Shown one piece after another: positions 1 through 64,000 of a stretch of DNA of 64,000 bases. The notes below the pieces were generated by a model. It did not search any database. It was not told the origin of the DNA and worked only from the letters and a program-made list of their open reading frames with translations. The stretch covers positions 124,001-188,000 of the forward strand of contig JAVJQK010000035.1 of NCBI GenBank assembly GCA_040218145.1, read 5' to 3'. The translations under genes and the position numbers were made by a program. Source of the DNA: Sandaracinaceae bacterium (GTDB taxonomy: Bacteria > Myxococcota_A > Polyangia > Polyangiales > Sandaracinaceae). Within the stretch, counting starts at the first letter, position 1. Each line of letters opens with the position of its first letter.

Positions 1-75
1 GGACACGGCGCCCCCAGGGCACGGCGCCCCCAGGACACAGCGCCCCCAGGACACGGCGCCTCCAGGACACGGGCC
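1..75. repeat. 16-bp tandem repeat at the left edge
   Basis: About four and a half copies of a 16-bp unit of the form GGACACGGCGCCCCCA lie head to tail: 1-16, 17-32, 33-48, 49-64, then a partial copy. Copies differ at one to three positions. The array starts at the window edge, so its full length is unknown. It ends about 12 bp past the stop codon of the giant TPR gene. No spacer structure is present, so it is a minisatellite and not a CRISPR. Confidence 0.85.
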
Positions 76-86
76 GAGCGGCCTCC

Positions 87-3000
87 TCACGCGAGCGGGA
101 TGCGGATCCCGAGCTGCTCGCGCAGCCGGAAGTACTCCTCGCTCACGCTGAAGAGGACGAGCTCCTTGACCTTCTCCTTCGGCGGGAGGTCGACCGGGCC
201 GGCCGCGCCGAGCTGGGTGACCATGCGCGCGGCGGTCTCGAGGTCGTTGCAGACCAGGAGCCCGGCGCGGCACGACGTCAGCTCGACCGCCTGGAGCCAC
301 TTCTTGATGTCGGTGCGCGCGCCCGCGTCCACGAAGCGCTTGGCCAGGCTCCGCAGGGCGTCGCGCTGGGCCGGCTGCATCTTCGTCGCGATCTGCTGCG
401 CCGCCTGCTCGGCCGCGGGCTCGACCTGCGGCACCACGCCGCTGAGCCGGAGCCCCGCCATGAGCACCGTCTTCAGCTCGGTGTTCGACTTGAGCATGGT
501 GCGGATGTAGTGCTCGGGCCGGTAGTCGCTGAGGTGACGCCCGGCGACGAACATCAGGTCCGAGGGCTGGAAGCCGCTGAGCAGCGTCGCGCCGCTGAGC
601 GAGGCGAGCGGGTAGACCGGCATGTGCGTCAGGCCGCCCTGCACGTCGGTGCGCAGGAAGAGCCGCGGCGCGGGCATGCCGAGCACGTTCGCCACGAAGC
701 CGAAGGTCCGCGCGAAGGTCACCGTGCTGTTCGCCGGATCGACCTCGTGCTTCTTGTTCAGCCCGGCGTCCTTGTCGTTCTGGATGCGCAGCGAGAGCAC
801 CGCGGGCCAGATCTGCTCGAAGATCTTCGAGACCAGCAGGTCCTGCTCCGACGACGCCAGATCCTTCAGCCAGCGCTCGTCGTTGAGCCGGTTCGTCGGG
901 CGGATGGGCCCGCTCGGCCGGTTGTCCGCGAAGAACTGCTGCTGCTCGGCGTCCGCCTTGTTGAGGAACGTGAGCGTCCGCGCCAAGCACCACGCCTTGT
1001 CGTACGCGCGCGCGTCGAAGTAGAGCTTGTAGAGCTTCTGGTAGCTGTCGACGCGGTAGGGATCGCGCCGGAGCAGCCACTGGTGCTCGCTGATGGCCTC
1101 GTCGAGCTTGCCGAGCAGCGTGTAGAGCTCCGCCAGGATGACGTGCTCGGTGTCCTGCTCCCGGATGGTGCTCGCGACCCGGAAGGCCTCGGCCGCGTTC
1201 TCGTACTGCTTCAGGCGGTCTCGGTAGATGACGCCGAGGTTGTGCCAGAGGTTGTACTCGAGGTCCTGGTCCCGATCGTCCTTGCCGCTGATGCGGTGGA
1301 GCATCTTGCGGAAGGCGCGCTCGAGCTGCTTCCAGTCCTTCTTCTGGTTGAGGATCTTGTTGATCGCCTCGAAGGCCTTCAGCTGCTTCTCGTCGAGGTC
1401 GAGCGCCTCGTTGAACTTCTCGACCGCGCGGTCGGTGTCCTTGACCTCGTCGCGCAAGATGACCGCCACCGTGTAGGCGTACTTCGCCTTGGCGGCCTTG
1501 CGATCGTCGAGGTCGCTGACGCGCTGGATGATCTCGATGGCCTCATCCCACTGCCGCGTCGTCTGGTAGAGCATCAGCAGCTTGTGCAGCAGGCGGTGGT
1601 TGTCCGGCTCGAGGGCCGCCGCCTCCACGTAGGCCTCGATCGCCTTCTGCGAGTTCTTGACCTTCTCGTGCCAGAGGTCGCCGATCTCGTCGAGGAGGCC
1701 GAAGCGCTCCTCGATGTCCGCGATGTCGAGGACCTGCTTCTTGTAGTGGATGACCTGCTCGAAGTCGTTCGCCGCCTCGTAGACGCTCACCATCGCCTCG
1801 AGCGTGGGGCGGTGATGCGGGTCCTCTTCGAGGGCCTTGTCGAACATGTTGAGCGCCTTGCGGCGGTCCCCCTGCTCGCGCTTGACGATGCCCAGCTTGA
1901 AGAAGACGTCCGTGATCTCGTCGCGCCCGAGCGAGTCCCGGTGGTGCACGAGGAGCATCTGGTAGTACTTGAACGCCTTCTCCCAGTCCTTCGCCTGGTA
2001 GTAGGCGTCGGCCAGCTTCAGCAGCGTCGGGAGGTGCTGCTGGTCGAGCTGGTAGGCCTTGGTGAGCGCCTTGATGGCCGCCTCGCTCTTCTCGAGCTTC
2101 AGCGCCGTCTCACCGAGCATGAGCGAGAGCCGGTGCTGCTCGTGCTCCTCACGCTTGCCGGCCCGCTTCACGAGCACGTCGAGGAGCGGGTAGGCCTCCT
2201 CGTGGCGCCCCGCCTTGACGTACTCCTCGGCGAGGGGCAAGGCCGCTTCCTCGTTGTCCTCGTCCTGCTTGGCCGCGGCCTCGTAGCACTGGATGGCCCG
2301 GTCGTGCTCGTCGAGGCGCTCGTCGTAGAGCCGCCCGAGCTCCACCAGCAGCGCGCTCGTCTGCCGCGGGTTCTGCTGGTACTGCGTCTCCTGCTCGAGC
2401 GTGCGCGCCGCCGCCAGCCAGTCGCCGGAGTCGATGTAGATCTTCCGCATCGCGGCGAGCGACGGGAGGTGACCGGGCTCGACGTCGAGCGCGGCGCGGT
2501 AGCTGTCGACCGCCGCGTCGCGATCCGCGAGCTGCTGGTCGAGGATCCGGCCCATGCGGAAGCGCAGATCCACGACCTGCTTCGGCTCGCTGATCTGCCG
2601 CGACAGCTGCTGCATCATGTCGAGCGCCTGGCTGTAGTCCTCACGCTTCTCGTAGAGCCGCGTGAGCGCGTCGAGCGCGCCCGCGTTGTCCTCGTCGATC
2701 GCGAGCAGGTTCAGGTAGCTGTCGATGGCGCGGTCCGCGTCGTCGATCTCGACCGAGTAGACCTGGCCGATGGCCGCGTAGCACTCGACCTTCTCGGTGC
2801 GGTCGGGCGTGGCGCTGACGTGCCGCTCGTAGGTCGCGATGAGGTCGTCCCACCGCTGCATGCTGCGGTAGAGCCGCTCGAGGCCACGGAGCGCGGTCTC
2901 GTTGTTCGGGTCGATGTCGAGCACCTGCTCGAGCCGCTCGGCCGCCTTCTCGGGCTTGACGAACTCCTCCTCCCACATCGACGCCAGGCGCGTGAGGATG

Positions 3001-6000
3001 GAGATGCGATCGCGCTCGGTGGTGACGACCTCGTACTGCCGCTCGAGCACCTGGAGGAGCTCACGCCACTGCTCGCGCTGCGCGTAGAGCCGCTCGAGCC
3101 CCTTGAGCGCGTTCAGGTTCGTCGCATCGACCTCGAGCACCTTCTGGTAGACGTCGATGGCCTGCTCGGGATCGTTGATCCGATCCTCGTAGTTCTCCGC
3201 GATGAGGAGGCGCGTCTCGAGGATCTTGTCCGGGTCCTCGAGGGCGTCCGCCTTGCGCTGGAGCACGTCGAGCAGCTCGTTCCAGCGACCTTCCCGCCGG
3301 AAGGTCCGCTCGAGCGCCTCGAGCGCGCCCACGTGATCGGGCGCGACGTCGAGCGCCTGCTGGTAGTAGCGGCCCGCCTGCTCGGGCGTCGCGAGCTGGT
3401 CCTCGCAGAGCGCGCCCATCTCGACGAGCACCGTCGCCTTGTCCTTCGGCTCCTCCGTCACGTCGACGAGGCGCTCGAGGACCTGCCCCAGGGTCTGCCA
3501 CTGCTGCGTGCTGCGGTAGAGGTCCGCCATCTGGCGCATCGCCGCGGCGTTGGCCGGATCGAGCGCGAGGATCTGCTGGTAGTACGGGATCGCGTACTCG
3601 GGGTGACCCAGCTCCGTGCCGTACCACTTCGCGCAGCTGAGACAGATGGCGATCTTGGTCTCGGCGTCGTCGTCGGGCACCTGCGACAGCGCGGTGTTCG
3701 CGAGGTTCAGCAGCTCGTTCCACTGCTGGGTGAGCCCCGCGAGCCGCTCGAGCTCGTTCGAGGTCGCGCGGTCCGTGAAGTCCATCTCCCACGCGACCTG
3801 GAGCGCGTTGAACGCCTCGTCCTTGTCGTCGATGTGCTCCTCGTAGACCCGCGCCACGCGCCGCAGGAGCTCCACCGCCTCTGCGGTGTCCTCCGTCGAC
3901 TCGACCCGGTTGAGGTACATCTCGACGAGCGGCTCCCAGCGGCCCGCGGCGCTGTGAAGCTGCTCGAGGTTGTCGAACGCCAGCTGGTGGTTCGGGTCGT
4001 GCTCGAGCACGCGCTCGTACGCGCTGGTGCCCTGGTCGGCGTCCTGGACGTGCACCGCCCACGCCTCGGCGAGGGCGAGCAGGACCTGGACCTTCTGGCC
4101 GGGATCGTCGAGCCCGGCGGCGCGGGTCTCCATCACCTGGATGGCGTCGATCCACTCGCCCTCGCGCCGATGGATGCGCTCGAGCGCGTCCATCGCGGCG
4201 AAGTTGCGCGGGTTGATCTCGAGCCCTCGACGGTAGCTCTCGATGGCGTCGACGGGCTGCTCGAGCGTGTGCTCGTAGAGCGTGCCCAGCTGCATGTAGA
4301 CGGTCTCGAGCGTGGCGTCGTCCAGGGTGGCCGCGCCGACGTCGATCAGCCGGTTGAGGGTGTCGACCCGCTCGTGATGCTGACCGGCGCGCTCGTAGAT
4401 CTCCGCCAGCCCGAAGAGCGCCTCGGCGTTCGTCGGGTCGATGTCGAAGACGCGCTCCCAGCTGTCGATCGCGCTCCGCTCCTTCTGCAGGCGCATGTAG
4501 AAGATGCGCGCCATGTCCGCGAAGATGCGGATGCGGGTCTCGTCGTCCTCCGCGACCGTCACCTCGCGGTCGAGGATCTCGACCAGCTCGGCCCAGCGCT
4601 CGAGCCCGGCGTAGAGGTTGCCGAGCGCGTTGAGCGCCTCGGGGTCCTCGCCTCGGAGGTCCAGGACCTCCTTCCAGAGCTCGATCGCCTTGTCGTAGTC
4701 CTGGAGCGCGTCCGACGCGATGCGCGCCATCTTCGCGGTGACGTCGCTGCGCGCGGTGTCACCGAGCACCACGTCGAGCTCCTTCTGGAAGCTCGCGTAG
4801 AGGCTCTGCCAGTCCTGCTTCTCGGTGTAGATGTTCTGGAGCGCCTTGATGGCGTTCTCGTGCTCGGGGTCGAGGTTGGCGAGGATGCCCTGGTAGACGC
4901 CGACCGCCTCGTCGATGCGGCCGAGATCGTTCTCGAGGACCCAGCCGAGCCGGTAGCTCAGCTCGACCTTGGACAGCTCGTCCTCCGCCGCGGCGACGCG
5001 CTTCTTGAGCGTCTCCGCGAGCGCCTCGTGCGCGCCGTGCTCGGTGTAGATGCGGTCGAGGTTCTCCAGCGTCTCGCGCTCGCGGTCGTTCGCCTTGAGC
5101 ACGAAGAGGTAGGACTCCACCGCGCGCTGCACGTCGCCCAGCTCGAGCTCGTAGATGCGCGCCTGGCGCTTGCCGACCTCGACGACCACCTCGGGCGCCT
5201 CGTGCGTGGCGAGCACGTCCGCGTAGGTGTTGGCGAGCTGGTCCCAGCGGTCCAGCATGGCCGCGAGACGCTCGACCTCGCTCGCGCTGTGGTCGTGCGT
5301 GGGGTTCTCCAGCAAGGCGCGCTGCATCCACTCGAGCGCCAGCTGATGATCCGACGCCCGGTCCTCTGCGATCTCCGCGAGGCGGTGCATCATGGAGACC
5401 CGCTCCTCGGGATCCTCCTGGTAACGCAGCTGGATCTGCTGCACGCCGATGAGCCGGTCCCAGGACTCGCTCATGCGGTAGAGCGGCTCGAGGATCTCGC
5501 CGATCTTCAGGGGCTGCACGCCCTCCGCGAAGAGCATCTCGAGCGCGCCGAGCGCCTGGCTGTGCTCGGGCTCCGCCGCGAGGATCTCGCGGTACTGCTC
5601 GATCGCGTCGTCGATCCGGTTGAGGTAGTGCTGGTAGACCTGACCCAGCCGGAACTGGAAGGCGAGCACGTCCTCCGGGCTCGGCGCGAGCTGCACCTCC
5701 TTCTGGAGGATCCCCGCGAGCTCGGCCCAGCGCTCCGTCTGCTCGTAGAGCTGGTCGAGCGCCTCGATGGCCTGGATGTGGTGCTCGTCCGCCTCGAGCA
5801 CGATGCGGTAGCGCGCGATGGCGCTGTCCACGTCCTCGACCTGGATGAAGTAGATCTGCGCGACGCGCAGGGCCATGTCGACGAGCAGATCGGGCTCGCT
5901 CTCGCGGAGCTTCTCGATCTCCACGTCGTAGAGCCGGGTCACCTCGTTCCAGCCGCCGAGCTGATCGGCGAGCCGCTCGAGGCTGCCCATCGTGTGCTCG

Positions 6001-9000
6001 TTCGCGTTGTCGAAGGGCAGCGCGCGCGCGTAGGCCTGGAAGGCCTCCTGCGTCTGGTCGAGCTGCACCTCGTGGAGCTCCGCCACCTGATGGAGCAGCT
6101 CCACGCGGCGGATGGGGTCCTCTTCGTGCGCGATCTGCACCTCGAGGACGGCGACGAGGCGCGCCGACTCGCCGTACTGGCGGTAGATCGGCTCGAGCAC
6201 GAGCGCAGCCTGGTTGGGCTCCTTGCCCTCCTGGATCATGCGCTCGAGCGCGTCGAGGGTCGGTTGGTGGTCGGGGACCAGCGCGAGGATCTCCCGGTAG
6301 CCGTCGACCGCGCGGGTCGAGTCACCGAGCTTGTGATCCCAGAGATCCGCGATGCGGTAGCGGTAGCTGATGACCTCGTTCGGGTCGCCGGCGAGATCCG
6401 CCGAGCGCTCGAGGATGGCGCGCAGCTCCTCCCAGTTCCCGCTCGCCTGGTAGAGCGCGTCGAGGCGCTGGATGGCGGTCAGGTCGTCCGGGTCGATCTC
6501 GAGGATGCGCTGATACGTGTCGATCGCCTTGTCGACGTCGCCGATCTCGCGCTCGTAGACCGCGCCCACCTCGAGGTAGAGCGACTTCTTCTCGTCGGGG
6601 TCGAAGACGATGTCGGCCTTGCGCTCGTAGAAGCCCAGCAGCGGCTGCCACTTCTCGAGGCGCAGGTGCAGCTCGATGAGCTTGTCGAGGGCGCGCACCT
6701 CCTCGGAGTCGACCTCGAGGACCTTCTTGTAGACCGCGATGGCGTCTTCGGGCTTCTCGAGGATCTCCTCGTGGATCGCCGCCGCGCGGAAGAGGTGGTC
6801 CTTCTGGTCCTCCGGGATGTCGAGGATCTTGGCCTTCTCGAGGAGGATGGCCGCGAGATCCGGGTAGCGCTCCGTCATGTGGAAGAGCCGCTCGAGCGCC
6901 GTCGCCGCTTCGATGTGATCGGCGTCGAGGCTGAGCACCTGCTGGTAGTGCGCGATGGCCGTCTCGGCGTCGCCGAGCTGCTCCTCGCGGATGGTCGCCG
7001 CCTTGACGTGCAGCTGGGTCGCCAGCGAGACGTCCTCGAGGCCCTCCACGCGCTGCTCGTAGACCTGCGCGAGCTGCTCGAAGGCGCCGGTGGCGCGCGC
7101 GATGCGCTCGAGCTGCTCCTGCGTGTTCAGGTCGGCGGGGTCCTCGCCGAGCGCGCGCGCGAAGGAGTGGAACGCGTTGCCGTAGTCCTCGAGCGCGACC
7201 TCGTAGAGCTCCGCGATCTGATGCAGCAGCTCGACCTTCATGTCGGCGCTGTCGGCGTGCGCGGCCTGGATCTCGTGGACCTGGATCAGCTTCTCGTACT
7301 GACTCGAGTCGCGGTAGATCGGCTCGAGGATCCCGGCGATCAGGCGCTGGTGCTCCTCGCTCTGGATCAGCCGCTCGAGCGCCTCGAGCGCCGCCTCGTT
7401 GGACGGATCACGCTCGAGCACCTCGCGGTAGATCTCGATGGCCGCGTCGACCGCGCCCATCTGCGTCTCGCGCAGCGCGGCGAGCCGGAGCATCAGGGAC
7501 GTCTGCGCCTCCGGGTCGTCGGCGATCGAGAGCTGTCGGCCGATGTTGTCGGCCAGGTCGCTCCAGCGCTCGAGCTTCTCGTAGAGGCGGTCGAGCGCGA
7601 CGAGCGCGCGCTGGCTGGTCGGGTCGAGCTCGAGGATGTCGCTGTAGACGCGGATGGCGCTGTCGGGCTCCTCCAGCATCTCCTCGTAGATCATCGCGTT
7701 CTGCGCGAGGAGCTCCTCCTGGAGCGTCGGGTCGTCCGCGAGCTCCGCCTTGCGGCGCATCACGCCGAGGAGATCTCGCCAACGCTCCGTGCGACGGTAG
7801 AGCGCGTCGAGGGCGTCGAGCACCTCTGCGTCGCCCGGATCCGACTCCAGGATCTGGTTGTAGTCGCGCACCGCCGCGTCGACGTCGCCGATCTGGCCGT
7901 CATGGATCTGCGCCGCGCGGAGGTAGAGCGCGCGGGACAGCATCGGCTCGGTGGTCTCGCCCGCGAGCTTCTCGAGCAGCTTCACGAGGTCGGCGAAGCG
8001 GTTCTGCTCGCCCGCGAGCAGCTCGAGCCGCTCCAGGGTCTGCTGGCTGTCGGGCATGACGCCGAGCGCGCGCCCGAAGGCGTCGAACGCGGCGTCTTGA
8101 TCGTCGAGCTGCGTCGACTGCACGGTGCCGACCTTCTCGAGCAGCTCGAGACGTCGGTGCGGGTCGCCCGCCCCCGCCGCGAGCACCTCGAGCGCGCGGA
8201 TCAGCGGCTGCCACTGGCCCTGCATCTCGTAGATGGGCTCGAGGATCGTCGCCGCGTGGGTGCCGAGGCCCTCGGTGTCGAGGAAGCTCTCGAGGCGCTG
8301 ACGCGCCCCGTCGTGCTCGGGCACGAGCATGAGCACCTCGCGGTAGAGCTCGAGCGCCCGCTCGGCCTCCGTGAGGTGGTCGGCGGCCACGTTCGCGAGC
8401 CGGAACTTCAGCGCCGCGAGCTCCTCGGTGCTCTCCGGCCCGAGGTCGATGCGTCGCTCGAGGGTCGAGGCGAGGTCCGCCCAGCGCTCCTCCGCCTCGT
8501 ACAGGCGGTCGAGCGCGGCGTACGCGTCGGACTCGTCGTCGCCCCACTCGTCGAGGATCCGCTGGTAGGCGTCGATCGCGTTGTTCGCGTCCGCGAGCTC
8601 CGACTCCCAGAGCGAGGCCCGCCCGTAGGCGAGCTGACGGCGCACCTCGGGGTCCTCCTCGAGCTCCATGCGGCGCTCGTAGATGTCGAGCAGCTCGCGG
8701 TACTTCTCGGTCTGGCGGTAGAGCGTCTCGAGCGCCTCGATCGCCTCGAGGTTGTCGCCTCGCGCGTCGTAGACGGCGCGGTACTGCTCGATCGCCTCGT
8801 CGATCTTCTCGACGTGGGCGAGCAGGCGCCCGAGCTGGAGCCGGAGATCGGTGGCGACGTCCGGGTCGGTCGCGCCCTCGATCGCCTCGCGATAGGCCGC
8901 GATGCCCTCGTCCCAGCCGTTCGTGGCCTCGGCGAGGCGCGCGACGTCCTCGCGGATGATCTCCTGCGTGGGATCGGTCTTGAACGCCTCGAGGAACGCG

Positions 9001-10208
9001 TCGAACGCTTCCTTCGGCTTGCGGAGCTTCTCCTCGTAGAGCAGCCCGCTCTCGCGCAGGAGGTGGACCCGCTCGGTCGGCTCCTGCGCGTGCTTGAGGC
9101 GCACCTCGTAGACACTGACGAGCTTGCGCGCGTCGCCCGCCTCTTCGTAGATGGGCGAGAGCGCGAGCGCGGCGTCGAGGTTGTTCTCGTCCTTCGAGAG
9201 GATCTTCTCGTACGCGCGCGCCGCCCGCTCGGGCTTGTCCTTCTGCTCGATCCAGAGCTTCGCGGCGCGGAAGAGGAGCTCCGTGCGCTCCTCGTCGGTG
9301 GTGTCCTTGCCCTCGGCCTCGCGCTCGAGGGTGCGGATCAGCTCGTCCCACTTCTCCGTCGACGCGTAGAAGCTCTCGAGCTCGTCCCAGGCCTTCAGCG
9401 ACACGTAGCGCCGCTTGAGCTGCTCCTGCGCCCGACGGTCGTCGGGATCGAGGGTGAGCAGGCGCTGGAACGCGCGCACCGCGCCCTCGTCGTCGCCGAT
9501 CTTGTCGGCGTAGATCATCCCGAGCTTCTGCAGCGCCTGCTTCAGCTCGTTCTCGTCGGCGATCTGCTCGACCCGCTTGTCGAGCACCTTCGCCAGCGGC
9601 TCCCAGTCCCGCGCCCGCTCGTAGAGCTGCGAGAGAGACTCGAGCGCCTCGTGGTTGTCCGGGTCCTCCTCGAGGACGGACTGCCAGAGCTCGATGCAGA
9701 TGTCGGGCTTGCGGAGGCGCTGCGTCGCCAGCTGCGCGATCTCGACGTACTCGAACAGACGATCTGCCTCGTCCATGAGCTTCGCCGCGCGCTGACGGAT
9801 GCGGACGAGCGACTCCCAGTCCCGACGCTTCTCGTAGCTCTCCTTGAGCTGCCCGATCGCCTCGAGGTTGTAGGGGTCGTGCTCCAGGACCGCCTCGAAG
9901 CACTTGATGGCCTCGGCCTGGTTGGACGACTTGTCCAGGTACATGCGCCCCGCCTCGGCGTGGAGCTCGACCTTCTGCGCGGGGTCCGGATGCAGCTCCG
10001 CCTTGGCCACGATCGCCTTGATGACGTCGGACCAGCGCTTCTGCTCGGTGTACTTCGCGATGGTCTCGTCGAGCTCGGCGAGCTGCGCGAGCTCCTCCTC
10101 GGTCGGCTCGCGGCCCGGAGCCGGGCCTGCCGTCTCCTCGACGCTCTCGTCCATCTCGATCTCGGGGCTCTCGTTCTCCTGATCCGACACGGAGGCCTCC
10201 CTGGTCAC
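87..10208 (-). CDS. gltI: giant TPR-repeat protein, GltI/AgmK-like
   Basis: This 3,373-residue protein has no signal peptide and no membrane segment, so it is probably cytoplasmic. Roughly residues 30-3000 are dozens of degenerate TPR-type helical hairpins in a recurring pattern: an ALE-x-LY helix, ERW-x-EL, then AIxxYxxVLExDP. The last ~330 residues are not TPR and resemble an M48-type peptidase domain without its HExxH zinc site. In Myxococcus xanthus the Glt gliding machinery includes GltI (AgmK), a cytoplasmic TPR giant of similar size next to gltG and gltH; size, architecture and position all match. The start is GTG at 10208; no closer ATG fits as well. It is the last gene of the cluster in this window. 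A scaffold role is inferred from the family. An Nfs-type or other paralogue cannot be excluded. Confidence 0.8.
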   Translation of the reverse strand: MTREASVSDQENESPEIEMDESVEETAGPAPGREPTEEELAQLAELDETIAKYTEQKRWSDVIKAIVAKAELHPDPAQKVELHAEAGRMYLDKSSNQAEAIKCFEAVLEHDPYNLEAIGQLKESYEKRRDWESLVRIRQRAAKLMDEADRLFEYVEIAQLATQRLRKPDICIELWQSVLEEDPDNHEALESLSQLYERARDWEPLAKVLDKRVEQIADENELKQALQKLGMIYADKIGDDEGAVRAFQRLLTLDPDDRRAQEQLKRRYVSLKAWDELESFYASTEKWDELIRTLEREAEGKDTTDEERTELLFRAAKLWIEQKDKPERAARAYEKILSKDENNLDAALALSPIYEEAGDARKLVSVYEVRLKHAQEPTERVHLLRESGLLYEEKLRKPKEAFDAFLEAFKTDPTQEIIREDVARLAEATNGWDEGIAAYREAIEGATDPDVATDLRLQLGRLLAHVEKIDEAIEQYRAVYDARGDNLEAIEALETLYRQTEKYRELLDIYERRMELEEDPEVRRQLAYGRASLWESELADANNAIDAYQRILDEWGDDESDAYAALDRLYEAEERWADLASTLERRIDLGPESTEELAALKFRLANVAADHLTEAERALELYREVLMLVPEHDGARQRLESFLDTEGLGTHAATILEPIYEMQGQWQPLIRALEVLAAGAGDPHRRLELLEKVGTVQSTQLDDQDAAFDAFGRALGVMPDSQQTLERLELLAGEQNRFADLVKLLEKLAGETTEPMLSRALYLRAAQIHDGQIGDVDAAVRDYNQILESDPGDAEVLDALDALYRRTERWRDLLGVMRRKAELADDPTLQEELLAQNAMIYEEMLEEPDSAIRVYSDILELDPTSQRALVALDRLYEKLERWSDLADNIGRQLSIADDPEAQTSLMLRLAALRETQMGAVDAAIEIYREVLERDPSNEAALEALERLIQSEEHQRLIAGILEPIYRDSSQYEKLIQVHEIQAAHADSADMKVELLHQIAELYEVALEDYGNAFHSFARALGEDPADLNTQEQLERIARATGAFEQLAQVYEQRVEGLEDVSLATQLHVKAATIREEQLGDAETAIAHYQQVLSLDADHIEAATALERLFHMTERYPDLAAILLEKAKILDIPEDQKDHLFRAAAIHEEILEKPEDAIAVYKKVLEVDSEEVRALDKLIELHLRLEKWQPLLGFYERKADIVFDPDEKKSLYLEVGAVYEREIGDVDKAIDTYQRILEIDPDDLTAIQRLDALYQASGNWEELRAILERSADLAGDPNEVISYRYRIADLWDHKLGDSTRAVDGYREILALVPDHQPTLDALERMIQEGKEPNQAALVLEPIYRQYGESARLVAVLEVQIAHEEDPIRRVELLHQVAELHEVQLDQTQEAFQAYARALPFDNANEHTMGSLERLADQLGGWNEVTRLYDVEIEKLRESEPDLLVDMALRVAQIYFIQVEDVDSAIARYRIVLEADEHHIQAIEALDQLYEQTERWAELAGILQKEVQLAPSPEDVLAFQFRLGQVYQHYLNRIDDAIEQYREILAAEPEHSQALGALEMLFAEGVQPLKIGEILEPLYRMSESWDRLIGVQQIQLRYQEDPEERVSMMHRLAEIAEDRASDHQLALEWMQRALLENPTHDHSASEVERLAAMLDRWDQLANTYADVLATHEAPEVVVEVGKRQARIYELELGDVQRAVESYLFVLKANDRERETLENLDRIYTEHGAHEALAETLKKRVAAAEDELSKVELSYRLGWVLENDLGRIDEAVGVYQGILANLDPEHENAIKALQNIYTEKQDWQSLYASFQKELDVVLGDTARSDVTAKMARIASDALQDYDKAIELWKEVLDLRGEDPEALNALGNLYAGLERWAELVEILDREVTVAEDDETRIRIFADMARIFYMRLQKERSAIDSWERVFDIDPTNAEALFGLAEIYERAGQHHERVDTLNRLIDVGAATLDDATLETVYMQLGTLYEHTLEQPVDAIESYRRGLEINPRNFAAMDALERIHRREGEWIDAIQVMETRAAGLDDPGQKVQVLLALAEAWAVHVQDADQGTSAYERVLEHDPNHQLAFDNLEQLHSAAGRWEPLVEMYLNRVESTEDTAEAVELLRRVARVYEEHIDDKDEAFNALQVAWEMDFTDRATSNELERLAGLTQQWNELLNLANTALSQVPDDDAETKIAICLSCAKWYGTELGHPEYAIPYYQQILALDPANAAAMRQMADLYRSTQQWQTLGQVLERLVDVTEEPKDKATVLVEMGALCEDQLATPEQAGRYYQQALDVAPDHVGALEALERTFRREGRWNELLDVLQRKADALEDPDKILETRLLIAENYEDRINDPEQAIDVYQKVLEVDATNLNALKGLERLYAQREQWRELLQVLERQYEVVTTERDRISILTRLASMWEEEFVKPEKAAERLEQVLDIDPNNETALRGLERLYRSMQRWDDLIATYERHVSATPDRTEKVECYAAIGQVYSVEIDDADRAIDSYLNLLAIDEDNAGALDALTRLYEKREDYSQALDMMQQLSRQISEPKQVVDLRFRMGRILDQQLADRDAAVDSYRAALDVEPGHLPSLAAMRKIYIDSGDWLAAARTLEQETQYQQNPRQTSALLVELGRLYDERLDEHDRAIQCYEAAAKQDEDNEEAALPLAEEYVKAGRHEEAYPLLDVLVKRAGKREEHEQHRLSLMLGETALKLEKSEAAIKALTKAYQLDQQHLPTLLKLADAYYQAKDWEKAFKYYQMLLVHHRDSLGRDEITDVFFKLGIVKREQGDRRKALNMFDKALEEDPHHRPTLEAMVSVYEAANDFEQVIHYKKQVLDIADIEERFGLLDEIGDLWHEKVKNSQKAIEAYVEAAALEPDNHRLLHKLLMLYQTTRQWDEAIEIIQRVSDLDDRKAAKAKYAYTVAVILRDEVKDTDRAVEKFNEALDLDEKQLKAFEAINKILNQKKDWKQLERAFRKMLHRISGKDDRDQDLEYNLWHNLGVIYRDRLKQYENAAEAFRVASTIREQDTEHVILAELYTLLGKLDEAISEHQWLLRRDPYRVDSYQKLYKLYFDARAYDKAWCLARTLTFLNKADAEQQQFFADNRPSGPIRPTNRLNDERWLKDLASSEQDLLVSKIFEQIWPAVLSLRIQNDKDAGLNKKHEVDPANSTVTFARTFGFVANVLGMPAPRLFLRTDVQGGLTHMPVYPLASLSGATLLSGFQPSDLMFVAGRHLSDYRPEHYIRTMLKSNTELKTVLMAGLRLSGVVPQVEPAAEQAAQQIATKMQPAQRDALRSLAKRFVDAGARTDIKKWLQAVELTSCRAGLLVCNDLETAARMVTQLGAAGPVDLPPKEKVKELVLFSVSEEYFRLREQLGIRIPLA

Positions 10209-10266
10209 GCCTTCCCGGCGCGCCCGAATAGTCTCATAGATGCGCCGTCACTCGCAGCCCCAGAAG

Positions 10267-10298
10267 GCTCGCGGCTCCGTGATGAACGGAGCGCGAGC
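10267..10298 (-). terminator. hairpin between TPR lipoprotein and giant TPR gene
   Basis: The arms 10267-10280 and 10286-10298 pair over 13 bp with one bulge and a 5-nt loop. On the minus strand the stem is followed by CTTCT and not by a long T-run. It lies in the 157-bp gap between two minus-strand genes, so it may be a weak terminator or attenuator that lowers expression of the giant gene relative to those upstream. Confidence 0.4.
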
Positions 10299-10365
10299 GT
10301 GGGCGCGAGCGGCGCGAAGAAGAAGATCGGCCGTGCGGCCGTCTCGACGGGCGACGTGACCAGCG

Positions 10366-11235
10366 TCACGGCCCCCCGAGGTCGACGAGGCGGTCGCGGG
10401 CCGCCTTCAGGTAGTGAGCGGGGGCGTCGCCGCCGGCGCTGTCCACGTAGCGCTGCAGGTAGCGGCGCGCCTCCTCGCGGTTGTCCTGGAGCGAGTAGGT
10501 CCAGCCCAGCGCGAAGAGCGCCTCGCGCAGGCTCGGCATCAGGCCGAGGGCGCTGCGGAACTCCTGCACGGCCGCGTCGTAGTTCTGCTGCTGCTGGTAG
10601 ACGGTGCCAAGCAGGTGGTGCAGGTGCGCCTCGTCCTCGGTGCCGGAGACCACGACCTGGAGCCCCGACTGGAGCACCTGGATCGACTCGTCGAGGTAGC
10701 CGAGGTCGGCGTAGAGCCGGCCCAGCGCGCGGTAGGCCTCGATGAAGCGCGGCCCGCTCGTGACGGCCGCCGTGTACTCACGCAAGGCGTCCTGCGGGCT
10801 GTCCATGCGCTCGTGGACCTGACCGAGCTTGTAGTGCGCCTTGAAGAGCTGCTCGTCGAGCTCGATGGCCCGCGCGAACGCGCCCTGGGCGCCGTCCCAG
10901 TCCTCGAGCTCCATCAGCACGGTGCCGAGCTTCTCGTGGTAGCCGGCGATGTCGGGGTTGACGTCGATCGCGCGCTGCAGGTCGTCCTTGGCGCGCTCGA
11001 ACTTGTTCATCTCCATGTGGACGATGGCCAGGTTCCAGAACGCTTGGTCGTTCGTCGGATCGATCTGCGAGGCTCGCTCGAGCTTCGAGGCGGCCTCCAC
11101 GTACTGCTTCTGCGCGGCGAGCACGACGCCTTCGTTCATCGCGTTGATCGACTCCACCCGCGTGCGCGAGCAGTTGCCGCCAATCAAGAAGACGAACGTA
11201 AAGAGGCCGACGGAGAGGGCCCTGACACGCTTCAT
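10366..11235 (-). CDS. TPR-repeat probable lipoprotein in the Glt-like cluster
   Basis: This 289-residue protein starts at ATG 11235, preceded by a GAGGAGAC ribosome-binding site. The N-terminus (MKRVRALSVGLFTFVFLIGG then N-C-S) is a hydrophobic export signal with a Cys at about residue 27. The residue before that Cys is Asn, which is unusual for a lipobox. The rest is six or seven canonical TPR hairpins (AxxxxGxxxxxxxxYxxAxxxxxxAxxxxP). It sits between the GltG-like and GltI-like genes, where M. xanthus has gltH. GltH there is described as a beta-barrel, so this is not an obvious GltH orthologue. It may add a periplasmic TPR adaptor to the complex. The TPR call is firm; lipidation is uncertain. 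Confidence 0.8.
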   Translation of the reverse strand: MKRVRALSVGLFTFVFLIGGNCSRTRVESINAMNEGVVLAAQKQYVEAASKLERASQIDPTNDQAFWNLAIVHMEMNKFERAKDDLQRAIDVNPDIAGYHEKLGTVLMELEDWDGAQGAFARAIELDEQLFKAHYKLGQVHERMDSPQDALREYTAAVTSGPRFIEAYRALGRLYADLGYLDESIQVLQSGLQVVVSGTEDEAHLHHLLGTVYQQQQNYDAAVQEFRSALGLMPSLREALFALGWTYSLQDNREEARRYLQRYVDSAGGDAPAHYLKAARDRLVDLGGP

Positions 11236-11345
11236 CGACTGTCTCCTCACGAGGTACGGTGCGCGCGCGTTTCAGTGCGCAGCGCCGGGCGATACTAAGG
11301 GAGCCGAGGGCCGCGGCTCAAGCGTAATTACGCGGAGTTCGACCC

Positions 11346-11365
11346 TGTGGGGGGAACGCCCCACA
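11346..11365. terminator. hairpin in the gltG-lipoprotein gap
   Basis: TGTGGGG (11346-11352) pairs perfectly with CCCCACA (11359-11365) across a 6-nt loop. It has no T-tract. It lies in the 222-bp gap between gltG and the TPR lipoprotein gene. Confidence 0.35.
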
Positions 11366-11408
11366 AACGATGAACCGCCGATGGAGAGCGCGCGGGACGG
11401 ACGAAGGA

Positions 11409-11432
11409 AGGCGAGCCCCGAAGGACTCGCCT
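11409..11432 (-). terminator. probable terminator after gltG
   Basis: AGGCGAG (11409-11415) pairs with CTCGCCT (11426-11432) around a 10-nt loop. Read on the minus strand, the stem is followed by TCCTTCG, a weak U-rich tail. It begins 26 bp past the gltG stop codon. Together with the next hairpin it suggests that the TPR lipoprotein and giant gene may be partly separated in transcription from gltC-gltG. Confidence 0.5.
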
Positions 11433-11457
11433 CTCGTCGGTGTCGAGTCGCCTCGGG

Positions 11458-13431
11458 CTAGCCCTGCGAGCTGAGCACGAACGGGTAGTTCACGCCGACC
11501 ACGCCGCCGCCGTCGGGCGCCGGGAAGGTCCAGCGACGCACCGCGCCGGCGATGCAGCTCTCCACCCGCTGGTTGTTGATGGTCGAGTTACCGACCGAGG
11601 CCGACTGCACCGCGCCGGTGGGCGAGATGATGAAGCTGACCATCACGCGACCCTCGAGGTCGGGGCGCTGGTTGAGCTCCTGCTCGTAGCAGAACCGGAC
11701 CTCGTTGATGTGGCGTCGGATGACGCGCCGGATGACCTCACGGCTCAGCGAGCCGCGAACGTCCGCGTTGCCGGTGCGGATGGTGGGCACCCGCGCCGAG
11801 CGACCGCGCAGGCCGCCCGCACCGCGACCGTAGCCGCTGCCCGTGCCGCCGCCGCCGCCGTGGCCGATCGTGCCCAGGTTGCCGAGGCCGATCGTGCCCT
11901 CGCCGGTGCCGCCGCCGCCGCGGCCGGTGCCGCGCAGGCCGAGGCCGCCGAAGCCGAAGTTGCTGCCGATCTGGTCACCCATGAGCGCGCCGATCGCGCT
12001 CATCGGGTCGTTGCCCATCGCCTGGTCGGCGCCGTAGGGCGAGGTGGGCGAGTTCCACGAGCCGGTCATCGCGGCGAGGACGCCGATCGCGCCGACCGTC
12101 GCGGCCTGCTCGCGGGCCTGCTCACGCGCCATCTGCGGGTCCTGGTTGTCCTGCGGGCCCTCGATGGCGTAGCGGTTGTTCGTCTTCTCGGACGCCTCTT
12201 CGCCCATCGCGCCCTCTTCGTCGCGATGGCGCTTGCCGGTGCCGCCCTCGTTGTCGTCCAGCTGGTCCTCCTGGAGCCACTCGGGAGTCTCCTCCTCCTG
12301 GGTCTCCGGGGGCTCCATCAGGTACTCCACGAGGCGGGAGTCCGCGCTGAGCAGATCGAGCGAGAGCGAAGCCGGCCGCGGCGGCAGGAAGTAGAACATC
12401 AGGAGCATCGCGCCGTGCACGGCGACCGAGACCGCCGTCCAGATGTAGCGCTTCCACTCGATGTCCATGCCGGCGCCGACCTTGCGGCCCGCCGACGTGC
12501 TCTTGGTCATGAAGGTGAAGCCCTTGTAGCGGACCTTCGCGACCGCGCCGGCGGGGAGCGGATACATCATCGCGCCCTGCATCTCGCTGGCCGGCTGGAG
12601 CTTGCCGCCGGCCTTGAGATCGGCCCAGCTCATCGTCTGGTCGCCGACGGTGACCTCCCCCTCCGCGCCCTCGGGGACCACGACCGCCGCGCCGCCGCCC
12701 GTCTGGACGACCACCGGCATGCGCTGCGTACCCAGCACGGAGGACTCGAGGAGGTAGTCGGTGCCGGCGCCCTCCCCTACGTAGAAGTTCCGCGGGGGAG
12801 AGAGGTGCTCGACGTGGAGCACGCTCATGTCGCCCCACATGATCACGACCTCGGCCGCGCTCTCGCTGCTCTCGACCTCGGACGGGTTGACCGGCGGGCC
12901 GCTCGCCGCGATGCCGTAGCGGACGTCGCCGCCCGCGCCACCGGTCGACTGCTGCGGGGCCGGGGCCGCCTGGGCCGGGGCCGCGAACGGGTTCGGGAGC
13001 GCGCCGCCGCCCGCGCCCGCGTTGGTCGCGAACGGGTTGGCGGCCGTCGGCGCCGGGGCGGAGGCCACCGGAGCCGCCGAGGCAGCGGGCGCAGGCGCCG
13101 CGACGGGCGCCGCCTCCTGGGCCGGAGCGCCGCCGATCTCGACCACCACGCGGGTGTCGCCGAGCACGACCTCGTCACCGCTCTGCAGCTGGGTCTTGTT
13201 GACCTTCTTGCCGTTGACGATCGTGCCGGCCGCCGACCCGAGATCGATGATGAAGATCTCGTCGGGCCCGGTGACCTCGATCACCGCGTGCATCCGGGAG
13301 ACGTTGTCGTCCTCGATCCGCAGGTGGCTCGACGGCAGCTTGCCGACCTTGATGATGTCCTGGGTCAGCGTCTCGGTGCGCTCGAGCTCGTCGCCCTTGT
13401 AGATGCTGAATGTGAGGGGGACCTTAGACAC
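11458..13431 (-). CDS. gltG: FHA - transmembrane - TonB/AgmX C-terminal protein, GltG/PglI-like
   Basis: This 657-residue protein has an N-terminal FHA phosphothreonine-binding domain (about residues 15-98; conserved G30, S46-R-M-H and the N73-G loop). An Ala/Pro-rich linker follows (100-170), then a second folded cytoplasmic region (190-310), one membrane helix (330-350), an acidic and Gly-rich periplasmic stretch (370-545), and a TonB-like AgmX/PglI C-terminal domain (556-657) with the Cys pair C581/C626 typical of that family. This order matches GltG of M. xanthus, an inner-membrane protein that spans to the outer-membrane platform during gliding. The start is GTG 13431 behind a GGGAGAG site. 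It lies 81 bp after the GltF-like gene and probably shares its transcript. The NfsG paralogue is the main alternative. Confidence 0.88.
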   Translation of the reverse strand: MSKVPLTFSIYKGDELERTETLTQDIIKVGKLPSSHLRIEDDNVSRMHAVIEVTGPDEIFIIDLGSAAGTIVNGKKVNKTQLQSGDEVVLGDTRVVVEIGGAPAQEAAPVAAPAPAASAAPVASAPAPTAANPFATNAGAGGGALPNPFAAPAQAAPAPQQSTGGAGGDVRYGIAASGPPVNPSEVESSESAAEVVIMWGDMSVLHVEHLSPPRNFYVGEGAGTDYLLESSVLGTQRMPVVVQTGGGAAVVVPEGAEGEVTVGDQTMSWADLKAGGKLQPASEMQGAMMYPLPAGAVAKVRYKGFTFMTKSTSAGRKVGAGMDIEWKRYIWTAVSVAVHGAMLLMFYFLPPRPASLSLDLLSADSRLVEYLMEPPETQEEETPEWLQEDQLDDNEGGTGKRHRDEEGAMGEEASEKTNNRYAIEGPQDNQDPQMAREQAREQAATVGAIGVLAAMTGSWNSPTSPYGADQAMGNDPMSAIGALMGDQIGSNFGFGGLGLRGTGRGGGGTGEGTIGLGNLGTIGHGGGGGTGSGYGRGAGGLRGRSARVPTIRTGNADVRGSLSREVIRRVIRRHINEVRFCYEQELNQRPDLEGRVMVSFIISPTGAVQSASVGNSTINNQRVESCIAGAVRRWTFPAPDGGGVVGVNYPFVLSSQG

Positions 13432-13512
13432 TGTATCTCTCCCGAATCCCAGCTCTCGCTGGCCTGAACGCCTGTACTTGTCGACTAGCTCGAGGGCGCT
13501 TCTCAGCGGAGC

Positions 13513-13767
13513 TCAGAGATTCTCGACCGACTTGAGCATCTCGGGGATGAAGTGCTCCCGGACCCGGATCAGCGAGGCGCGGCGGCCTCGGCGACGGACG
13601 TTGAGCATCTCTCCATCCGGCCGAACCAGGTCACCCGTGACCAGGTCGTCCTCGAAGTCGTACGTGGTGTCTGCCCCGTCCTGTGCGAACGAGACCGCCG
13701 GTGACGCGAAGGCGCCCGCGGCGACCAGGCCAACTCCCAATCCGAGTGCGATGAGAAACTTCTTCAT
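13513..13767 (-). CDS. small secreted protein with DFEDDLVTGD motif, GltF candidate
   Basis: This 84-residue protein starts at ATG 13767. A classical signal peptide (MKKFLIALGLGVGLVAAGAF, cleavage after AQ at about residue 29) leaves a mature protein of only ~55 residues. Residues 34-53 read TTYDFEDDLVTGDLVRPDGE, followed by a basic patch (NVRRRGRR) and a short amphipathic tail (SLIRVREHFIPEMLKSVENL). The motif recurs almost unchanged in the VIT/VWA protein at 55914-58268. Position between the gltE-like and gltG-like genes matches gltF in M. xanthus; I infer the identity mainly from position. The function is unknown; a periplasmic partner of the GltG TonB domain is a reasonable guess. Confidence 0.75.
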   Translation of the reverse strand: MKKFLIALGLGVGLVAAGAFASPAVSFAQDGADTTYDFEDDLVTGDLVRPDGEMLNVRRRGRRASLIRVREHFIPEMLKSVENL

Positions 13768-13819
13768 GTCGGCTCTCCGAGTCAGGGCTCGCCGCCTCAT
13801 GGCGTGGCGAACCGCGCGA

Positions 13820-13849
13820 ATCCTACTTGCGACCCACCCATCCGGTCAA
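13820..13849 (-). promoter_or_regulatory. sigma70-type promoter candidate for gltF-gltG
   Basis: On the minus strand a TTGACC -35 box (13849-13844) and a TAGGAT -10 box (13825-13820) are separated by 18 bp. The expected transcript starts ~45 nt before the GltF-like ATG. A second TTGACC copy lies just upstream (13861-13856). This would give gltF-gltG expression independent of gltC-D-E. The boxes were found by eye only. Confidence 0.45.
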
Positions 13850-14005
13850 CGGGGGGGTCAACGGCGACCCTGTCTCCAAAGCGTCCTCGCCCGTCCGACA
13901 GCGCCGACCTGGCTCGGTTCCCACAAAGTTCACCGGGCCGGGTTTTTCGAAAGTGTTCGGTTCGAAGTGAAGTGTACCGAAGTCTAGACCGCGAGCGGTG
14001 GGGGC

Positions 14006-15415
14006 TCAGCCCTCCCCGCCCGCGGACTCTCCCCCACCCTCGGCGGGGGCCTGCTGTTGCTGCTGCTGCTGCATCTGCTGCTGCATCTCCTGCAGCTCGG
14101 TCTGGATCCGGATGTTCTCCTCGATCTGCTGGATCCGGCCGGGCCGACAGTCGCCGACCCACTCGCTCTGGCCTTCACGGCGACGCCGGCGGCCAGTCGT
14201 CGGCCGGCGACGGCAGCTCCGGGTCACCGTCTCCACGGTCGACGCGTAGGCCGCCTCGCTGCCCGCGCGCTGCGTGAACTGCTGGTAGAACTCACGGGCC
14301 TGACGCAGATCGGGGATCTGGCCGCCCTTGAAGTCCTGGTACAGCAGGCCGAGGTTGAAGTACGCCTCGGGTCGCGCCGCCTCGAGCTGGATGGCGGCCC
14401 GGTAGGTCGCCTCCGCCTCGTCGAACTGGCTGAGGCCGCGCTGCGCTGCCCCGAGCCCGATGATGGCGTCGTAGTTGTCGGGCTGCAGCTCGCGGGCACG
14501 CGAGAAGGCCCGCGCCGCGTCCTCGTAGCCGCGGAAGCTGATCGTCAGCTGGCCGAAGTTCATGTAGGCCTCGAACAGCTCGTCGTCGAAACCGAACGCC
14601 CGCTCGAACTTGGCGAGCGCCGCGATGATGTTCCCCTGGCGCACGTTGATCAGGCCCCAGGTGTTGTAGATCGGCGCGTACCGCGGGTTGATGAGCTGCG
14701 CCTGACGGCAGACGACCTCCGCGAGGTCGAGCATCTGCCGGTTCTCCTCCGCCTGACCCAGGTAGAGGAGCGCCATCTGGTTGAAGGCCGGCAGGTAGTC
14801 CGACTCGATCGCCAGGGCGCGGCGGAGGTTGTTCAGACCCTCGCGCACCTCGGCGGGGTTCGAGCGCTGGATGATGGCCAGGTTGACGTACGCCGCGGTG
14901 CACTGGTTGTCGTTCGCGATCGCGCGCTCGAAGTGCTGACGCGCCTGCTGCGTGCGCCCCGCCCGCATGTCGGCGAGGCCGACACCGACGCGCGCGCCGC
15001 AGTAGTTCTCGTTCGTCGACATCGCCTGCTGGTAGAACGAGAGCGCCTGCTCGTCGTTGCCGCAGCGGCCGCTGACGACGCCCAGCATGTAGATGGCCTC
15101 GGTGAAGCTGCCGCCCTGCGCGCCGTTGGCCTGCTCGAACTTGGCCTGCACCTGCTGGCACGACTCCGTCGTCCAGCCGACCTCGGCGTCCGCCGCGTCG
15201 TGACGCTCGAACATCGCGATCGCCTCGCGCCAGTGGTTGTGCGCCTCCTCGGTCACGGCCGAGCCACCCGCGGTGCGGATGACGTTGCCGCTCTCGTTCG
15301 TGGCGGCGTTTCCTTCGGCGCCTCCGCCACCGCAGCCGATGGCGGACGCGGAGAGCGCGAAGGCGAGGGAGAGCAGAGAGAGAGTGCGTACGTGGGTCAT
15401 CGTCGTGCTCATCAT
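14006..15415 (-). CDS. gltE: TPR lipoprotein, GltE/AglT-like
   Basis: This protein has 469 residues from ATG 15415; ATG 15412 or 15400 are close alternatives. Lipoprotein signal: a hydrophobic run ending SASAIGC followed by a Gly/Asn-rich spacer, so it is probably outer-membrane anchored. About residues 55-400 hold eight or more TPR hairpins. A basic Arg-rich patch follows, then a Q-rich C-terminal tail (EMQQQMQQQQQQQ) encoded by a CAG-rich tract. In M. xanthus GltE (AglT) is a TPR lipoprotein of similar length following gltD. Its ATG overlaps the gltD stop codon (TGATG), so the two are translationally coupled. The TPR lipoprotein call is certain; orthology rests on order, size and architecture. 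Confidence 0.82.
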   Translation of the reverse strand: MMSTTMTHVRTLSLLSLAFALSASAIGCGGGGAEGNAATNESGNVIRTAGGSAVTEEAHNHWREAIAMFERHDAADAEVGWTTESCQQVQAKFEQANGAQGGSFTEAIYMLGVVSGRCGNDEQALSFYQQAMSTNENYCGARVGVGLADMRAGRTQQARQHFERAIANDNQCTAAYVNLAIIQRSNPAEVREGLNNLRRALAIESDYLPAFNQMALLYLGQAEENRQMLDLAEVVCRQAQLINPRYAPIYNTWGLINVRQGNIIAALAKFERAFGFDDELFEAYMNFGQLTISFRGYEDAARAFSRARELQPDNYDAIIGLGAAQRGLSQFDEAEATYRAAIQLEAARPEAYFNLGLLYQDFKGGQIPDLRQAREFYQQFTQRAGSEAAYASTVETVTRSCRRRPTTGRRRRREGQSEWVGDCRPGRIQQIEENIRIQTELQEMQQQMQQQQQQQAPAEGGGESAGGEG

Positions 15416-18400
15416 CAGTTCTCCGTCGCCCCGTCGGGGATGGAGCTGTCCTCGTCCTCGGCGTCTTCCTCCGTCTGGAGTCGGACCGCGCCCGGACGAG
15501 CGACCTGCCGCTGGATGTAGTTGGCCTCGCCCCGGAGCTCCGCCGCCATCGGGTAGCGGGCTCGGTCGAGCTGGTTCAGCTCCTGCTCGCACTGCTGCGA
15601 GAACTCGTTGAACCAGCGGACGCGTGTGGCGGTGGTCAGGCAGAACTCGAACTTGTCCATCGCCTGCGCGTTGAGCGGCCGGGCCGCGCCCTCGAGCGCG
15701 TCGACGTAGATGCCGTACAGCTCGTCGTCGTTCTCGATCTCTTCGGGGATGGGAGCGCCGCGGATCTGGTCCATGAAGCTCCGGTACATCTCACCGACCC
15801 GCGCGGCGGCGGCGATCTGCCACTCCGGAATCTCGAGCTCGGCGATGCGGTTGTAGGCCGCCTCCGCCTGCACGAGCGCCTCGCGCTTCTCGTTCAGCCA
15901 CTCGGCGAAGTCGCGCTCCGCCCAGCGCTGCACGCGCTGGAGGCTGCGGCCGCCGCGGAAGCGCGGGAAGCGGATCAAGCGGAAGGCCGCGTACTCGTAC
16001 TCGGCGAGGTAGAACAGCGCCTCGCTGGTCGCGTCCTTCGCGCGGGCCAGGTAGAGCTGCTTGTCCTCGTCGCTCACGTCGTCGAGGCCCGCGATGCGCT
16101 CCCCGGCGTTGCGCGTCCACTCGCGCACCGCCGACTCGAAGTAGCGCTTCGCGTCGTCTCGCTGCTCGAGCTCCCACTGCGAGCGGCCCATCTGGACGTT
16201 CGCCCGGATGACCTCGTGCGGCAGGGCCCGTCGCCCGTAGCTGCGCAGCCAGCCGCGGTAGTGCTGGAACACGCGCTGCCAGTTGTCCTGCCGCTCGTAG
16301 ATCGAGCCCAGCGAGAACATGACCTGGGAGGTCTCGCGCGGCATGCGTTGGCGGTAGTTGCGTTCGAACAGCTCCGCGTCGTCGACCGCTTGCTCCTCCT
16401 GGCCGAGACCCAGCCGGAAGAACACCGCGTTCTGCAACGCTTCGTGGGCGATGGCGCAGGTGCCGGCCTCTCGCTGCTCGTCGGTGCAGTCGCTGCCGTC
16501 CTCGCCCGGGTACTCCCGCGCGAAGCGCTCGTACCACTCCGCCGCCTGGTTGTAGATGGCGAGCGCGTGGTAGTTGGCGCCGACGAGGAAGATGGCGCGC
16601 CGCGCGAGCTGGCTCTCCGGGAAGTTCCGGATGAGCACCGTGCGGACGCGGATGGCGCGACCGAGGAGGCGCGCCGCCTCGTAGTTGATCGACGCGTTGT
16701 AGAGGACCTCGTCGAGCCGGCCGCACTCGCGGTGCTCGCGCGCGATCGTCACGTACGTCTGCGCGGCGTCGCGGAAGCGCTCCTCGCGGGTCGCCGCCTC
16801 GGCCTGCAGCCGCAGGGTGTCGCAGCGCAGCTGGTCGAGGACCTGGCAGAGGTCCGCGTGCTCGTCGCGCTGCCCGCTGTTGGCGCAGTAGGCCCCGGCG
16901 AGCGGCTCGATGTTCTCGCGGATCTCGCCGATGCAGCTCGTGCGCTGCCACTGCGTGCCCATGATGTTCAGCGAGTCGAGGTAGAGGTTCGCCGCGTACT
17001 CGCTCAGGTCGCTGTCCTGGTGGTTCAGCGCGATGTCGCGGAAGATGACGGCCGCCTCTTCGTACTGGTTCGACTCGTAGTAGATGCGAGCGCGCCGGTA
17101 CTTGATTTGCGGCAGCTCGTCGCTGTCGTTGACGAAGCAGACGAACCGGTTGAACGCATTGAGCATGCCGTTCTCGGTCTCGTTCAGCTCGCGCGGTACG
17201 TAGCGCGTGGCCTCGTTCCGCTCCGCTTGCTCCGCCTCGCAGCGCCTCAGCCGCCGGCCACGCATGCCCTCGCAGGGGTTGTCGTCGCCGACCGCGCCGC
17301 CGCGCACCTCGCGCTCACGGCCCTGGTACTGCTGCTGGTAGAGGTTGTTGTAACAGAGCACCGCCGCGTAGGCGGCGTCCTGGGTGAACTCGCCCTGCGG
17401 GTTCAGCTCCACGACGCGGTCGAAGGCCGGACCACAGGTGGCCCAGTCCTCCATCCGCCAGAGGAGCTCCGCGAAGAAGTACGAGACCCGGTACTCGGTC
17501 GGCCAGTCGCGCCGGTCGATGTCCGGGAACTGCATCTCCTCCATGTTCGGGAAGCGATCCAGCACGACGCGGTAGAGCGCCGCGGCGCCGCGCATCGTGG
17601 CCACGTCGTTGGTGCCCGGCTGATCGTCGGTGCCGATCGCCTCGCGGTGCCAGGCGGTGGCGAGCTCGACGAGCACCGCCGCGGTCGCCTGCTTGCACTC
17701 CGTGACCGCCTCGGCCGGGTGGCCGGCGCTCGCGAAGTTCTCCTGGACGTCGACGAGTCGACGGACCTCGGTCACCTGCTCGTCCTTCGGTCTGGACGAG
17801 ATGACCGCGTTGGTCACGCGGCTCTGCCAGTAACACAGCCGTGGCCCCTCGGTCCGCTCCGCCATGAGCCGGTGATAGACCTCGATCGTCTCGGGCCAGT
17901 TACCGGTGTCGTAGTAGAGCTCGGCCAGGCTCTCGAGCATCTCGAGCGCTTGATCGTCGTCGGTCGCGTATCTTCGGAAGAATTCGAGCGCGCGTCTGGG
18001 TGTGCCCACCCGCGAGTATGGCAGCACCAGCTCCCGCCGCGACTGCCGCGCGAGGTTGGCCGCGTCACGCGCGTCGGGGTTCTGCTGGGCGAACTCGACC
18101 GTGCGCACGAACTGCGTCAGCGCGCCGCGGAAGTCCTCGAGGTTGTAGAGCGCCCACGCTTGCTTGTAGAGCGCGTAGCCGTAGACCGGGTTCCGGTCGG
18201 CTGGGATCTCGGTGACCTTCGAGTAGAACTGCTGCGCCGCGCGCATGTCTCCCTCGCCGAAGTAGTACTCGGCGAACGACAAGTAGGCGTGCGGAATGAA
18301 GCGCGACTGCGGGAAGCCCTTGATCAGGCGGTGATAGACCTGACGCGCCCGCTGGAACTGCCGCATCTCCTCGAGGCCGAAGGCCAGCGAGAAGAGGACC

Positions 18401-19095
18401 TGGTCCATGTTCCGGTAGTTCGGGTAGTCGCGGACGAGGCGCGCGTAGGTGCGGATCGCCTCCTGCCGGAAGTTCTGGAGCTGCTCCTCCATCTGCCGCT
18501 GACGCTGCTGCAGCTGGCGGACCTGAGACGCGTTCTTCGACTGGCGCGCCTCGAAGATCGGCTGATCCATCGAGCGGGCCTGGGTGTTGTAGTACTGCTG
18601 CAGCTCGAACTGCGTCTCGGCGAGCCGGAGCAGGTAGTCGGCGCCGCGCGGGTCGCCGGCGCGGGTGCGGCCGACGAGACGCTCGAGCACGGTCACCTCA
18701 CGCTGGAGGAGGTTGAGCGCCCGGGCCTCGATCCGATCGCGGTTGCGGCGGGTGGCCGCGTCGATCTCGATCGACGGGCCGGTCATGCCGCCGCTCTTCG
18801 ACTCCTCTTCGCGGCGCTTCGTCTCCCGGAAGTGAGACGCGACCTGGCTGTCGACGCCGGTCGGACGCGATCCCGCCCGTTTCGATGGCGGGGGCGCGTT
18901 GTCGGGACAGCGCTCGACGTTCTGCCGCGCGTCGGGCCGAATACAGACGCCCCGCGGCGCCGAGGGGATGCCCTCGGGCACGGCGGACGCCGTGGAGGCG
19001 GCCTCGCCCTCTCCCTGCGCGCCTACCGCGAGCGGGATACCGCCCGCGAGGAGCCCGGAGGCGACTACCAGAAGTGCCAGTCGATTGCGACGCAT
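15415..19095 (-). CDS. gltD: large periplasmic TPR protein, GltD/AgmU-like
   Basis: The protein has 1,226 residues from ATG 19095, preceded by an AGAGG site; a GTG at 19104 adds three residues. A signal peptide (MRRNRLALLVVASGLLAGGI, then PLAVGAQ) directs export to the periplasm. A disordered, Arg/Glu-rich segment follows, and the rest is divergent TPR-like repeats with many paired Cys residues, including a CEGMRGRRLRRCEAEQ stretch. Near-identical length and position to M. xanthus GltD (AgmU, ~1,218 residues), a periplasmic TPR component of the gliding machinery, support the assignment. It lies 74 bp after gltC and overlaps gltE. The NfsD spore-coat paralogue is the alternative. Confidence 0.83.
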   Translation of the reverse strand: MRRNRLALLVVASGLLAGGIPLAVGAQGEGEAASTASAVPEGIPSAPRGVCIRPDARQNVERCPDNAPPPSKRAGSRPTGVDSQVASHFRETKRREEESKSGGMTGPSIEIDAATRRNRDRIEARALNLLQREVTVLERLVGRTRAGDPRGADYLLRLAETQFELQQYYNTQARSMDQPIFEARQSKNASQVRQLQQRQRQMEEQLQNFRQEAIRTYARLVRDYPNYRNMDQVLFSLAFGLEEMRQFQRARQVYHRLIKGFPQSRFIPHAYLSFAEYYFGEGDMRAAQQFYSKVTEIPADRNPVYGYALYKQAWALYNLEDFRGALTQFVRTVEFAQQNPDARDAANLARQSRRELVLPYSRVGTPRRALEFFRRYATDDDQALEMLESLAELYYDTGNWPETIEVYHRLMAERTEGPRLCYWQSRVTNAVISSRPKDEQVTEVRRLVDVQENFASAGHPAEAVTECKQATAAVLVELATAWHREAIGTDDQPGTNDVATMRGAAALYRVVLDRFPNMEEMQFPDIDRRDWPTEYRVSYFFAELLWRMEDWATCGPAFDRVVELNPQGEFTQDAAYAAVLCYNNLYQQQYQGREREVRGGAVGDDNPCEGMRGRRLRRCEAEQAERNEATRYVPRELNETENGMLNAFNRFVCFVNDSDELPQIKYRRARIYYESNQYEEAAVIFRDIALNHQDSDLSEYAANLYLDSLNIMGTQWQRTSCIGEIRENIEPLAGAYCANSGQRDEHADLCQVLDQLRCDTLRLQAEAATREERFRDAAQTYVTIAREHRECGRLDEVLYNASINYEAARLLGRAIRVRTVLIRNFPESQLARRAIFLVGANYHALAIYNQAAEWYERFAREYPGEDGSDCTDEQREAGTCAIAHEALQNAVFFRLGLGQEEQAVDDAELFERNYRQRMPRETSQVMFSLGSIYERQDNWQRVFQHYRGWLRSYGRRALPHEVIRANVQMGRSQWELEQRDDAKRYFESAVREWTRNAGERIAGLDDVSDEDKQLYLARAKDATSEALFYLAEYEYAAFRLIRFPRFRGGRSLQRVQRWAERDFAEWLNEKREALVQAEAAYNRIAELEIPEWQIAAAARVGEMYRSFMDQIRGAPIPEEIENDDELYGIYVDALEGAARPLNAQAMDKFEFCLTTATRVRWFNEFSQQCEQELNQLDRARYPMAAELRGEANYIQRQVARPGAVRLQTEEDAEDEDSSIPDGATEN

Positions 19096-19169
19096 GCTGC
19101 TCACCCTCTCAGCCCCGCGGTCGGAGCTCTCTCACTTCACGACGTTCCAGCCCGGTCACCGTGGTCTGC

Positions 19170-20840
19170 TCACCTTCCGCACTGCGAGGAGACCTGCTGG
19201 CGGTAGAAGCCCAGCTCGTCGCGCCAGTACTCGCCGTCGAACGGCCAGATCTGATGCTCCTCGTCGACCTCGACGTCCAGGCCGCCCGAGCGGGCGACTT
19301 CCGTCTGCTGCTGCTGCATCTCCTGCGAGAGCTGACCGCGCTGGAAGGTCGCGATCTCGAGCTCGACGGTGTCCACCTGGTTCATGAGCTCGTTGAGCTC
19401 GTCGATGAGGCGGTTGTAGCGGCCCCGGGCGAGGTCGCCGGTCTGATCGATCGCGAACGACTTCGCGACGAAGATGTCCTGCAGGATCCGGCTGCCGAGG
19501 CTCGAGTTCTTGAACTCGTCGGGCGCCTGGTTGAGCCGCGCCTCCTCCGCCTCGAGGAGGCGGACGTACTCGAGGTGACGCAGGAGCGTGCGGTCCGAGA
19601 GCGCCGAGGAGACGACGCCGCGGATGCGGGGGCTGAGGTTCGCGTCACCCGAGCGGACGCGCTGCAGGAATTCGAAGAACTGCTGGTTGTCCTCGAACTG
19701 CGCGAGCGTGCTGGTCAGCTCCGCCTGGACCGGATCGTAGCGCTCGTGGAACTGCGCGATCATCGCCTCGGCGTTCTCGACCTGGCAGGCCGAGAAGAAG
19801 ATCACGGCCTTGAGGACGAGCGCCTCCGGGTAGTACGCGTCCTCGAAGTACGGGCTGAAGAGCGTGTGGATGTTGCCCATCGCGCGCGAGTACTCGTCGG
19901 CGAGGAAGAAGGCCCACGACTCCTCGAAGAGCGCGTCGAGCCAGTACTCGCTGCCGGTGCCGATGTTGTTCCAGGCGACGACCGCGTTGCCGAGCAGCGT
20001 GCCGTCGATGGTGCGATCGCCGGTCTCCGCGTCGGTGCGGTTGGCGGCCGTGTAGTACACGCGCGCGAGCGAGAGCCACGCGAGATCGTCCATGCGCTGC
20101 GTGTCCTCGACCCCGGTCACGCCCTCGTCGATCGCCTCGATGATGGCCCGGAACGCCTGGATGGCCGGCTGCGCGCGGCGGGTGCGGACGTGGGCGATGC
20201 CCTCGAAGAAGCGCCCGTAGACGTAGTGATCGCTCTGGCGATCGACGCCCTGGAAGAGGCGGATGGCCTCCTCGAACTCGCCCTGATTGTACTTGTGCCG
20301 ACCCATCAGATAGATGAGCTGGTTGTACAGATCGGCGCTCTCGGCGGTGTTGAACTGCTCGAGCTCGTCGACGCCGTAGCGGCCGACCTTCTCGATGATG
20401 CCCGCCGGCTCCGGCAGCTGGGTCGCGAGCTGCGCGAGCCACTGCAGCGTCTGGCCGAAGTAGTTGTGGCCCTGCCCCTGCTGGGTGATCTCGTCGAAGA
20501 TCGCGAGCGCCGACTGGTAGAAGCGCAGGTGGTAGAGCGCCTTCCCGAGGAAGAACTGCGCCTTCTGCACGTTCGCGGGCGCGTCCTGGGTCTCCCCCTC
20601 GACGACGCGCTGGAACTGCACCGACGCCTCCATGTACCGCTCCTGCTGGTACAGACGGAGGGCGTTGGCGAGCGCCTCGGAGGGCGGCCCTTCGGCCGGA
20701 GGAGCCGGGGGCTGCCCCGTCTCTTCGACGCTGAAGACCATGTCCTGCGCGCTGGCGCGGGAGCTCAACGAGGTGAGCGCGAAGAGGGCGGCCACGCCCA
20801 GCAGTACAACGTTACGTGCGACTCGTCGGTCATGCCTCAT
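19170..20840 (-). CDS. gltC: periplasmic TPR protein, GltC-like
   Basis: The protein has 556 residues from ATG 20840. A signal peptide (MRHDRRVARNVVLLGVAALF, ending SSRASAQ) is followed by TPR-like repeats (about residues 50-330), a region poor in repeats, and a C-terminal block that includes DEEHQIWPFDGEYWRDELGF and ends in a Cys four residues from the terminus. I recognise this WPFDGEYWRDELG tail as typical of GltC/NfsC proteins. In M. xanthus gltC lies in a separate cluster with gltK-gltB-gltA; here it heads the gltD-E-F-G-I run. A start 36 nt upstream exists but would give a poorer signal peptide. Confidence 0.82.
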   Translation of the reverse strand: MRHDRRVARNVVLLGVAALFALTSLSSRASAQDMVFSVEETGQPPAPPAEGPPSEALANALRLYQQERYMEASVQFQRVVEGETQDAPANVQKAQFFLGKALYHLRFYQSALAIFDEITQQGQGHNYFGQTLQWLAQLATQLPEPAGIIEKVGRYGVDELEQFNTAESADLYNQLIYLMGRHKYNQGEFEEAIRLFQGVDRQSDHYVYGRFFEGIAHVRTRRAQPAIQAFRAIIEAIDEGVTGVEDTQRMDDLAWLSLARVYYTAANRTDAETGDRTIDGTLLGNAVVAWNNIGTGSEYWLDALFEESWAFFLADEYSRAMGNIHTLFSPYFEDAYYPEALVLKAVIFFSACQVENAEAMIAQFHERYDPVQAELTSTLAQFEDNQQFFEFLQRVRSGDANLSPRIRGVVSSALSDRTLLRHLEYVRLLEAEEARLNQAPDEFKNSSLGSRILQDIFVAKSFAIDQTGDLARGRYNRLIDELNELMNQVDTVELEIATFQRGQLSQEMQQQQTEVARSGGLDVEVDEEHQIWPFDGEYWRDELGFYRQQVSSQCGR

Positions 20841-20865
20841 GGGCTCGTCCCCTATTCCGTCCGAA

Positions 20866-20897
20866 TGGACCGTCACCAGTAGAGTGGACCGTCATCA
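20866..20897. repeat. 13-bp direct repeat in the gltC leader
   Basis: TGGACCGTCACCA (20866-20878) and TGGACCGTCATCA (20885-20897) match at 12 of 13 positions and start 19 bp apart. They lie 26-57 nt before the gltC start, inside the predicted 5' leader. They could be a regulator or RNA-binding site. No regulator is identified. Confidence 0.5.
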
Positions 20898-21009
20898 AGG
20901 CCGTCTGTCGTCATCCGTGTGGTGTGCGAAGGGAGGGGCCGGGGAGCCGACTCTCTTCGACACCGGATTTCTTGAGTAATATCGACGCCTTAGAACCTAA
21001 TGGGGCGCC

Positions 21010-21039
21010 ATCGTACAGAGTCGAGCCGCGCATTGTCAA
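21010..21039 (-). promoter_or_regulatory. sigma70-type promoter candidate for the glt-like operon
   Basis: On the minus strand a perfect TTGACA -35 box (21039-21034) and a TACGAT -10 box (21015-21010) are separated by 18 bp. Transcription would start near 21003, giving a ~160-nt leader before gltC. Confidence 0.5.
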
Positions 21040-21077
21040 GGGGCAGTCGCTTCCTGCACGCAGAGGACGAGACCGTC

Positions 21078-21107
21078 TTGACACTGCGCCGGCCCGCGGC
21101 GTAGCGT
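21078..21107 (+). promoter_or_regulatory. possible promoter for the 21227 lipoprotein gene
   Basis: A perfect TTGACA box (21078-21083) is followed after 18 bp by TAGCGT (21102-21107), a weak -10. The leader would be ~115 nt. The -10 is poor, so confidence is limited. Confidence 0.3.
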
Positions 21108-21226
21108 TGCCGCCATTCGCGGTCGGCGTCGATCGCAGGGGCCGAGATCGTTCGCAATTCACAACCCTCTACGAACCTCGACCCCCCACGACCTTGGGTC
21201 GGAAATTTCTTCTGGAGAACCGCAGC

Positions 21227-21763
21227 ATGCATCGTTTGGTGAGCCGCCTGCTCGGCTACGGCGTGTTCCTCTTCCCGCTCCTGGTGGCTGCTTCCGTGGC
21301 TGGCTGCACCGGATCGCCCATCGGTGATCCCTGCATCCCGGAGAACATCCCCCAGGAAGATCGAGACGGCGACGGATTCGCCGACGGCTTCGACTCGGCC
21401 GAGGTCTACATCGAGACCTCCTCGGTGCAGTGCCGGACGCGCACCTGCATGGTGTACGCGCTCGATGGCAACCCCGAGAAGGTCACGGGCGGCGAGAGCT
21501 GTCCCAGCGGGGACCCGACCTGCGTGACGCCGGTGGCCCTCGAGGCGCAGGTGTTCTGCAGCTGTCGCTGCAGCCTCGGTCCGGGCGCCTCCGCCAACAC
21601 GCCGCTCTGCAACTGCGGCGACGGCTTCACCTGCGTGGACGACCTCGTCACGACGGGCGGCGACGGCGTGGTCGGCGGCTACTGCGTGCCCTGCATCCGC
21701 CCGCAGGACGACCGTGAGGGCCTGGCGGGCGTCTACGACAACTGCCCGACCCCCGGCAGCTGA
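21227..21763 (+). CDS. Cys-rich lipoprotein
   Basis: The protein has 178 residues from ATG 21227 with a GGAG site nine bases upstream. The signal sequence ends VAGC, a good lipobox, so it should be lipidated. The mature part is rich in Cys (CIPE, CRTRTC, CSCRCS, CNCGDGFTC, YCVPC), suggesting a disulfide-stabilised surface domain. It has an Asp-rich EF-hand-like segment, DRDGDGFADGFD, near the N-terminus. I do not recognise a named family. It is divergent from gltC and could share regulation with it through the common intergenic region. Confidence 0.75.
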   Translation: MHRLVSRLLGYGVFLFPLLVAASVAGCTGSPIGDPCIPENIPQEDRDGDGFADGFDSAEVYIETSSVQCRTRTCMVYALDGNPEKVTGGESCPSGDPTCVTPVALEAQVFCSCRCSLGPGASANTPLCNCGDGFTCVDDLVTTGGDGVVGGYCVPCIRPQDDREGLAGVYDNCPTPGS

Positions 21764-21839
21764 CCACTCTCGGGCGCCCGATACCTCTCGGGCGACGAGA
21801 TAATCCGCAACCGTGACGGCCCCCCAGCGATGAGCTGGC

Positions 21840-22247
21840 GTGGGCCGTCATCGCGTTGGGGGAGAAAGAGATCTGCGCAGCCGCCAGGCGCGCGCGGCGG
21901 ACAAGCGGGCCCTCGGGGCGCGCGCCGAGGCGATCGTCGCGGCGGAGCTCGAGCGACGGGGCTGCCTCATCGTGGCGCGGAACGCGCGGGTGGGACGGCT
22001 CGAGATCGACATCGTCGCGCGGCGCGGGCGGCTGGCGATCTTCTGCGAGGTCCGGGCGCGCGCACGCAGCGGCGGCTTCTCACCGCTCGAGACGATCGAC
22101 GAGGCCAAGACCGAGCGGATCCGCCGGGCCGCCGTCGGCTGGATGAGCGCGCACGGCTGGCCCGGGATCTCGGCCCGCTTCGACGCCGCGGCCGTCACCT
22201 TCGACAGCCCGGAGGGAGAGATCGACTACCTGGAGGACGCGTTCTGA
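21840..22247 (+). CDS. yraN: YraN/UPF0102 family protein (endonuclease-like fold)
   Basis: The protein has 135 residues from GTG 21840. The UPF0102 pattern is clear: GARAEAIVAAELERRGCLIVARN, then LEIDIVARRGRLAIFCEVRAR. These are the E, D and E-x-(K/R) positions of a restriction-endonuclease-like fold. The Lys usually present in the last motif (EVK) is Arg here. The family is widespread and often predicted to be a nuclease, but its cellular role is not settled. It stands alone between a lipoprotein gene and a convergent HAMP gene. Confidence 0.85.
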   Translation: MGRHRVGGERDLRSRQARAADKRALGARAEAIVAAELERRGCLIVARNARVGRLEIDIVARRGRLAIFCEVRARARSGGFSPLETIDEAKTERIRRAAVGWMSAHGWPGISARFDAAAVTFDSPEGEIDYLEDAF

Positions 22248-22271
22248 GCGCGCCCTGCTAGGACTACCTGG

Positions 22272-22922
22272 TCAGGTGTCGAGCACCGCGGCCAGGCGCT
22301 CGCGCAGTCGCTCGAGCTTCTCGACGACCGCGTCGTTCGCGCCCTCGTCCTTGGCCGTCTCGAGCGCCTCGTCGAGCTGCGCCAGCTCTTCCTCGCGGCG
22401 CGCGCGCAGCGCGACGACCATGTCCTTGAAGGCGATCCCCACGTGCTGGAGCTCGTCGCCTTTTCGCAGGCCGCCCTTGGTGTTGAGCTGGCCGCTCGCC
22501 ACGTCGCCGAGCAGCAGTCGGAGCTTGTAGGCCGGGCCGACGACCCGGTGCGTGACGATGATCCCCGTGAAGCCGAGGGCCAGCGAGAGGATGACCACCA
22601 GCGCCCCGATGCCCATGGCGATCTGCCCGAGCACCTGCGCGTCGCGCTCGGCCGCCTCCCGCTCGAAGAGCTCGTGGAGCGCCGCGTCGACCTCCATCTC
22701 GCTCATCTCCTGCTGCATCAGCAGCATCTGAGACATGCCCTTGGAGTAGCTGTAGGCCTCGCTGCCGAGCCAAGCGCCGACGACCCCGGTGACGAGCACG
22801 GTCACCAACACCACGGCGAGCGTGTACTTCAGCTGGAAGCGCGGCTCGAGCAAGAAGTTGCGCAGCCGTCGCTTCGGCTGCTTCGGCTTCGCCGTGGAGA
22901 TCCCCTTGGCGTCAGCGGTCAT
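22272..22922 (-). CDS. two-TM HAMP-domain membrane protein without output domain
   Basis: The protein has 216 residues. Basic cytoplasmic N-terminus (1-32), TM1 (33-53), a short periplasmic helix rich in Met and Glu (54-100), TM2 (101-124), a HAMP domain (124-175; conserved VVGP near its start), and a charged coiled-coil tail (175-216). No kinase, cyclase or MCP signalling domain follows, so any signal would pass by protein contact. The basic N-terminal tail (KPKQPKRRLRN) could bind a partner. The topology calls are firm; the function is unknown. Confidence 0.8.
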   Translation of the reverse strand: MTADAKGISTAKPKQPKRRLRNFLLEPRFQLKYTLAVVLVTVLVTGVVGAWLGSEAYSYSKGMSQMLLMQQEMSEMEVDAALHELFEREAAERDAQVLGQIAMGIGALVVILSLALGFTGIIVTHRVVGPAYKLRLLLGDVASGQLNTKGGLRKGDELQHVGIAFKDMVVALRARREEELAQLDEALETAKDEGANDAVVEKLERLRERLAAVLDT

Positions 22923-22991
22923 GGTCGATGACTCCCATCACGTACCGTCCAGTCGAAAATGTATCGATGGGCGCGGATGTGTGTCCACTTC

Positions 22992-24062
22992 TCAACGACG
23001 CCCCCGTCGGCCTCGCCGCGAAGGCGAAGCGGCCTGGGCGGAGGCGGCGGCCGCGGCCATCGCCTGAGGGAGGTTGCGAAGGGCACCTCGGATCGCGCCC
23101 TCGATCGCCTGCTGCTGAGCCTGCGTCCCGGTGGCGCCCATGACGGTGGCCGAGCCGTTGAGCATGCTCCGGATGTTCCGGTCGGGGTAGGACTGGAGGA
23201 CGACCGAGACACGGGCTCGGAGCCCTCCCCCCGGGCGCTGATCGATCTCCACGATCGAGCTGTCCAGGTAGTAGCCGACGAGCTGGCGCTGGCTCAGCAC
23301 CCGCTGCGCCGCCCGGGGCCGCTCGTTCTCGGGAGCGATCTCCACGCCCGAGATGCCCTCGGCGGTGGAGGCGATGACGTCCCGCGCGCGGTCGAGCACC
23401 TCGCGGGGGACGCCGCGCACGTTGGTGCCCGGCCGGCCGACGGCCACGTAGTAGCGCGCGGGGCCGCTGGTCCCGCTCCCCGAGCGGCCGGAGCTGCCGG
23501 AGCTGCCCCTCGAGCCCGAAGAACCACGGGGCACGCGCTGCGGCTGACTGCGCGCCACGCGCTCGAGGGTTCGGATGGCCCGCTCGGCCGCTTGCTGTAC
23601 GGCGCGCTCGCGATCGCGGGTCGCCGCGCGCAGCGCCGGCAACGCGCTCGGATCGCCGTGGCGCTCCAGCGAAGAGGCGGCGGCGGCGCGCACCGACGGG
23701 TGATCGTCGCGGAGCGCCGCGCCCAGCGCCTCGACCACCTGGGGCTCGGTCTGCACCGCGCCGAGCGAGATCGCGGCTTGCGCACGCACACGGTACATCG
23801 GCGAAGTCCGCAGCGCGCGCACGAGGTAGTCCGTGCGCGCGTCCGCGAAGGCGACGCTGGAGAGGGCGAGCAGCGTGACCAGGACCGCGCCGGCCTTGAT
23901 CAGGACGGCCGTGATCAGGACGGGCCTGACCAGCCGGCGACCGGTCTGGAGCGACGCACGCGCTCGCCCGCGCGCGGCGTGATGGGCTCGGGCCGGGACG
24001 ACCCGATGTCTGCTGCTCAACCTAGGCCCCTCTCTCCCCCGAAACCACGCCTCCCCCAGCAC
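22992..24062 (-). CDS. exported HEAT-repeat protein
   Basis: This 356-residue protein starts at GTG 24062. The first ~45 residues are unusually long and basic for a signal peptide; the hydrophobic core follows (VLITAVLIKAGAVLVTLLAL) with likely cleavage after VAFA. The true start may be an unrecognised alternative codon further in. Residues ~75-170 are HEAT-like repeats (AALRDDHPSVRAAAASSLERHGD). A Ser/Gly linker (SSGSRGSSGSSGRSGSG) leads to a second domain (~205-330) with a YYVAVGRPGTNVRGVP start, unknown to me. The C-terminus is Ala-rich and ends in a basic RRGRRGRR. It is probably periplasmic or surface-located. Confidence 0.72.
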   Translation of the reverse strand: MLGEAWFRGREGPRLSSRHRVVPARAHHAARGRARASLQTGRRLVRPVLITAVLIKAGAVLVTLLALSSVAFADARTDYLVRALRTSPMYRVRAQAAISLGAVQTEPQVVEALGAALRDDHPSVRAAAASSLERHGDPSALPALRAATRDRERAVQQAAERAIRTLERVARSQPQRVPRGSSGSRGSSGSSGRSGSGTSGPARYYVAVGRPGTNVRGVPREVLDRARDVIASTAEGISGVEIAPENERPRAAQRVLSQRQLVGYYLDSSIVEIDQRPGGGLRARVSVVLQSYPDRNIRSMLNGSATVMGATGTQAQQQAIEGAIRGALRNLPQAMAAAAASAQAASPSRRGRRGRR

Positions 24063-24184
24063 CCACGATCGACGACGAAGCCAAGCTCGGAATCCTTCAC
24101 TCCAGGCTGATCATTATCGAGGGTTACGCGCCGGGATTCAACGGTCCTCTTGCGAGCCAACGGCGACAGCGGCACCGTCCTGAA

Positions 24185-25861
24185 GTGCGGGCCGGCTACA
24201 TCGCGCTGCTCTGTGCCCCGATCCTGCTCGCCGCGCCGCCTTCCACGGTGCGCGCGCAGCCCGTGGTGCGCGTCCGCGCGGAGTCGCGAATCGAGCTGCG
24301 GGTCGAGCGCGCCCCCGGCGAGGTCCGCGTCACCGGGGTGCTCCGCGACGATCGCGGCGAGCCGCTGACCGATCAGTCCGTCGAGGTGCGCGTCAGCGAC
24401 GCCGCGGGTCGGACGGTGGCGCGCGAGGTCACGCGCACCGGGGTGAGCGGGCAGCTGAGCGCGCGCTTCCCCGTCGACCCCACCGCCAGCCGCCTGAGCG
24501 CCACGTTCTCGGGGGACGAGCGCTACCGCGGGGTCGACGTCGCCCAGCAGCTCGATCTCGGACGGGCCCACGTGCGCCTGGGCCTGGCGCGGGATGACGG
24601 CCAACGCCTCGATCGGCTGGACCTGGACCTCGAGAGCCATGAGCTCCGCGTGCGGGCGGAGTCGGCGGAGGGCGGGGACGGGCTGTCGGTCACGCTCCGC
24701 AGCGAGGTCGGCGACCTCCTGGCCACCGGCACCACGGGCGCCGATGGGACGGCGGTGCTCCGGGTTCGCAGCGAGCGGCTGGGCCCGCCCGCCGCCGATC
24801 GGTTGATCGTGGCGACGGACGGGGACGAGCGGCGCGCGCGGGCGCAGACCGAGGTGCTCGTCGTCCGCTACCGGGACGCGACGCTGTCCCTCGAGGCCAC
24901 ACCGTCGAGGCTGGAGCCGGGCGCGGCGCTCCGCATGGAGGGACGGCTGTACGATCGAGCGGGCCCCCTGCCCCGCCGCGCGGTGGGCTTGTTCGCGGAG
25001 CGGCGGCACGAGCCCCCCCTCCTCCTGGACACCGTGCTGACCGACCGAGAGGGACGGTTCGCGCGGGAGGTCACCCTGGGCGAGGGGTCGAGCGGCACGG
25101 TGGGCGTGCGCGCGCGCTTCACCAGCGACGCGCCCTGGCGGCCGAGCGCCGAGTCCGAGACCGCCCCGATCACGCTCACTCCGCCGAGCGCCGCGCCCTG
25201 GCCGTGGCTGCTCGTGCCGATGGCGCTCTGCGCGCTGGCGATCTTCTGGGTGTCTCGACGCAGCGCCCCCGAGCCCACGCGCGCCTCGATCACCGCGGTG
25301 CCGCCGCCCGCCCCGCCCGGGATCGAGGCGGCCGAGCGGCGAGGCGCGCGCGGCGCGGCGTTCCGCGATGTGGGCGGGCGGGTGCTGGACTCCGACTCCG
25401 GGACCGCGATCGCGGCCGCGGTCGTGACGCTGCGTCTCGGTGACTCGACGCGCGAGACGCGCTCGGACGCCGCGGGCGCCTTCTCCTTTTCCCAGCTCGC
25501 GGAGGGCGAGCACCGCCTCTCGGTGGACGCGCCCGGCTACGAGTCCCGCGACGCGGTCGTCCCCATCCCCCACGGCGGCGGCTGGCTCGACGCGCGGGTG
25601 AGGCTGCGGAGCCTGCGCGAGCTCGCCGTGCGCCACTACGCCTCGGTCGCCGAGCGGCTCGCGCCGGGTCGCCGCTGGTGGGCCCTCTGGACACCGCGCG
25701 AGCTGCTCGAGCGGGCGCGGCGGGACGCGCGCGCGGAGGCCACGAGCCTCACCGAGGCGGTCGAGCGCGCCGCCTACGCGGCGCCCCACCCGAGCCCGGA
25801 GGACGTCCAGGAGATCGGTCGGCGATCCGAGTCGGTCTCCCGTTCTCTGGACGCGCGCTGA
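24185..25861 (+). CDS. exported membrane protein with carboxypeptidase-regulatory-like domain
   Basis: This 558-residue protein starts at GTG 24185 with a signal peptide (MRAGYIALLCAPILLAAPPS, cleavage after VRA). The large N-terminal part is a series of beta-rich, Ig-like or invasin-like modules (repeated EVRVTGVLRDDRGEPL and LEGRLYDRAG-type strands). A membrane helix (WLLVPMALCALAIFWV, near residue 345) is followed by a carboxypeptidase regulatory-like module (GGRVLDSDSGTAIAAAVVTL to DAPGY) and a helical tail. It probably anchors extracytoplasmic Ig-like domains to the inner membrane. It lies just upstream of ftsY on the same strand but ftsY has its own promoter. Confidence 0.72.
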   Translation: MRAGYIALLCAPILLAAPPSTVRAQPVVRVRAESRIELRVERAPGEVRVTGVLRDDRGEPLTDQSVEVRVSDAAGRTVAREVTRTGVSGQLSARFPVDPTASRLSATFSGDERYRGVDVAQQLDLGRAHVRLGLARDDGQRLDRLDLDLESHELRVRAESAEGGDGLSVTLRSEVGDLLATGTTGADGTAVLRVRSERLGPPAADRLIVATDGDERRARAQTEVLVVRYRDATLSLEATPSRLEPGAALRMEGRLYDRAGPLPRRAVGLFAERRHEPPLLLDTVLTDREGRFAREVTLGEGSSGTVGVRARFTSDAPWRPSAESETAPITLTPPSAAPWPWLLVPMALCALAIFWVSRRSAPEPTRASITAVPPPAPPGIEAAERRGARGAAFRDVGGRVLDSDSGTAIAAAVVTLRLGDSTRETRSDAAGAFSFSQLAEGEHRLSVDAPGYESRDAVVPIPHGGGWLDARVRLRSLRELAVRHYASVAERLAPGRRWWALWTPRELLERARRDARAEATSLTEAVERAAYAAPHPSPEDVQEIGRRSESVSRSLDAR

Positions 25862-25902
25862 GTCCGGGCTCCGCTCCGCAGCCGAACGATTCCCGGACGG
25901 CG

Positions 25903-25932
25903 TTGACGGCCGCGCACGGGCCTCTCTATAGT
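25903..25932 (+). promoter_or_regulatory. sigma70-type promoter of ftsY
   Basis: TTGACG (25903-25908), an 18-bp spacer and TATAGT (25927-25932) form a close match to the housekeeping consensus. Transcription would start about 40 nt before the ftsY ATG. Confidence 0.6.
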
Positions 25933-25979
25933 GGGCCGCCTTCGCCCCCCGGGGGCGCTCTTCCAGCACGCGAGGAAGC

Positions 25980-27296
25980 ATGGATACCGGCACCGTAGTG
26001 GCCATTGCGTTGGCGATCTTGTTCGCCGCCGTCGTCGCGTGGCTCTTCTTGAAGGGCAAGTCCTCGAGCGGCGAGCTCCCCGAGTCCCCGGCCAAGAAGC
26101 CGGGCGAGGGCACGTCGGCGGTGAAGCCCGCGGCGTCGGAGGCCCGACCGAAGGCGGACGCCAAGCCCGCCGAGGCGGCGAAGAAGGCCGAAGCCAAGAA
26201 GGCGCCGAAGGCGGAGGCGAAGAAGCCGAGCCCGGCCGACGAGGCGGCGCAGGAGGCTCCCGAGGAGGAGGCTGAAGCGCCCGCCGAAGAGGAGCCCGCC
26301 GCCGAGGCGCCCGCGGAGGCGGAGCCCGCGGCGCGCGAGGCGTCCGAGGAGGACGTCAAGGCGCTCAAGAAGGGGCTCGCCTCGACCCGCGGCGGCTTCA
26401 TCGCGCGCCTCGCCAAGCTCTTCGGCAAGAAGAAGGAGATCGACCCCGAGCTCCTCGACGAGATCCAGGAGGTGCTCATCACCGCCGACATCGGCGTCAA
26501 GACCTCGGAGAGGATCCTCGAGCGCCTCAAGACCCGGATGGACAACGACCAGCTCGGCGACGAGGACCAGGTCTGGGAGGCTCTCCGGGAGGAGGCCCGC
26601 GGCATCCTCGAGGCCCCCGGCACCACGAGCGGCGGGGTCTACCGCGCGCCGAGCGAGTCGCCCGGCGTGATCCTCGTGGTCGGCGTCAACGGGGTCGGCA
26701 AGACGACCACGATCGGCAAGCTGGCCAGTCGCTTCCAGGAGAACGGCAAGAAGGTGATCCTCGCCGCCGGCGACACCTTCCGGGCCGCGGCCGTGCTGCA
26801 GCTCGAGGTGTGGGGCCGGCGCGTCGGCTGCGACGTCGTGAAGGGGAAAGAGCGGGCCGATCCGGCGTCGGTGATCTTCGACGCCATCAAGAAAGCCCGT
26901 GAAGAGGACGCCGACTACGTAATTGCGGACACCGCGGGACGACTACACACCAAGACGAACCTGATGGAAGAGTTGAAGAAGGTGGTCCGCTCCGCGGAGA
27001 AGGCGCTCGAGCGCCCCGTGGACGAGATCCTCCTCGTCCTCGACTCGACCACCGGACAGAACGCGATCCAGCAGGCGCAGCTGTTCAAGGACGCGATCGA
27101 GGTGAGCGGGATCGCGCTGACCAAGCTCGACGGAACGGCCAAGGGCGGCGTGATCCTGGGGATCGTGGACGAGCACGGATTGCCCGTGCATTTCGTCGGG
27201 ATCGGTGAGCGCGTGGAGGACCTCCGCGAGTTCGACGCGCCCTCGTTCGTCGAGGCGCTCTTCGCCAAGCCGGACGACGAAACGCTGGCCGCCTGA
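25980..27296 (+). CDS. ftsY: signal recognition particle receptor FtsY
   Basis: The protein has 438 residues. FtsY is the GTPase receptor that docks SRP-ribosome complexes at the inner membrane. An N-terminal membrane helix (residues 3-24) and a ~110-residue Lys/Ala/Glu/Pro-rich acidic linker precede the NG domain. G1 is GVNGVGKTTTIGKLA, with DTFRAAA, DTAGR, TKLDGTAKGG and the closing GIGE motif all present. The membrane helix plus long charged linker resembles the A domain of actinobacterial and some proteobacterial FtsY proteins. It has a strong promoter just upstream. The beta-barrel pair follows after 271 bp with its own promoter candidate. Confidence 0.97.
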   Translation: MDTGTVVAIALAILFAAVVAWLFLKGKSSSGELPESPAKKPGEGTSAVKPAASEARPKADAKPAEAAKKAEAKKAPKAEAKKPSPADEAAQEAPEEEAEAPAEEEPAAEAPAEAEPAAREASEEDVKALKKGLASTRGGFIARLAKLFGKKKEIDPELLDEIQEVLITADIGVKTSERILERLKTRMDNDQLGDEDQVWEALREEARGILEAPGTTSGGVYRAPSESPGVILVVGVNGVGKTTTIGKLASRFQENGKKVILAAGDTFRAAAVLQLEVWGRRVGCDVVKGKERADPASVIFDAIKKAREEDADYVIADTAGRLHTKTNLMEELKKVVRSAEKALERPVDEILLVLDSTTGQNAIQQAQLFKDAIEVSGIALTKLDGTAKGGVILGIVDEHGLPVHFVGIGERVEDLREFDAPSFVEALFAKPDDETLAA

Positions 27297-27315
27297 GCGA
27301 AGACGAAAGACGGCG

Positions 27316-27345
27316 TTGCCCTGTTTTCGCGCGGCGTGATATAGT
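27316..27345 (+). promoter_or_regulatory. sigma70-type promoter for the beta-barrel pair
   Basis: TTGCCC (27316-27321), an 18-bp spacer and TATAGT (27340-27345). The same TATAGT box and spacing occur at ftsY. The leader to the 27568 ATG is ~215 nt. Confidence 0.5.
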
Positions 27346-27567
27346 CGCCGCCACCTCTCAGAGGACAAGAGATTCTGTAGCAATTTCGCTGGTTTGGAAG
27401 GCATTCTGCCAAACCCCAAGACAGCGTCATCAGCCACGACAGCTTTCGATTCGATGCCCGAGAAGCACCAGCACGCGTTCGACGATCGCCGGCGACCCCC
27501 CACTCGAGGGTCGCGAGCGGGCGCTTCCGGTCATCCAGATCTCTCGGGATCGGCAGAAGGGGTCACG

Positions 27568-28626
27568 ATGCAGAGAGCTTTGCTCGCTCCACGCTCGCGA
27601 AGCGGATGGATGGTCACGTTCACGGCGCTCGTCGCCATGGGCGCCATGAGTTGGGTCGGTACGGCGTCTGCGCAGGACGCCGATATGGACTTCTCCGGGG
27701 AAGGAGGAGCCGAAGGCGGCGCCGACATGGACTTCGGCGAGGGGGGCGGTGAAGGCGAAGGCGGCGCCGACATGGACTTCGGCGAGGGGGGCGGCGAAGG
27801 CGAAGGCGGCGCCGACATGGACTTCGCCGAAGGCGGCGGAGAAGGTGAAGGCGGCGGAGACGCGGTGGGGGGAGACCTCATCGGCGACCTGGCCGGCGGC
27901 GGTGAGACCGTCGACGACACGGCCACGGACCGACCGACCCGGACGCGTGAGGCGCGCGAGGAGATCTTCGCGGTGCAGCAGATCTACGCGCTGCGCATCA
28001 ACCGCGTCGAGATCAGCCCGTCCTTCGCGGCCACGCTCAACGACCCGTTCGTGAGCCACCCGGCCATCGCGATCGGCCTGAACTACTGGTGGACGAACGT
28101 GCTGGCCATCGGCGCGAACTTCCTCTGGTACGAGGGGCTCGAGAACGAGTCGGACCTGAACTTCTTCGTACGCCGCTCGACCCGGCTCGCGGTGCCGGTG
28201 AGCGCGTACCAGTTCGGCGCGCACCTCGCGTTCACGTACGTGCCGCTCTACGGCAAGTTCGCGATGTTCAACGAGTTCATCTTCCAGTGGGACGCCTACA
28301 TCGTCGGCGGCGTGGGCATCATGCGCACGCGCCCGGTGCCGGTCGTCGACCCGGAGATCCGGAACTTCGACTACGACATCCGCGTCGCTTTCAACCTCGG
28401 CGTCGGCATCCGGGTGTTCGTCTCGCGCTGGCTCGCGGTGTTCGCGGAGTTCCGCGACTACATGTACCTCGAGCAGCTCGAGGCGCTGCAGGTCGCGCTC
28501 GGCGAAGATCGCAGCAACCCGCAGACGTGGACTCAAGGTGACCCGGCCTTCACGAACAACGTGACGGTCCACCTGGGCCTCACGTTCTTCTTCCCGTTCG
28601 AGTTCGAGTACCAGCTGCCGCGATGA
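27568..28626 (+). CDS. outer-membrane beta-barrel protein with acidic ADMDF repeats, candidate GltB-type
   Basis: The protein has 352 residues from ATG 27568, which has an AAGGGG site; an ORF start 174 nt upstream would bury the signal peptide. The signal peptide ends GTASAQ. Residues ~37-100 are almost four copies of an acidic, Gly-rich repeat carrying ADMDF. From ~145 to the C-terminus alternating aromatic/hydrophobic strands (YWWTNVLAIGANFLWYEG, FAEFRDYMYL, LGLTFFFPFEFEYQLP) indicate an outer-membrane barrel. In M. xanthus gltB and gltA encode adjacent outer-membrane barrels of the gliding platform; this coupled pair near gltC-G-I suggests equivalents, but I cannot confirm orthology by eye. 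Confidence 0.75.
   Translation: MQRALLAPRSRSGWMVTFTALVAMGAMSWVGTASAQDADMDFSGEGGAEGGADMDFGEGGGEGEGGADMDFGEGGGEGEGGADMDFAEGGGEGEGGGDAVGGDLIGDLAGGGETVDDTATDRPTRTREAREEIFAVQQIYALRINRVEISPSFAATLNDPFVSHPAIAIGLNYWWTNVLAIGANFLWYEGLENESDLNFFVRRSTRLAVPVSAYQFGAHLAFTYVPLYGKFAMFNEFIFQWDAYIVGGVGIMRTRPVPVVDPEIRNFDYDIRVAFNLGVGIRVFVSRWLAVFAEFRDYMYLEQLEALQVALGEDRSNPQTWTQGDPAFTNNVTVHLGLTFFFPFEFEYQLPR
27679..27855 (+). repeat. 45-bp in-frame tandem repeat in the beta-barrel gene
   Basis: Three near-identical 45-bp units (27721-27765, 27766-27810, 27811-27855) are preceded by a degenerate 42-bp copy (27679-27720). Each encodes ADMDF followed by an acidic Gly/Glu stretch. The first two full units differ at a single base, a sign of recent duplication. 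Confidence 0.9.
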
Positions 28627-28640
28627 GGGATGTGAGAGCC

Positions 28641-29546
28641 ATGCGTGGAAACAAGCTCACGAACGTTCTCCTGACGGCCGCCCTGGCGGCGAGCGCCCTC
28701 GGGCTCGCCCCGGCGACCACGGCGCACGCGCAGGAGATCCAGATCACCGGTCCGCTGGCCGGCGCGCCCGCGGTGCGTCGCATGCGGCAGTACCGCACCA
28801 GCCGCCTTCAGCTCGTGGCGCCGACCGTCGGCTACACCCTCCAGGACGAGTTCGCTCGGCACCTGATGGTGGGGCTCGAGGCGAACTACCACATCACCGA
28901 CTACCTCGGGATCGGCGTCTGGGGCGCGATGGCGAACTTCGCCAACGCCTTCCAGATCGACACCGACCTGACCGGGCAGATCATCGCCAACGGTCAGACC
29001 ACGGCGCGAAACCAGCTCGCGATGCCGGACAACGAAGGCTTCGGCGACCAGGTCGCGCGGCTCGTGGGCCTGGCCTCGGTGCACGTCCTCTTCGCGCCGC
29101 TGCGCGGCAAGCTCGCCCTCTTCCAGGGCGCGTTCGTGGACACCGACTTCTACATCCTCGCGGGCTTCACGGCGGCGTTCGTCGAAGAGCGCGCGGACTT
29201 CACCGGCGCCGCTGCGGCAGCGTGCGTCGACGCGGACGCGTCACAGCGCGCCACCGCGTGCGGGCCGAGCCAGAGCGAGCGCAACACCCGGTTCGCGCCG
29301 GCGCCCATGCTCGGCATCGGCCTCAACCTGTACTTCAACGACTTCCTCGGGCTCGCGCTCCAGTGGCGCGCTTTCCCGTTCAGCATGAACCCGGCCGGCG
29401 ACGACTTCGCGGGCGCGGATGCGACCTCGAGCATCAGCCAGCCGGACGGGGAGATCAGCGGCGCCGACCAGCGCTTCTACTTCCACCACATGATGAACAT
29501 CGGCCTCATCATCAACCTGCCCCCGGACGCCGCGGTCAGCGAGTGA
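28641..29546 (+). CDS. outer-membrane beta-barrel protein, candidate GltA-type
   Basis: The protein has 301 residues from ATG 28641, with GAGGGA ten bases upstream; an ATG at 28623 overlapping the previous stop codon (ATGA) adds six residues. The signal peptide runs MRGNKLTNVLLTAALAASAL to AHAQ. The mature protein alternates amphipathic strands (HLMVGLEANYHITDYLGIGVWG, PMLGIGLNLYFNDFLGLALQWRAF, FYFHHMMNIGLIINLP) as in small outer-membrane barrels. It shares general layout with its upstream neighbour, including the NDFLGLALQWR versus SRWLAVFAEFR strands, so the two probably arose by duplication. A strong terminator ends the transcription unit. Confidence 0.75.
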   Translation: MRGNKLTNVLLTAALAASALGLAPATTAHAQEIQITGPLAGAPAVRRMRQYRTSRLQLVAPTVGYTLQDEFARHLMVGLEANYHITDYLGIGVWGAMANFANAFQIDTDLTGQIIANGQTTARNQLAMPDNEGFGDQVARLVGLASVHVLFAPLRGKLALFQGAFVDTDFYILAGFTAAFVEERADFTGAAAAACVDADASQRATACGPSQSERNTRFAPAPMLGIGLNLYFNDFLGLALQWRAFPFSMNPAGDDFAGADATSSISQPDGEISGADQRFYFHHMMNIGLIINLPPDAAVSE

Positions 29547-29570
29547 GCTGAGCCCAGCCCGAACGGCAAG

Positions 29571-29607
29571 AAGGCCGGTTCCCCTCGAGGGAGCCGGCCT
29601 TTCTTCA
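29571..29607. terminator. strong bidirectional terminator
   Basis: AAGGCCGGTTCCC (29571-29583) pairs with GGGAGCCGGCCTT (29589-29601) with one G-T pair and a 5-nt loop, followed by TCTT. The stem starts with AA and ends with TT, so it can work on both strands. It lies between the convergent beta-barrel and HEAT-repeat genes. Confidence 0.85.
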
Positions 29608-29653
29608 TTGTTTGTCGGTCGGGCTGGGCGATGGGTCGGGAGCCGGGGCGCCG

Positions 29654-30403
29654 CTACCTCTTGCTCTTGCGCGGGACGCCCTTCTTGTCCTTCGACCAGC
29701 CGTCGGGGAGCTCCACCGCGCCCGCGTGCGCGCCCAGGCTCCAGCCCTGCTCGGCCATCGCCTCGAGGACGAGGACCTTCACGCGCACGCTGTCCTCCTC
29801 CGTGAGCGCCTCGGCGAGGGCGTCGACGGCGTCGGAGGCGTTCTCCTGCGCGAGGACCGTGCGCACGGCGTGGAAGCGCGCCGACTCGTTCATGTCCATC
29901 AGGAACGGCGAGACGGCTTCGACGACGGTCGGGTCGCGGTGCTGCTCGAGGTATCCGAGGAGCTGCAGCTTCCTCTGCGGATCGCGCTCGTACTCGGTGT
30001 CCATCTTGGACAGGAGCGCGATCATCTCGTGGTTGAGCCGCTCCTGGGACACGAGCGCTTCGAGGCACTTGAGCGGCCAGCTGATCGACTCGTGGTGCGC
30101 CATCGCCTCGCGGATCGGCGCCACGCCCGCCTCGCCGACGCCGCTGACCCAGCGGAAGACCTCGTCCTTCTCTTCGCCGTCCGTGATGGTCGGATCGACG
30201 TTGAAGGTGAAGCGCTCCAGGAGCGCAGAGACGGCCGCCTCGCGCTCGTCCTCGGCGCCCCCCTCGGGCTCGGTGGTCGCGATCTTGCCGAGCGCCTGGA
30301 TGGATTCCCAGCGGTCCGGGGCCTGCGCGCGCTTGTTGGCGACGCGCTCCGCGTGCTTCGCGAGCCCGCTCTTCTTCTTTCCGAACAGCCCGAAGAATCC
30401 CAT
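29654..30403 (-). CDS. cytoplasmic HEAT-repeat protein
   Basis: The protein has 249 residues from ATG 30403, chosen because a GGGGGAGG site precedes it; the longer frame begins in non-coding-like sequence. No signal peptide; the N-terminus (MGFFGLFGKKKSGLAKHAER) is amphipathic and basic and could touch the membrane. Helical repeats fill the rest (PIREAMAHHESISWPLKCLEAL, AVSPFLMDMNESARFHAVRTVL, ALAEALTEEDSVRVKVLVLEAM), as in HEAT/armadillo scaffolds. The C-terminus is basic (KDKKGVPRKSKR). It is a probable scaffold; partners are unknown. Confidence 0.8.
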   Translation of the reverse strand: MGFFGLFGKKKSGLAKHAERVANKRAQAPDRWESIQALGKIATTEPEGGAEDEREAAVSALLERFTFNVDPTITDGEEKDEVFRWVSGVGEAGVAPIREAMAHHESISWPLKCLEALVSQERLNHEMIALLSKMDTEYERDPQRKLQLLGYLEQHRDPTVVEAVSPFLMDMNESARFHAVRTVLAQENASDAVDALAEALTEEDSVRVKVLVLEAMAEQGWSLGAHAGAVELPDGWSKDKKGVPRKSKR

Positions 30404-30520
30404 CGATACGGCCTCCCCCGCCGGGGGGCCCGACGGTGCGCGCACCATGATCGCTGCTCGGCCTCGTCGCAACCCCGTCGCGCCCCAGCGCGGTCGCGCG
30501 CGTCGCCTGCTGGAGGATGC

Positions 30521-31981
30521 CTACTGGATGATGACGGGGCGCAGGTTGACCTGCGTGCCCTTCACCTGGACCTGGAAGCGAACCATGCGGCAGCCGTGCT
30601 TCTTGATGAGCGACTTCTCGTTCGCCTGGAGACGCTGAACGAAGCGATCCTGCGTGATGTTGGAGACGTTCTCGCCCGCCGCCTCCTTCGCCGCCACGTA
30701 CTCGGTGTAGACGCGGGTGTAGTACGCGTCCTCCGGCTCGGCGGCGAGCTTCGCGGCCAGCTCGGGGTCGTCCTCGTCCGCACCGGCGCTCGGGGCCGCG
30801 GCGCCACCGCCCGTGGGCGGACCGGCGTCGGACCAGGCCTCGGGGGGCGAGCTGACGCGGCCCTCCTCGTCCTCCTCCGGCGTGCCGGTGAAGACGTTGA
30901 GGAGCTGGTTGATGCGATAGGCGAGCCCGCCCAGCTCCGCGCTCTCGATGTCGAGGCGCAGGTCCGTGCGGCCGTTGATCACCGCGAGCACGCCCTCCTC
31001 CATCTCCTCGATGGGCTTGAGGAGGCTGGTGCCGATCAGGAAGCCGTAGATCAGGACGATCAGGAAGCCGAGCCCCGTCATCAGCAAGATCGCGTTGACC
31101 GCGGAGGCCTTGCCCGCCTGCTCGGTGCGGTTGCCCAGCATCGCGTAGCCGACCTGCGTCGACGGAGAGAACGGGAGCGCTCCGACGACCCCCACGAACT
31201 CGTCCTCGCCCACCTGAGACAGGAACGGGTCGCTCGAGCCGCCCCCGTCCCCGAGCGCCGCCGCGGTGACCGCGGACTGGGCGTCGAAGAGCATCGCGTG
31301 CAGCTGGTCCGCGAGCTCGCCGCGGAGCGAGGAGCTGTACACGGTGCCGTCGGTGAAGAACACCACGTCCCGGCTCAGCAGCTCGCCCGAGCGGCTGGCC
31401 ATGCCGTTGGACATGTCGTAGCCGACGATGAGCGCACCGCGGATGGCGCCTTCGGGGTCACGGATGGGCGCGATCGCCGTCTGCAGGAGCTTGTCCTGGC
31501 CCGACGAGAAGCTCCACACGTCGACCGTCGCCTCGCCGGAGTCCAGCGCGTCGTCGAGGGTCCCCAGCTGGCGCTTGAGGTCCTCGCCGTGCATCCGGTT
31601 GCGGTCCTGGTTCCGAGCGATGCCGATGCCGCGATCGTCCGTGATGATGACGAGCTCGGGCGGGCCCACGCCGCGGTTGCGACGGCCGAACCAGTCGGCG
31701 ATGGCGTTGGCGCGTCGGAACGCGCGGTCGCGCTGCGAGCTCTCGTCGAGGGCGGTGAAGACGTCCTGGGTGTCGCTCGCCGTGGCCTGCTCGGTCGCCT
31801 CGGACACGAACTCCAGGCCGCTCAGACGCCAGGTGCGCTCGAAGACCTGCGCGTCGTTGGCGATCTGGCTGTCGACTTCTTCCAGGAAGGTGGCCTGGAT
31901 CTGCGTCGACACCACGAAGTACGAGACCAGGCCGACCACCAGGACCGCGAAGAGGTTCCCGGCGATGATCTTGGTGCGCAT
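30521..31981 (-). CDS. periplasmic-sensor HAMP protein with unassigned C-terminal domain
   Basis: The protein has 486 residues. TM1 (6-25), a ~270-residue periplasmic region with a cache/PAS-like pattern (LVIITDDRGIGIARN; APIRDPEGAIRGALIVGYDMS; VVFFTDGTVYSSS), TM2 (297-320), a HAMP domain (about 315-366) and a Pro/Ala/Gly-rich linker (370-420). The final ~60 residues form a compact domain (EDAYYTRVYTEYVAAKEAAG, then ITQDRFVQRL and KKHGCRMVRFQVQVKGTQV). No histidine kinase, GGDEF or MCP domain is present. I do not recognise the C-terminal domain; its regular character suggests that it is the output module. The neighbouring kinase gene is upstream on the same strand, 209 bp away. Confidence 0.8.
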   Translation of the reverse strand: MRTKIIAGNLFAVLVVGLVSYFVVSTQIQATFLEEVDSQIANDAQVFERTWRLSGLEFVSEATEQATASDTQDVFTALDESSQRDRAFRRANAIADWFGRRNRGVGPPELVIITDDRGIGIARNQDRNRMHGEDLKRQLGTLDDALDSGEATVDVWSFSSGQDKLLQTAIAPIRDPEGAIRGALIVGYDMSNGMASRSGELLSRDVVFFTDGTVYSSSLRGELADQLHAMLFDAQSAVTAAALGDGGGSSDPFLSQVGEDEFVGVVGALPFSPSTQVGYAMLGNRTEQAGKASAVNAILLMTGLGFLIVLIYGFLIGTSLLKPIEEMEEGVLAVINGRTDLRLDIESAELGGLAYRINQLLNVFTGTPEEDEEGRVSSPPEAWSDAGPPTGGGAAAPSAGADEDDPELAAKLAAEPEDAYYTRVYTEYVAAKEAAGENVSNITQDRFVQRLQANEKSLIKKHGCRMVRFQVQVKGTQVNLRPVIIQ

Positions 31982-32190
31982 CGATTGCTCTCCCTCCGTC
32001 GCGCGCGGAGTCCGCAGGCGATGGCCCGGACACGCGCGCGAGGCGCTTGGCCCCCTGAAAGACGGCGCTCGCGTCCGTCTCCGTGACGGTGTTGGATATC
32101 ATCGTCGCGCGAACCCGGTCAACACTGACGGTCAAACCCGTCGGGCGCGCAGGCGGCCAGGATGACGCGGAGTGCCGCTCCGACCGGAGG

Positions 32191-33921
32191 TCAGAAGTTC
32201 GCGGAGCGGATGATCTTCGTCGGGCCGCTGCGGCCGCTCGAGCCGCGGGACGGCGTCCCACCGGACGAGCCCTGGCTCGAGCCGCCCTGCGAGGGGGACT
32301 GCGTCGACCCTCCGCCCGCCGTCGGCGTGTCGGAGCCACCCCCGGCGCTGGTCGCGAGGGCCCTCCCCCGCCGGTTCGCGCGCCTCGCGGCCCGATCCCG
32401 GCGAGCCCGCCGCGACGCGGCAGCCGACTCCTCGGGCTCCTCGTCGGCGATCTCTTCGGCATCGGCCAGCTGCTCTTCCGGCGGCTCCGCCTCGACCTCG
32501 GGCGCCTCGACGACGGGATCGGGGTCTGGCGCCGTGCCGATGGTCTCCGGCGTCGGCGGGAGCGCGGGGGTGGTCGTCTCGGCCGCGGTCTCGGGAAGGG
32601 TCGCGCTCGGCTCCTCGGCCTGCGCGCGCGACTCCTCGCCGCTGAAGAGCGCGTACGTGAGGCCGACGACCCCGCCGGCCGCGAGGCCGAGGCCGGCCGC
32701 CACGCCGAGCACGAGCGGGAGGATCTTCCGCTTCTTGCCCTGCGGCACGCCCGTCGGGGTCATCATGACCTCGGACGTCTGGGGGAGCAGCGCCGGCGGA
32801 GCGGGGCGCTCCCCGGTGGGCACGAAGTCCATGCCCGCCGCGAGATCCTGCGCGCTCGAGCCCAGTTGGTCGAGGTCGATGTTGACCTCGGAGCCCACCG
32901 GCCGGAGCAGCCGGGACACCGTCACCGACTCCTTCTCGGAGGTGGTCGGGAGCGAGTTGAACGACGAGATGGAGAGGATCTCGCGGTCCTCGGCGATCTT
33001 CTCGCTCATCACGTCACAGATCACGGCGGAGATCTGGAGCGGGTCGATGGCCGCGGCCGACGGCAGCGCGTCGAGCAGCCGGTAGCGGAAGTCGCGGGCC
33101 GTGGTCGGTCGCCGCTCGCGGTCGCCGGCGAGGGTCTCGAGGATCACGCGGTCCAGCGCGGGCGGCAGATCGGGCACCAGCGCGCTCGGCGGGACGACCT
33201 TCGGGTCGCGCACCATGTCGAGCAGGCGCAGGTCGTTGTCCGCCTTGAACAGGCGGCGCATGGTCAACATCTCCCAGAGGACGATGCCGAGCGCGTACAC
33301 GTCGGTGCGCCGATCCACGTCGCGCCCGAACGCCTGCTCGGGCGACATGTAGGCGATCTTGCCCTTGAGCCCCGCCGCCTCGGTCTGATGGAGACGCTGC
33401 GTCGCCTTGGCGATTCCGAAGTCGATGAGCTTGACGTCGCCGCGGTAGCCCACGAGCACGTTCGCGGGGCTCACGTCCCGGTGCACGACCCCGGCCGCGG
33501 TGCCGTCCGGGTTGAGCAGCTCGTGCGCCGCGTGCAGACCATCGGCCACCCGGGTCGTGATCGCGACGGCGAGCTCAGGAGAGAACCGCATGTCGCGCTT
33601 CTTGAGCGTGCCCATCATCTGCGACAGGGACGTGCCGTGCACGAACTCCATCAGCAGGCAGTACGCGCCCTTGTGCTGCCGCAGCGACTCCACGCGGACG
33701 ACGTTGGGATGGTCGATGCGCGCGCTCAGCCGAGCCTCGTCCACGAACATCTCCACGAAGGACTGATCCGACGCGAGGTGCGTGTGGATCACCTTGATGG
33801 CGATGTCCTTGGAGAAGCCCCCGGCGCCTTGGCGACGCCCCAGGTAGAGCGCGGCCATACCGCCCGCCCTCAAGCGCGCGACGATCTCTACGTCGTCGAT
33901 CTTTTCGCCTACCTCGAACAT
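32191..33921 (-). CDS. transmembrane Ser/Thr protein kinase
   Basis: The protein has 576 residues from ATG 33921, with a perfect AGGAGG site. The kinase domain spans ~8-285: Gly-rich loop RLRAGGMAALYLG, catalytic Lys43 (AIKVI), HRDVSPANV (Asp149; HRDxxPxN form common in myxobacterial kinases), DFG 167-169, and SPE 193-195 in place of APE. A ~110-residue juxtamembrane linker rich in Ser/Thr leads to one membrane helix (399-426) and an acidic, then Arg-rich, then Ser/Gly-rich extracytoplasmic tail with no recognised sensor fold. All catalytic residues are present, so it should be active. FHA-domain proteins encoded nearby are candidate readers of its product; this link is inferred. Confidence 0.93.
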   Translation of the reverse strand: MFEVGEKIDDVEIVARLRAGGMAALYLGRRQGAGGFSKDIAIKVIHTHLASDQSFVEMFVDEARLSARIDHPNVVRVESLRQHKGAYCLLMEFVHGTSLSQMMGTLKKRDMRFSPELAVAITTRVADGLHAAHELLNPDGTAAGVVHRDVSPANVLVGYRGDVKLIDFGIAKATQRLHQTEAAGLKGKIAYMSPEQAFGRDVDRRTDVYALGIVLWEMLTMRRLFKADNDLRLLDMVRDPKVVPPSALVPDLPPALDRVILETLAGDRERRPTTARDFRYRLLDALPSAAAIDPLQISAVICDVMSEKIAEDREILSISSFNSLPTTSEKESVTVSRLLRPVGSEVNIDLDQLGSSAQDLAAGMDFVPTGERPAPPALLPQTSEVMMTPTGVPQGKKRKILPLVLGVAAGLGLAAGGVVGLTYALFSGEESRAQAEEPSATLPETAAETTTPALPPTPETIGTAPDPDPVVEAPEVEAEPPEEQLADAEEIADEEPEESAAASRRARRDRAARRANRRGRALATSAGGGSDTPTAGGGSTQSPSQGGSSQGSSGGTPSRGSSGRSGPTKIIRSANF

Positions 33922-33968
33922 GCGACCTCCTGGACCGCGCTGAGCCAGTCCAGCTTGGGCACCGAAGG

Positions 33969-34811
33969 CTAGAGTACTTCGTCCGTGCCGCCAGATCCAT
34001 TCACCGGCTCGCGGGCCGATCGCCGGACGAGGTACGCGCGGTGGTGGGCGAACCATCCGGCGACGAGCGGCGGCGCCCGCTCGAAGCTGGGGTGGCGTCG
34101 GAGCGCGTCGGCGATGATGGGGGGCCGCGTCTCGCGCGCGAAGGGGAAGGCCGCGGGGGGGAAGTCCCAGCGGGAGGGGCGCGCGGTCCGGGGCCCTCCG
34201 CGAAAGCGAGAGAGGGAGGCCGACAGGAGCGACTCACCCGGCGAGACGAAGAGATCGGGCCACCACGGACAGTCCACGTACGCCTCCGCGACGATCTCCC
34301 CCAGGGGGGCGAGGGCCCGACGCATGACCTCGGGCCTACAGCTCTCGTGGTCGAACTGCTCACGCGCGGCTTCGCCAGGCTCGAGCTTTCGGAGGACGCG
34401 GCGGACGACGACTCCATAGCTCCGGGGGTGGGTGGCGAAGACGATCAGCCAGCGATTGGCCCGCGCCGCGGTCTCGGCGAGGTGGCGCCGCCAGTCGTCC
34501 ACCTGGTGGGCCGCGTTGAACACCAATTGGGCGTCCGCGCGCGCGCCCTCTTCGGCCCGGAGGGTGAGCCGGTCCAGCAGCCCCGCCGAGCGGTACACCC
34601 GCCGCACCCGCTCCCTGGCTTCGGCGTCGGGATGTATCACCGTGACACTCACCCCTCTGCGCGCGAGCGGCAGCAGGTGGAGGCCCGGCATCCCCGCCAT
34701 CCCGTCGAACGGACCCTCGGCGGCGGAGGCGAGGTGGAGCGGGCCGAGCCAGCGCTCGAGCAGCGCGTAGATGGCCCACCGCTCGTAGGCGCTGCCGAGG
34801 CCAGTATCCAT
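33969..34811 (-). CDS. SAM-dependent methyltransferase-like protein
   Basis: The protein has 280 residues from ATG 34811; a GTG at 34823 adds four. The N-terminal half has the order of a class I Rossmann methyltransferase: ALLERWLG; FDGMAGMPGLHLLPLARRGV in the motif I position; VTVIHPDAEARERVR at the end of strand 2; ADAQLVFNAAHQVDDW at motif IV. Motif I is atypical (GMAGMPG). The C-terminal part is Arg-rich. The substrate is unknown. The stop lies 47 bp before the kinase start, so the two may be co-transcribed. Confidence 0.55.
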   Translation of the reverse strand: MDTGLGSAYERWAIYALLERWLGPLHLASAAEGPFDGMAGMPGLHLLPLARRGVSVTVIHPDAEARERVRRVYRSAGLLDRLTLRAEEGARADAQLVFNAAHQVDDWRRHLAETAARANRWLIVFATHPRSYGVVVRRVLRKLEPGEAAREQFDHESCRPEVMRRALAPLGEIVAEAYVDCPWWPDLFVSPGESLLSASLSRFRGGPRTARPSRWDFPPAAFPFARETRPPIIADALRRHPSFERAPPLVAGWFAHHRAYLVRRSAREPVNGSGGTDEVL

Positions 34812-34895
34812 GGCGATGGACACGCGTGAGAGCTTGTCTCACTGTGCAGATTTCCGCCATGCCCCTGTTTGGCAGGACGAAAGCTGCTAGGATGG

Positions 34896-34916
34896 CCCCA
34901 TCTTCAGGATGGGGAG
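34896..34916 (+). promoter_or_regulatory. hairpin that overlaps the ribosome-binding site
   Basis: CCCCATC (34896-34902) pairs perfectly with GATGGGG (34908-34914) around a 5-nt loop. The right arm supplies four of the six bases of the GGGGAG ribosome-binding site (34911-34916) for the ATG at 34924. The stem could lower initiation on the next gene. Confidence 0.5.
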
Positions 34917-34923
34917 TAGTGCC

Positions 34924-35541
34924 ATGTCAACTCGTCTCGTGGCCCTCGCGTCATTCGCGCTCGGGTGTTCTTTCTTTGTCGTGGGCTGCGGTGGCGAGGT
35001 CACGGCGGAGTGCGCGAGCGACTCCGAGTGCGAGGACTCCTATCTCTGCCTCGCCGGCCGGTGTCACCCGCAGCTGGGCGACTGCCGCGACAACGACGGC
35101 GACGGCTTCCGCGAGGGCTCGCGCTGCCCCGCCGGCGAGATCATCGACTGCAACGACGAGAACGCCGCCATCAACCCCGACGCCACCGAGATCTGCGGAA
35201 ACGGTGTGGACGACAACTGCTTCGCGGGTGAGGACGAGGGCTGCCCGTGTGACTCGGTCATGACGGGGAGCACGCGGGACTGCGGCCTGGGGCGATGCGC
35301 CGGCGTGCAGACCTGCACGGCCGAGACGAGCTGGGGTCAGTGCGTGCCGCTCATCAGCCCGGAGCCGGAGAACTGCGGACCGGACGGCATGGGCGACGGC
35401 GTCGACGACGACTGCGACGGCGAGGTGGACGACGGCTGCCTCGAGTGCCCGGAGCGCGAAGACGGAATGGGCGACGAGGTCGCGTGCTTCGACGACGCGG
35501 GCGCCACGGCCTACTGCAGCTCGAACGGCACGTGCCGCTGA
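34924..35541 (+). CDS. MopE-like Cys-rich lipoprotein
   Basis: The protein has 205 residues from ATG 34924 (GGGGAG site). The lipobox is FVVGC. The mature protein has a disulfide-rich start (CASDSECEDSYLCLAGRCHP) and two putative metal-binding modules of the MopE type: RDNDGDGFREG with DCNDENAAINPDATEICGNG, then DGVDDDCDGEVDDGC. Such modules are abundant in secreted proteins of myxobacteria. It is probably exposed on the outer membrane. The following RCC1 lipoprotein gene is on the same strand. Confidence 0.82.
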   Translation: MSTRLVALASFALGCSFFVVGCGGEVTAECASDSECEDSYLCLAGRCHPQLGDCRDNDGDGFREGSRCPAGEIIDCNDENAAINPDATEICGNGVDDNCFAGEDEGCPCDSVMTGSTRDCGLGRCAGVQTCTAETSWGQCVPLISPEPENCGPDGMGDGVDDDCDGEVDDGCLECPEREDGMGDEVACFDDAGATAYCSSNGTCR

Positions 35542-35665
35542 GCGCTCTCTGCTCGACCCACACCGGCTCCCGTACGCGCTGGGGCGCGGCGTAGGCGGTA
35601 CGCCCGCCGAGGTGACGCATTTTCCCTTTTCTCGTGGGCCAGCCTGGCCCACTCTCGGCCTTGGC

Positions 35666-37414
35666 ATGATGAACCGTCTCGCGGCTCCCAGCGGCGCGCT
35701 GCGCCTGGCCCTCACCCTCTCGTCGCTCGCGCTGCTCGCCAGCTGCTCCGGAGAGGTGCGCGGCGCCATCGTCTACATCGACAGTGATCTTTGCGAGGTC
35801 GGCGACGGGTCCACCCCCGAGTTCGATCGCGTGGTGGTCACCGTCGGGCACTCGGCCACCACGGAGACCTCGACCTTCGTGGCCGGCCTCGGCGAGGCGG
35901 GGTGCGCGGGCCGGGCCGGATGCGAGCAGGTGACGACGCGGGACTTCCCGCTCGCGCTCCCGATCCGCTCGGAGTCGGGCAGCGGCGACATCTCCCTGCG
36001 AGCGGAGCTGTTCCTGGGCGAGACCCAGGTCGGCTGCGCGCAGGGCACCGTGCCCGTCGCGCCCACGGAGCTGACGGCGCACGATCTGATCATCGGTCGG
36101 AGCTGCGGGGCTGGGTGCCTGGACGAGGCGGTCTCGTTCCGCGGCCTGATCTCGGAGGACTCGCCGCCCGGCGCGCGCGCCTGTGTGCCCGCGACGCCGA
36201 GCCCGGAGACGCCCATCAAGCGCGTCGCGGTCGGCTACCTGCACGCGTGCCTGATCGACGCGATGGATCGGCTCTTCTGCTGGGGCGCCAACAGCAGCGG
36301 TCAGCTCGGCATCGGCGACAACGTCAACCGCAACCGCCCCACCCTGGTCAGCCTCGGCGGATCGCTCCGGGCGGTGGATGTGTCGGCGGGCCCCGCGCAC
36401 ACGTGCGCCGTGGTCCGGAACGGCTCCAACTTCGACGTGCGCTGCTGGGGCGACAACGCGAGCGGCCAGCTGGGCAACGGCACCCGCGACCCGGCGACGA
36501 CCCCGGTGGTGGCGGGGGGGACGCAGGGCGCGCGACAGATCTCGGCCGGCGGAGAGCACAACTGCGCGCTCATCGCCGACGGCACCGTGAAGTGCTGGGG
36601 CTCGAACGAGGAGGGTGAGCTCGGCCAACCCCTCTCCACCGAGATCGCCCTGATGGCGATGCAGGTCCCCGGCGTGGAGAACGCGCTGCAGGTCTCGGTC
36701 GGAGGCCAGGACGGCCTCGGCACCCCGGGGATGGAGCGCGAGCGGCACAGCTGCGCGCTCGTCGAGAACACGGCCATGGCGCGCAACGACGTCTGGTGCT
36801 GGGGCTCGAACGACCTCCGACAGCTCGGGCTGGACGACGTCAGCGCGCGCGGTCCGGCGCCCCTCCCCGAGTCCGTCATGCCCGGGACGATCGTCCAGAT
36901 CTCCGCGGGCGAGCGGCACACCTGCGCGGTCGACGGCGCGGACGGTCGCCTCTGGTGCTGGGGCCTCAACGCAGGCGACGCGGAAGGCGGCACGCTGGGC
37001 CGCCCCGCGGCGAGCGGGCGCGATGGCCAGGGCCCCGCGACCATCGGCTCCATGATGCCCGTGCTGGCGCAGACCGACCCGATGGGGGAGGCGCCGCCGA
37101 TCCAGACCCTCTCGGCCAAGCAGGTCTACCGCTGCTTCATCGCCATGGAGGACGGCGCCCCGTACTGCTTCGGCCGCGAGTCCAGCGATCGGCTCGGGTC
37201 GGGCATGGGCACCGATCTGTTCCAGCCGACGCGGGTGAGCGTGCCGATGGGCATGGGGTTCATCCAGGTCGCCGCAGGCTCGACGTTCGCGTGCGCGCTC
37301 CCGGACGACGACACGATGCCGTTCTGCTGGGGCGCCAACGACGACGGGCAGCTCGGCCGCGCCATCTCGGGCGAGACGAGCAGCGCGCCCGACCGCGTCG
37401 CCGCCTGCGATTGA
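35666..37414 (+). CDS. RCC1-repeat lipoprotein
   Basis: The protein has 582 residues from ATG 35666 (ATG 35669 is equally possible; no strong ribosome-binding site). Signal peptide with lipobox LLASC. An N-terminal domain of ~190 residues with several Cys residues precedes a beta-propeller with seven RCC1-like repeats, each marked by C-(W/F)-G-x-N-xxGxLG (CWGANSSGQLG, CWGDNASGQLG, CWGSNEEGELG and so on). RCC1 propellers in myxobacterial exported proteins are common but mostly of unknown role. It is convergent with the ABC exporter, with a gap of only four bases. Confidence 0.88.
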   Translation: MMNRLAAPSGALRLALTLSSLALLASCSGEVRGAIVYIDSDLCEVGDGSTPEFDRVVVTVGHSATTETSTFVAGLGEAGCAGRAGCEQVTTRDFPLALPIRSESGSGDISLRAELFLGETQVGCAQGTVPVAPTELTAHDLIIGRSCGAGCLDEAVSFRGLISEDSPPGARACVPATPSPETPIKRVAVGYLHACLIDAMDRLFCWGANSSGQLGIGDNVNRNRPTLVSLGGSLRAVDVSAGPAHTCAVVRNGSNFDVRCWGDNASGQLGNGTRDPATTPVVAGGTQGARQISAGGEHNCALIADGTVKCWGSNEEGELGQPLSTEIALMAMQVPGVENALQVSVGGQDGLGTPGMERERHSCALVENTAMARNDVWCWGSNDLRQLGLDDVSARGPAPLPESVMPGTIVQISAGERHTCAVDGADGRLWCWGLNAGDAEGGTLGRPAASGRDGQGPATIGSMMPVLAQTDPMGEAPPIQTLSAKQVYRCFIAMEDGAPYCFGRESSDRLGSGMGTDLFQPTRVSVPMGMGFIQVAAGSTFACALPDDDTMPFCWGANDDGQLGRAISGETSSAPDRVAACD

Positions 37415-37418
37415 AGGC

Positions 37419-38171
37419 TCAGCCTTTGGCGTCGAGGTAGGCCTGGTACTCGGTCAGGCACTCCTCGATGGGCGCGTCGATGGCGATCTCGCCGTCCCGG
37501 ATCCAGATGCCGCGCGTGCAGATCTCGCGCGCCGCGGCGAGGTCGTGGGTGACGAACATCATCGTGCGGCACTCCGCGTGGAGCTCGCGGATGCGCGCGA
37601 GGCACTTGGTCTGGAACGCACCATCGCCGACGGCGAGGACCTCGTCGACGAGCAAGATGTCCGCGTCGACGTGCATCGCGACGGCGAAGCCGAGGCGCGC
37701 CGTCATGCCCGTCGAGAAGTGCCGGACGGGGGTGTCGACGAAGTCGCCGAGCTCCGCGAAGCGCAGGATCACCTCGAGCCGCTCGCTCAGCTCTTCGCGG
37801 GAGACGCCGAGCAGGCTCGCGTTGACGTAGGCGTTCTCGGGCGCGGTCATGTCGGGCTCGAACCCCACGCCGAGCGCGAGCATCGGGGCGACGCGGCCGC
37901 GGACCGACACGCGGCCTTCGGTCGGGTGGCTCGCGCCGGCCACGAGCGAGAGCGTGGTGCTCTTGCCGCTGCCGTTCTGGCCCAGGACCGCGACCATCTC
38001 GCCCTCCCGAACCTCGAAGTCGACGTGGCGCAGGGCCCAGAACTTGTCCGTCTCGTCCTCCTCGCGCGCGAGCCCGCGGAGGATGTCCTTCAGCAGGAAC
38101 GACTTGAGGTGACGGCGCCGGTACGCCTTGCCCACGTCGCTGAAGCGGATGCGGAGCCCCGCCTCAGACAT
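37419..38171 (-). CDS. ABC transporter ATPase for polysaccharide export, Wzt/TagH type
   Basis: The protein has 250 residues: Walker A GQNGSGKST, Walker B DILLVDEVLAVGD, and the signature (H)FSTGMTARLGF that is characteristic of the Wzt/TagH/KpsT subfamily. These ATPases drive export of finished polysaccharide (O-antigen, teichoic acid, capsule) through an ABC-2 permease. The carbohydrate-binding C-terminal extension of Wzt proteins is missing, so it resembles the shorter TagH/KpsT-type proteins. It overlaps the permease gene by 8 bp. Confidence 0.92.
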   Translation of the reverse strand: MSEAGLRIRFSDVGKAYRRRHLKSFLLKDILRGLAREEDETDKFWALRHVDFEVREGEMVAVLGQNGSGKSTTLSLVAGASHPTEGRVSVRGRVAPMLALGVGFEPDMTAPENAYVNASLLGVSREELSERLEVILRFAELGDFVDTPVRHFSTGMTARLGFAVAMHVDADILLVDEVLAVGDGAFQTKCLARIRELHAECRTMMFVTHDLAAAREICTRGIWIRDGEIAIDAPIEECLTEYQAYLDAKG

Positions 38172-39039
38172 GGTCGCTCACCACGGGAGCGAACAGGCGG
38201 TAGACGACCACTCCGAAGAGCAGGACCCCGAACGACCCCCCGAAGAGCGCGATGAGGATGTTGTCGGGTGGCGAGGTGCCCTCGATCACGATCACCCGCA
38301 CCGCCTCGACGATGGTGGCCATCGGGTTGAGATGCATGAGGGTGTGCCCGATGCCCGGCACCCGGCTCATCGGATAGATGATGGGCGTGGCCCAGAAGAG
38401 CGCGATGAGGATGGAGTCGACGATGTAGCCGGTGTCGCGGAAGATCACGTTCAGGACGCCGCTCGAGAGCCCGAGCCCCAGCCCGAAGGCGACGAGGGCG
38501 ACCACGATGGCGGGCAGCCACAAGAGCGCGAGCGAGACGTGGAACGACTCCGGGTAGACCGCGATGAGCGGCAGGATGCTCAGGGAGCTGAACCCGAGGT
38601 TGTAGAGGTCGCTCAGGACGGTGCCCGTGATGATCACCCAGGGCGGCACCGCGGTGCGCTTGACGATCTCCGCGTGCACCAGCAGCGCGTGCATCCCGCT
38701 CGTCCACGCGTGGCTGAGGAAGTGCCAGGGCACCAGGCCGAGCATGAGGAGGACCGGATAGCCCTCGATGTCGGTCTTGAAGACGACGCCGAAGACCACG
38801 CTCATCACGATCATGAGCACTGTCGGATACGCGATCGGCCAGATCAGCCCGAGCATCTGGGCGCGGTGCGCCGCGCGGAACTTGCTCGCCGCGAAGACGT
38901 AGAGCGTGTCGCGGAAGCGCCACAGCTGATCGACGAGCCGGGTGGCGCCGCCGAGTCGGGCGGGCTGACCGTCCTCGTCTCCGACGAAGGTCCCGCGCGG
39001 CGTGCGATGCAGCCAGGCAGACGGCGGGGCACTGCTCAT
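38164..39039 (-). CDS. ABC-2 type polysaccharide export permease, Wzm/TagG type
   Basis: The protein has 291 residues from ATG 39039. Six membrane segments in the ABC-2 pattern, an amphipathic N-terminal helix (LWRFRDTLYVFAASKFRAAH), LGLIWPIAYPTVLMIVMSVV as TM1, and the conserved LNP in the C-terminal half (HLNPMATIVEAVR). It forms the channel for the adjacent ATPase. The longer frame to 40173 runs antisense through a glycosyltransferase gene and is not real. It is divergent from that glycosyltransferase, with 36 bp between starts. Confidence 0.9.
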   Translation of the reverse strand: MSSAPPSAWLHRTPRGTFVGDEDGQPARLGGATRLVDQLWRFRDTLYVFAASKFRAAHRAQMLGLIWPIAYPTVLMIVMSVVFGVVFKTDIEGYPVLLMLGLVPWHFLSHAWTSGMHALLVHAEIVKRTAVPPWVIITGTVLSDLYNLGFSSLSILPLIAVYPESFHVSLALLWLPAIVVALVAFGLGLGLSSGVLNVIFRDTGYIVDSILIALFWATPIIYPMSRVPGIGHTLMHLNPMATIVEAVRVIVIEGTSPPDNILIALFGGSFGVLLFGVVVYRLFAPVVSDHV

Positions 39040-39075
39040 CAGCCCGGTGACTAGCAGAATCCGCGCGCGAATTCG

Positions 39076-40056
39076 ATGGGTCGGGGTAGCGTGACGGCGG
39101 TGGATCCGCGCGATGTCCCCGGCTTTGGTGATCTTCGCTTGCGCGACCGGGCCCGGGTGCGCGCGCTGGCGCGCCTGCAAGCGCAGGTCCGCCATGGGCC
39201 CGACGAGGCGAGCCAGGCGCGGCGTTCGCTGCCCTCTGCGCTCCAGCGGCTCGTGCGTCGCGCCGTCGCGCCGGTGCGGGTGCCCGGCCAGGCGACCGCC
39301 ACGATCCCGCTCGACGCCCGCCCGGCCCCGCGCCGCGCCGAGACCTCGGAGGGGCCACCGCGCGCGTCGATCGTGATCCCGAGCCGGGGCGCGCCGACCC
39401 TCGCGCAGTGCCTGGCCGCGATCGCGTCCCACACCCGCGTGCCGCACGAGGTGATCGTGGTCGACGACGCGGCGCCCTCCCCGCTCTGTGGCGCGCGGAC
39501 GCGGCTGGCGGCTCGACGCGGCTTCCCTGGCGCGGTCAATCGAGGCGCGCAGCTCGCCCGCGCCGACGCGCTGGTGATCTTGAACGACGACGTCGTCGTC
39601 ACGCCCGGCTGGCTGACGCAGCTCCTCGCCGCGCTCGAGCTCCCGAAGGCGGGGCTGGTCGGCCCGGCCACCAACGACAGCGGGGACGCGGCGACGGAGC
39701 CCGCCCGCTATCGCGACCTCGAGGGCCTGCTCGCCCACGCGCGGAGCCGAGAGGGCGCGCCGCGCGAGGTGGAGAAGCTCAGCCTGCTGTGCGCGGCGAT
39801 GCGGCGCGAGACCTTCGAGGCGCTCGGCGGGCTCGACGAGGGCTACGGGCTCGGCATGTTCGAGGACGACGAGCTCTGCATGAGCCTGCGGCGGCGACGG
39901 CTCCGCGTGCTGCTGGCCCCTTCGGCCTTCGTGCATCACCACGGCTCGGCCACCTTCGGGCGCATGCCCGACGCGACGCGGATCGCGCGCTTCCTCATCA
40001 ACCGCCGCCGCTTCGAGCGCCGCTGGGGCGTGCGCTGGCGAGCGCCGACCGTATGA
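39076..40056 (+). CDS. family 2 glycosyltransferase
   Basis: The protein has 326 residues. The N-terminal ~95 residues are Arg/Ala-rich and without known fold; GTG 39091 is an alternative start. The GT-A domain begins RASIVIPSRGAPTLAQCLAA, with HEVIVVDDAAPSP and LNDDVVVTPGWL (metal-binding DD) and FEDDELCMSLRRRRLR near the acceptor site. The layout resembles rhamnosyl- or galactofuranosyl-type GT2 enzymes; the sugar is not predictable. Its stop overlaps the next gene (ATGA), and it faces a polysaccharide exporter, which suggests a surface glycan pathway. Confidence 0.87.
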   Translation: MGRGSVTAVDPRDVPGFGDLRLRDRARVRALARLQAQVRHGPDEASQARRSLPSALQRLVRRAVAPVRVPGQATATIPLDARPAPRRAETSEGPPRASIVIPSRGAPTLAQCLAAIASHTRVPHEVIVVDDAAPSPLCGARTRLAARRGFPGAVNRGAQLARADALVILNDDVVVTPGWLTQLLAALELPKAGLVGPATNDSGDAATEPARYRDLEGLLAHARSREGAPREVEKLSLLCAAMRRETFEALGGLDEGYGLGMFEDDELCMSLRRRRLRVLLAPSAFVHHHGSATFGRMPDATRIARFLINRRRFERRWGVRWRAPTV

Positions 40057-41462
40057 TGCGCGCGATGCCGGACTGGGTCGCCGACGCCGTCTTCTACCAG
40101 ATCTTCCCGGATCGCTTCGCGCGCTCGGGGCGGGTGCACGTGCCCGGACCGCTCGAGGCGTGGGACGCGCCACCGACGCAGCACGGCTACAAGGGCGGCG
40201 ACCTGTTCGGCGTGGTCGAGCGCCTGGACCACCTCGAGGCGCTGGGCGTGAACGCCCTCTATCTGACGCCCATCTTCCAGAGCGCCTCGAACCACCGCTA
40301 CCACACGCACGATTACTTCACCGTCGATCCGATGCTCGGGGGCGACGCCGGGTTCGACGCGCTGATCGAGGCCGCCCACGACCGCGGCATGAAGGTCGTC
40401 CTCGACGCGGTGCTGAATCACGCGAGCCGGGGCTTCTTCCCCTTTCACGACGTCCTGGAGAACGGCGAGGCCTCCCCCTACTTCGACTGGTTCCACGTCG
40501 AGCGTCTCCCGCTCCGGCCCTACGGCCCCGGCGAGCCGGGCTACGCGTGCTGGCGCGGCATCCCGGCCTTGCCCAAGCTGAACACCGAGAACGCCGAGGT
40601 GAACGCGTTCCTGATCTCGGTGCTGCGACACTGGGCGGAGCGCGGCATCGACGGCTGGCGCTTCGACACGCCCGAGGAGATCGTGACGCCCGGGTTCTGG
40701 GAGGCGGTGCGAGACGCGGTGAAGGCCGTGGACGAGGAGCTCTACCTCGTCGGCGAGATCTGGACCGACGCCGCGCCCTGGCTCGGCCCGCGCTTCGACG
40801 GGACGATGAGCTACTGGCTCGGCGGACACACCCTGGTCTACGCGTCGGGCGGCGCCTTCCGCTTCGAGATCACCAAGCACGAGTACCCGCTCGTGCGCGA
40901 GCCCGTCGACGCGGTCGCGTTCGGTGACCACGTCGAGGCGGTCATGACGCGCTACACGCCCGCGCAGCAGCAGGCGAACCTCTCCCTCTACGGCTCGCAC
41001 GACACCGCGCGCGCGTTGACGATGCTCGCCGGCGACCGGGAGGCGATGAAGCTCGCCACCATGCTCCTCTTCACCCTCCCCGGCGCGCCCTGCGTGTACG
41101 CGGGCGACGAGATCGGCATGGAGGGGCTCGACGACCCGGGGTGCCGGGCGGGCTTCGTCTGGGACGAGGCGCGCTGGGATCAGGACTTGCTCGAGACGTT
41201 CCAGGCTCTGATCCGGCTCCGGCGGGAACACGTCGCCACGCGGCGCGGGCGCTTCCGCCGGCTCACGCGGAGCGGTGACGTCTTCGCGTTCGTGATGGAG
41301 CACGAGGACGAGACCCTGCTCGTGGCGACCAACGCGACCGGTGAGGCGGCGAGCGCCGCGCTCGGCCTCGACGGCGCCCGCTCGTTCGGCGACGGCGCGC
41401 TGGTCGCGGGGACCCTGACCCTCCCCGCGCGGACCGGCGCCGTGTTCTCGATCGCCCGCTGA
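40053..41462 (+). CDS. GH13 alpha-amylase family enzyme
   Basis: The protein has 469 residues from ATG 40053 (or 40056), translationally coupled to the glycosyltransferase. Intracellular; no signal peptide. The start DAVFYQIFPDRF is typical of neopullulanase/maltogenic-type GH13 proteins. Catalytic residues are visible: nucleophile Asp205 (DGWRFDT), acid/base Glu235 (VGEIW), and transition-state Asp317 (GSHDT); DAVLNHAS is region I. The substrate is probably an alpha-glucan or maltodextrin. The otsA-otsB trehalose genes lie ~2 kb downstream. Length is short for neopullulanases, which carry an extra N-terminal domain that is missing here. Confidence 0.92.
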   Translation: MMRAMPDWVADAVFYQIFPDRFARSGRVHVPGPLEAWDAPPTQHGYKGGDLFGVVERLDHLEALGVNALYLTPIFQSASNHRYHTHDYFTVDPMLGGDAGFDALIEAAHDRGMKVVLDAVLNHASRGFFPFHDVLENGEASPYFDWFHVERLPLRPYGPGEPGYACWRGIPALPKLNTENAEVNAFLISVLRHWAERGIDGWRFDTPEEIVTPGFWEAVRDAVKAVDEELYLVGEIWTDAAPWLGPRFDGTMSYWLGGHTLVYASGGAFRFEITKHEYPLVREPVDAVAFGDHVEAVMTRYTPAQQQANLSLYGSHDTARALTMLAGDREAMKLATMLLFTLPGAPCVYAGDEIGMEGLDDPGCRAGFVWDEARWDQDLLETFQALIRLRREHVATRRGRFRRLTRSGDVFAFVMEHEDETLLVATNATGEAASAALGLDGARSFGDGALVAGTLTLPARTGAVFSIAR

Positions 41463-41468
41463 CCGAGC

Positions 41469-43472
41469 TCAGTCGACGACGATCGCCGGCCGCTCGCCCT
41501 GGCGCCAGTGGTATCGCAACCCGGACTGCACGCTCGCGGTCTCGGTGGTCAGCGCCCCGTCCGGCCAGCGGACCGAGACCTCCGCCTCGCACGCCGCGCC
41601 GAGCCCGAAGTGCAGGACCCGGTCGTTCTGCGCGCCGTAGTGCCCGTGGCCGCCCCCGACCTCCTGGGTCTGGGTGACTCCGCCCGCGGTGACGGTGACC
41701 CGCGCCCCGATCGCGGCGCGGTTCGTCCCCTCGCCGCCCTCGAGGTCGAGCTGCACGAAGTTGCCGCCGTCGCCGGCGAGGTTCTCGAAGAAGCGGACCT
41801 GCGGGCGCTCGTAGCAGTCGTTCGGGCCCGAGGCGTCGCAGCGCGCGCGGGAGTGACCCACCACGACGTCGAGGTCACCGTCGCGGTCGAAGTCGGCCAC
41901 CACCACGCCGTGGCTGCGGTTGTGGTCGATGCCCTCGCTCGGCGCGACCTCGACGAAGGCGAGCGAGCCGTCGGTCTCGTTGTGGTAGAGGCGGCCGCGG
42001 TTGCCCGCGTAGTCGCTCGCGCCGAGGTAGATGTCGTTCCAGCCGTCGTTGTCGAAGTCGAAGATGGCCGCCGTCATGTGGCCCTCGTCCCAGGTCGCGC
42101 CGTCCTGGGCGATGGCGAGGCCGAGCGCCTCGTCCCCCGGGCGCGAGAAGGTGGCCGCGCCGTCGTTGACGAGCACCTCGGAGCCGTCCGAGCCGGCGCC
42201 GGCCCACCAGTGGCGGATCTCGGTCGTGAACAGATCGAGGTCGCCGTCGTTGTCGAGGTCACCACAGATCGTCGCGCCGCTGTTGCCGCCGAGGCGCCAC
42301 GGGTTGCGGTCGTTGTCGTGGTTCCAGTTGTCCGAGCAGCTCACGAGCGGCGCGGGCACGTCGGCGCACCCCTCCGCGGCGCGGTTCGACTGGCAGAAGC
42401 AGCGCGCGAACTGGTTGTCCTCCCAGGTGAGGTCGCCGTCGTAGGCGTAGCCGGACTCGACCGAGCGGTTCACGTAGCCGGCGCCGCCCATCGCGTGCCA
42501 GAGATGGTTCGGGGAGCGGCCGTAGCTGCTCGCGAGCAGCTCCGCGAAGCCGTCGCCGTCGAGGTCGCAGGCGTTCGCGCTCCAGGCGCGGGTGTGACCG
42601 AGGCCCATGTTCAGCGTCTCGTGATCCATCCAGTCCTGGGTGGTCAGGCCGAACGCGTCGGTCACGTCGGTGAAGCCGCCGCCGCCGTCGCCGCGCCAGA
42701 GGCGGTCGTTCTGGAGGTAGATGCCGCGGCTGCCCGAGTAGTTGTGCTCCGGCACCCACAGATCGAGCAGGCCGTCGTGGTCGACGTCGACGAACGAGGC
42801 GCCCGCGGGCGCGTCGACGGCGTCCATGCGCCGCAGCCCGTTGGACGCCGCGGTCAGCGTGAAGACTCCCGCGCCGTCGTTGAGGAGCAGCTCGCTCGTC
42901 TCGTTGCCGACCGCCTCGAGGTCCTCGGTCGAGACGCCGGTGTAGACGTCGAGGTCGCCGTCGTTGTCGACGTCGCCCCACGCGACCACCTGGACCGGCC
43001 GGCCGCCGGGCTCGGCCTGACGGCGCGTCAGGATCCCGGACGCCTCGGTCACGTCCTCGAAGCGGCCGTCGCCCGTATTGCGCAGGAGGAACGTGTTGCG
43101 GGAGGTGGTCTCGGCGAAGTCGTCGACCCCCGTGCGGCCGCGGCGCACCTCGAGATCGGCCCAGCCGTCGCCGTCGATGTCGGTCACGGTCAGGCGCACG
43201 CCCTCCACGCCGAGGGCGCGAAGCCCCCAGTCGTCGGTCGCGTCGCGAAAGGCCGGCGCGCCCGCCGCCCAGCCCGTCCCGCCCCCGCAGCTCGGCGTCG
43301 CGCAGGCGGCGCTCTCCGCCACGCAGACGTCGGCCTCAGCGCAGATGGGGCCGTCGGCCGCGCCGCAGTGGCACGCGCCGTCGTCGCCGGCCACCCAGCC
43401 CTCCTCGCAGTCCGGCGGCTGCTCGCAAGCGAAGAGGAAGAAGAAGGAGACCAAGCCGAGCGCGCGTTTCAT
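41469..43472 (-). CDS. FG-GAP/VCBS repeat lipoprotein with ASPIC/UnbV domain
   Basis: The protein has 667 residues from ATG 43472, with lipobox FLFAC. Cys-rich N-terminal segment, then at least seven FG-GAP/VCBS blades, each with a DxDxDGxxDL calcium-binding loop (DIDGDGWADL, DVDNDGDLDV, DVDHDGLLDL, DLDGDGFAEL, DLDNDGDLDL, DFDNDGWNDI, DFDRDGDLDV). The C-terminal ~95 residues are an ASPIC/UnbV domain (AIGARVTVTAGG; GHYGAQNDRVLHFGLG; VSVRWPDG). This CRTAC1-like architecture is usual in large secreted proteins of myxobacteria; the ligand is unknown. Convergent with GH13 at a six-base gap. Confidence 0.9.
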   Translation of the reverse strand: MKRALGLVSFFFLFACEQPPDCEEGWVAGDDGACHCGAADGPICAEADVCVAESAACATPSCGGGTGWAAGAPAFRDATDDWGLRALGVEGVRLTVTDIDGDGWADLEVRRGRTGVDDFAETTSRNTFLLRNTGDGRFEDVTEASGILTRRQAEPGGRPVQVVAWGDVDNDGDLDVYTGVSTEDLEAVGNETSELLLNDGAGVFTLTAASNGLRRMDAVDAPAGASFVDVDHDGLLDLWVPEHNYSGSRGIYLQNDRLWRGDGGGGFTDVTDAFGLTTQDWMDHETLNMGLGHTRAWSANACDLDGDGFAELLASSYGRSPNHLWHAMGGAGYVNRSVESGYAYDGDLTWEDNQFARCFCQSNRAAEGCADVPAPLVSCSDNWNHDNDRNPWRLGGNSGATICGDLDNDGDLDLFTTEIRHWWAGAGSDGSEVLVNDGAATFSRPGDEALGLAIAQDGATWDEGHMTAAIFDFDNDGWNDIYLGASDYAGNRGRLYHNETDGSLAFVEVAPSEGIDHNRSHGVVVADFDRDGDLDVVVGHSRARCDASGPNDCYERPQVRFFENLAGDGGNFVQLDLEGGEGTNRAAIGARVTVTAGGVTQTQEVGGGHGHYGAQNDRVLHFGLGAACEAEVSVRWPDGALTTETASVQSGLRYHWRQGERPAIVVD

Positions 43473-43572
43473 GAAGCTCACAAGGTAGCGGGACGAAATC
43501 CGCACGCCTACCCCCGCGCGAGATGGCTCACGGGCTTGAAACCCTCACCCATCGCGTCCTATGTGGGCCGCG

Positions 43573-44976
43573 ATGGCGCGTGTGAACGGGAAGCTGGTGG
43601 TCGTCTCCAATCGCGGGCCCTACCGCACCGAGACGCGTGGGGGGCGCCGGCGCCTCGTGCGCGCGGCGGGCGGGCTGGTGGCCGCGCTCGACCCCGTGCT
43701 GCGCGAGCGCGGCGGGTTGTGGGTGAGCGCGCAGGAGACGGATCACCCTCAGGTCGTGCAGCTCGAGAGCGATCAGCTGCCTTACGACCTCGCGTCGGTG
43801 AAGCTCCGCCGGCGGGTCCAGGAGGACTTCTACGAGGGCATCTCCAACGCCGTGCTCTGGCCGCTGCTCCACAGCATGCCGCCGACGGTCCGCGTCGGCA
43901 CCGCGCCCTGGGAGTCCTACCGCATCGCCAACACGGCCTTCGCGGAGGCGACGCTCTCGGACGCGCCGCGGGGCGCGCGGTTCTGGATCCAGGACTACCA
44001 CCTGATGCTGATGCCGGCCCTGATCCGGGCCCAGCGCAAGAAGGCGCGCGTCGGCTGGTTCTGTCACGTGCCGTGGCCGGGCCCGGACCTCTTCGGCGCC
44101 CTCCCCGCCAGCCGGGAGCTGCTCGAGGGCCTGCTCGGGGCCGACCTGCTCGGCTTCCACACCGAGGGCTACTGCCGGAACTTCCTGGACTGCGTCTCCC
44201 AGCTCACCGACTACCAGGTCGACGTCGCGGCCAAGACGGTGAAGGCCAACGGGCACACCGTGCGCATGCTGACCGCCCCCATCGGCGTGCCCTTCGCCGA
44301 CATCCAGCAGACGGCGTCCGATCCCGAGGTGCTCGAGCGCTCGAAGAAGATCCAGCAGGCGGTCGGCGGCCGTCAGATCGTGCTCGGGGTCGATCGCCTC
44401 GACTACACGAAGGGGATCCCGGAGCGGCTGCTCGCGTTCGAGCACTTGCTGTCGAGCGATCGCTCCGCCGCCAACCGCTACGTGCTCGTGCAGATCATGG
44501 TGCCGAGCCGCCAGGCGGTGCAGGCCTACGCCGACCTCAAGGACGAGATCGACCGGATGGTCGGGGACATCAACGGCCGCTTCAGCGTCACCGGCCGGCT
44601 GCCGGTGCACTACTACTACCGCAACCTCCCGAAGAACGAGCTCTACGCGCACTACGTGGCCGCGGACGTCGCGCTGATCACACCGCTTCGTGATGGCATG
44701 AACCTGGTCGCTCACGAATACTGCGCCGCCAAGACCGACGGGACCGGCGCGCTGGTCCTCAGCCAGCTGGCCGGCGCGGCCTCCTATCTCAAGGGCGCGT
44801 TGATCGTCAATCCCCACGACATCGAAGGCACCGCCAAGACCCTCGAGCGGGCGCTCCAGATGCCCGTCGCCGAGCAGAAAGAACGCATGCAGGCCAGCCG
44901 TACCGAAGTCCACAAGCTCGACGTGCACCGTTGGGCAGACCGATTCCTGCGCGAGCTCGAAGAGACCCGCCGATGA
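43573..44976 (+). CDS. otsA: trehalose-6-phosphate synthase OtsA
   Basis: The protein has 467 residues from ATG 43573; ATG 43561 adds four. It transfers glucose from UDP-glucose to glucose 6-phosphate (GT20). Motifs: LVVVSNRGPY at the N-terminus, FWIQDYHLMLMPALIR, HVPWPGPDLF, GVDRLDYTKGIPERL, and the donor-site LRDGMNLVAHEYCA. All are intact. It overlaps otsB (ATGA), so the two enzymes are made together. Confidence 0.97.
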   Translation: MARVNGKLVVVSNRGPYRTETRGGRRRLVRAAGGLVAALDPVLRERGGLWVSAQETDHPQVVQLESDQLPYDLASVKLRRRVQEDFYEGISNAVLWPLLHSMPPTVRVGTAPWESYRIANTAFAEATLSDAPRGARFWIQDYHLMLMPALIRAQRKKARVGWFCHVPWPGPDLFGALPASRELLEGLLGADLLGFHTEGYCRNFLDCVSQLTDYQVDVAAKTVKANGHTVRMLTAPIGVPFADIQQTASDPEVLERSKKIQQAVGGRQIVLGVDRLDYTKGIPERLLAFEHLLSSDRSAANRYVLVQIMVPSRQAVQAYADLKDEIDRMVGDINGRFSVTGRLPVHYYYRNLPKNELYAHYVAADVALITPLRDGMNLVAHEYCAAKTDGTGALVLSQLAGAASYLKGALIVNPHDIEGTAKTLERALQMPVAEQKERMQASRTEVHKLDVHRWADRFLRELEETRR

Positions 44977-45758
44977 GCCCCAACGGATCGATGGACGCGC
45001 TCGTGGACGCCATCGCGCACCTCGAGCGTCCGCTCCTCGTGGCCCTCGACGTCGACGGAACGCTGGCGCCCATCGTGGAGGACCCCAGCCGGGCCAAGGT
45101 ACCCACCGCGACCGCGCGCACCCTGCGACACCTGCGCACGGTGGAGGGGCTGGAGCTGGCCCTCGTGACCGGGCGCGACGCGGGGCAGCTCGAGCGCATC
45201 GTCTCGATCCCGGGCGTCTGGCGGGTGGTGGAGCACGGCCGCGCGATCATCGCGCCGGGTGAGAAGCCCCGGGGCGTGGCCGTCGAGGCGGAGGATCGGC
45301 GCAAGCTCGCTCGCTTCAAGAGCTGGGCGCACGAGCACGCCGGCCCGCGCGGCGCGCACGTGGAGGAGAAGGACGCCTCCGTGGTCGTGCACGTCCGCAA
45401 GATGGCCAAGGACGATCCCGAGGGCGCCGACGCGGTCCTCGCCGAGGCGCGTGACGCGGCGGCCGAGCTCGGCCTCTGCGTCCGCGACGGTCGCGCGGTG
45501 GTCGAGGCGCAGCTCGAGCCCTTCGACAAGGGGGCGGCGCTGCGAGAGCTGATCGAGGCCGTCGGCGCGACCAGCGTGCTCTACGCGGGCGACGATCTGA
45601 CCGACGAGCCGGCCATCCGCGTGGCGGCCGCGCGCGGCATCGGCCTCTTCGTGCGCTCCGCCGAGCGCGAGCGCTTCGACGAGGCCACCGCGTCGCTCGA
45701 CGGCCCCGAGGGGGTCTCGGACCTGCTCGACGCGCTGCTCGCCAAGCTCAAGCCTTGA
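44973..45758 (+). CDS. otsB: trehalose-6-phosphate phosphatase OtsB
   Basis: The protein has 261 residues from ATG 44973. HAD-superfamily phosphatase: nucleophile Asp26 in ALDVDGTLAPI, and motif IV YAGDDLTDEPAI. It completes trehalose synthesis from trehalose 6-phosphate. The 3' end overlaps crcB on the other strand by 11 bp. Confidence 0.96.
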   Translation: MSPNGSMDALVDAIAHLERPLLVALDVDGTLAPIVEDPSRAKVPTATARTLRHLRTVEGLELALVTGRDAGQLERIVSIPGVWRVVEHGRAIIAPGEKPRGVAVEAEDRRKLARFKSWAHEHAGPRGAHVEEKDASVVVHVRKMAKDDPEGADAVLAEARDAAAELGLCVRDGRAVVEAQLEPFDKGAALRELIEAVGATSVLYAGDDLTDEPAIRVAAARGIGLFVRSAERERFDEATASLDGPEGVSDLLDALLAKLKP

Positions 45759-46128
45759 GCGAGCGCCCGAGCGCGACGCCGCCGAGCCCGGCCAGCACGC
45801 ACACGAGCACGGTCGCGCCCAGGTAGAGCCCCGCCCTCCCCCAGGCGCCCTGCTCGGCGAGCCGCAGCGTCTCGAGGTTGAACGACGAGTACGTGGTGAA
45901 GCCGCCCATCACCCCCGTCCCGATGACGAGCTTGGCCTGCACGCCGCCGATCTCGCGCTCCCCCGAGACCTCCATCACCACCCCGAGCAGGAACGAGCCG
46001 AGCACGTTCGCCGCGAGGGTCCCGAAGGGGAAGCCCGGCCCCAGCCACCGCAGCATGCCGACCGAGATGCCGTAGCGCATCGCGGTGCCCACCGCGCCCC
46101 CGAGGGCGATCAGCGCGACCTTGATCAT
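45748..46128 (-). CDS. crcB: fluoride channel CrcB/FluC
   Basis: The protein has 126 residues and four membrane helices, the usual CrcB size. Signature residues: GGAVGTAMRYG at the N-terminus, ANVLGSFLLG, and GGFTTYSSF, the fluoride pore phenylalanine/serine track. It exports fluoride as a dual-topology dimer. No fluoride riboswitch is apparent in the ~110 bp between it and the divergent SDR gene. Confidence 0.96.
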   Translation of the reverse strand: MIKVALIALGGAVGTAMRYGISVGMLRWLGPGFPFGTLAANVLGSFLLGVVMEVSGEREIGGVQAKLVIGTGVMGGFTTYSSFNLETLRLAEQGAWGRAGLYLGATVLVCVLAGLGGVALGRSLKA

Positions 46129-46245
46129 CCCGGCCGAGGATCCCCCGCCGAGGCGTCGCGGCGCAACATCCCGGGAGGTGCGATCCGTCACGGCTCGGGC
46201 CGGTCGGAGTCCCCTAGCGTGCGGGCTCTGGAGGTAGTGGAAACC

Positions 46246-47157
46246 ATGAGCGAGATCTCTTTCGACGGACGAGTGGCCATCGTGACCGGCGCGGGCGGAG
46301 GCCTCGGCCGCAGCCACGCCCTCTTCCTCGCGTCGCGCGGGGCCAAGGTGGTCGTCAACGACCTGGGCGGCTCCGTCGACGGCAAGGGCTCCGACGAGGC
46401 GGCGGCGCAGAAGGTCGTCGACGAGATCGCGGCCGCGGGCGGCGAGGCCGTCGCGAGCTTCGACGGCGTGGACACCGCGGAGGGCGGCGAGAAGATCGTC
46501 AAGACCGCGCTCGACGCGTTCGGCAAGGTCGACGTCGTCATCAACAACGCCGGCATCCTCCGCGACGTCAGCTTCCACAAGATGACGCACGACCAGTGGG
46601 ACGCGGTCATGAACGTGCATCTGAACGGCACGTACTACGTCTCCAAGGCCGCGTGGAACCACATGCGCGAGGCTGGCTACGGGCGCATCGTCAACACGAC
46701 GAGCGCGGCCGGCCTCTACGGCAACTTCGGCCAGGCCAACTACGCCGCGGCCAAGCTCGGCATCGTCGGGCTCAGCAAGACGCTCGCGCAGGAGGGCCAC
46801 AAGAAGGGCATCCGCTGCAACGTCATCGCCCCGGTCGCGCGCAGCCGCATGACCGAGACCATCCTCGACGAGGCGACGCTCTCCAAGCTCGAGCCGAAGC
46901 TCGTGACCCCGCTCGTGGCGTACCTCGCGAGCGAGCGCTGCGACGACAACGGTCAGGTCTACGCCGTGGGCGGCGGGTACGTCTCGCGCGTGGCGGTGGT
47001 CGAGGGCTCGGGCACCTTCTTCGGCGGCGGCGACCTCACCCCCGAGCAGGTCGCGGAGAGCTGGGCGCACATCAACGACCTCGAGGGCGCCAAGCCCTTC
47101 GCCAACGCCATGGAGGCCGTGCAGGTCGCCCTCGCGAAGGCGACCGGCAAGGCCTGA
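46246..47157 (+). CDS. short-chain dehydrogenase, HSD17B4-like
   Basis: The protein has 303 residues from ATG 46246. The Rossmann motif is TGAGGGLGRSHAL, with NDLGGSVDGKG (NAD-type acidic residue after strand 2), NNAG 100-103, and the catalytic triad Ser153, Tyr166, Lys170. The long NDLGG insertion and the C-terminal region resemble the dehydrogenase part of peroxisomal multifunctional enzyme type 2. A role in beta-oxidation-like (3R)-hydroxyacyl-CoA oxidation is inferred. The gene is followed after three bases by the DUF4291 gene. Confidence 0.9.
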   Translation: MSEISFDGRVAIVTGAGGGLGRSHALFLASRGAKVVVNDLGGSVDGKGSDEAAAQKVVDEIAAAGGEAVASFDGVDTAEGGEKIVKTALDAFGKVDVVINNAGILRDVSFHKMTHDQWDAVMNVHLNGTYYVSKAAWNHMREAGYGRIVNTTSAAGLYGNFGQANYAAAKLGIVGLSKTLAQEGHKKGIRCNVIAPVARSRMTETILDEATLSKLEPKLVTPLVAYLASERCDDNGQVYAVGGGYVSRVAVVEGSGTFFGGGDLTPEQVAESWAHINDLEGAKPFANAMEAVQVALAKATGKA

Positions 47158-47160
47158 CCA

Positions 47161-47811
47161 ATGCTGCCCACCGCGCCTTACGCCGCCCAGTCGGCGCGGT
47201 GGCCAGCCCGCGGCAAGCACATATTGGCCCACCACGACGACGAGACGATCGTCGTCTACCAGGCCTATCGACCGGAGATCGGCGAGTGGGCGATCGCGAA
47301 CGGGCGGCTCGGCGGCCCCGCGTTCAGCGTCGAGCGGATGAGCTGGATCAAGCCGAACTTCCTCTGGATGATGTTCCGCTCGGGCTGGGGCACGAAGGAA
47401 GACCAGGAGGTCACGCTCGGGCTGCGGCTCGGGCGCGACTTCTTCGACGCGCTCCTCGCGGACGCGGTGGCGTCGACGTACCGCGCGTCGGGCTGCGAGA
47501 GCCAGGTCGCGTGGAAGCGGGCCATGAAGCGCTCCGACGTGCGGCTCCAGTGGGATCCGGACCACGGGCCCGGCGGCGAGAAGCTCGAGCGGCGCGCCGT
47601 GCAGCTCGGCCTCCGCGGCGAGGCCCTGCGGCGAATGGTCGAAGACGAGACGCGCGAGGTGCTCGACATGCGCCCGCTCGTCGACGCGGAGCGAGCGCGC
47701 CTGCGACAGGAGGGCCGGGACGCGGTGCAGACGCCGCTGGAGACGACGTATCAGCCTCGCGACCCGGACGCGGCCGCGAACGTCCGCCTCGATCCACCGC
47801 CCTCGCCCTGA
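47161..47811 (+). CDS. DUF4291 family protein
   Basis: The protein has 216 residues. The family signature is intact: VYQAYRPEIGEWAIANGRLG, FSVERMSWIKPNFLWMMFRS and GWGTKEDQEVTLGLRL. DUF4291 proteins are cytoplasmic and of unknown function. Probably co-transcribed with the SDR gene. Confidence 0.92.
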   Translation: MLPTAPYAAQSARWPARGKHILAHHDDETIVVYQAYRPEIGEWAIANGRLGGPAFSVERMSWIKPNFLWMMFRSGWGTKEDQEVTLGLRLGRDFFDALLADAVASTYRASGCESQVAWKRAMKRSDVRLQWDPDHGPGGEKLERRAVQLGLRGEALRRMVEDETREVLDMRPLVDAERARLRQEGRDAVQTPLETTYQPRDPDAAANVRLDPPPSP

Positions 47812-47852
47812 TGGCTGGTCTTTGAACGGCGGTGCTGTATCCTCGCGCCCCC

Positions 47853-49913
47853 ATGGCCAAACGGGCATCGGCGCGACGCAGCCGGCCGCGCCGATCGGCG
47901 CAGCCCAAGCTCGAGGGGCGAACACTCCGGATCGGGGACGACCGGGTGCCGCTCTATTCGGGGGCGATGCACTACTGGCGCCTCGAGCGCGACGCGTGGC
48001 GCGCGGGGCTCGAGCAGCTGCGCGACCTCGGCCTGCCCATCGTGGAGACCTACGTGCCCTGGCAGGTGCACGAGGTGGCGCCGGGCGAGTACGACTTCGG
48101 CACCACCGACCCGCGCAAGGACGTGGGGGCGTTCGTCGATCTCGCGCAGGAGATCGGGCTCTACGTCTTCGCCCGGCCGGGCCCCCACATCAACGCCGAG
48201 ATGACCTACTTCGGCCTCCCCGAGCGGGTGGTCTACGACCGCGCGTGTCAGGCGCGATCCCCGCGGCAGAGCCCCGTGCTCCAGGGCTTCCCGCCGCGCA
48301 TGTTCCCGGTGCCCTCGTACGCGAGCCGGACGTTCCTCGAGGAGGTCGGCCGGTGGTACGACGCGGTGGGCGAGGTGCTGGCCCCGCGGCTCTGGCCCGT
48401 CGGGTCGATCGTGCTGCTCCAGGTCGACAACGAAGCGTCCTACTACTTCCGCGACGCCACCTACGACCAGGACTACCACCCGGACGCGGTCGCGGACTGG
48501 AAGAAGTTCCTCGAGAAGCGGCACGGCAACCTCGCGAAGACCGCCGACGCGCATCGCAAGCGCTACGAGCGCTGGGAGGACGCGGCGCCGCCCGAGCGCT
48601 TCCGGGCCGAGAACCCCGATGAGCTCGTGCAGCACCTCGACTGGGCGACCTTCCGCGAGGAGCTGATCACGACCTCGATCGGCCGCATGAAGCGGCGGCT
48701 GCACAAGGCGGGGCTCAAGGGCCCGGTCACCGTGCACAACTTCCCGCTCGGCGATCAGGGCGTGCCGATGAGCTCCACCGGGCTCGAGTCGGTCGTCGAC
48801 CTGGTCGGCTTCGACTACTACCACGCGCGCCGCGAGTTCCGGACGGTCAAGCGGCGCACGCTCTACCTCGCGGGCACTCACCCCGTGCCGTACGCGCCGG
48901 AGCTCGGCATCGGCGCGCCCGCGTGGTTCACGCCGCTGTCGAACGACGACTCGCTCTTCACGCTGATGGTCGCGCTCGCCTACGGGCTCCGCGGCTTCAA
49001 CCTCTACATGGCCGTCGACCGCGACCGCTGGTACGGCGCGCCGATCGACAGCCGGGGCAACCCGCGCGTGGACGCCGGCGGTTGGAAGCACCTGCTCGGC
49101 AAGCTGCACGAGACCGGCTTCCACGCGCTCTCGCGGCGAGCCGAGGTCGCGCTGATGATGCCGCGCGAGTACGGCCGATTGTCGAAGGCGACGCACCTGC
49201 TCGGCTTCTTCAGCCCCACCGTGCTCGAGGCGGTGGGCGGCAACCCGGTCGAGGGCTGCCGCGAGGACACCTTCGGCTTCGAGGGCCCCATCCAGGTGCT
49301 GTGGTGGAAGATGGTCGCGCGCTTCGCCGACGCCCTGACCGCGGCTGGGGTTCCGTACGTCTACGTCGACGGCGACACGCCGATCGAGCGACTCGAGGGG
49401 CTGCGCGTGCTGGTCACGCCGTCGTTCGAGATCTGCGATCCGGCCCGGTGGAAGCGCCTGACCCAGCTCGCCGAGGACGGCTGCACGGTCGTCTACGGGC
49501 CGACGATGCCGAGCCTGGATCTCGCCGCGCGGCGAAAGCTCTTCGAGGTCCCGCGGGGCGGTCGGCGCGTGCTGATCGACACCGACGCGGACGCGACGGA
49601 GATCGTCGGCGAGCTCGCGCGCGAGCTGTCCTTGCGCAAGCCCTTCCGCGCGCACCCCGCGCCGGTGGAGACCTGCGTGCACGAGGACGCCTCGGGGGCG
49701 CGGGTGCTGTTCGTGATCCATCCCGGCAAGGAGCCCGTCGAGGCGCGCGTCGAGGTCCCCGCCGCGACGGCGTTCGAGGACCTGATGACGGGCGAGCGCT
49801 TCGCGGGCACGGGCGAGGTGACCATCCCGATGAAGCGCTTCAGCTGCCGCATGCTCTCGGTGGAGGGGGCGGCGGGCGAAGGCGCGGGGGACAGCTCGGC
49901 GGTGGCCTCGTGA
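47853..49913 (+). CDS. GH35-type beta-galactosidase-like enzyme
   Basis: The protein has 686 residues from ATG 47853. The N-terminal (beta/alpha)8 domain follows GH35: YSGAMHYWRLERDAWRAGL, ETYVPWQVHE, FARPGPHINAE, acid/base Glu194 in LQVDNEASYY, and probable nucleophile Glu350 in YAPELG. No signal peptide, so it is intracellular, unlike many GH35 enzymes. The C-terminal ~300 residues include a flavodoxin-like/trimerisation-type segment (PYVYVDGDTPIERLEGLRVLV). Its stop overlaps the start of the next gene (GTGA), implying a joint function. Substrate specificity cannot be assigned. Confidence 0.87.
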   Translation: MAKRASARRSRPRRSAQPKLEGRTLRIGDDRVPLYSGAMHYWRLERDAWRAGLEQLRDLGLPIVETYVPWQVHEVAPGEYDFGTTDPRKDVGAFVDLAQEIGLYVFARPGPHINAEMTYFGLPERVVYDRACQARSPRQSPVLQGFPPRMFPVPSYASRTFLEEVGRWYDAVGEVLAPRLWPVGSIVLLQVDNEASYYFRDATYDQDYHPDAVADWKKFLEKRHGNLAKTADAHRKRYERWEDAAPPERFRAENPDELVQHLDWATFREELITTSIGRMKRRLHKAGLKGPVTVHNFPLGDQGVPMSSTGLESVVDLVGFDYYHARREFRTVKRRTLYLAGTHPVPYAPELGIGAPAWFTPLSNDDSLFTLMVALAYGLRGFNLYMAVDRDRWYGAPIDSRGNPRVDAGGWKHLLGKLHETGFHALSRRAEVALMMPREYGRLSKATHLLGFFSPTVLEAVGGNPVEGCREDTFGFEGPIQVLWWKMVARFADALTAAGVPYVYVDGDTPIERLEGLRVLVTPSFEICDPARWKRLTQLAEDGCTVVYGPTMPSLDLAARRKLFEVPRGGRRVLIDTDADATEIVGELARELSLRKPFRAHPAPVETCVHEDASGARVLFVIHPGKEPVEARVEVPAATAFEDLMTGERFAGTGEVTIPMKRFSCRMLSVEGAAGEGAGDSSAVAS

Positions 49914-50974
49914 TCAGCGAGAACCTGCGCTTCGAGGGGTTCGACTCGCGCTCGTGGACGAACCTGATCTCGCTCTTCGCGCCGAACGTGCCGGCCCGCA
50001 TGGCGTCCGACGCCGCGGCGAGCGACGCGCCCGAGCTCGAGGCGCAGCCGGACGCCAAGGAGAAGGCGGACGGGGCGCTGGTGGTGGTGCTCGACGACCG
50101 CGAGCGTGTGCTGAAGGCGCTCCACACCGTGCGCGGGCGCATCAAGGGCCTCGAATATCCCGGGCACGACGCCTTGCCCCAGCTCGCGGAGCGATGGCGC
50201 GCGGCGCAGGTCTACGTGCTGCGCGAGGGGGTCATCGAGGAGATCGGCGAGCGGCTCGCGAAGCGCATCGAGCGGGGCGAGGACTACGTGTCCCAGCTGC
50301 TCGTCGTGGCGCGCACGATCCGCGAGATGAACGAGGCGGGGCTGCTCCACACCTGGCCCCGGCCGATGGCCTCGGTCCCGATCCCCACCATCGGCATGGT
50401 CCGGCGCGCGCTCGACACCGTGCTGCCCGACGAGCGGGCGATGGTGCTGGTGGTCTGGAACGGCGCGGCGCCCTGGACGGGCATGGCGCTCCGTCGGCGG
50501 GGCGGGAACATCGATCTCGTCGCGGGTCCGGATCTGATCGCGCGCTGGAGCGGACCGCTGGGCGGCGACTGGCGACGCGACTACCGGGTGATCAGCGACG
50601 CGGTCGCGCGCGCGGTCGCGCCGGTCCACCTCGGAGTGTTCACGGATCTCTCGACGCTGCGGCGGCTGCTGCGGACCTTCGAGCCCGGGGCGTGGACACG
50701 CGCGGTCGCGGTGCGGGACGTGATCGTGCACCCGACGCCTCCCTACGTGGCGGTCGCGCTTGGCGCGGACGCGGTGCGCGCGGCGGCGAAGGAGTCGGCC
50801 CGCTGGCTCGGCGGCATCGACGCGCTCAGCCAGCTGGCGCCGCTCGCGCGCTACGTGCGCGGCCGCGTGGCCGAGGTGGCGTCCGTGTCGGCGACCCTGG
50901 GCTTCGACCCGCTCCAGGTGCTCGCGCTGTGGCTCCGCCGCGCGGAGACCGAAGAGCCGCCGCCCGAGAGCTAG
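49910..50974 (+). CDS. unrecognised protein coupled to the GH35 gene
   Basis: The protein has 354 residues from GTG 49910, overlapping the GH35 stop by four bases. I do not recognise a family. The N-terminus (SENLRFEGFDSRSWTNLISL) precedes an acidic segment; residues ~60-140 are helical; 155-200 hold a beta-strand pair (MVLVVWNGAAPWTGMALRRRGG) and 240-290 another (PYVAVALGADAV). Cytoplasmic by lack of signal or membrane segments. The strict coupling to a glycosidase gene suggests a partner or regulator. Confidence 0.75.
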   Translation: MISENLRFEGFDSRSWTNLISLFAPNVPARMASDAAASDAPELEAQPDAKEKADGALVVVLDDRERVLKALHTVRGRIKGLEYPGHDALPQLAERWRAAQVYVLREGVIEEIGERLAKRIERGEDYVSQLLVVARTIREMNEAGLLHTWPRPMASVPIPTIGMVRRALDTVLPDERAMVLVVWNGAAPWTGMALRRRGGNIDLVAGPDLIARWSGPLGGDWRRDYRVISDAVARAVAPVHLGVFTDLSTLRRLLRTFEPGAWTRAVAVRDVIVHPTPPYVAVALGADAVRAAAKESARWLGGIDALSQLAPLARYVRGRVAEVASVSATLGFDPLQVLALWLRRAETEEPPPES

Positions 50975-50982
50975 TCCCGAAT

Positions 50983-50999
50983 CAAGCGCTTCGCGCTTG
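50983..50999. terminator. 7-bp perfect hairpin
   Basis: CAAGCGC pairs with GCGCTTG around a TTC loop, nine bases after the stop codon of the unrecognised gene. First of four hairpins in this gap. Confidence 0.6.
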
Positions 51000-51022
51000 C
51001 TCCGAACCTAGCAATTCTAGTC

Positions 51023-51045
51023 AGGGGCTTTTCGCAAAAGCCCCT
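51023..51045. terminator. 10-bp perfect hairpin, terminator-like
   Basis: AGGGGCTTTT pairs perfectly with AAAAGCCCCT around a CGC loop. The stem contains a T4/A4 track next to the loop, and no T-run follows. A strong stem between convergent genes, suited to stop transcripts from both sides. Confidence 0.75.
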
Positions 51046-51051
51046 CGCTGC

Positions 51052-51066
51052 GGCGGCAAAGCCGCC
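51052..51066. terminator. 6-bp GC hairpin
   Basis: GGCGGC pairs with GCCGCC around an AAA loop, seven bases after the previous hairpin. Confidence 0.6.
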
Positions 51067-51103
51067 TTCGCTTCACCCGAAAACGACGCGCCTGCAGCGC
51101 TTC

Positions 51104-51153
51104 TAGCCCCAAATACAGGCGCATCGTGGGACGAGGCGCTGGATTTGGGGCTA
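51104..51153. repeat. 11-bp inverted repeat spanning a stop codon
   Basis: TAGCCCCAAAT (51104-51114) is perfectly inverted as ATTTGGGGCTA (51143-51153) with a 28-bp spacer. The right arm contains the stop codon of the DUF5063 gene. The spacer itself is GC-rich. Confidence 0.7.
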
Positions 51154-51600
51154 GCCACAGGCGCGATGCAGGGCGCGCAGGGCGCTGACCGCGTGGCGCC
51201 CCCAATGCTGGTCGAACGAGGTCCGCCACTCCCAGACCGCGGCCGCCTCGTGCCCGGCGTCGAAGAGGGACAGCCCTCGCTTCAGATCGAGGTGGATGTC
51301 GAGGAAGTCGTCCGTCAGCGATCCCGCCCCCACCTCGGTCGGCTCGAGCGGGTCGAAGTTCTCGTAGTAGTACTCGACCGGTTCGAGGCCGGACCATGTC
51401 TTCAGGCGGGCGCGCGGCGGGGGATCGAGGTCGAGTCCGTTCGGGCCGGGCTCGAGGTCGCAGGCGGCCGCGTACAACCGGGCGAGGAGTCGACGCGCGT
51501 CCGAGAGGCGACTCGCCGCCGTGGCCGGCGCGTCGGCCTCGACGAGCTCACAGAAGGCGCGCGCCGCCTCCGCGAAGGACGAGACCTCGGCGTGGTTCAT
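51151..51600 (-). CDS. DUF5063 family protein
   Basis: The protein has 149 residues from ATG 51600; the longer frame upstream is Arg/Pro-rich shadow. Family features: AEAARAFCELVE at the N-terminus, LKTWSGLEPVEYYYENFDPL, DDFLDIHLDLKRGLSLFD, and WEWRTSFDQHWGRHAVSALRALH near the end. Function unknown. The gene stands alone between hairpins and the OPT operon. Confidence 0.85.
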   Translation of the reverse strand: MNHAEVSSFAEAARAFCELVEADAPATAASRLSDARRLLARLYAAACDLEPGPNGLDLDPPPRARLKTWSGLEPVEYYYENFDPLEPTEVGAGSLTDDFLDIHLDLKRGLSLFDAGHEAAAVWEWRTSFDQHWGRHAVSALRALHRACG

Positions 51601-51653
51601 GGCAACACGAGCTGACAACAAGTCAACAAGTAAACACCGTCCCTGGAGGTCCC

Positions 51654-52058
51654 CTATTCGGGGAGATCGGGGGGCGCGGAGAGGCGGGCGGCGCAGCGGC
51701 CTTCGTGGCAGAGGCAGGCGCCTCCGCAGTCGAGGGTGCCGTACTGGCAGTCCGCGGTGCACATGGTGTCGGTGCAGTCGGGGCCGTTGGAGGCGGCGAC
51801 GCACGCGGCGGCGTGGCAGCAGCCGGCCGGGACGCAGTCGGCGTCGGTCTCGCAGGCGTCGTCGCCGATGACGAGCTCGGGAGCGGCGCCCTGCGGATCG
51901 GGGTCGGCTTCGCCGTGGACGTCGTCGCCCGGCGCGGGGTCCTCACCGCCCTGATCGGTGTCGAGGAGAATGGGCTCCTCGGCCGGCGCGTCGTCTCCCC
52001 CGCAGGCGGCGAGGGAGAGCGCCAGCGCGAGGATCGTGATGGCGAGTCGGAGGCTCAT
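51654..52058 (-). CDS. Cys-rich lipoprotein of the OPT operon
   Basis: The protein has 134 residues from ATG 52058, which overlaps the previous stop (ATGA). Lipobox SLAAC. An acidic, Asp/Pro-rich spacer is followed by a compact module of about 12 Cys residues (CETDADCVPAGCCHAAACV; CTDTMCTADCQYGTLDCGGACLC). The knot-like module resembles eukaryote-like Cys-rich inhibitors or metal-binding domains; I cannot name it. Third gene of the OPT operon. Confidence 0.78.
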   Translation of the reverse strand: MSLRLAITILALALSLAACGGDDAPAEEPILLDTDQGGEDPAPGDDVHGEADPDPQGAAPELVIGDDACETDADCVPAGCCHAAACVAASNGPDCTDTMCTADCQYGTLDCGGACLCHEGRCAARLSAPPDLPE

Positions 52059-53044
52059 GACGGGGCTCCCTTCGCCGCTTCCTCGACGACCCGGTCGAGC
52101 ACGGCGTGGGCCTCGGTGAGGCTGTCCGCGGCGCTCTTCATGGAGTCCCGCGCCTCCGGGAAGTGCGCGTCGACGAGCGCGGACCAGGCGCGGTTGACGC
52201 TCCGCTCGGCGCTCGAGAACGGGCCGAAGATCTCGGCGAACGCGCCCATGCCGTACTTCACCTGGACCCTGGGCGCGCTGTCGACGATGGGCTCGAACTT
52301 GGTCAGCTGGAGCTCCTCGATGGCCTCCTTGATCCGCGCGAGCTCCTTCGCCGGGGGGCGCTCGGTGTCCGAGGCCTCCATCTGCGCGGCGAGCTGGCCG
52401 ATCTCTTCCCGGAGGCCGTCGAGCAGGTGGCCGAGGTCCCTCGCCTGGCCCTTCCCGTCCGAGGGCCCCTCCTCGCTGGCCTCGCGCTTGACCGCGACGC
52501 GTCCGAGGACCGCGCCGAGCACGACGAGCGCGAGCCCGAGCAGGAAGAAGAGGCCGCTGTCGGCGAACCACTCGCCCACGCGCGCCTCGGGAGGGATCGG
52601 GCGGAGCACCGCGGCCGCGGCCGCCGGCTCGATGCGCGCCTCGAGGGCGTCCAGCCACGCCGCGCGCAACTCCGCGAGCTCGGATGGAAGGTCCGCCTCG
52701 GCCGCCCGCAGCTCCGCGAGACGCTCGCGCTCGGAGCCGACGATGATCCCCTCCTCGCGCGACTCCTGCTGACGCCCGGCGCACGCCTGCGCGATGCGCT
52801 CCTCGACGCTCGCGAGCCCGCCTTCGGTCTGCGTCTCGCCGTAGGCGCAGCCGTCGGCGATGGGGCGCCCCGCCTCCTCGCGCTCGGCGCAGTAGGCCGT
52901 GAACGCCGCCTGCTCGTCTTGCTGCAGGAACTGCGCGCGGCCGCGCGCGGTCAGCTGCTCGTGCATGGTGGGAGAGAGACGCGCGCCATACGCCGCGCTG
53001 ATGGCGACGCCGACGGCGAGGATGAGGATGCCGAGCTGCTTCAT
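52055..53044 (-). CDS. two-TM membrane protein with cytoplasmic coiled coil
   Basis: The protein has 329 residues from ATG 53044, overlapping the OPT stop by four bases. N-terminal membrane anchor or signal (4-20), a periplasmic helical region with two Cys pairs, a second membrane helix (163-185), then a cytoplasmic helical coiled-coil region (200-325) containing RDLGHLLDGLREEIGQLAAQ and KYGMGAFAEIFGPFSSAERS. Not recognised. Coupled translation with an OPT transporter suggests an accessory or regulatory subunit. Confidence 0.78.
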   Translation of the reverse strand: MKQLGILILAVGVAISAAYGARLSPTMHEQLTARGRAQFLQQDEQAAFTAYCAEREEAGRPIADGCAYGETQTEGGLASVEERIAQACAGRQQESREEGIIVGSERERLAELRAAEADLPSELAELRAAWLDALEARIEPAAAAAVLRPIPPEARVGEWFADSGLFFLLGLALVVLGAVLGRVAVKREASEEGPSDGKGQARDLGHLLDGLREEIGQLAAQMEASDTERPPAKELARIKEAIEELQLTKFEPIVDSAPRVQVKYGMGAFAEIFGPFSSAERSVNRAWSALVDAHFPEARDSMKSAADSLTEAHAVLDRVVEEAAKGAPS

Positions 53045-54816
53045 GAGAAGAGGTACTCCATCGCGAGCCCACCCATGACGATCGAGAGGCTGGTCAGCGC
53101 TTCACCGATGATGAAGCCGGCCGCCACCGGGACGAGCGTGGTGCCCATCCAGCGCGGCCCGAACTTGGCCTGGAGGCCCATCGAGATGAAGCAGCCCAGG
53201 CCGTACGTGAGGGTGATGTAGAACGGAAGGTACATGGCGAGCCCAACCAGCACGCCGAGGCCGCCGATGGGGAAGATGCCGAGCCCCAGGCCCACCGCGC
53301 CGCCCGCGACGTACTTGTCGAGCTGGCTGGCGCCGCTGCGGAGGCTGTCGATGATGCTCGCCAGCGCGGCGCCCTGCGGGGCGCTGAGCGGCGCGCCGGG
53401 GACCGCGAAGCCGGGGTCGCCCCAGTCTTTCCAGAGCAGGTAGACGACGCCGACGGCCACGGGGGCGCCGATCCACGCGACCATGAACTGCGCCAGCTGC
53501 TGCTTCTTCGGCGTGGCGCCGATGAGGTGGCCGCTCTTGAGGTCGCTCATCATGTCGGCGCACTGGCCGATGCCCATGCTGACCGCGACGCCGAGGATGA
53601 TGCTGGCCGCGACGTTGCCACCGCTGAGGAAGAACATGAGGGTCACCCCGATGAGCGACATGCCGCTGATGGGGGAGATGTCGGTCATCCCGGTGGCCTG
53701 CGCGACGATGAGGCCCGCGAGCGCGAGCCAGACCGTGCCCACCACCGCGACGAGGACCGCGCGCGCCACGCCGATGTCCGGATCGGACAGGATGGCGGCG
53801 GTGAAGAGCACCACCAGCGCGACCCCGATCCCGCCGTACAGCACCTTCGAGTCCATCTCGTCGGAGCTGCCGCCGCTCTTGCTCGCCGCGCTGAGCCCCC
53901 TGAGCGCCGCCCCGATGGCGGGCGCGCTCGCGATGACGCCGCTGATCGCGCCGCCGATGAGGATGCCGATGCCGAGCGGTCGGAGCATCTCGGAGTACGC
54001 GACCGGCCACTGCACGAAGGCGTCGTAGCCGGTGGGGGTGCTCGCGAGCTGCATGTCCTCCGCGGTGGGGACCCAGCCGAGCGCGACGCTGATCGGCGCG
54101 ATGACCCACCACGCGAGCATGCCGCCGAAGACGAACGGGAGGCCGCCCCGGCCCGAGAGCAGCCCGGCGCCGAGGCTCGCGAAGGAGACCCCGATGGCGA
54201 TCGGGATGTAAGACGGCATGCCGAGCATGACGCCGATCTCCATCTGCTCCGGGATGTGGAGCGCCTCGGGGACCCAGGACAGCTCTCCCGCGAGGACGTG
54301 GAAGACCATCGCGACCAGGAAGCCGCCCCCGAGCAGCTTCGCCTGGCGGATGCCCGCGCCGGGGCTCTTCAGCAGGGTGGCGACCGCGATCCCGCTCGGG
54401 AAGCGGAGCCGCTCGAGCTCGATCATCTGCTTCCGGAGCGGGATGATGAAGACGATCCCGAGGAAGCAGCCGCCTATCGCGGCGAGCATGATCGGGATGG
54501 GCGAGAAGTCGCGCAGCTCCGGGTCGCACAGGCCCAGGATGAAGAGCGCCGGAAGCGTGAAGGCCACGCCCGCGCTGGCGCTGTTGACCCCCGAGGCGAC
54601 CGTCTGGTTGATGTTGTTCTCGACGATGCTGCCCTTGCGCAGCGCGCCGCGGAGCACCGCGAAGCCGAGGATCGCCGCGACGGTCGAGCCAGGCAGCGTG
54701 AAGCCGAGCTTCAGCGCCACGAAGACGAACGCCGCGGTCATCACGATGCCGATGAGGACGCCGGTGATCAGCGCCGCTGGCGTCAGCTCGCGGTAGGGGG
54801 CGGGGGGCGATGCCAT
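53041..54816 (-). CDS. OPT-family oligopeptide/metal-chelate transporter
   Basis: The protein has 591 residues with about 14-16 membrane segments. OPT signatures: VALKLGFTLPGSTVAAILGF and NNINQTVASGVNSASAGVAF near the N-terminus, LRFPSGIAVATLLKS, and the cytoplasmic DLKSGHLIGATPKKQQLAQF. Bacterial OPT proteins import oligopeptides or metal-siderophore-like chelates by proton symport. It is the first gene of a three-gene operon with ATGA overlaps at both junctions, and is divergent from lexA. Confidence 0.92.
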   Translation of the reverse strand: MASPPAPYRELTPAALITGVLIGIVMTAAFVFVALKLGFTLPGSTVAAILGFAVLRGALRKGSIVENNINQTVASGVNSASAGVAFTLPALFILGLCDPELRDFSPIPIMLAAIGGCFLGIVFIIPLRKQMIELERLRFPSGIAVATLLKSPGAGIRQAKLLGGGFLVAMVFHVLAGELSWVPEALHIPEQMEIGVMLGMPSYIPIAIGVSFASLGAGLLSGRGGLPFVFGGMLAWWVIAPISVALGWVPTAEDMQLASTPTGYDAFVQWPVAYSEMLRPLGIGILIGGAISGVIASAPAIGAALRGLSAASKSGGSSDEMDSKVLYGGIGVALVVLFTAAILSDPDIGVARAVLVAVVGTVWLALAGLIVAQATGMTDISPISGMSLIGVTLMFFLSGGNVAASIILGVAVSMGIGQCADMMSDLKSGHLIGATPKKQQLAQFMVAWIGAPVAVGVVYLLWKDWGDPGFAVPGAPLSAPQGAALASIIDSLRSGASQLDKYVAGGAVGLGLGIFPIGGLGVLVGLAMYLPFYITLTYGLGCFISMGLQAKFGPRWMGTTLVPVAAGFIIGEALTSLSIVMGGLAMEYLFS

Positions 54817-54869
54817 GGGCGGCAGCGGTACTTTCTTTTCAGGGGATCTTCAAGCTGGCGTCGCAAAAC

Positions 54870-54898
54870 TTGACCGCTGCGCATCCGTCGAGTAACCC
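54870..54898 (+). promoter_or_regulatory. possible lexA promoter
   Basis: TTGACC (54870-54875), a 17-bp spacer and TAACCC (54893-54898). The -10 is weak, but a LexA-box candidate lies immediately downstream, where a repressor would block transcription. Confidence 0.35.
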
Positions 54899-54908
54899 TT
54901 TGTCACAC

Positions 54909-54925
54909 CAGAGCAAGTGTTCAGC
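54909..54925 (+). promoter_or_regulatory. LexA-box candidate
   Basis: The 17-mer CAGAGCAAGTGTTCAGC matches 14 of 17 positions of the published Myxococcus xanthus LexA operator consensus as I recall it (CTRHAMRYBYGTTCAGS), including the whole GTTCAGS half. It sits 144 bp before the LexA ATG, as expected for autoregulation, and also lies in the divergent region shared with the OPT operon. Confidence 0.6.
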
Positions 54926-55068
54926 GGGTCGGGTCTTCAGTACGCAGACTCGATACCCCATCCGGACGGCGCCGCGGACTCGTGCAAGTTCGGGCGTGCG
55001 GTCGGGCGTGCGAGCTCGGGCGTGACCCATTCAGATCCTTAGTGATTGCGTTCCCAGCGGGAGGGGCG

Positions 55069-55728
55069 ATGCAGAAGCTGACCCAGAGGCAGAAGGCCGT
55101 TCTCGAGTACATCTGCGAGTCGATCCAGGACCGGGGCTATCCGCCCACCCTACGAGAGATCGGCAACCACCTCGGCATCAAGAGCACCAACGGGGTCAAC
55201 GACCACCTGCGCGCGCTCGAGCGCAAGGGCTACCTGACGCGCGAGGACATGAAGTCCCGGACCCTCCGCCCCACCGCGGCGGTCAGCGACGAGCTGCAGA
55301 TGGATCCCTTCGGCTCCAGCCCCGCCAACGACTCCGAGATGATCGAGATCCCGATCCTCGGTCGGGTCGCGGCCGGTCTGCCCATCGAGGCCATCGAGCA
55401 GCCGGAGGACACCGTCCGCATCGACAAGATGCTCGTGGGCGGCAAGGGCACCATCTTAGGGCTCCGCGTCGCGGGCGACTCGATGATCGAGGCCGGCATC
55501 CACGACGGCGACTACGTCTTCGTGCGCAAGCAGGTCGAGGCGCCGCGGGGCGCGATCGTGGTCTGCATGGTCGGAGACGAGGCGACCTGTAAGTACTTCT
55601 ACCCCGAGAAGCAGCACATCCGCCTCGAGCCGGCGAACAGCGAGATGGCCCCCATCCTCATCCCGCGCACCGACTGGCGCGAGACGAGCATCCTGGGCAT
55701 CGTCGTCGGCGTCTACCGCAAGATCTGA
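55069..55728 (+). CDS. lexA: SOS repressor LexA
   Basis: The protein has 219 residues from ATG 55069. N-terminal winged-helix domain (QRQKAVLEYICESIQDRGYP; recognition helix around TNGVNDHLRALERKGYL), a hinge, and a S24-type C-terminal protease domain. The self-cleavage site is Ala102-Gly103 (RVAAGLP); catalytic Ser138 (AGDSM) and Lys175 (CKYF) are present. RecA-stimulated self-cleavage should derepress SOS genes. A matching operator lies upstream. Confidence 0.96.
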   Translation: MQKLTQRQKAVLEYICESIQDRGYPPTLREIGNHLGIKSTNGVNDHLRALERKGYLTREDMKSRTLRPTAAVSDELQMDPFGSSPANDSEMIEIPILGRVAAGLPIEAIEQPEDTVRIDKMLVGGKGTILGLRVAGDSMIEAGIHDGDYVFVRKQVEAPRGAIVVCMVGDEATCKYFYPEKQHIRLEPANSEMAPILIPRTDWRETSILGIVVGVYRKI

Positions 55729-55913
55729 CGCCTCCTTCGACGAGCCCTCTTCCCGTGGGGCAGCTCGTCCCGATGGAGCGCTCGGGCGGTCGCTTCGGCG
55801 GCCGCCCTTCTTTTTTTGGTCGGATCTTCGGAGTCCCGGAGAAAAGCGCGCCTCGACAGATCCTTCGCTCGCCTCGCCCGTCGGAGCCTCCCCACCACCC
55901 CGGGGAGGAGACC

Positions 55914-58268
55914 ATGCGGAACACGGCGCGGCTCGCGCTCGCTCTCGGAACCATCGTCGTCGCGCTCGGCAGCGCCGGCCGCGCGCACGCGGTGGGCTAC
56001 CTCGTCCCGACCGACCGCGCCGTGGAGCCGCTCGCGATCCGCTACCACCGGGTCTCGGCGTCGATCCGCGAGCGCGTGGCGGAGACGCGGGTCGAGCAGA
56101 CCTTCCGCAACCACACGAGCCAGGTGCTCGAGGCGACCTACCTGTTCCCGGTCCCACAGGGCGCGACCGTCAGCGGGTACGCCATGTGGGTCAACGGCGA
56201 GCGCCAGGAGGGCGAGCTGCTCGACGCGGGCCAGGCCCGCCAGGTCTACGAGCAGATCGTGGCGCGCATGCAGGACCCGGGGCTGGTGGAGCACATCGGC
56301 GGCCGGCTCTTCCGGGCGCGCGTCTACCCCATCCCGGCCGGCGGTGAGCAACGGGTCGAGCTGCGCTTCACCCAGACCCTCGACTACCAGGGCAGCGTCG
56401 TGCACTACCGCTACCCGCTGCGGACGAGCGGACAGGCCGCGCGGACGCTCGAGGACTTCACCTTCAGCGCCGACGTCGTCTCGCGCACGCCCATCCGCGC
56501 CGTGTACTCGCCGACCCACCCCGTCGCGGTGGCGCGCCCGAGCGAGCACCACGCCACCGTGGGCTTCGAGGCGCACCAGGCGGTGCTGGAGGAGGATCTC
56601 GACCTCTACTACGCGGTGCAGGACCGCGACGTCGGCCTGAGCCTCCTGACGCATCGGCCGCCCGGCGACGACGGCTACTTCCTCGCGCTGATCGCGCCGC
56701 GCGCGGAGGTGACGGAACGGGAGATCGCGGCCAAGGAGGTGATCTTCGTCTTCGACACGTCGGGCTCGATGGCGGGCGAGAAGATCCAGCGCGCGCAGGC
56801 CGCGCTCGACTACATGCTGCGGCGGCTCAACCCGAGCGATCGTTTCCAGGTGATCCAGTTCAACACCGCGGTGGAGACGCTCTTCGATGGCGGCAGCCTG
56901 CCCGCCAGCCCCGCGAACGTCGGCCGCGCCCGCCAGTTCGGGCGGCGCTTCGTGGCCGCGGGCGGGACCGCGATCCACGGAGCGCTCGAGGAGGCGCTGC
57001 GCCACCCCGCGCGGCGCGACATGCCGCGCCTCGTCGTCTTCCTCACCGACGGGATGCCGACCGTCGGGCACACCGAGCCGGCGCGCATCCTCGGCGACGT
57101 GACGACCTGGTCGCGCGCGTCCCGCGTGTACGTCTTCGGGGTCGGCGACGACGTCAACACGACCTTCCTCGACGCGATCGCGGAGCGGACCGGCGGCGTG
57201 GGCGACTACTTCCGCGACGGGGCCGAGATGGAGCGGCGCCTGAGCGCGTTCTACGACCGCGTCGCCTATCCGCTCTTCACCGATCTCCGGCTCGCGTTCC
57301 CGGGCGCCGAGGTGCACGACGTCTATCCGCGCGACCTCGGGCATCTCTATCGAGGCGGGCAGCTCATGGTGGTCGGTCGCTACCGCGGCGCCGGGCCGAC
57401 GCAGGTCACGCTGACCGGGCGCCTCGCCGGCGCAGCCGAGACCCACCGCTTCAGCTACCCCGTGAGCCTCCCCGAGCAGGAGGCGCGCAACGACTTCCTC
57501 CCGCGGATCTGGGGCACGCGCAAGATCGGCTTCCTGCTCGACGCCATCCGTCTCAACGGGGAGCAGCCGGAGCTGCGCGAGGAGGTGGTCCGCCTCGCGA
57601 CGCGCTTCGGCATCGTCACGCCCTACACGAGCTACCTGGTGGTCGAGGACGAGGCCCTGCCGCCGGGGCTTCGGCCCCCACCTCCGATCGCGCGCGGCGG
57701 TGGGGACGGCGAGACGACCTACGACTTCGAGGACGACCTCGTCACGGGCGACATGGTGCGGCCCGATGGACAGCTGCTCCAGATCCGGCCGCGTCGAGGT
57801 GCCGGGCGGGCGCGACGCGCGCAGCACGATTTCCGCGGGTTCCAGGGCGCCACGGCGCCCTCCGCGGAGCCTGGCGGCGGGGGCACCTCCGCGGTGGCGC
57901 CCTCCCCGGCGCCCTCGGCCACGGGCGAGTCGGGGCGTCGGCTCGCGAGACGCCTGCGGGAGATGCGGGAGGCGGAGCGCACCGAGTCGGTGCCGAGCGC
58001 GAGCCGCTTCGTGCTCGGTCGCCCGTTCAGCCTGGTGGCCGGCATGTGGGTGGACAGCCACTACCGCCGCGCCATGCGCTCGCTGAGCCTGCGCGCGGGC
58101 AGCGAGGCGTGGATCGCGCTGCTGCGCTCGCGGCCCGATCTGCGGCCCGCGCTCGCGCTCGGCGCGCGCGTCGCGGTGGCCATCGGCGACGGCCGCGCGG
58201 TGCTCGTGGACCCCGGCGCGCCCGAGGGCGTGTCCACCGCTCAGGTGGAGAGCTTCCTCTCCCTCTGA
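55914..58268 (+). CDS. VIT/VWA-domain exported protein with GltF-like motif
   Basis: The protein has 784 residues from ATG 55914 with a GGGGAGGAG site. The signal peptide is MRNTARLALALGTIVVALGS to AHA. A VIT domain (~40-170) and a von Willebrand A domain (~275-455) follow; the metal-site DTSGS (281-285) is intact. After ~590 the chain is Pro/Arg/Gly-rich and contains TTYDFEDDLVTGDMVRPDGQ (601-620), identical at 18 of 20 positions to the small GltF-like protein. Unlike typical inter-alpha-trypsin-like bacterial proteins no C-terminal membrane anchor is seen. It is probably periplasmic or surface-located. A link to the Glt-like machine is suggested only by the motif; the VWA adhesin CglB of M. 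xanthus gliding is a thematic parallel. Confidence 0.88.
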   Translation: MRNTARLALALGTIVVALGSAGRAHAVGYLVPTDRAVEPLAIRYHRVSASIRERVAETRVEQTFRNHTSQVLEATYLFPVPQGATVSGYAMWVNGERQEGELLDAGQARQVYEQIVARMQDPGLVEHIGGRLFRARVYPIPAGGEQRVELRFTQTLDYQGSVVHYRYPLRTSGQAARTLEDFTFSADVVSRTPIRAVYSPTHPVAVARPSEHHATVGFEAHQAVLEEDLDLYYAVQDRDVGLSLLTHRPPGDDGYFLALIAPRAEVTEREIAAKEVIFVFDTSGSMAGEKIQRAQAALDYMLRRLNPSDRFQVIQFNTAVETLFDGGSLPASPANVGRARQFGRRFVAAGGTAIHGALEEALRHPARRDMPRLVVFLTDGMPTVGHTEPARILGDVTTWSRASRVYVFGVGDDVNTTFLDAIAERTGGVGDYFRDGAEMERRLSAFYDRVAYPLFTDLRLAFPGAEVHDVYPRDLGHLYRGGQLMVVGRYRGAGPTQVTLTGRLAGAAETHRFSYPVSLPEQEARNDFLPRIWGTRKIGFLLDAIRLNGEQPELREEVVRLATRFGIVTPYTSYLVVEDEALPPGLRPPPPIARGGGDGETTYDFEDDLVTGDMVRPDGQLLQIRPRRGAGRARRAQHDFRGFQGATAPSAEPGGGGTSAVAPSPAPSATGESGRRLARRLREMREAERTESVPSASRFVLGRPFSLVAGMWVDSHYRRAMRSLSLRAGSEAWIALLRSRPDLRPALALGARVAVAIGDGRAVLVDPGAPEGVSTAQVESFLSL

Positions 58269-58325
58269 GCGAACGGGAAGTGACGTCGACCTCGGGACGC
58301 GCACGCCGCGCGAAGGGAGAGGTGC

Positions 58326-59057
58326 ATGAAGAACGTGATGATGACGATCGGAGGAGGCCTGGCGGGGGCGATGATGCTCGCCACTGCCTGGGTCGGCCGC
58401 GCTCACGCGGTCGAGATCTACCCGGAGACGATCCCGCCACCGCGCGTGATCGTCGTGACCCAGCCGAGCGACCCGCCGCCCGTACGGATCGTCGTGCGTC
58501 GCCCTCCCCCGCCCGACCGCGTCCTGATCCGCGTCCGCGCGCCCGAGCCGCGGGCGGCGACCCGCGACGAAGACGCCCCGCGCCTGGTGTTGGGGGCGGG
58601 GATCGGTCCGATGTTCGTGCTCGGCGCCGACTCCGTCGTCCCGGTCGGGCACGCGCACGTGGGGCTCGCGCTCGGTCAGGTCGAGTTCGGGCTGCGACTC
58701 GGGCTCGCGCCCTACGCCGCGTCGCTCTCGAACGTCGACGGCGAGCCGACCGACACCGGCCTCTACACCACCGACGCGACCTTCACCTACCGCTTCCTGC
58801 CCGACGCGGACCTGCACCCCATCCTGGGCGCGGGCCTCGGGGCGGTGATCGCGGCCCCGAGCGGCGCGCCTCCCTCGGCGGGCTTCGGGGTGAGTCTGCG
58901 CGCCGGCCTCGAGCTCGGCGTGGATCTGCCGGACGCGGGCGAGCTCGGCGTGGGGCTCGACGCGATCGGCACCCAGGTGGTCGGCGCAGAGGCCGGCTTC
59001 CCCTGGGCGCTCGCCACCTCGCTCACCGTGGGCGCCCACCTCGACTGGCGATTCTGA
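58326..59057 (+). CDS. secreted protein, probable small beta-barrel
   Basis: The protein has 243 residues. The signal peptide ends GRAHA, the same AHAV junction as in the upstream VIT/VWA protein. A Pro/Arg-rich segment (~30-80; PPPRVIVVTQPSDPPPVRIV) precedes alternating Gly-rich strands (LVLGAGIGPMFVLGAD, HVGLALGQVEFGLRLGLAPY, FGVSLRAGLELGVDLP) that end in Phe (LDWRF), as in outer-membrane barrels. It lies 57 bp downstream of the VIT/VWA gene and is probably co-transcribed. The family is unknown. Confidence 0.72.
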   Translation: MKNVMMTIGGGLAGAMMLATAWVGRAHAVEIYPETIPPPRVIVVTQPSDPPPVRIVVRRPPPPDRVLIRVRAPEPRAATRDEDAPRLVLGAGIGPMFVLGADSVVPVGHAHVGLALGQVEFGLRLGLAPYAASLSNVDGEPTDTGLYTTDATFTYRFLPDADLHPILGAGLGAVIAAPSGAPPSAGFGVSLRAGLELGVDLPDAGELGVGLDAIGTQVVGAEAGFPWALATSLTVGAHLDWRF

Positions 59058-59075
59058 GCGCGCTCGGAGCCGCGA

Positions 59076-62000
59076 CTACTTGTCTTTCACCTTGAGCAGC
59101 ACGGAGGTGAGGATGAAGGCGACGAAGGTCAAGAAGCCCATGCCCACGGCGGCGAAGATCAGCGGGAACTCCGTCACGAACCCGCCCAGCAAGCTGTCGG
59201 GGTCGTTGAAGAAGTTGGGCATGTTCTCGAGGTACCGCTCGACCTGGCAGTCGGCGAGGTTGTCGCGGGAGCGGAGGTCGACCGCGGTCAGGGCCTCGAG
59301 GCCGTAACGGGTCGCGGTGAACCAGCTCAGGATGCCGGTCAGGTCCTGGAGCCGGCTGATCGAGCCGGCGAACAGCAGCTGGGGGATCACGAGGAAGTTG
59401 ATGCCCCAGAGCGCGCTCACCGGGTTCGAGACCGCGGCGCTGAGCGCCATGCCCATCGCGGCCGCGGTGCTCGTGACCAGGAAGCCGACGAACATGTACT
59501 TGCCGAGGTTGATGAACTTGTCGACGAAGCCGTCCGCGCCATCGAGGTCGCACATGAAGTAGGCGATGGGGACGTGCAGGATCACGACGATCGCGCCCAG
59601 CAAGAAGAGCACCCAGAGCCGCGCCGTCACGTACGGCAGGATGTTCAGCCCGGCCAGGCGTTCTCGCTCGTAGACCGTGCGCTCGCTGACGAGCACGTTC
59701 GAGCTCGCGATGATCATCGGGAGGAAGAGCGCCATCAGCATCGCGAGGAGCGCGGTGCGTGGGTCCTTCACCCGGTCGTCGGCGTGGGGCGTCGTCAGGT
59801 CGGGCAGGCGCGCCGCGACGCCCATGCGCCGCTGCGGATCACAGGCGATGCGGTCGTCGACGCCCGCGCATTGATCGGTGGCCTCCTCCCGCGTGCTGCA
59901 GCCGAACATCGGCACCTGGAAGCTCGTGGCGCCGCCCGTCGTCATCCCGATGAGGACCGCCAGCAGCGGCGCCTGGATCACGAGCAGGAAGAGCGCGACC
60001 TTGTTGCGCAGCGTGAGCTTGAGCGAGCGCCCGAGCAGCACGGGGAACTGCCTGAGAGAGCTGCGTGGCCTCGGCTTGGGCGGCGCGCCCCCGCTCTGGG
60101 CCTGCGCGTTGCCGGCCCGCTCCACCACGAACCGGCGATAGGTCTCGGTCTGGTGGTACTTCTCGCGCCACTGGTCGGCGGGGAGCTGTTCGAGGTGGTC
60201 GAACATCTCGCGCGGCTTGCCGGGCGCGGCGCCGAAGAAGTCGTAGCTGTCGGGCGAGGGCGGGCCGAAGAAGAGCAGCTTGCCGCCGCGTCCCAGGATG
60301 CACACCGAGTCGAACTTCTCGTACTCCTGGTAGTCCGGCTGGTGGATGGTGACGACGATGGTGCGGCCGTTGTCGGCCAGGCGGCGCAGGGTGCTGATGA
60401 CGTCCGCGGCGTCCGTCCAGCTCAGGCCCGAGGTCGGCTCGTCGAGGATGAGGAGCGACGGGTCCGTGACGAGCTCGACGGCGAGGTTCACGCGGCGACG
60501 CTGACCGCCGGAGAGCACCTTCTGCTCGGCGCTGCCGATGCGGAGATCGCGCTGCTCCCAGAGACCGACCTCTTTCAGGGTCGCGTCGATGGACTCCTCG
60601 ATGTGCTTCTTCGAGGTGCCCGACGGGAGCCGCAGCTTGCACGCGTAGCGGAGCGCCTCGCGCACCGTCAGCTCGGGGTGCACGATGTCGTCCTGCGGGA
60701 CGTAGCCGACGTTGGTCCGGAACGACTCGTACTGGCTGAAGAGCGGCTTGCCGTTCAGCAGGACGCCGCCGCCGGTCGGGCGGATGATCCCGAGCACCGT
60801 CATCAGCAGCGTGCTCTTGCCCGCGCCGGACGGCCCGAGCATGCCGATCAGCTCGCCCGGGAAGATCGACATGTTGATGTTCTCGAGGAGCGGACGCGGC
60901 TTGCCCGTGCTGCGGTCCTTCACCGTCAGGCCGACCTGGATCAGATCCAGCCGGACCTTGGCGCGCTGCGCGCCTTCGATGCCGCGGGCGCCGAGGAGGA
61001 GCGTGACCGCGCCGACGGTGACGCGGTCGCCCGGGCCCGCCACGACCGGCTGCGCCACGCGCTGCCCGTTGACGTAGGTGCCGTTGGTGGAGCCGAGGTC
61101 GCGGATCTGGAAGCGGCCGTCCTGCTGCTTGCTGATCTGCGCGTGGCGGCTGGAGACCGACGGGTGCGGCAGGATCAGGTCGTTGCCGGGCGCGCGGCCG
61201 ACCGTGATCACGGGCTTGTCGAGGTTCAGGCCCTGCACGGCCGCCTCGGCCATCTGCATCACGCTGCCCTCGCCCTTGGCGTTCTCCACCATGCGCTGGA
61301 GGAGCTGGAGCGGGAGCGAGAAGCCGCCGAGCAGCACGACGCTCGAGGGCTTGGCCATCGCGGTCTGGATACGGAAGCTCGCGTTGTCGATCGCGGTCCC
61401 GTTCGGGCTGCCCATGTCCTGGACCTGGTAGCTGCCGTCGGGCAGCTCGGTCAGCTGCGCGTGCCGCGCCGCGACCTGCGGGTCCATGATGACGATGTCG
61501 CAGCTCCCGTCGCTGCCGACGGTGAACGGCTGGCCCTTCGTGGGCGGGCGGTTGATCCGCAGGATCAGCGCCGAGACCCGCGGATCGCTCATCCGGAGCG
61601 GCGCGGAGCCGAGGTAGATGTCGTCCTGGAGGGTGACGACCCGCTGCTGGATGCGCTCGCCGCGCAGGTACGTGCCGTTGGTGGAGCCGAGGTCCTCGAC
61701 GAGCAGGCCGCCCTGCGGGTTGCGGGTGACGCGCGCGTGCCGCGCCGACACGACCGGGTTCTCGAGCACGATCGTGTTCGAGGGATCGCGGCCGATCGTG
61801 ATCTCCCCCGCCTGCGCCGCGGCCGGCATGCTCGGCGACGACTGCTGACCCGGGACGGACAGCCCCGCCGCGCTGAGCGCCTTCATGGCGTCCTGCGAGC
61901 TCATCGCCATGGTCGACTTGGGCACGCCGCCCCCCGACGGCTGCTGCGGAGGGCCCTGCTGCGGAGGACGCTGCTGGGGCGGGGCCTGCTGTGGCGGGGG

Positions 62001-62174
62001 CTGCTGCCCGTACCCAGGGTGGCTGCCCTGTTGTGGGGGCTGCTGCCCGTACCCGGGCTGGCTCCCTTGCGGCGGGGCGTACCCCTGCTGGGGGAACGGT
62101 TGGCCGCAGTTGTAGCAGGCGCCGGCGTTGGCCGGGTTCTGCGTCTGGCAGCGAGGGCAAGGTTTGGCGTTCAC
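59076..62174 (-). CDS. zinc-ribbon, triple-FHA ABCG-type transporter
   Basis: The protein has 1,032 residues from GTG 62174, chosen because it leaves the zinc ribbon (Cys6, Cys9, Cys20, Cys23) at the N-terminus and clears the divergent gene. Order: zinc ribbon, Pro/Gln/Gly-rich linker (25-85), three FHA domains (~122-195, 216-285, 322-395; the first and third keep the full GR..S.RH and STNGT set, the second is degenerate with GSDGSCD, AARHA and SPNGT), an ABCG-type ATPase (Walker A GPSGAGKST, signature LSGGQRRRVNLA, Walker B LLILDEP), and an ABC-2 membrane domain (~720-1030). FHA-ABCG fusions occur in cyanobacteria, actinobacteria and myxobacteria; cargo is unknown. Phosphorylation control is implied by the FHA domains. 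Confidence 0.93.
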   Translation of the reverse strand: MNAKPCPRCQTQNPANAGACYNCGQPFPQQGYAPPQGSQPGYGQQPPQQGSHPGYGQQPPPQQAPPQQRPPQQGPPQQPSGGGVPKSTMAMSSQDAMKALSAAGLSVPGQQSSPSMPAAAQAGEITIGRDPSNTIVLENPVVSARHARVTRNPQGGLLVEDLGSTNGTYLRGERIQQRVVTLQDDIYLGSAPLRMSDPRVSALILRINRPPTKGQPFTVGSDGSCDIVIMDPQVAARHAQLTELPDGSYQVQDMGSPNGTAIDNASFRIQTAMAKPSSVVLLGGFSLPLQLLQRMVENAKGEGSVMQMAEAAVQGLNLDKPVITVGRAPGNDLILPHPSVSSRHAQISKQQDGRFQIRDLGSTNGTYVNGQRVAQPVVAGPGDRVTVGAVTLLLGARGIEGAQRAKVRLDLIQVGLTVKDRSTGKPRPLLENINMSIFPGELIGMLGPSGAGKSTLLMTVLGIIRPTGGGVLLNGKPLFSQYESFRTNVGYVPQDDIVHPELTVREALRYACKLRLPSGTSKKHIEESIDATLKEVGLWEQRDLRIGSAEQKVLSGGQRRRVNLAVELVTDPSLLILDEPTSGLSWTDAADVISTLRRLADNGRTIVVTIHQPDYQEYEKFDSVCILGRGGKLLFFGPPSPDSYDFFGAAPGKPREMFDHLEQLPADQWREKYHQTETYRRFVVERAGNAQAQSGGAPPKPRPRSSLRQFPVLLGRSLKLTLRNKVALFLLVIQAPLLAVLIGMTTGGATSFQVPMFGCSTREEATDQCAGVDDRIACDPQRRMGVAARLPDLTTPHADDRVKDPRTALLAMLMALFLPMIIASSNVLVSERTVYERERLAGLNILPYVTARLWVLFLLGAIVVILHVPIAYFMCDLDGADGFVDKFINLGKYMFVGFLVTSTAAAMGMALSAAVSNPVSALWGINFLVIPQLLFAGSISRLQDLTGILSWFTATRYGLEALTAVDLRSRDNLADCQVERYLENMPNFFNDPDSLLGGFVTEFPLIFAAVGMGFLTFVAFILTSVLLKVKDK

Positions 62175-62274
62175 GGCAGCGGGAGAATACCGAAATGCAG
62201 CGCCGCGAAGGAAGACGTTTGGAGCGTCACCATTCGGTCGCGCGTGCCCGCCGGGTCGTGTAGCCTTCGTCGCC

Positions 62275-62892
62275 ATGGGTGACGACGGCGGCAAGGGCAA
62301 GGACCGCGAGAAGCGGAACACCTTCCGCGGCTACGGGCCGCCCAAGCCGCAGCCGCCCGAGGAGCTCGAGCCGGAGCAGGCTCGGTTCGAAGAGGAGAAA
62401 GGCGCGCCGGTGGTGTCGACCCCCAAGCCCGAGCGGCAGATCGGTCGGCGCGGCCAGCCGGCCGTGGACATCGATCTGATCCACGAGCGCCGCACCGCGC
62501 CGCTGCCCGACCACGAGTGGACCTTCGTCGAGATCTGGACGCGCAACACGATCTACGCGCTCGACTCGCGCCTCGTCTGCATCGCGGTGGTCGACCAGGC
62601 CACGCGGCGCACCCACTCCGATCACGCCCTGGTCGGCGCGCGCCTGGTGGGCGGACAGCGACGGGACGGCGAGGCGATGGAGCTGAGCCACCCCTTCCCG
62701 CGCCCCGGCTCGGAGGCGGTCTTCGAGCAGAGCAAGGGCCGCCAGGTCCGCTTCAGCCAGACCTCCACCGTGACCCGCGTCGTGCTGCGGCTGCGCGTCT
62801 TGACGGTCGCGAGCGACAACATCCTCCCGACGTGGGAGGAGATCACGGGCCGCCACGAGGTGGCGAAGCTCATCTCGCCGACCGACGACTGA
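62275..62892 (+). CDS. hypothetical protein
   Basis: The protein has 205 residues from ATG 62275, divergent from the FHA transporter gene with ~100 bp between. The first ~80 residues are charged and Pro-rich, apparently disordered (KDREKRNTFRGYGPPKPQPP). The rest (~85-205) is a beta-rich domain starting EWTFVEIWTRNTIYALDSRL, followed by VCIAVVDQATRRT and VLRLRVLTVASDN. No signal or membrane helix. I do not recognise the family; the regular codon pattern supports a real gene. Confidence 0.72.
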   Translation: MGDDGGKGKDREKRNTFRGYGPPKPQPPEELEPEQARFEEEKGAPVVSTPKPERQIGRRGQPAVDIDLIHERRTAPLPDHEWTFVEIWTRNTIYALDSRLVCIAVVDQATRRTHSDHALVGARLVGGQRRDGEAMELSHPFPRPGSEAVFEQSKGRQVRFSQTSTVTRVVLRLRVLTVASDNILPTWEEITGRHEVAKLISPTDD

Positions 62893-62933
62893 CACCCGTC
62901 TGACATCACCGCCGGGCGCGGTAGGCTGCGCGC

Positions 62934-63557
62934 GTGCCGTGGCTGCTGATGACCGCGCTCGTCTGCGGGCTCCTCTACGCTCACCACCGCGAGCGCCGCG
63001 CGTGGGTGTGGGTGCTCAAGCCCGCGGCCGCCCTCACCTTCCTCGGCGCCGCGCTCTTCTGGGGCGCCCTCTCGAGCGACTACGGGCGGGTGATCTTCGC
63101 GGGGCTCGTGCTCGCGGCCGGCGGCGACGTCCTGCTCATCCCGCGCGAGCGGCGGCTCGTCTTCCTCGCCGGGATCTTCTCGTTCCTGCTCGGGCACGTC
63201 GGCTACGCCATCGCGTTCGGGGTGCGCGGCGTCGACGCGCTCTGGGCTGGCGCCGCCTTCGCGGGGCTCGCGCTCCCGGCCGCGGCCGCCCTGCACTGGC
63301 TCTGGCCTCACGTGTCCCCGAAGATGAAGGGCCCCGTGGTGCTCTACGTGCTCGTGATCACGGTGATGGTCGCGCTCGCCGTGGGGGCGGTGCGAGAGGC
63401 CTTCGACTGGCGCATCCTCGCGGGCGCCGTCGGCTTCTACCTCTCGGACCTCGCGGTGGCGCGCGACCGTTTCGTGAAGCGCGCGATGCTCAACCGACTC
63501 TGGGGCACGCCCCTCTACTTCTTCTCGCAGCTCCTCCTCGCATGGTCTGCGACATGA
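62934..63557 (+). CDS. YhhN family membrane protein (lysoplasmalogenase-like)
   Basis: The protein has 207 residues from GTG 62934, with about eight membrane helices. YhhN features: LVLAAGGDVLLIPRERRLVF, GIFSFLLGHVGYAIAF, and LSDLAVARDRFVKRAMLNRL with TPLYFFSQLLLAWS at the C-terminus. Characterised relatives (TMEM86) hydrolyse lysoplasmalogens; plasmalogen-type ether lipids are known in myxobacteria, so the activity is plausible here. Alternative starts near 62949 cannot be excluded. Confidence 0.9.
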   Translation: MPWLLMTALVCGLLYAHHRERRAWVWVLKPAAALTFLGAALFWGALSSDYGRVIFAGLVLAAGGDVLLIPRERRLVFLAGIFSFLLGHVGYAIAFGVRGVDALWAGAAFAGLALPAAAALHWLWPHVSPKMKGPVVLYVLVITVMVALAVGAVREAFDWRILAGAVGFYLSDLAVARDRFVKRAMLNRLWGTPLYFFSQLLLAWSAT

Positions 63558-63586
63558 GGTCTGTGACATGAGGTCCGTCGCATGAC
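63551..63586 (+). repeat. 14-bp tandem repeat across a gene junction
   Basis: GACATGAGGTCTGT (63551-63564) and GACATGAGGTCCGT (63565-63578) are followed by a partial copy, CGCATGAC. The array carries the YhhN stop codon and the GAGG ribosome-binding site and ATG of the HD gene. Confidence 0.6.
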
Positions 63587-64000
63587 TGACGACGCCCGCG
63601 CTCGCGCCCTCGAGGCCATCGACCAGGACCCCGTGCTCCGCGCGCTGCTCGAGCGCGTGCGCCCACTGCTCGCGGACGACGACCCGGGGCACGACCTCGA
63701 GCACTGCCTGCGGGTGGCGGGCTGGACGCTCCGCTGCGGCGCCGACCCGCGGGAGGGCGTCGCCGCCGCGCTCCTGCACGACGTGGTCAACCTCCCGAAG
63801 AACGATCCGCGCCGCAAGGAGGCCTCCGCGCTCAGCGCGACCAAGGCCCGCGAGCTCCTCGGGGCCCTCGATCTCGCGGCCGACGCCATCGAGCGCATCG
63901 CCGACGCGGTGGAGGACCACTCCTACAGCCGCGGCGCGACCCCACGCAGCCCCCTCGGCGAGGCGCTCCAGGACGCCGACCGGCTCGAGGCGGTGGGCGC
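63582..64000 (+). CDS. HD-domain phosphohydrolase, cut by the window end
   Basis: Starts at ATG 63582 behind an AGG in the 14-bp repeat; at least 139 residues, continuing past the window. The HD-superfamily pattern is clear: HDLEHCLRVA (first His), AALLHDVV (HD pair), VEDHSYSRG, and LQDADRLEAVG (last Asp). This resembles YedJ/UPF-type small HD hydrolases acting on nucleotides; the substrate is unknown. Confidence 0.88.
   Translation, partial: MTDDARARALEAIDQDPVLRALLERVRPLLADDDPGHDLEHCLRVAGWTLRCGADPREGVAAALLHDVVNLPKNDPRRKEASALSATKARELLGALDLAADAIERIADAVEDHSYSRGATPRSPLGEALQDADRLEAVG

Follow-up and report, generated by a model that had tools for sequence, protein, structure and literature searches.

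The gliding machinery of myxobacteria includes several proteins with which the locus described here can be compared. GltF co-localises with focal adhesions, clusters of GltD require GltF, G and H, and GltG binds the motor protein AglR (PMC3169522). GltG and GltJ are TolA/TonB-like proteins carrying TonB_C domains, and their contact sites at the outer membrane have only been guessed at (PMC5349195); TonB boxes in GltA/B are likewise only a guess in published work. The C-terminal domains of TonB and TolA bind their targets via beta-strand addition (PMC12204202), and the gliding adhesin CglB is a VWA protein (PMC13104615). Two questions of gliding motility bear on this locus: by which route the force of the Agl motor traverses the periplasm, and which ligands GltG and GltJ grip with their TonB_C domains.

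The window, by which we mean the whole 64-kb stretch of DNA that was analysed, contains a glt cluster on its minus strand (Table 1), in which an 84-residue protein is encoded between gltE and gltG, all on the same strand. This protein matched the CglF model NF033764 with E 1.3e-18 over profile positions 31-88 of 88; although its 66.8 bits lie under the curated cut-off of 90, it is CglF as judged by gene order and similarity, and relatives were present in 10/10 genomes of the family. The GltG protein matched NF033760 (E 5.8e-135; 451 bits, cut-off 650) and FHA (1.3e-16). The cluster ends with the gene of a 3367-residue protein (87-10190, minus strand), at the place of GltI, a giant TPR protein. 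Elsewhere in the window, two adjacent OMP_myx_plus barrel proteins (TIGR04565; 27610-28626 and 28641-29546) are possible counterparts of GltA/GltB, the first of which carries tandem repeats, ADMDFGEGGGEGEGG, after its signal peptide. In G009 (L187, 16941-17597), and also in G103 and G261, cglF is duplicated in tandem upstream of gltG, with one copy diverged.

Table 1. Positions of the two block A copies, their host genes and neighbouring features in the window
Feature	Position	Strand	Basis or remark
gltG, FHA + AgmX/PglI C-terminal domain	11458..13431	-	directly follows cglF
AgmX/PglI (TonB_C-like) C-terminal domain of GltG, candidate docking partner	11473..11748	-	NF033768 E 2.9e-33; TIGR01352 tonB_Cterm 9.4e-7
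cglF/gltF, 84 aa, signal peptide + block A + block B	13513..13767 (ORF 13516-13767)	-	NF033764 CglF, gene order
Block B, SLIRVREHFIPEMLKSVENL, conserved C-terminal CglF helix	13516..13575	-	alignment of CglF relatives; model helix 63-82
Block A, first copy, TTYDFEDDLVTGDLVRPDGE	13609..13668	-	in 84-aa CglF/GltF-family protein
gltE-like TPR lipoprotein gene, upstream of cglF	14006..15415	-	NF033758 E 3.9e-26
gltD-like TPR protein gene	15415-19095	-	TPR-type matches
gltC	19170-20876	-	NF033756 E 1.5e-82
VIT/VWA protein, 784 aa from ATG (frame open from GTG 55755)	55914..58268	+	Pfam VIT 1.4e-27, VWA_3 5.1e-22
Disordered linker holding motif, residues 579-674	57648..57935	+	pLDDT <50, mostly 25-40
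Block A, second copy, TTYDFEDDLVTGDMVRPDGQ	57714..57773	+	residues 601-620 of VIT/VWA protein, in disordered linker
Small exported protein, outer-membrane-barrel look, downstream partner gene of VIT/VWA gene	58326..59057	+	sequence, conserved neighbourhood

A CglF motif recurring in a VIT/VWA protein

An alignment of CglF relatives contained two conserved blocks: block A, the motif under study, with the pattern [YF]-x-F-[DE]-x-x-x-[VI]-x-G-x-[LIVM]-x-x-P-x-G, and block B, a C-terminal helix with the consensus SLIRxREHFxPEMLKSVENL. A weak AlphaFold2 model of CglF (mean pLDDT 51, 5 sequences) places strands at residues 42-48 and 54-60 (pLDDT ~64-69) with the RPDG turn between them, followed by a helix at 63-82, so that block A and the adjoining EMLNVRRR (to 13585) are modelled as a low-confidence beta-hairpin. 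No solved relative of CglF was found in the PDB; the designed WD-repeat proteins returned by the PDB profile search were rejected as spurious, since only the short VxGxxxxPDG was matched.

The sequence-only reading of this DNA had proposed that the motif recurs in a second exported protein with two substitutions, and that it is held by selection on the protein rather than by recent copying of DNA. Both the sequence and the coordinates were right: the second copy differs from the first by L to M and E to Q, the first being encoded on the minus strand (the plus strand over 13609-13668 reads LSIRPNQVTRDQVVLEVVRG). Weak similarity extends beyond the 20-mer to about 28 residues (EMLNVRRR versus QLLQIRPR). 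When the 20-mer was searched against the 11-Mb genome of the organism itself, the two sites of the window were recovered at E 1.5e-8 and 5.5e-8, and the third match, a CglF paralogue on another contig, had an E of 1; by these values the similarity of the two copies is not due to chance. Nucleotide identity between them is 52/60 in the motif versus 24/60 and 29/60 in the flanks. The same codon is used at 12/18 conserved residues, where independent choice with this codon usage predicts 9.8 +/- 2.0; because silent sites are at the level of independent choice, no recent DNA copy is visible, and a recent copy or gene conversion was rejected. The peptide was thus held while silent sites were randomised, in agreement with the earlier proposal. 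Signal peptides, assigned throughout with a simple hydrophobicity script and by eye rather than with SignalP, were seen by inspection on both carriers, which are therefore exported, as had also been claimed. A profile search of the same genome to E 10, combined with a DNA pattern, returned no carriers besides CglF, the VIT/VWA protein and a single paralogue of CglF; the remaining DNA-pattern matches that were inspected resembled housekeeping proteins or chance.

The second carrier consists of a signal peptide, a VIT domain, a VWA domain, a disordered linker and a small C-terminal domain, and the closest PDB fold to its structure model is 6fpy (inter-alpha-inhibitor heavy chain 1). Within the linker, the motif itself is modelled at a pLDDT of ~25-30. 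The protein matches NF033764 in the motif stretch only (residues 652-680 of the 837-aa frame, E 5.4e-6); it has block A and lacks block B. A downstream DFxxF was considered as a leftover of block B and rejected, as the same DFxxF is found in orthologues without block A; on this distribution the DFxxF of the linker is older than the block A insert. Orthologues of the VIT/VWA protein were found across the order and adjoin lexA in several genomes, an adjacency kept across genera (window 55042-59057; L177, L178, L179, L180, L188), and in many genomes the gene is followed by that of a small barrel-like exported protein. Beyond this neighbour in the window, a gene on the minus strand (59076-62276) encodes a 1066-residue protein in which several FHA domains are fused to an ABC transporter of ABC-2/pigment-permease type.

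Among these orthologues, those of the window's species and of G005, a genome from a different genus (TTYRFDDDLVSGDVVRPDGE), carry block A. G003 retains a degenerate version (FQFEDQQIEGDLVRPEG), G002 has lost it, and G007, G008 and the f5 genomes do not have it; a scan of genomes with the single protein returned mostly ordinary VIT/VWA proteins without the motif, plus some CglF genes. Between the window and G005, 15/20 motif residues are identical, as are 419/554 in the folded domains, versus 6/20 in the linker preceding the motif, and the linker after it gives a gap-ridden alignment. The motif is therefore conserved like the folded domains while the adjacent linker diverges, which indicates selection on the motif.

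Block A in other exported proteins of the Myxococcota

Carriers were surveyed by profile searches of overlapping draws of Myxococcota genomes, about 530 different genomes in total. The sequence-only reading had called for such a wider search, and block A proved to extend beyond the window's pair, to the CglF family and to about ten other exported proteins that lack the rest of CglF. CglF-type genes were found in many families and are of two kinds: CglF proper, with a block B containing SLIxxRxxF, and CglF2, with FYDFDDMLIDGxxKxP followed by LLxLKKSF.

VIT/VWA carriers span four lineages, namely the window's species with G005, G419 (L229), G445 (L252) and G451 (L257). In G419 (FYNFDDTNVEGSLVKPDG) and G445 (YNFEGDDISGELLKPSG) the motif occupies the same linker slot as in the window's protein. 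The motif of the G451 VIT protein (KFYDFSDQLIDGDIKKPTQLY) equals that of CglF2 of the same genus over 22 residues, with 56/66 nucleotides and 12/22 codons the same; judged by sequence, this VIT/VWA-CglF2 pair is a repeat of the window's case in another class. A different VWA protein carries block A in G007 (TTYHFDDAQIEGDLRR) and G008 (TTYDFADAQIEGDLRR), as do a DUF2330 protein (G407), an A2M-like protein (G501) and an AgmX/PglI-domain protein (G316); two weaker carriers, supported by one match each, are a 1052-aa protein in G311 and a 1978-aa protein in G467, where block A lies in the C-terminal tail. For matches outside the training set, the per-genome values were 5.6e-9 (G316), 8.2e-6 (G445) and 1.7e-5 (G501). 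Whether carriers are closer to the CglF of their own genome than to others gave a mixed answer, clear only for the window's family and for G451.

By the simple sequence criterion, a signal peptide was found in 12/12 carriers other than CglF whose N-terminus is intact, where the docking proposal would have failed had carriers been mainly cytoplasmic. Taken with the range of host proteins, this distribution is one of repeated and independent reuse of block A inside unrelated exported myxobacterial proteins. In the literature searched, subscription papers excepted, there was no report of block A outside CglF, and priority is therefore not firm.

Link to AgmX/PglI transducers and the proposed docking role

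An AgmX/PglI protein gene follows downstream on the same strand at 44/54 CglF-type loci from about 20 families, counted where 2 kb or more of sequence follows the gene, in neighbourhoods that were hand-picked across families rather than drawn at random, and with approximate, codon-based gene calls. With 25 AgmX/PglI domains over cut-off in the 11 Mb of the window's own genome, chance adjacency to CglF-type genes would be rare. The pairings are matched: CglF is followed by the FHA-AgmX gene gltG, and CglF2 by a zinc-ribbon AgmX gene matching GltJ (NF033761). In the G316 carrier, one polypeptide unites block A (residues 306-347, NF033764 at E 2.9e-8) with an AgmX domain (residues 393-481, NF033768 at E 3e-12). 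Gene pairing and fusion together tie block A, at the level of sequence, to TonB_C-like transducers. At L261, L262, L265 and L240, the CglF2-GltJ pair has TPR and TPR-lipoprotein genes upstream, mirroring the order gltD-gltE-cglF-gltG; this parallel suggests two transducer modules side by side, CglF-GltG and CglF2-GltJ.

At the other 10/54 loci no AgmX gene was detected downstream, one of them being cut by the contig end inside gltG. GltG-like proteins were present in 40/40 genomes tried. One class of CglF paralogue adjoins the gene of an amidohydrolase-like lipoprotein instead of an AgmX gene. A CglF-like paralogue outside the glt cluster and its partner gene are found on contig 46 of G000 (L175, 8577-8804 and 8905-12204) and also at L182, L183, L186 and L391; the partner gene of that paralogue, in several genera of the family, encodes a large lipoprotein-like product with amidohydrolase-like sequence and calcium-binding-like repeats.

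The sequence-only reading had proposed that the motif docks on a common periplasmic partner, for example the TonB-like domain of GltG. Its view of block A as a docking motif gained ground, as did the link to AgmX/PglI domains, through gene order and fusion; the count of 25 AgmX domains versus three motif carriers in the window's genome does not fit a partnership with such domains in general, and implies that an AgmX partner, if any, must be special (of GltG/GltJ type). We infer a scheme in which CglF/GltF would be a small periplasmic partner of a TonB-like force transducer (GltG, or GltJ in the case of CglF2), with block A as its N-terminal half. The AgmX/PglI (TonB_C) domain at the transducer tip would receive block A, which can form a beta-hairpin, through beta-strand addition, in the manner of TonB and a TonB box. 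CglF would then act as a dedicated adaptor, and block A in the linker of another protein would mark that protein as a client; the VIT/VWA protein would compete with or replace CglF at the transducer, and the Glt motor might pull or position it, perhaps in the role of an adhesin at the surface or in the periplasm. We give about an even chance to this reading, in which block A serves as a portable motif of TonB-box type for docking on Glt force transducers and the VIT/VWA protein is a client; the data suggest a plug by which client proteins may be hooked onto the TonB-like arms of the gliding machinery.

A CglF that did no more than work in the same machine would also produce the gene pairing, and the strongest objection to transducer docking is that CglF regularly lies beside gltE-like genes in a machine of many parts, so that the partner could be another component. 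Candidates for such a component are a GltA/B/H-like barrel of the outer membrane, a TPR lipoprotein such as GltE and a protein associated with peptidoglycan; CglF would still be the adaptor and the VIT/VWA protein still a client. Many CglF-type genes have a GltE-like TPR gene immediately upstream, also at CglF2 or CglF loci without a downstream AgmX gene (L374, L263, L376, L378), a barrel-like gene follows the window's VIT/VWA gene, and the scarcity of carriers relative to AgmX domains points the same way; as each of the two motif variants goes with its own transducer type, GltG or GltJ, and as the G316 protein joins block A to an AgmX domain, we consider such a partner possible but somewhat doubtful. 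Against any client role in gliding, the VIT/VWA gene has no glt genes close by in the other genomes inspected.

Other explanations would leave block A without a docking function. That it is a functionless fragment copied by recombination into a tolerant linker would account for its patchiness in VIT/VWA orthologues (clear in two genera, decayed in G003, lost from G002, not present in G007/G008), and linkers do tolerate inserts; we nevertheless think it unlikely, since the motif is kept at 75% between genera versus 30% for the linker just before it, the peptide has outlasted its silent sites, and the same event took place separately in further lineages and in other kinds of protein. A processing or sorting signal, such as a protease or export-sorting recognition site, would suit the position of block A in linkers and at one C-terminal tail (G467), and GltF-mCherry was reported to be partly processed (PMC3169522). 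In CglF, however, block A forms the N-terminal half of the mature protein with a conserved helix behind it, an arrangement unlike that of a removable tag, and the link to AgmX genes would be left unexplained; we hold this explanation to be very unlikely. A chance resemblance of acidic, low-complexity peptides has in its favour that the looser DNA pattern also matches housekeeping proteins; it is already refuted for the window's pair by the E of 5.5e-8 in the genome, and with the G316, G445 and G501 profile matches and a set of intact carriers that are all exported, hardly any weight is left to it.

On the docking reading, block A is a concrete 20-residue candidate ligand travelling with the transducers; it suggests a role for the little-understood CglF and gives a sequence rule for finding clients of the machine. 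A broader form, a docking code by which GltG/GltJ-type transducers grip any exported carrier of block A, with CglF as the dedicated adaptor and VWA-type clients interchangeable, is put forward tentatively, as less likely than not. If it were true, new adhesins or envelope proteins could plug into the gliding machine by gaining a 20-residue insert.

Comparison with known systems

The 84-aa protein corresponds to the CglF/GltF family (NCBIfam NF033764; M. xanthus MXAN_4868) in being the same small exported protein, in its position between gltE and gltG and in having block B besides block A; the remaining carriers, the VIT/VWA protein included, differ in having block A only, and the VIT/VWA protein is no small secreted CglF. 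With TIGR03788-type proteins (sortase target) the latter shares the VIT and VWA domains (287.7 bits), but it lies under the cut-off of 551.65 bits and has the block A linker and another C-terminal domain.

In the pairing of TonB boxes with TonB_C domains (TonB with outer-membrane receptors, TolA with TolB), a short, exported, strand-capable segment is involved, as block A would be, and block A is similarly tied, by gene order (44/54) and one fusion, to TonB_C-like domains on transducers driven by the PMF. Unlike a TonB box, it is not N-terminal on a TonB-dependent barrel, it is longer (20-28 residues) and its sequence is another; its carriers are CglF, VIT/VWA, VWA, A2M-like, DUF2330 and AgmX proteins. 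In the proposed scheme block A would thus work like a TonB box while not being one by membership. The window's VIT/VWA protein, finally, is of the inter-alpha-inhibitor heavy-chain type with a CglF-like motif, in which it differs from the M. xanthus focal-adhesion protein CglB, a VWA adhesin; like CglB it is an exported VWA protein, linked to the Glt machinery through a candidate motif.
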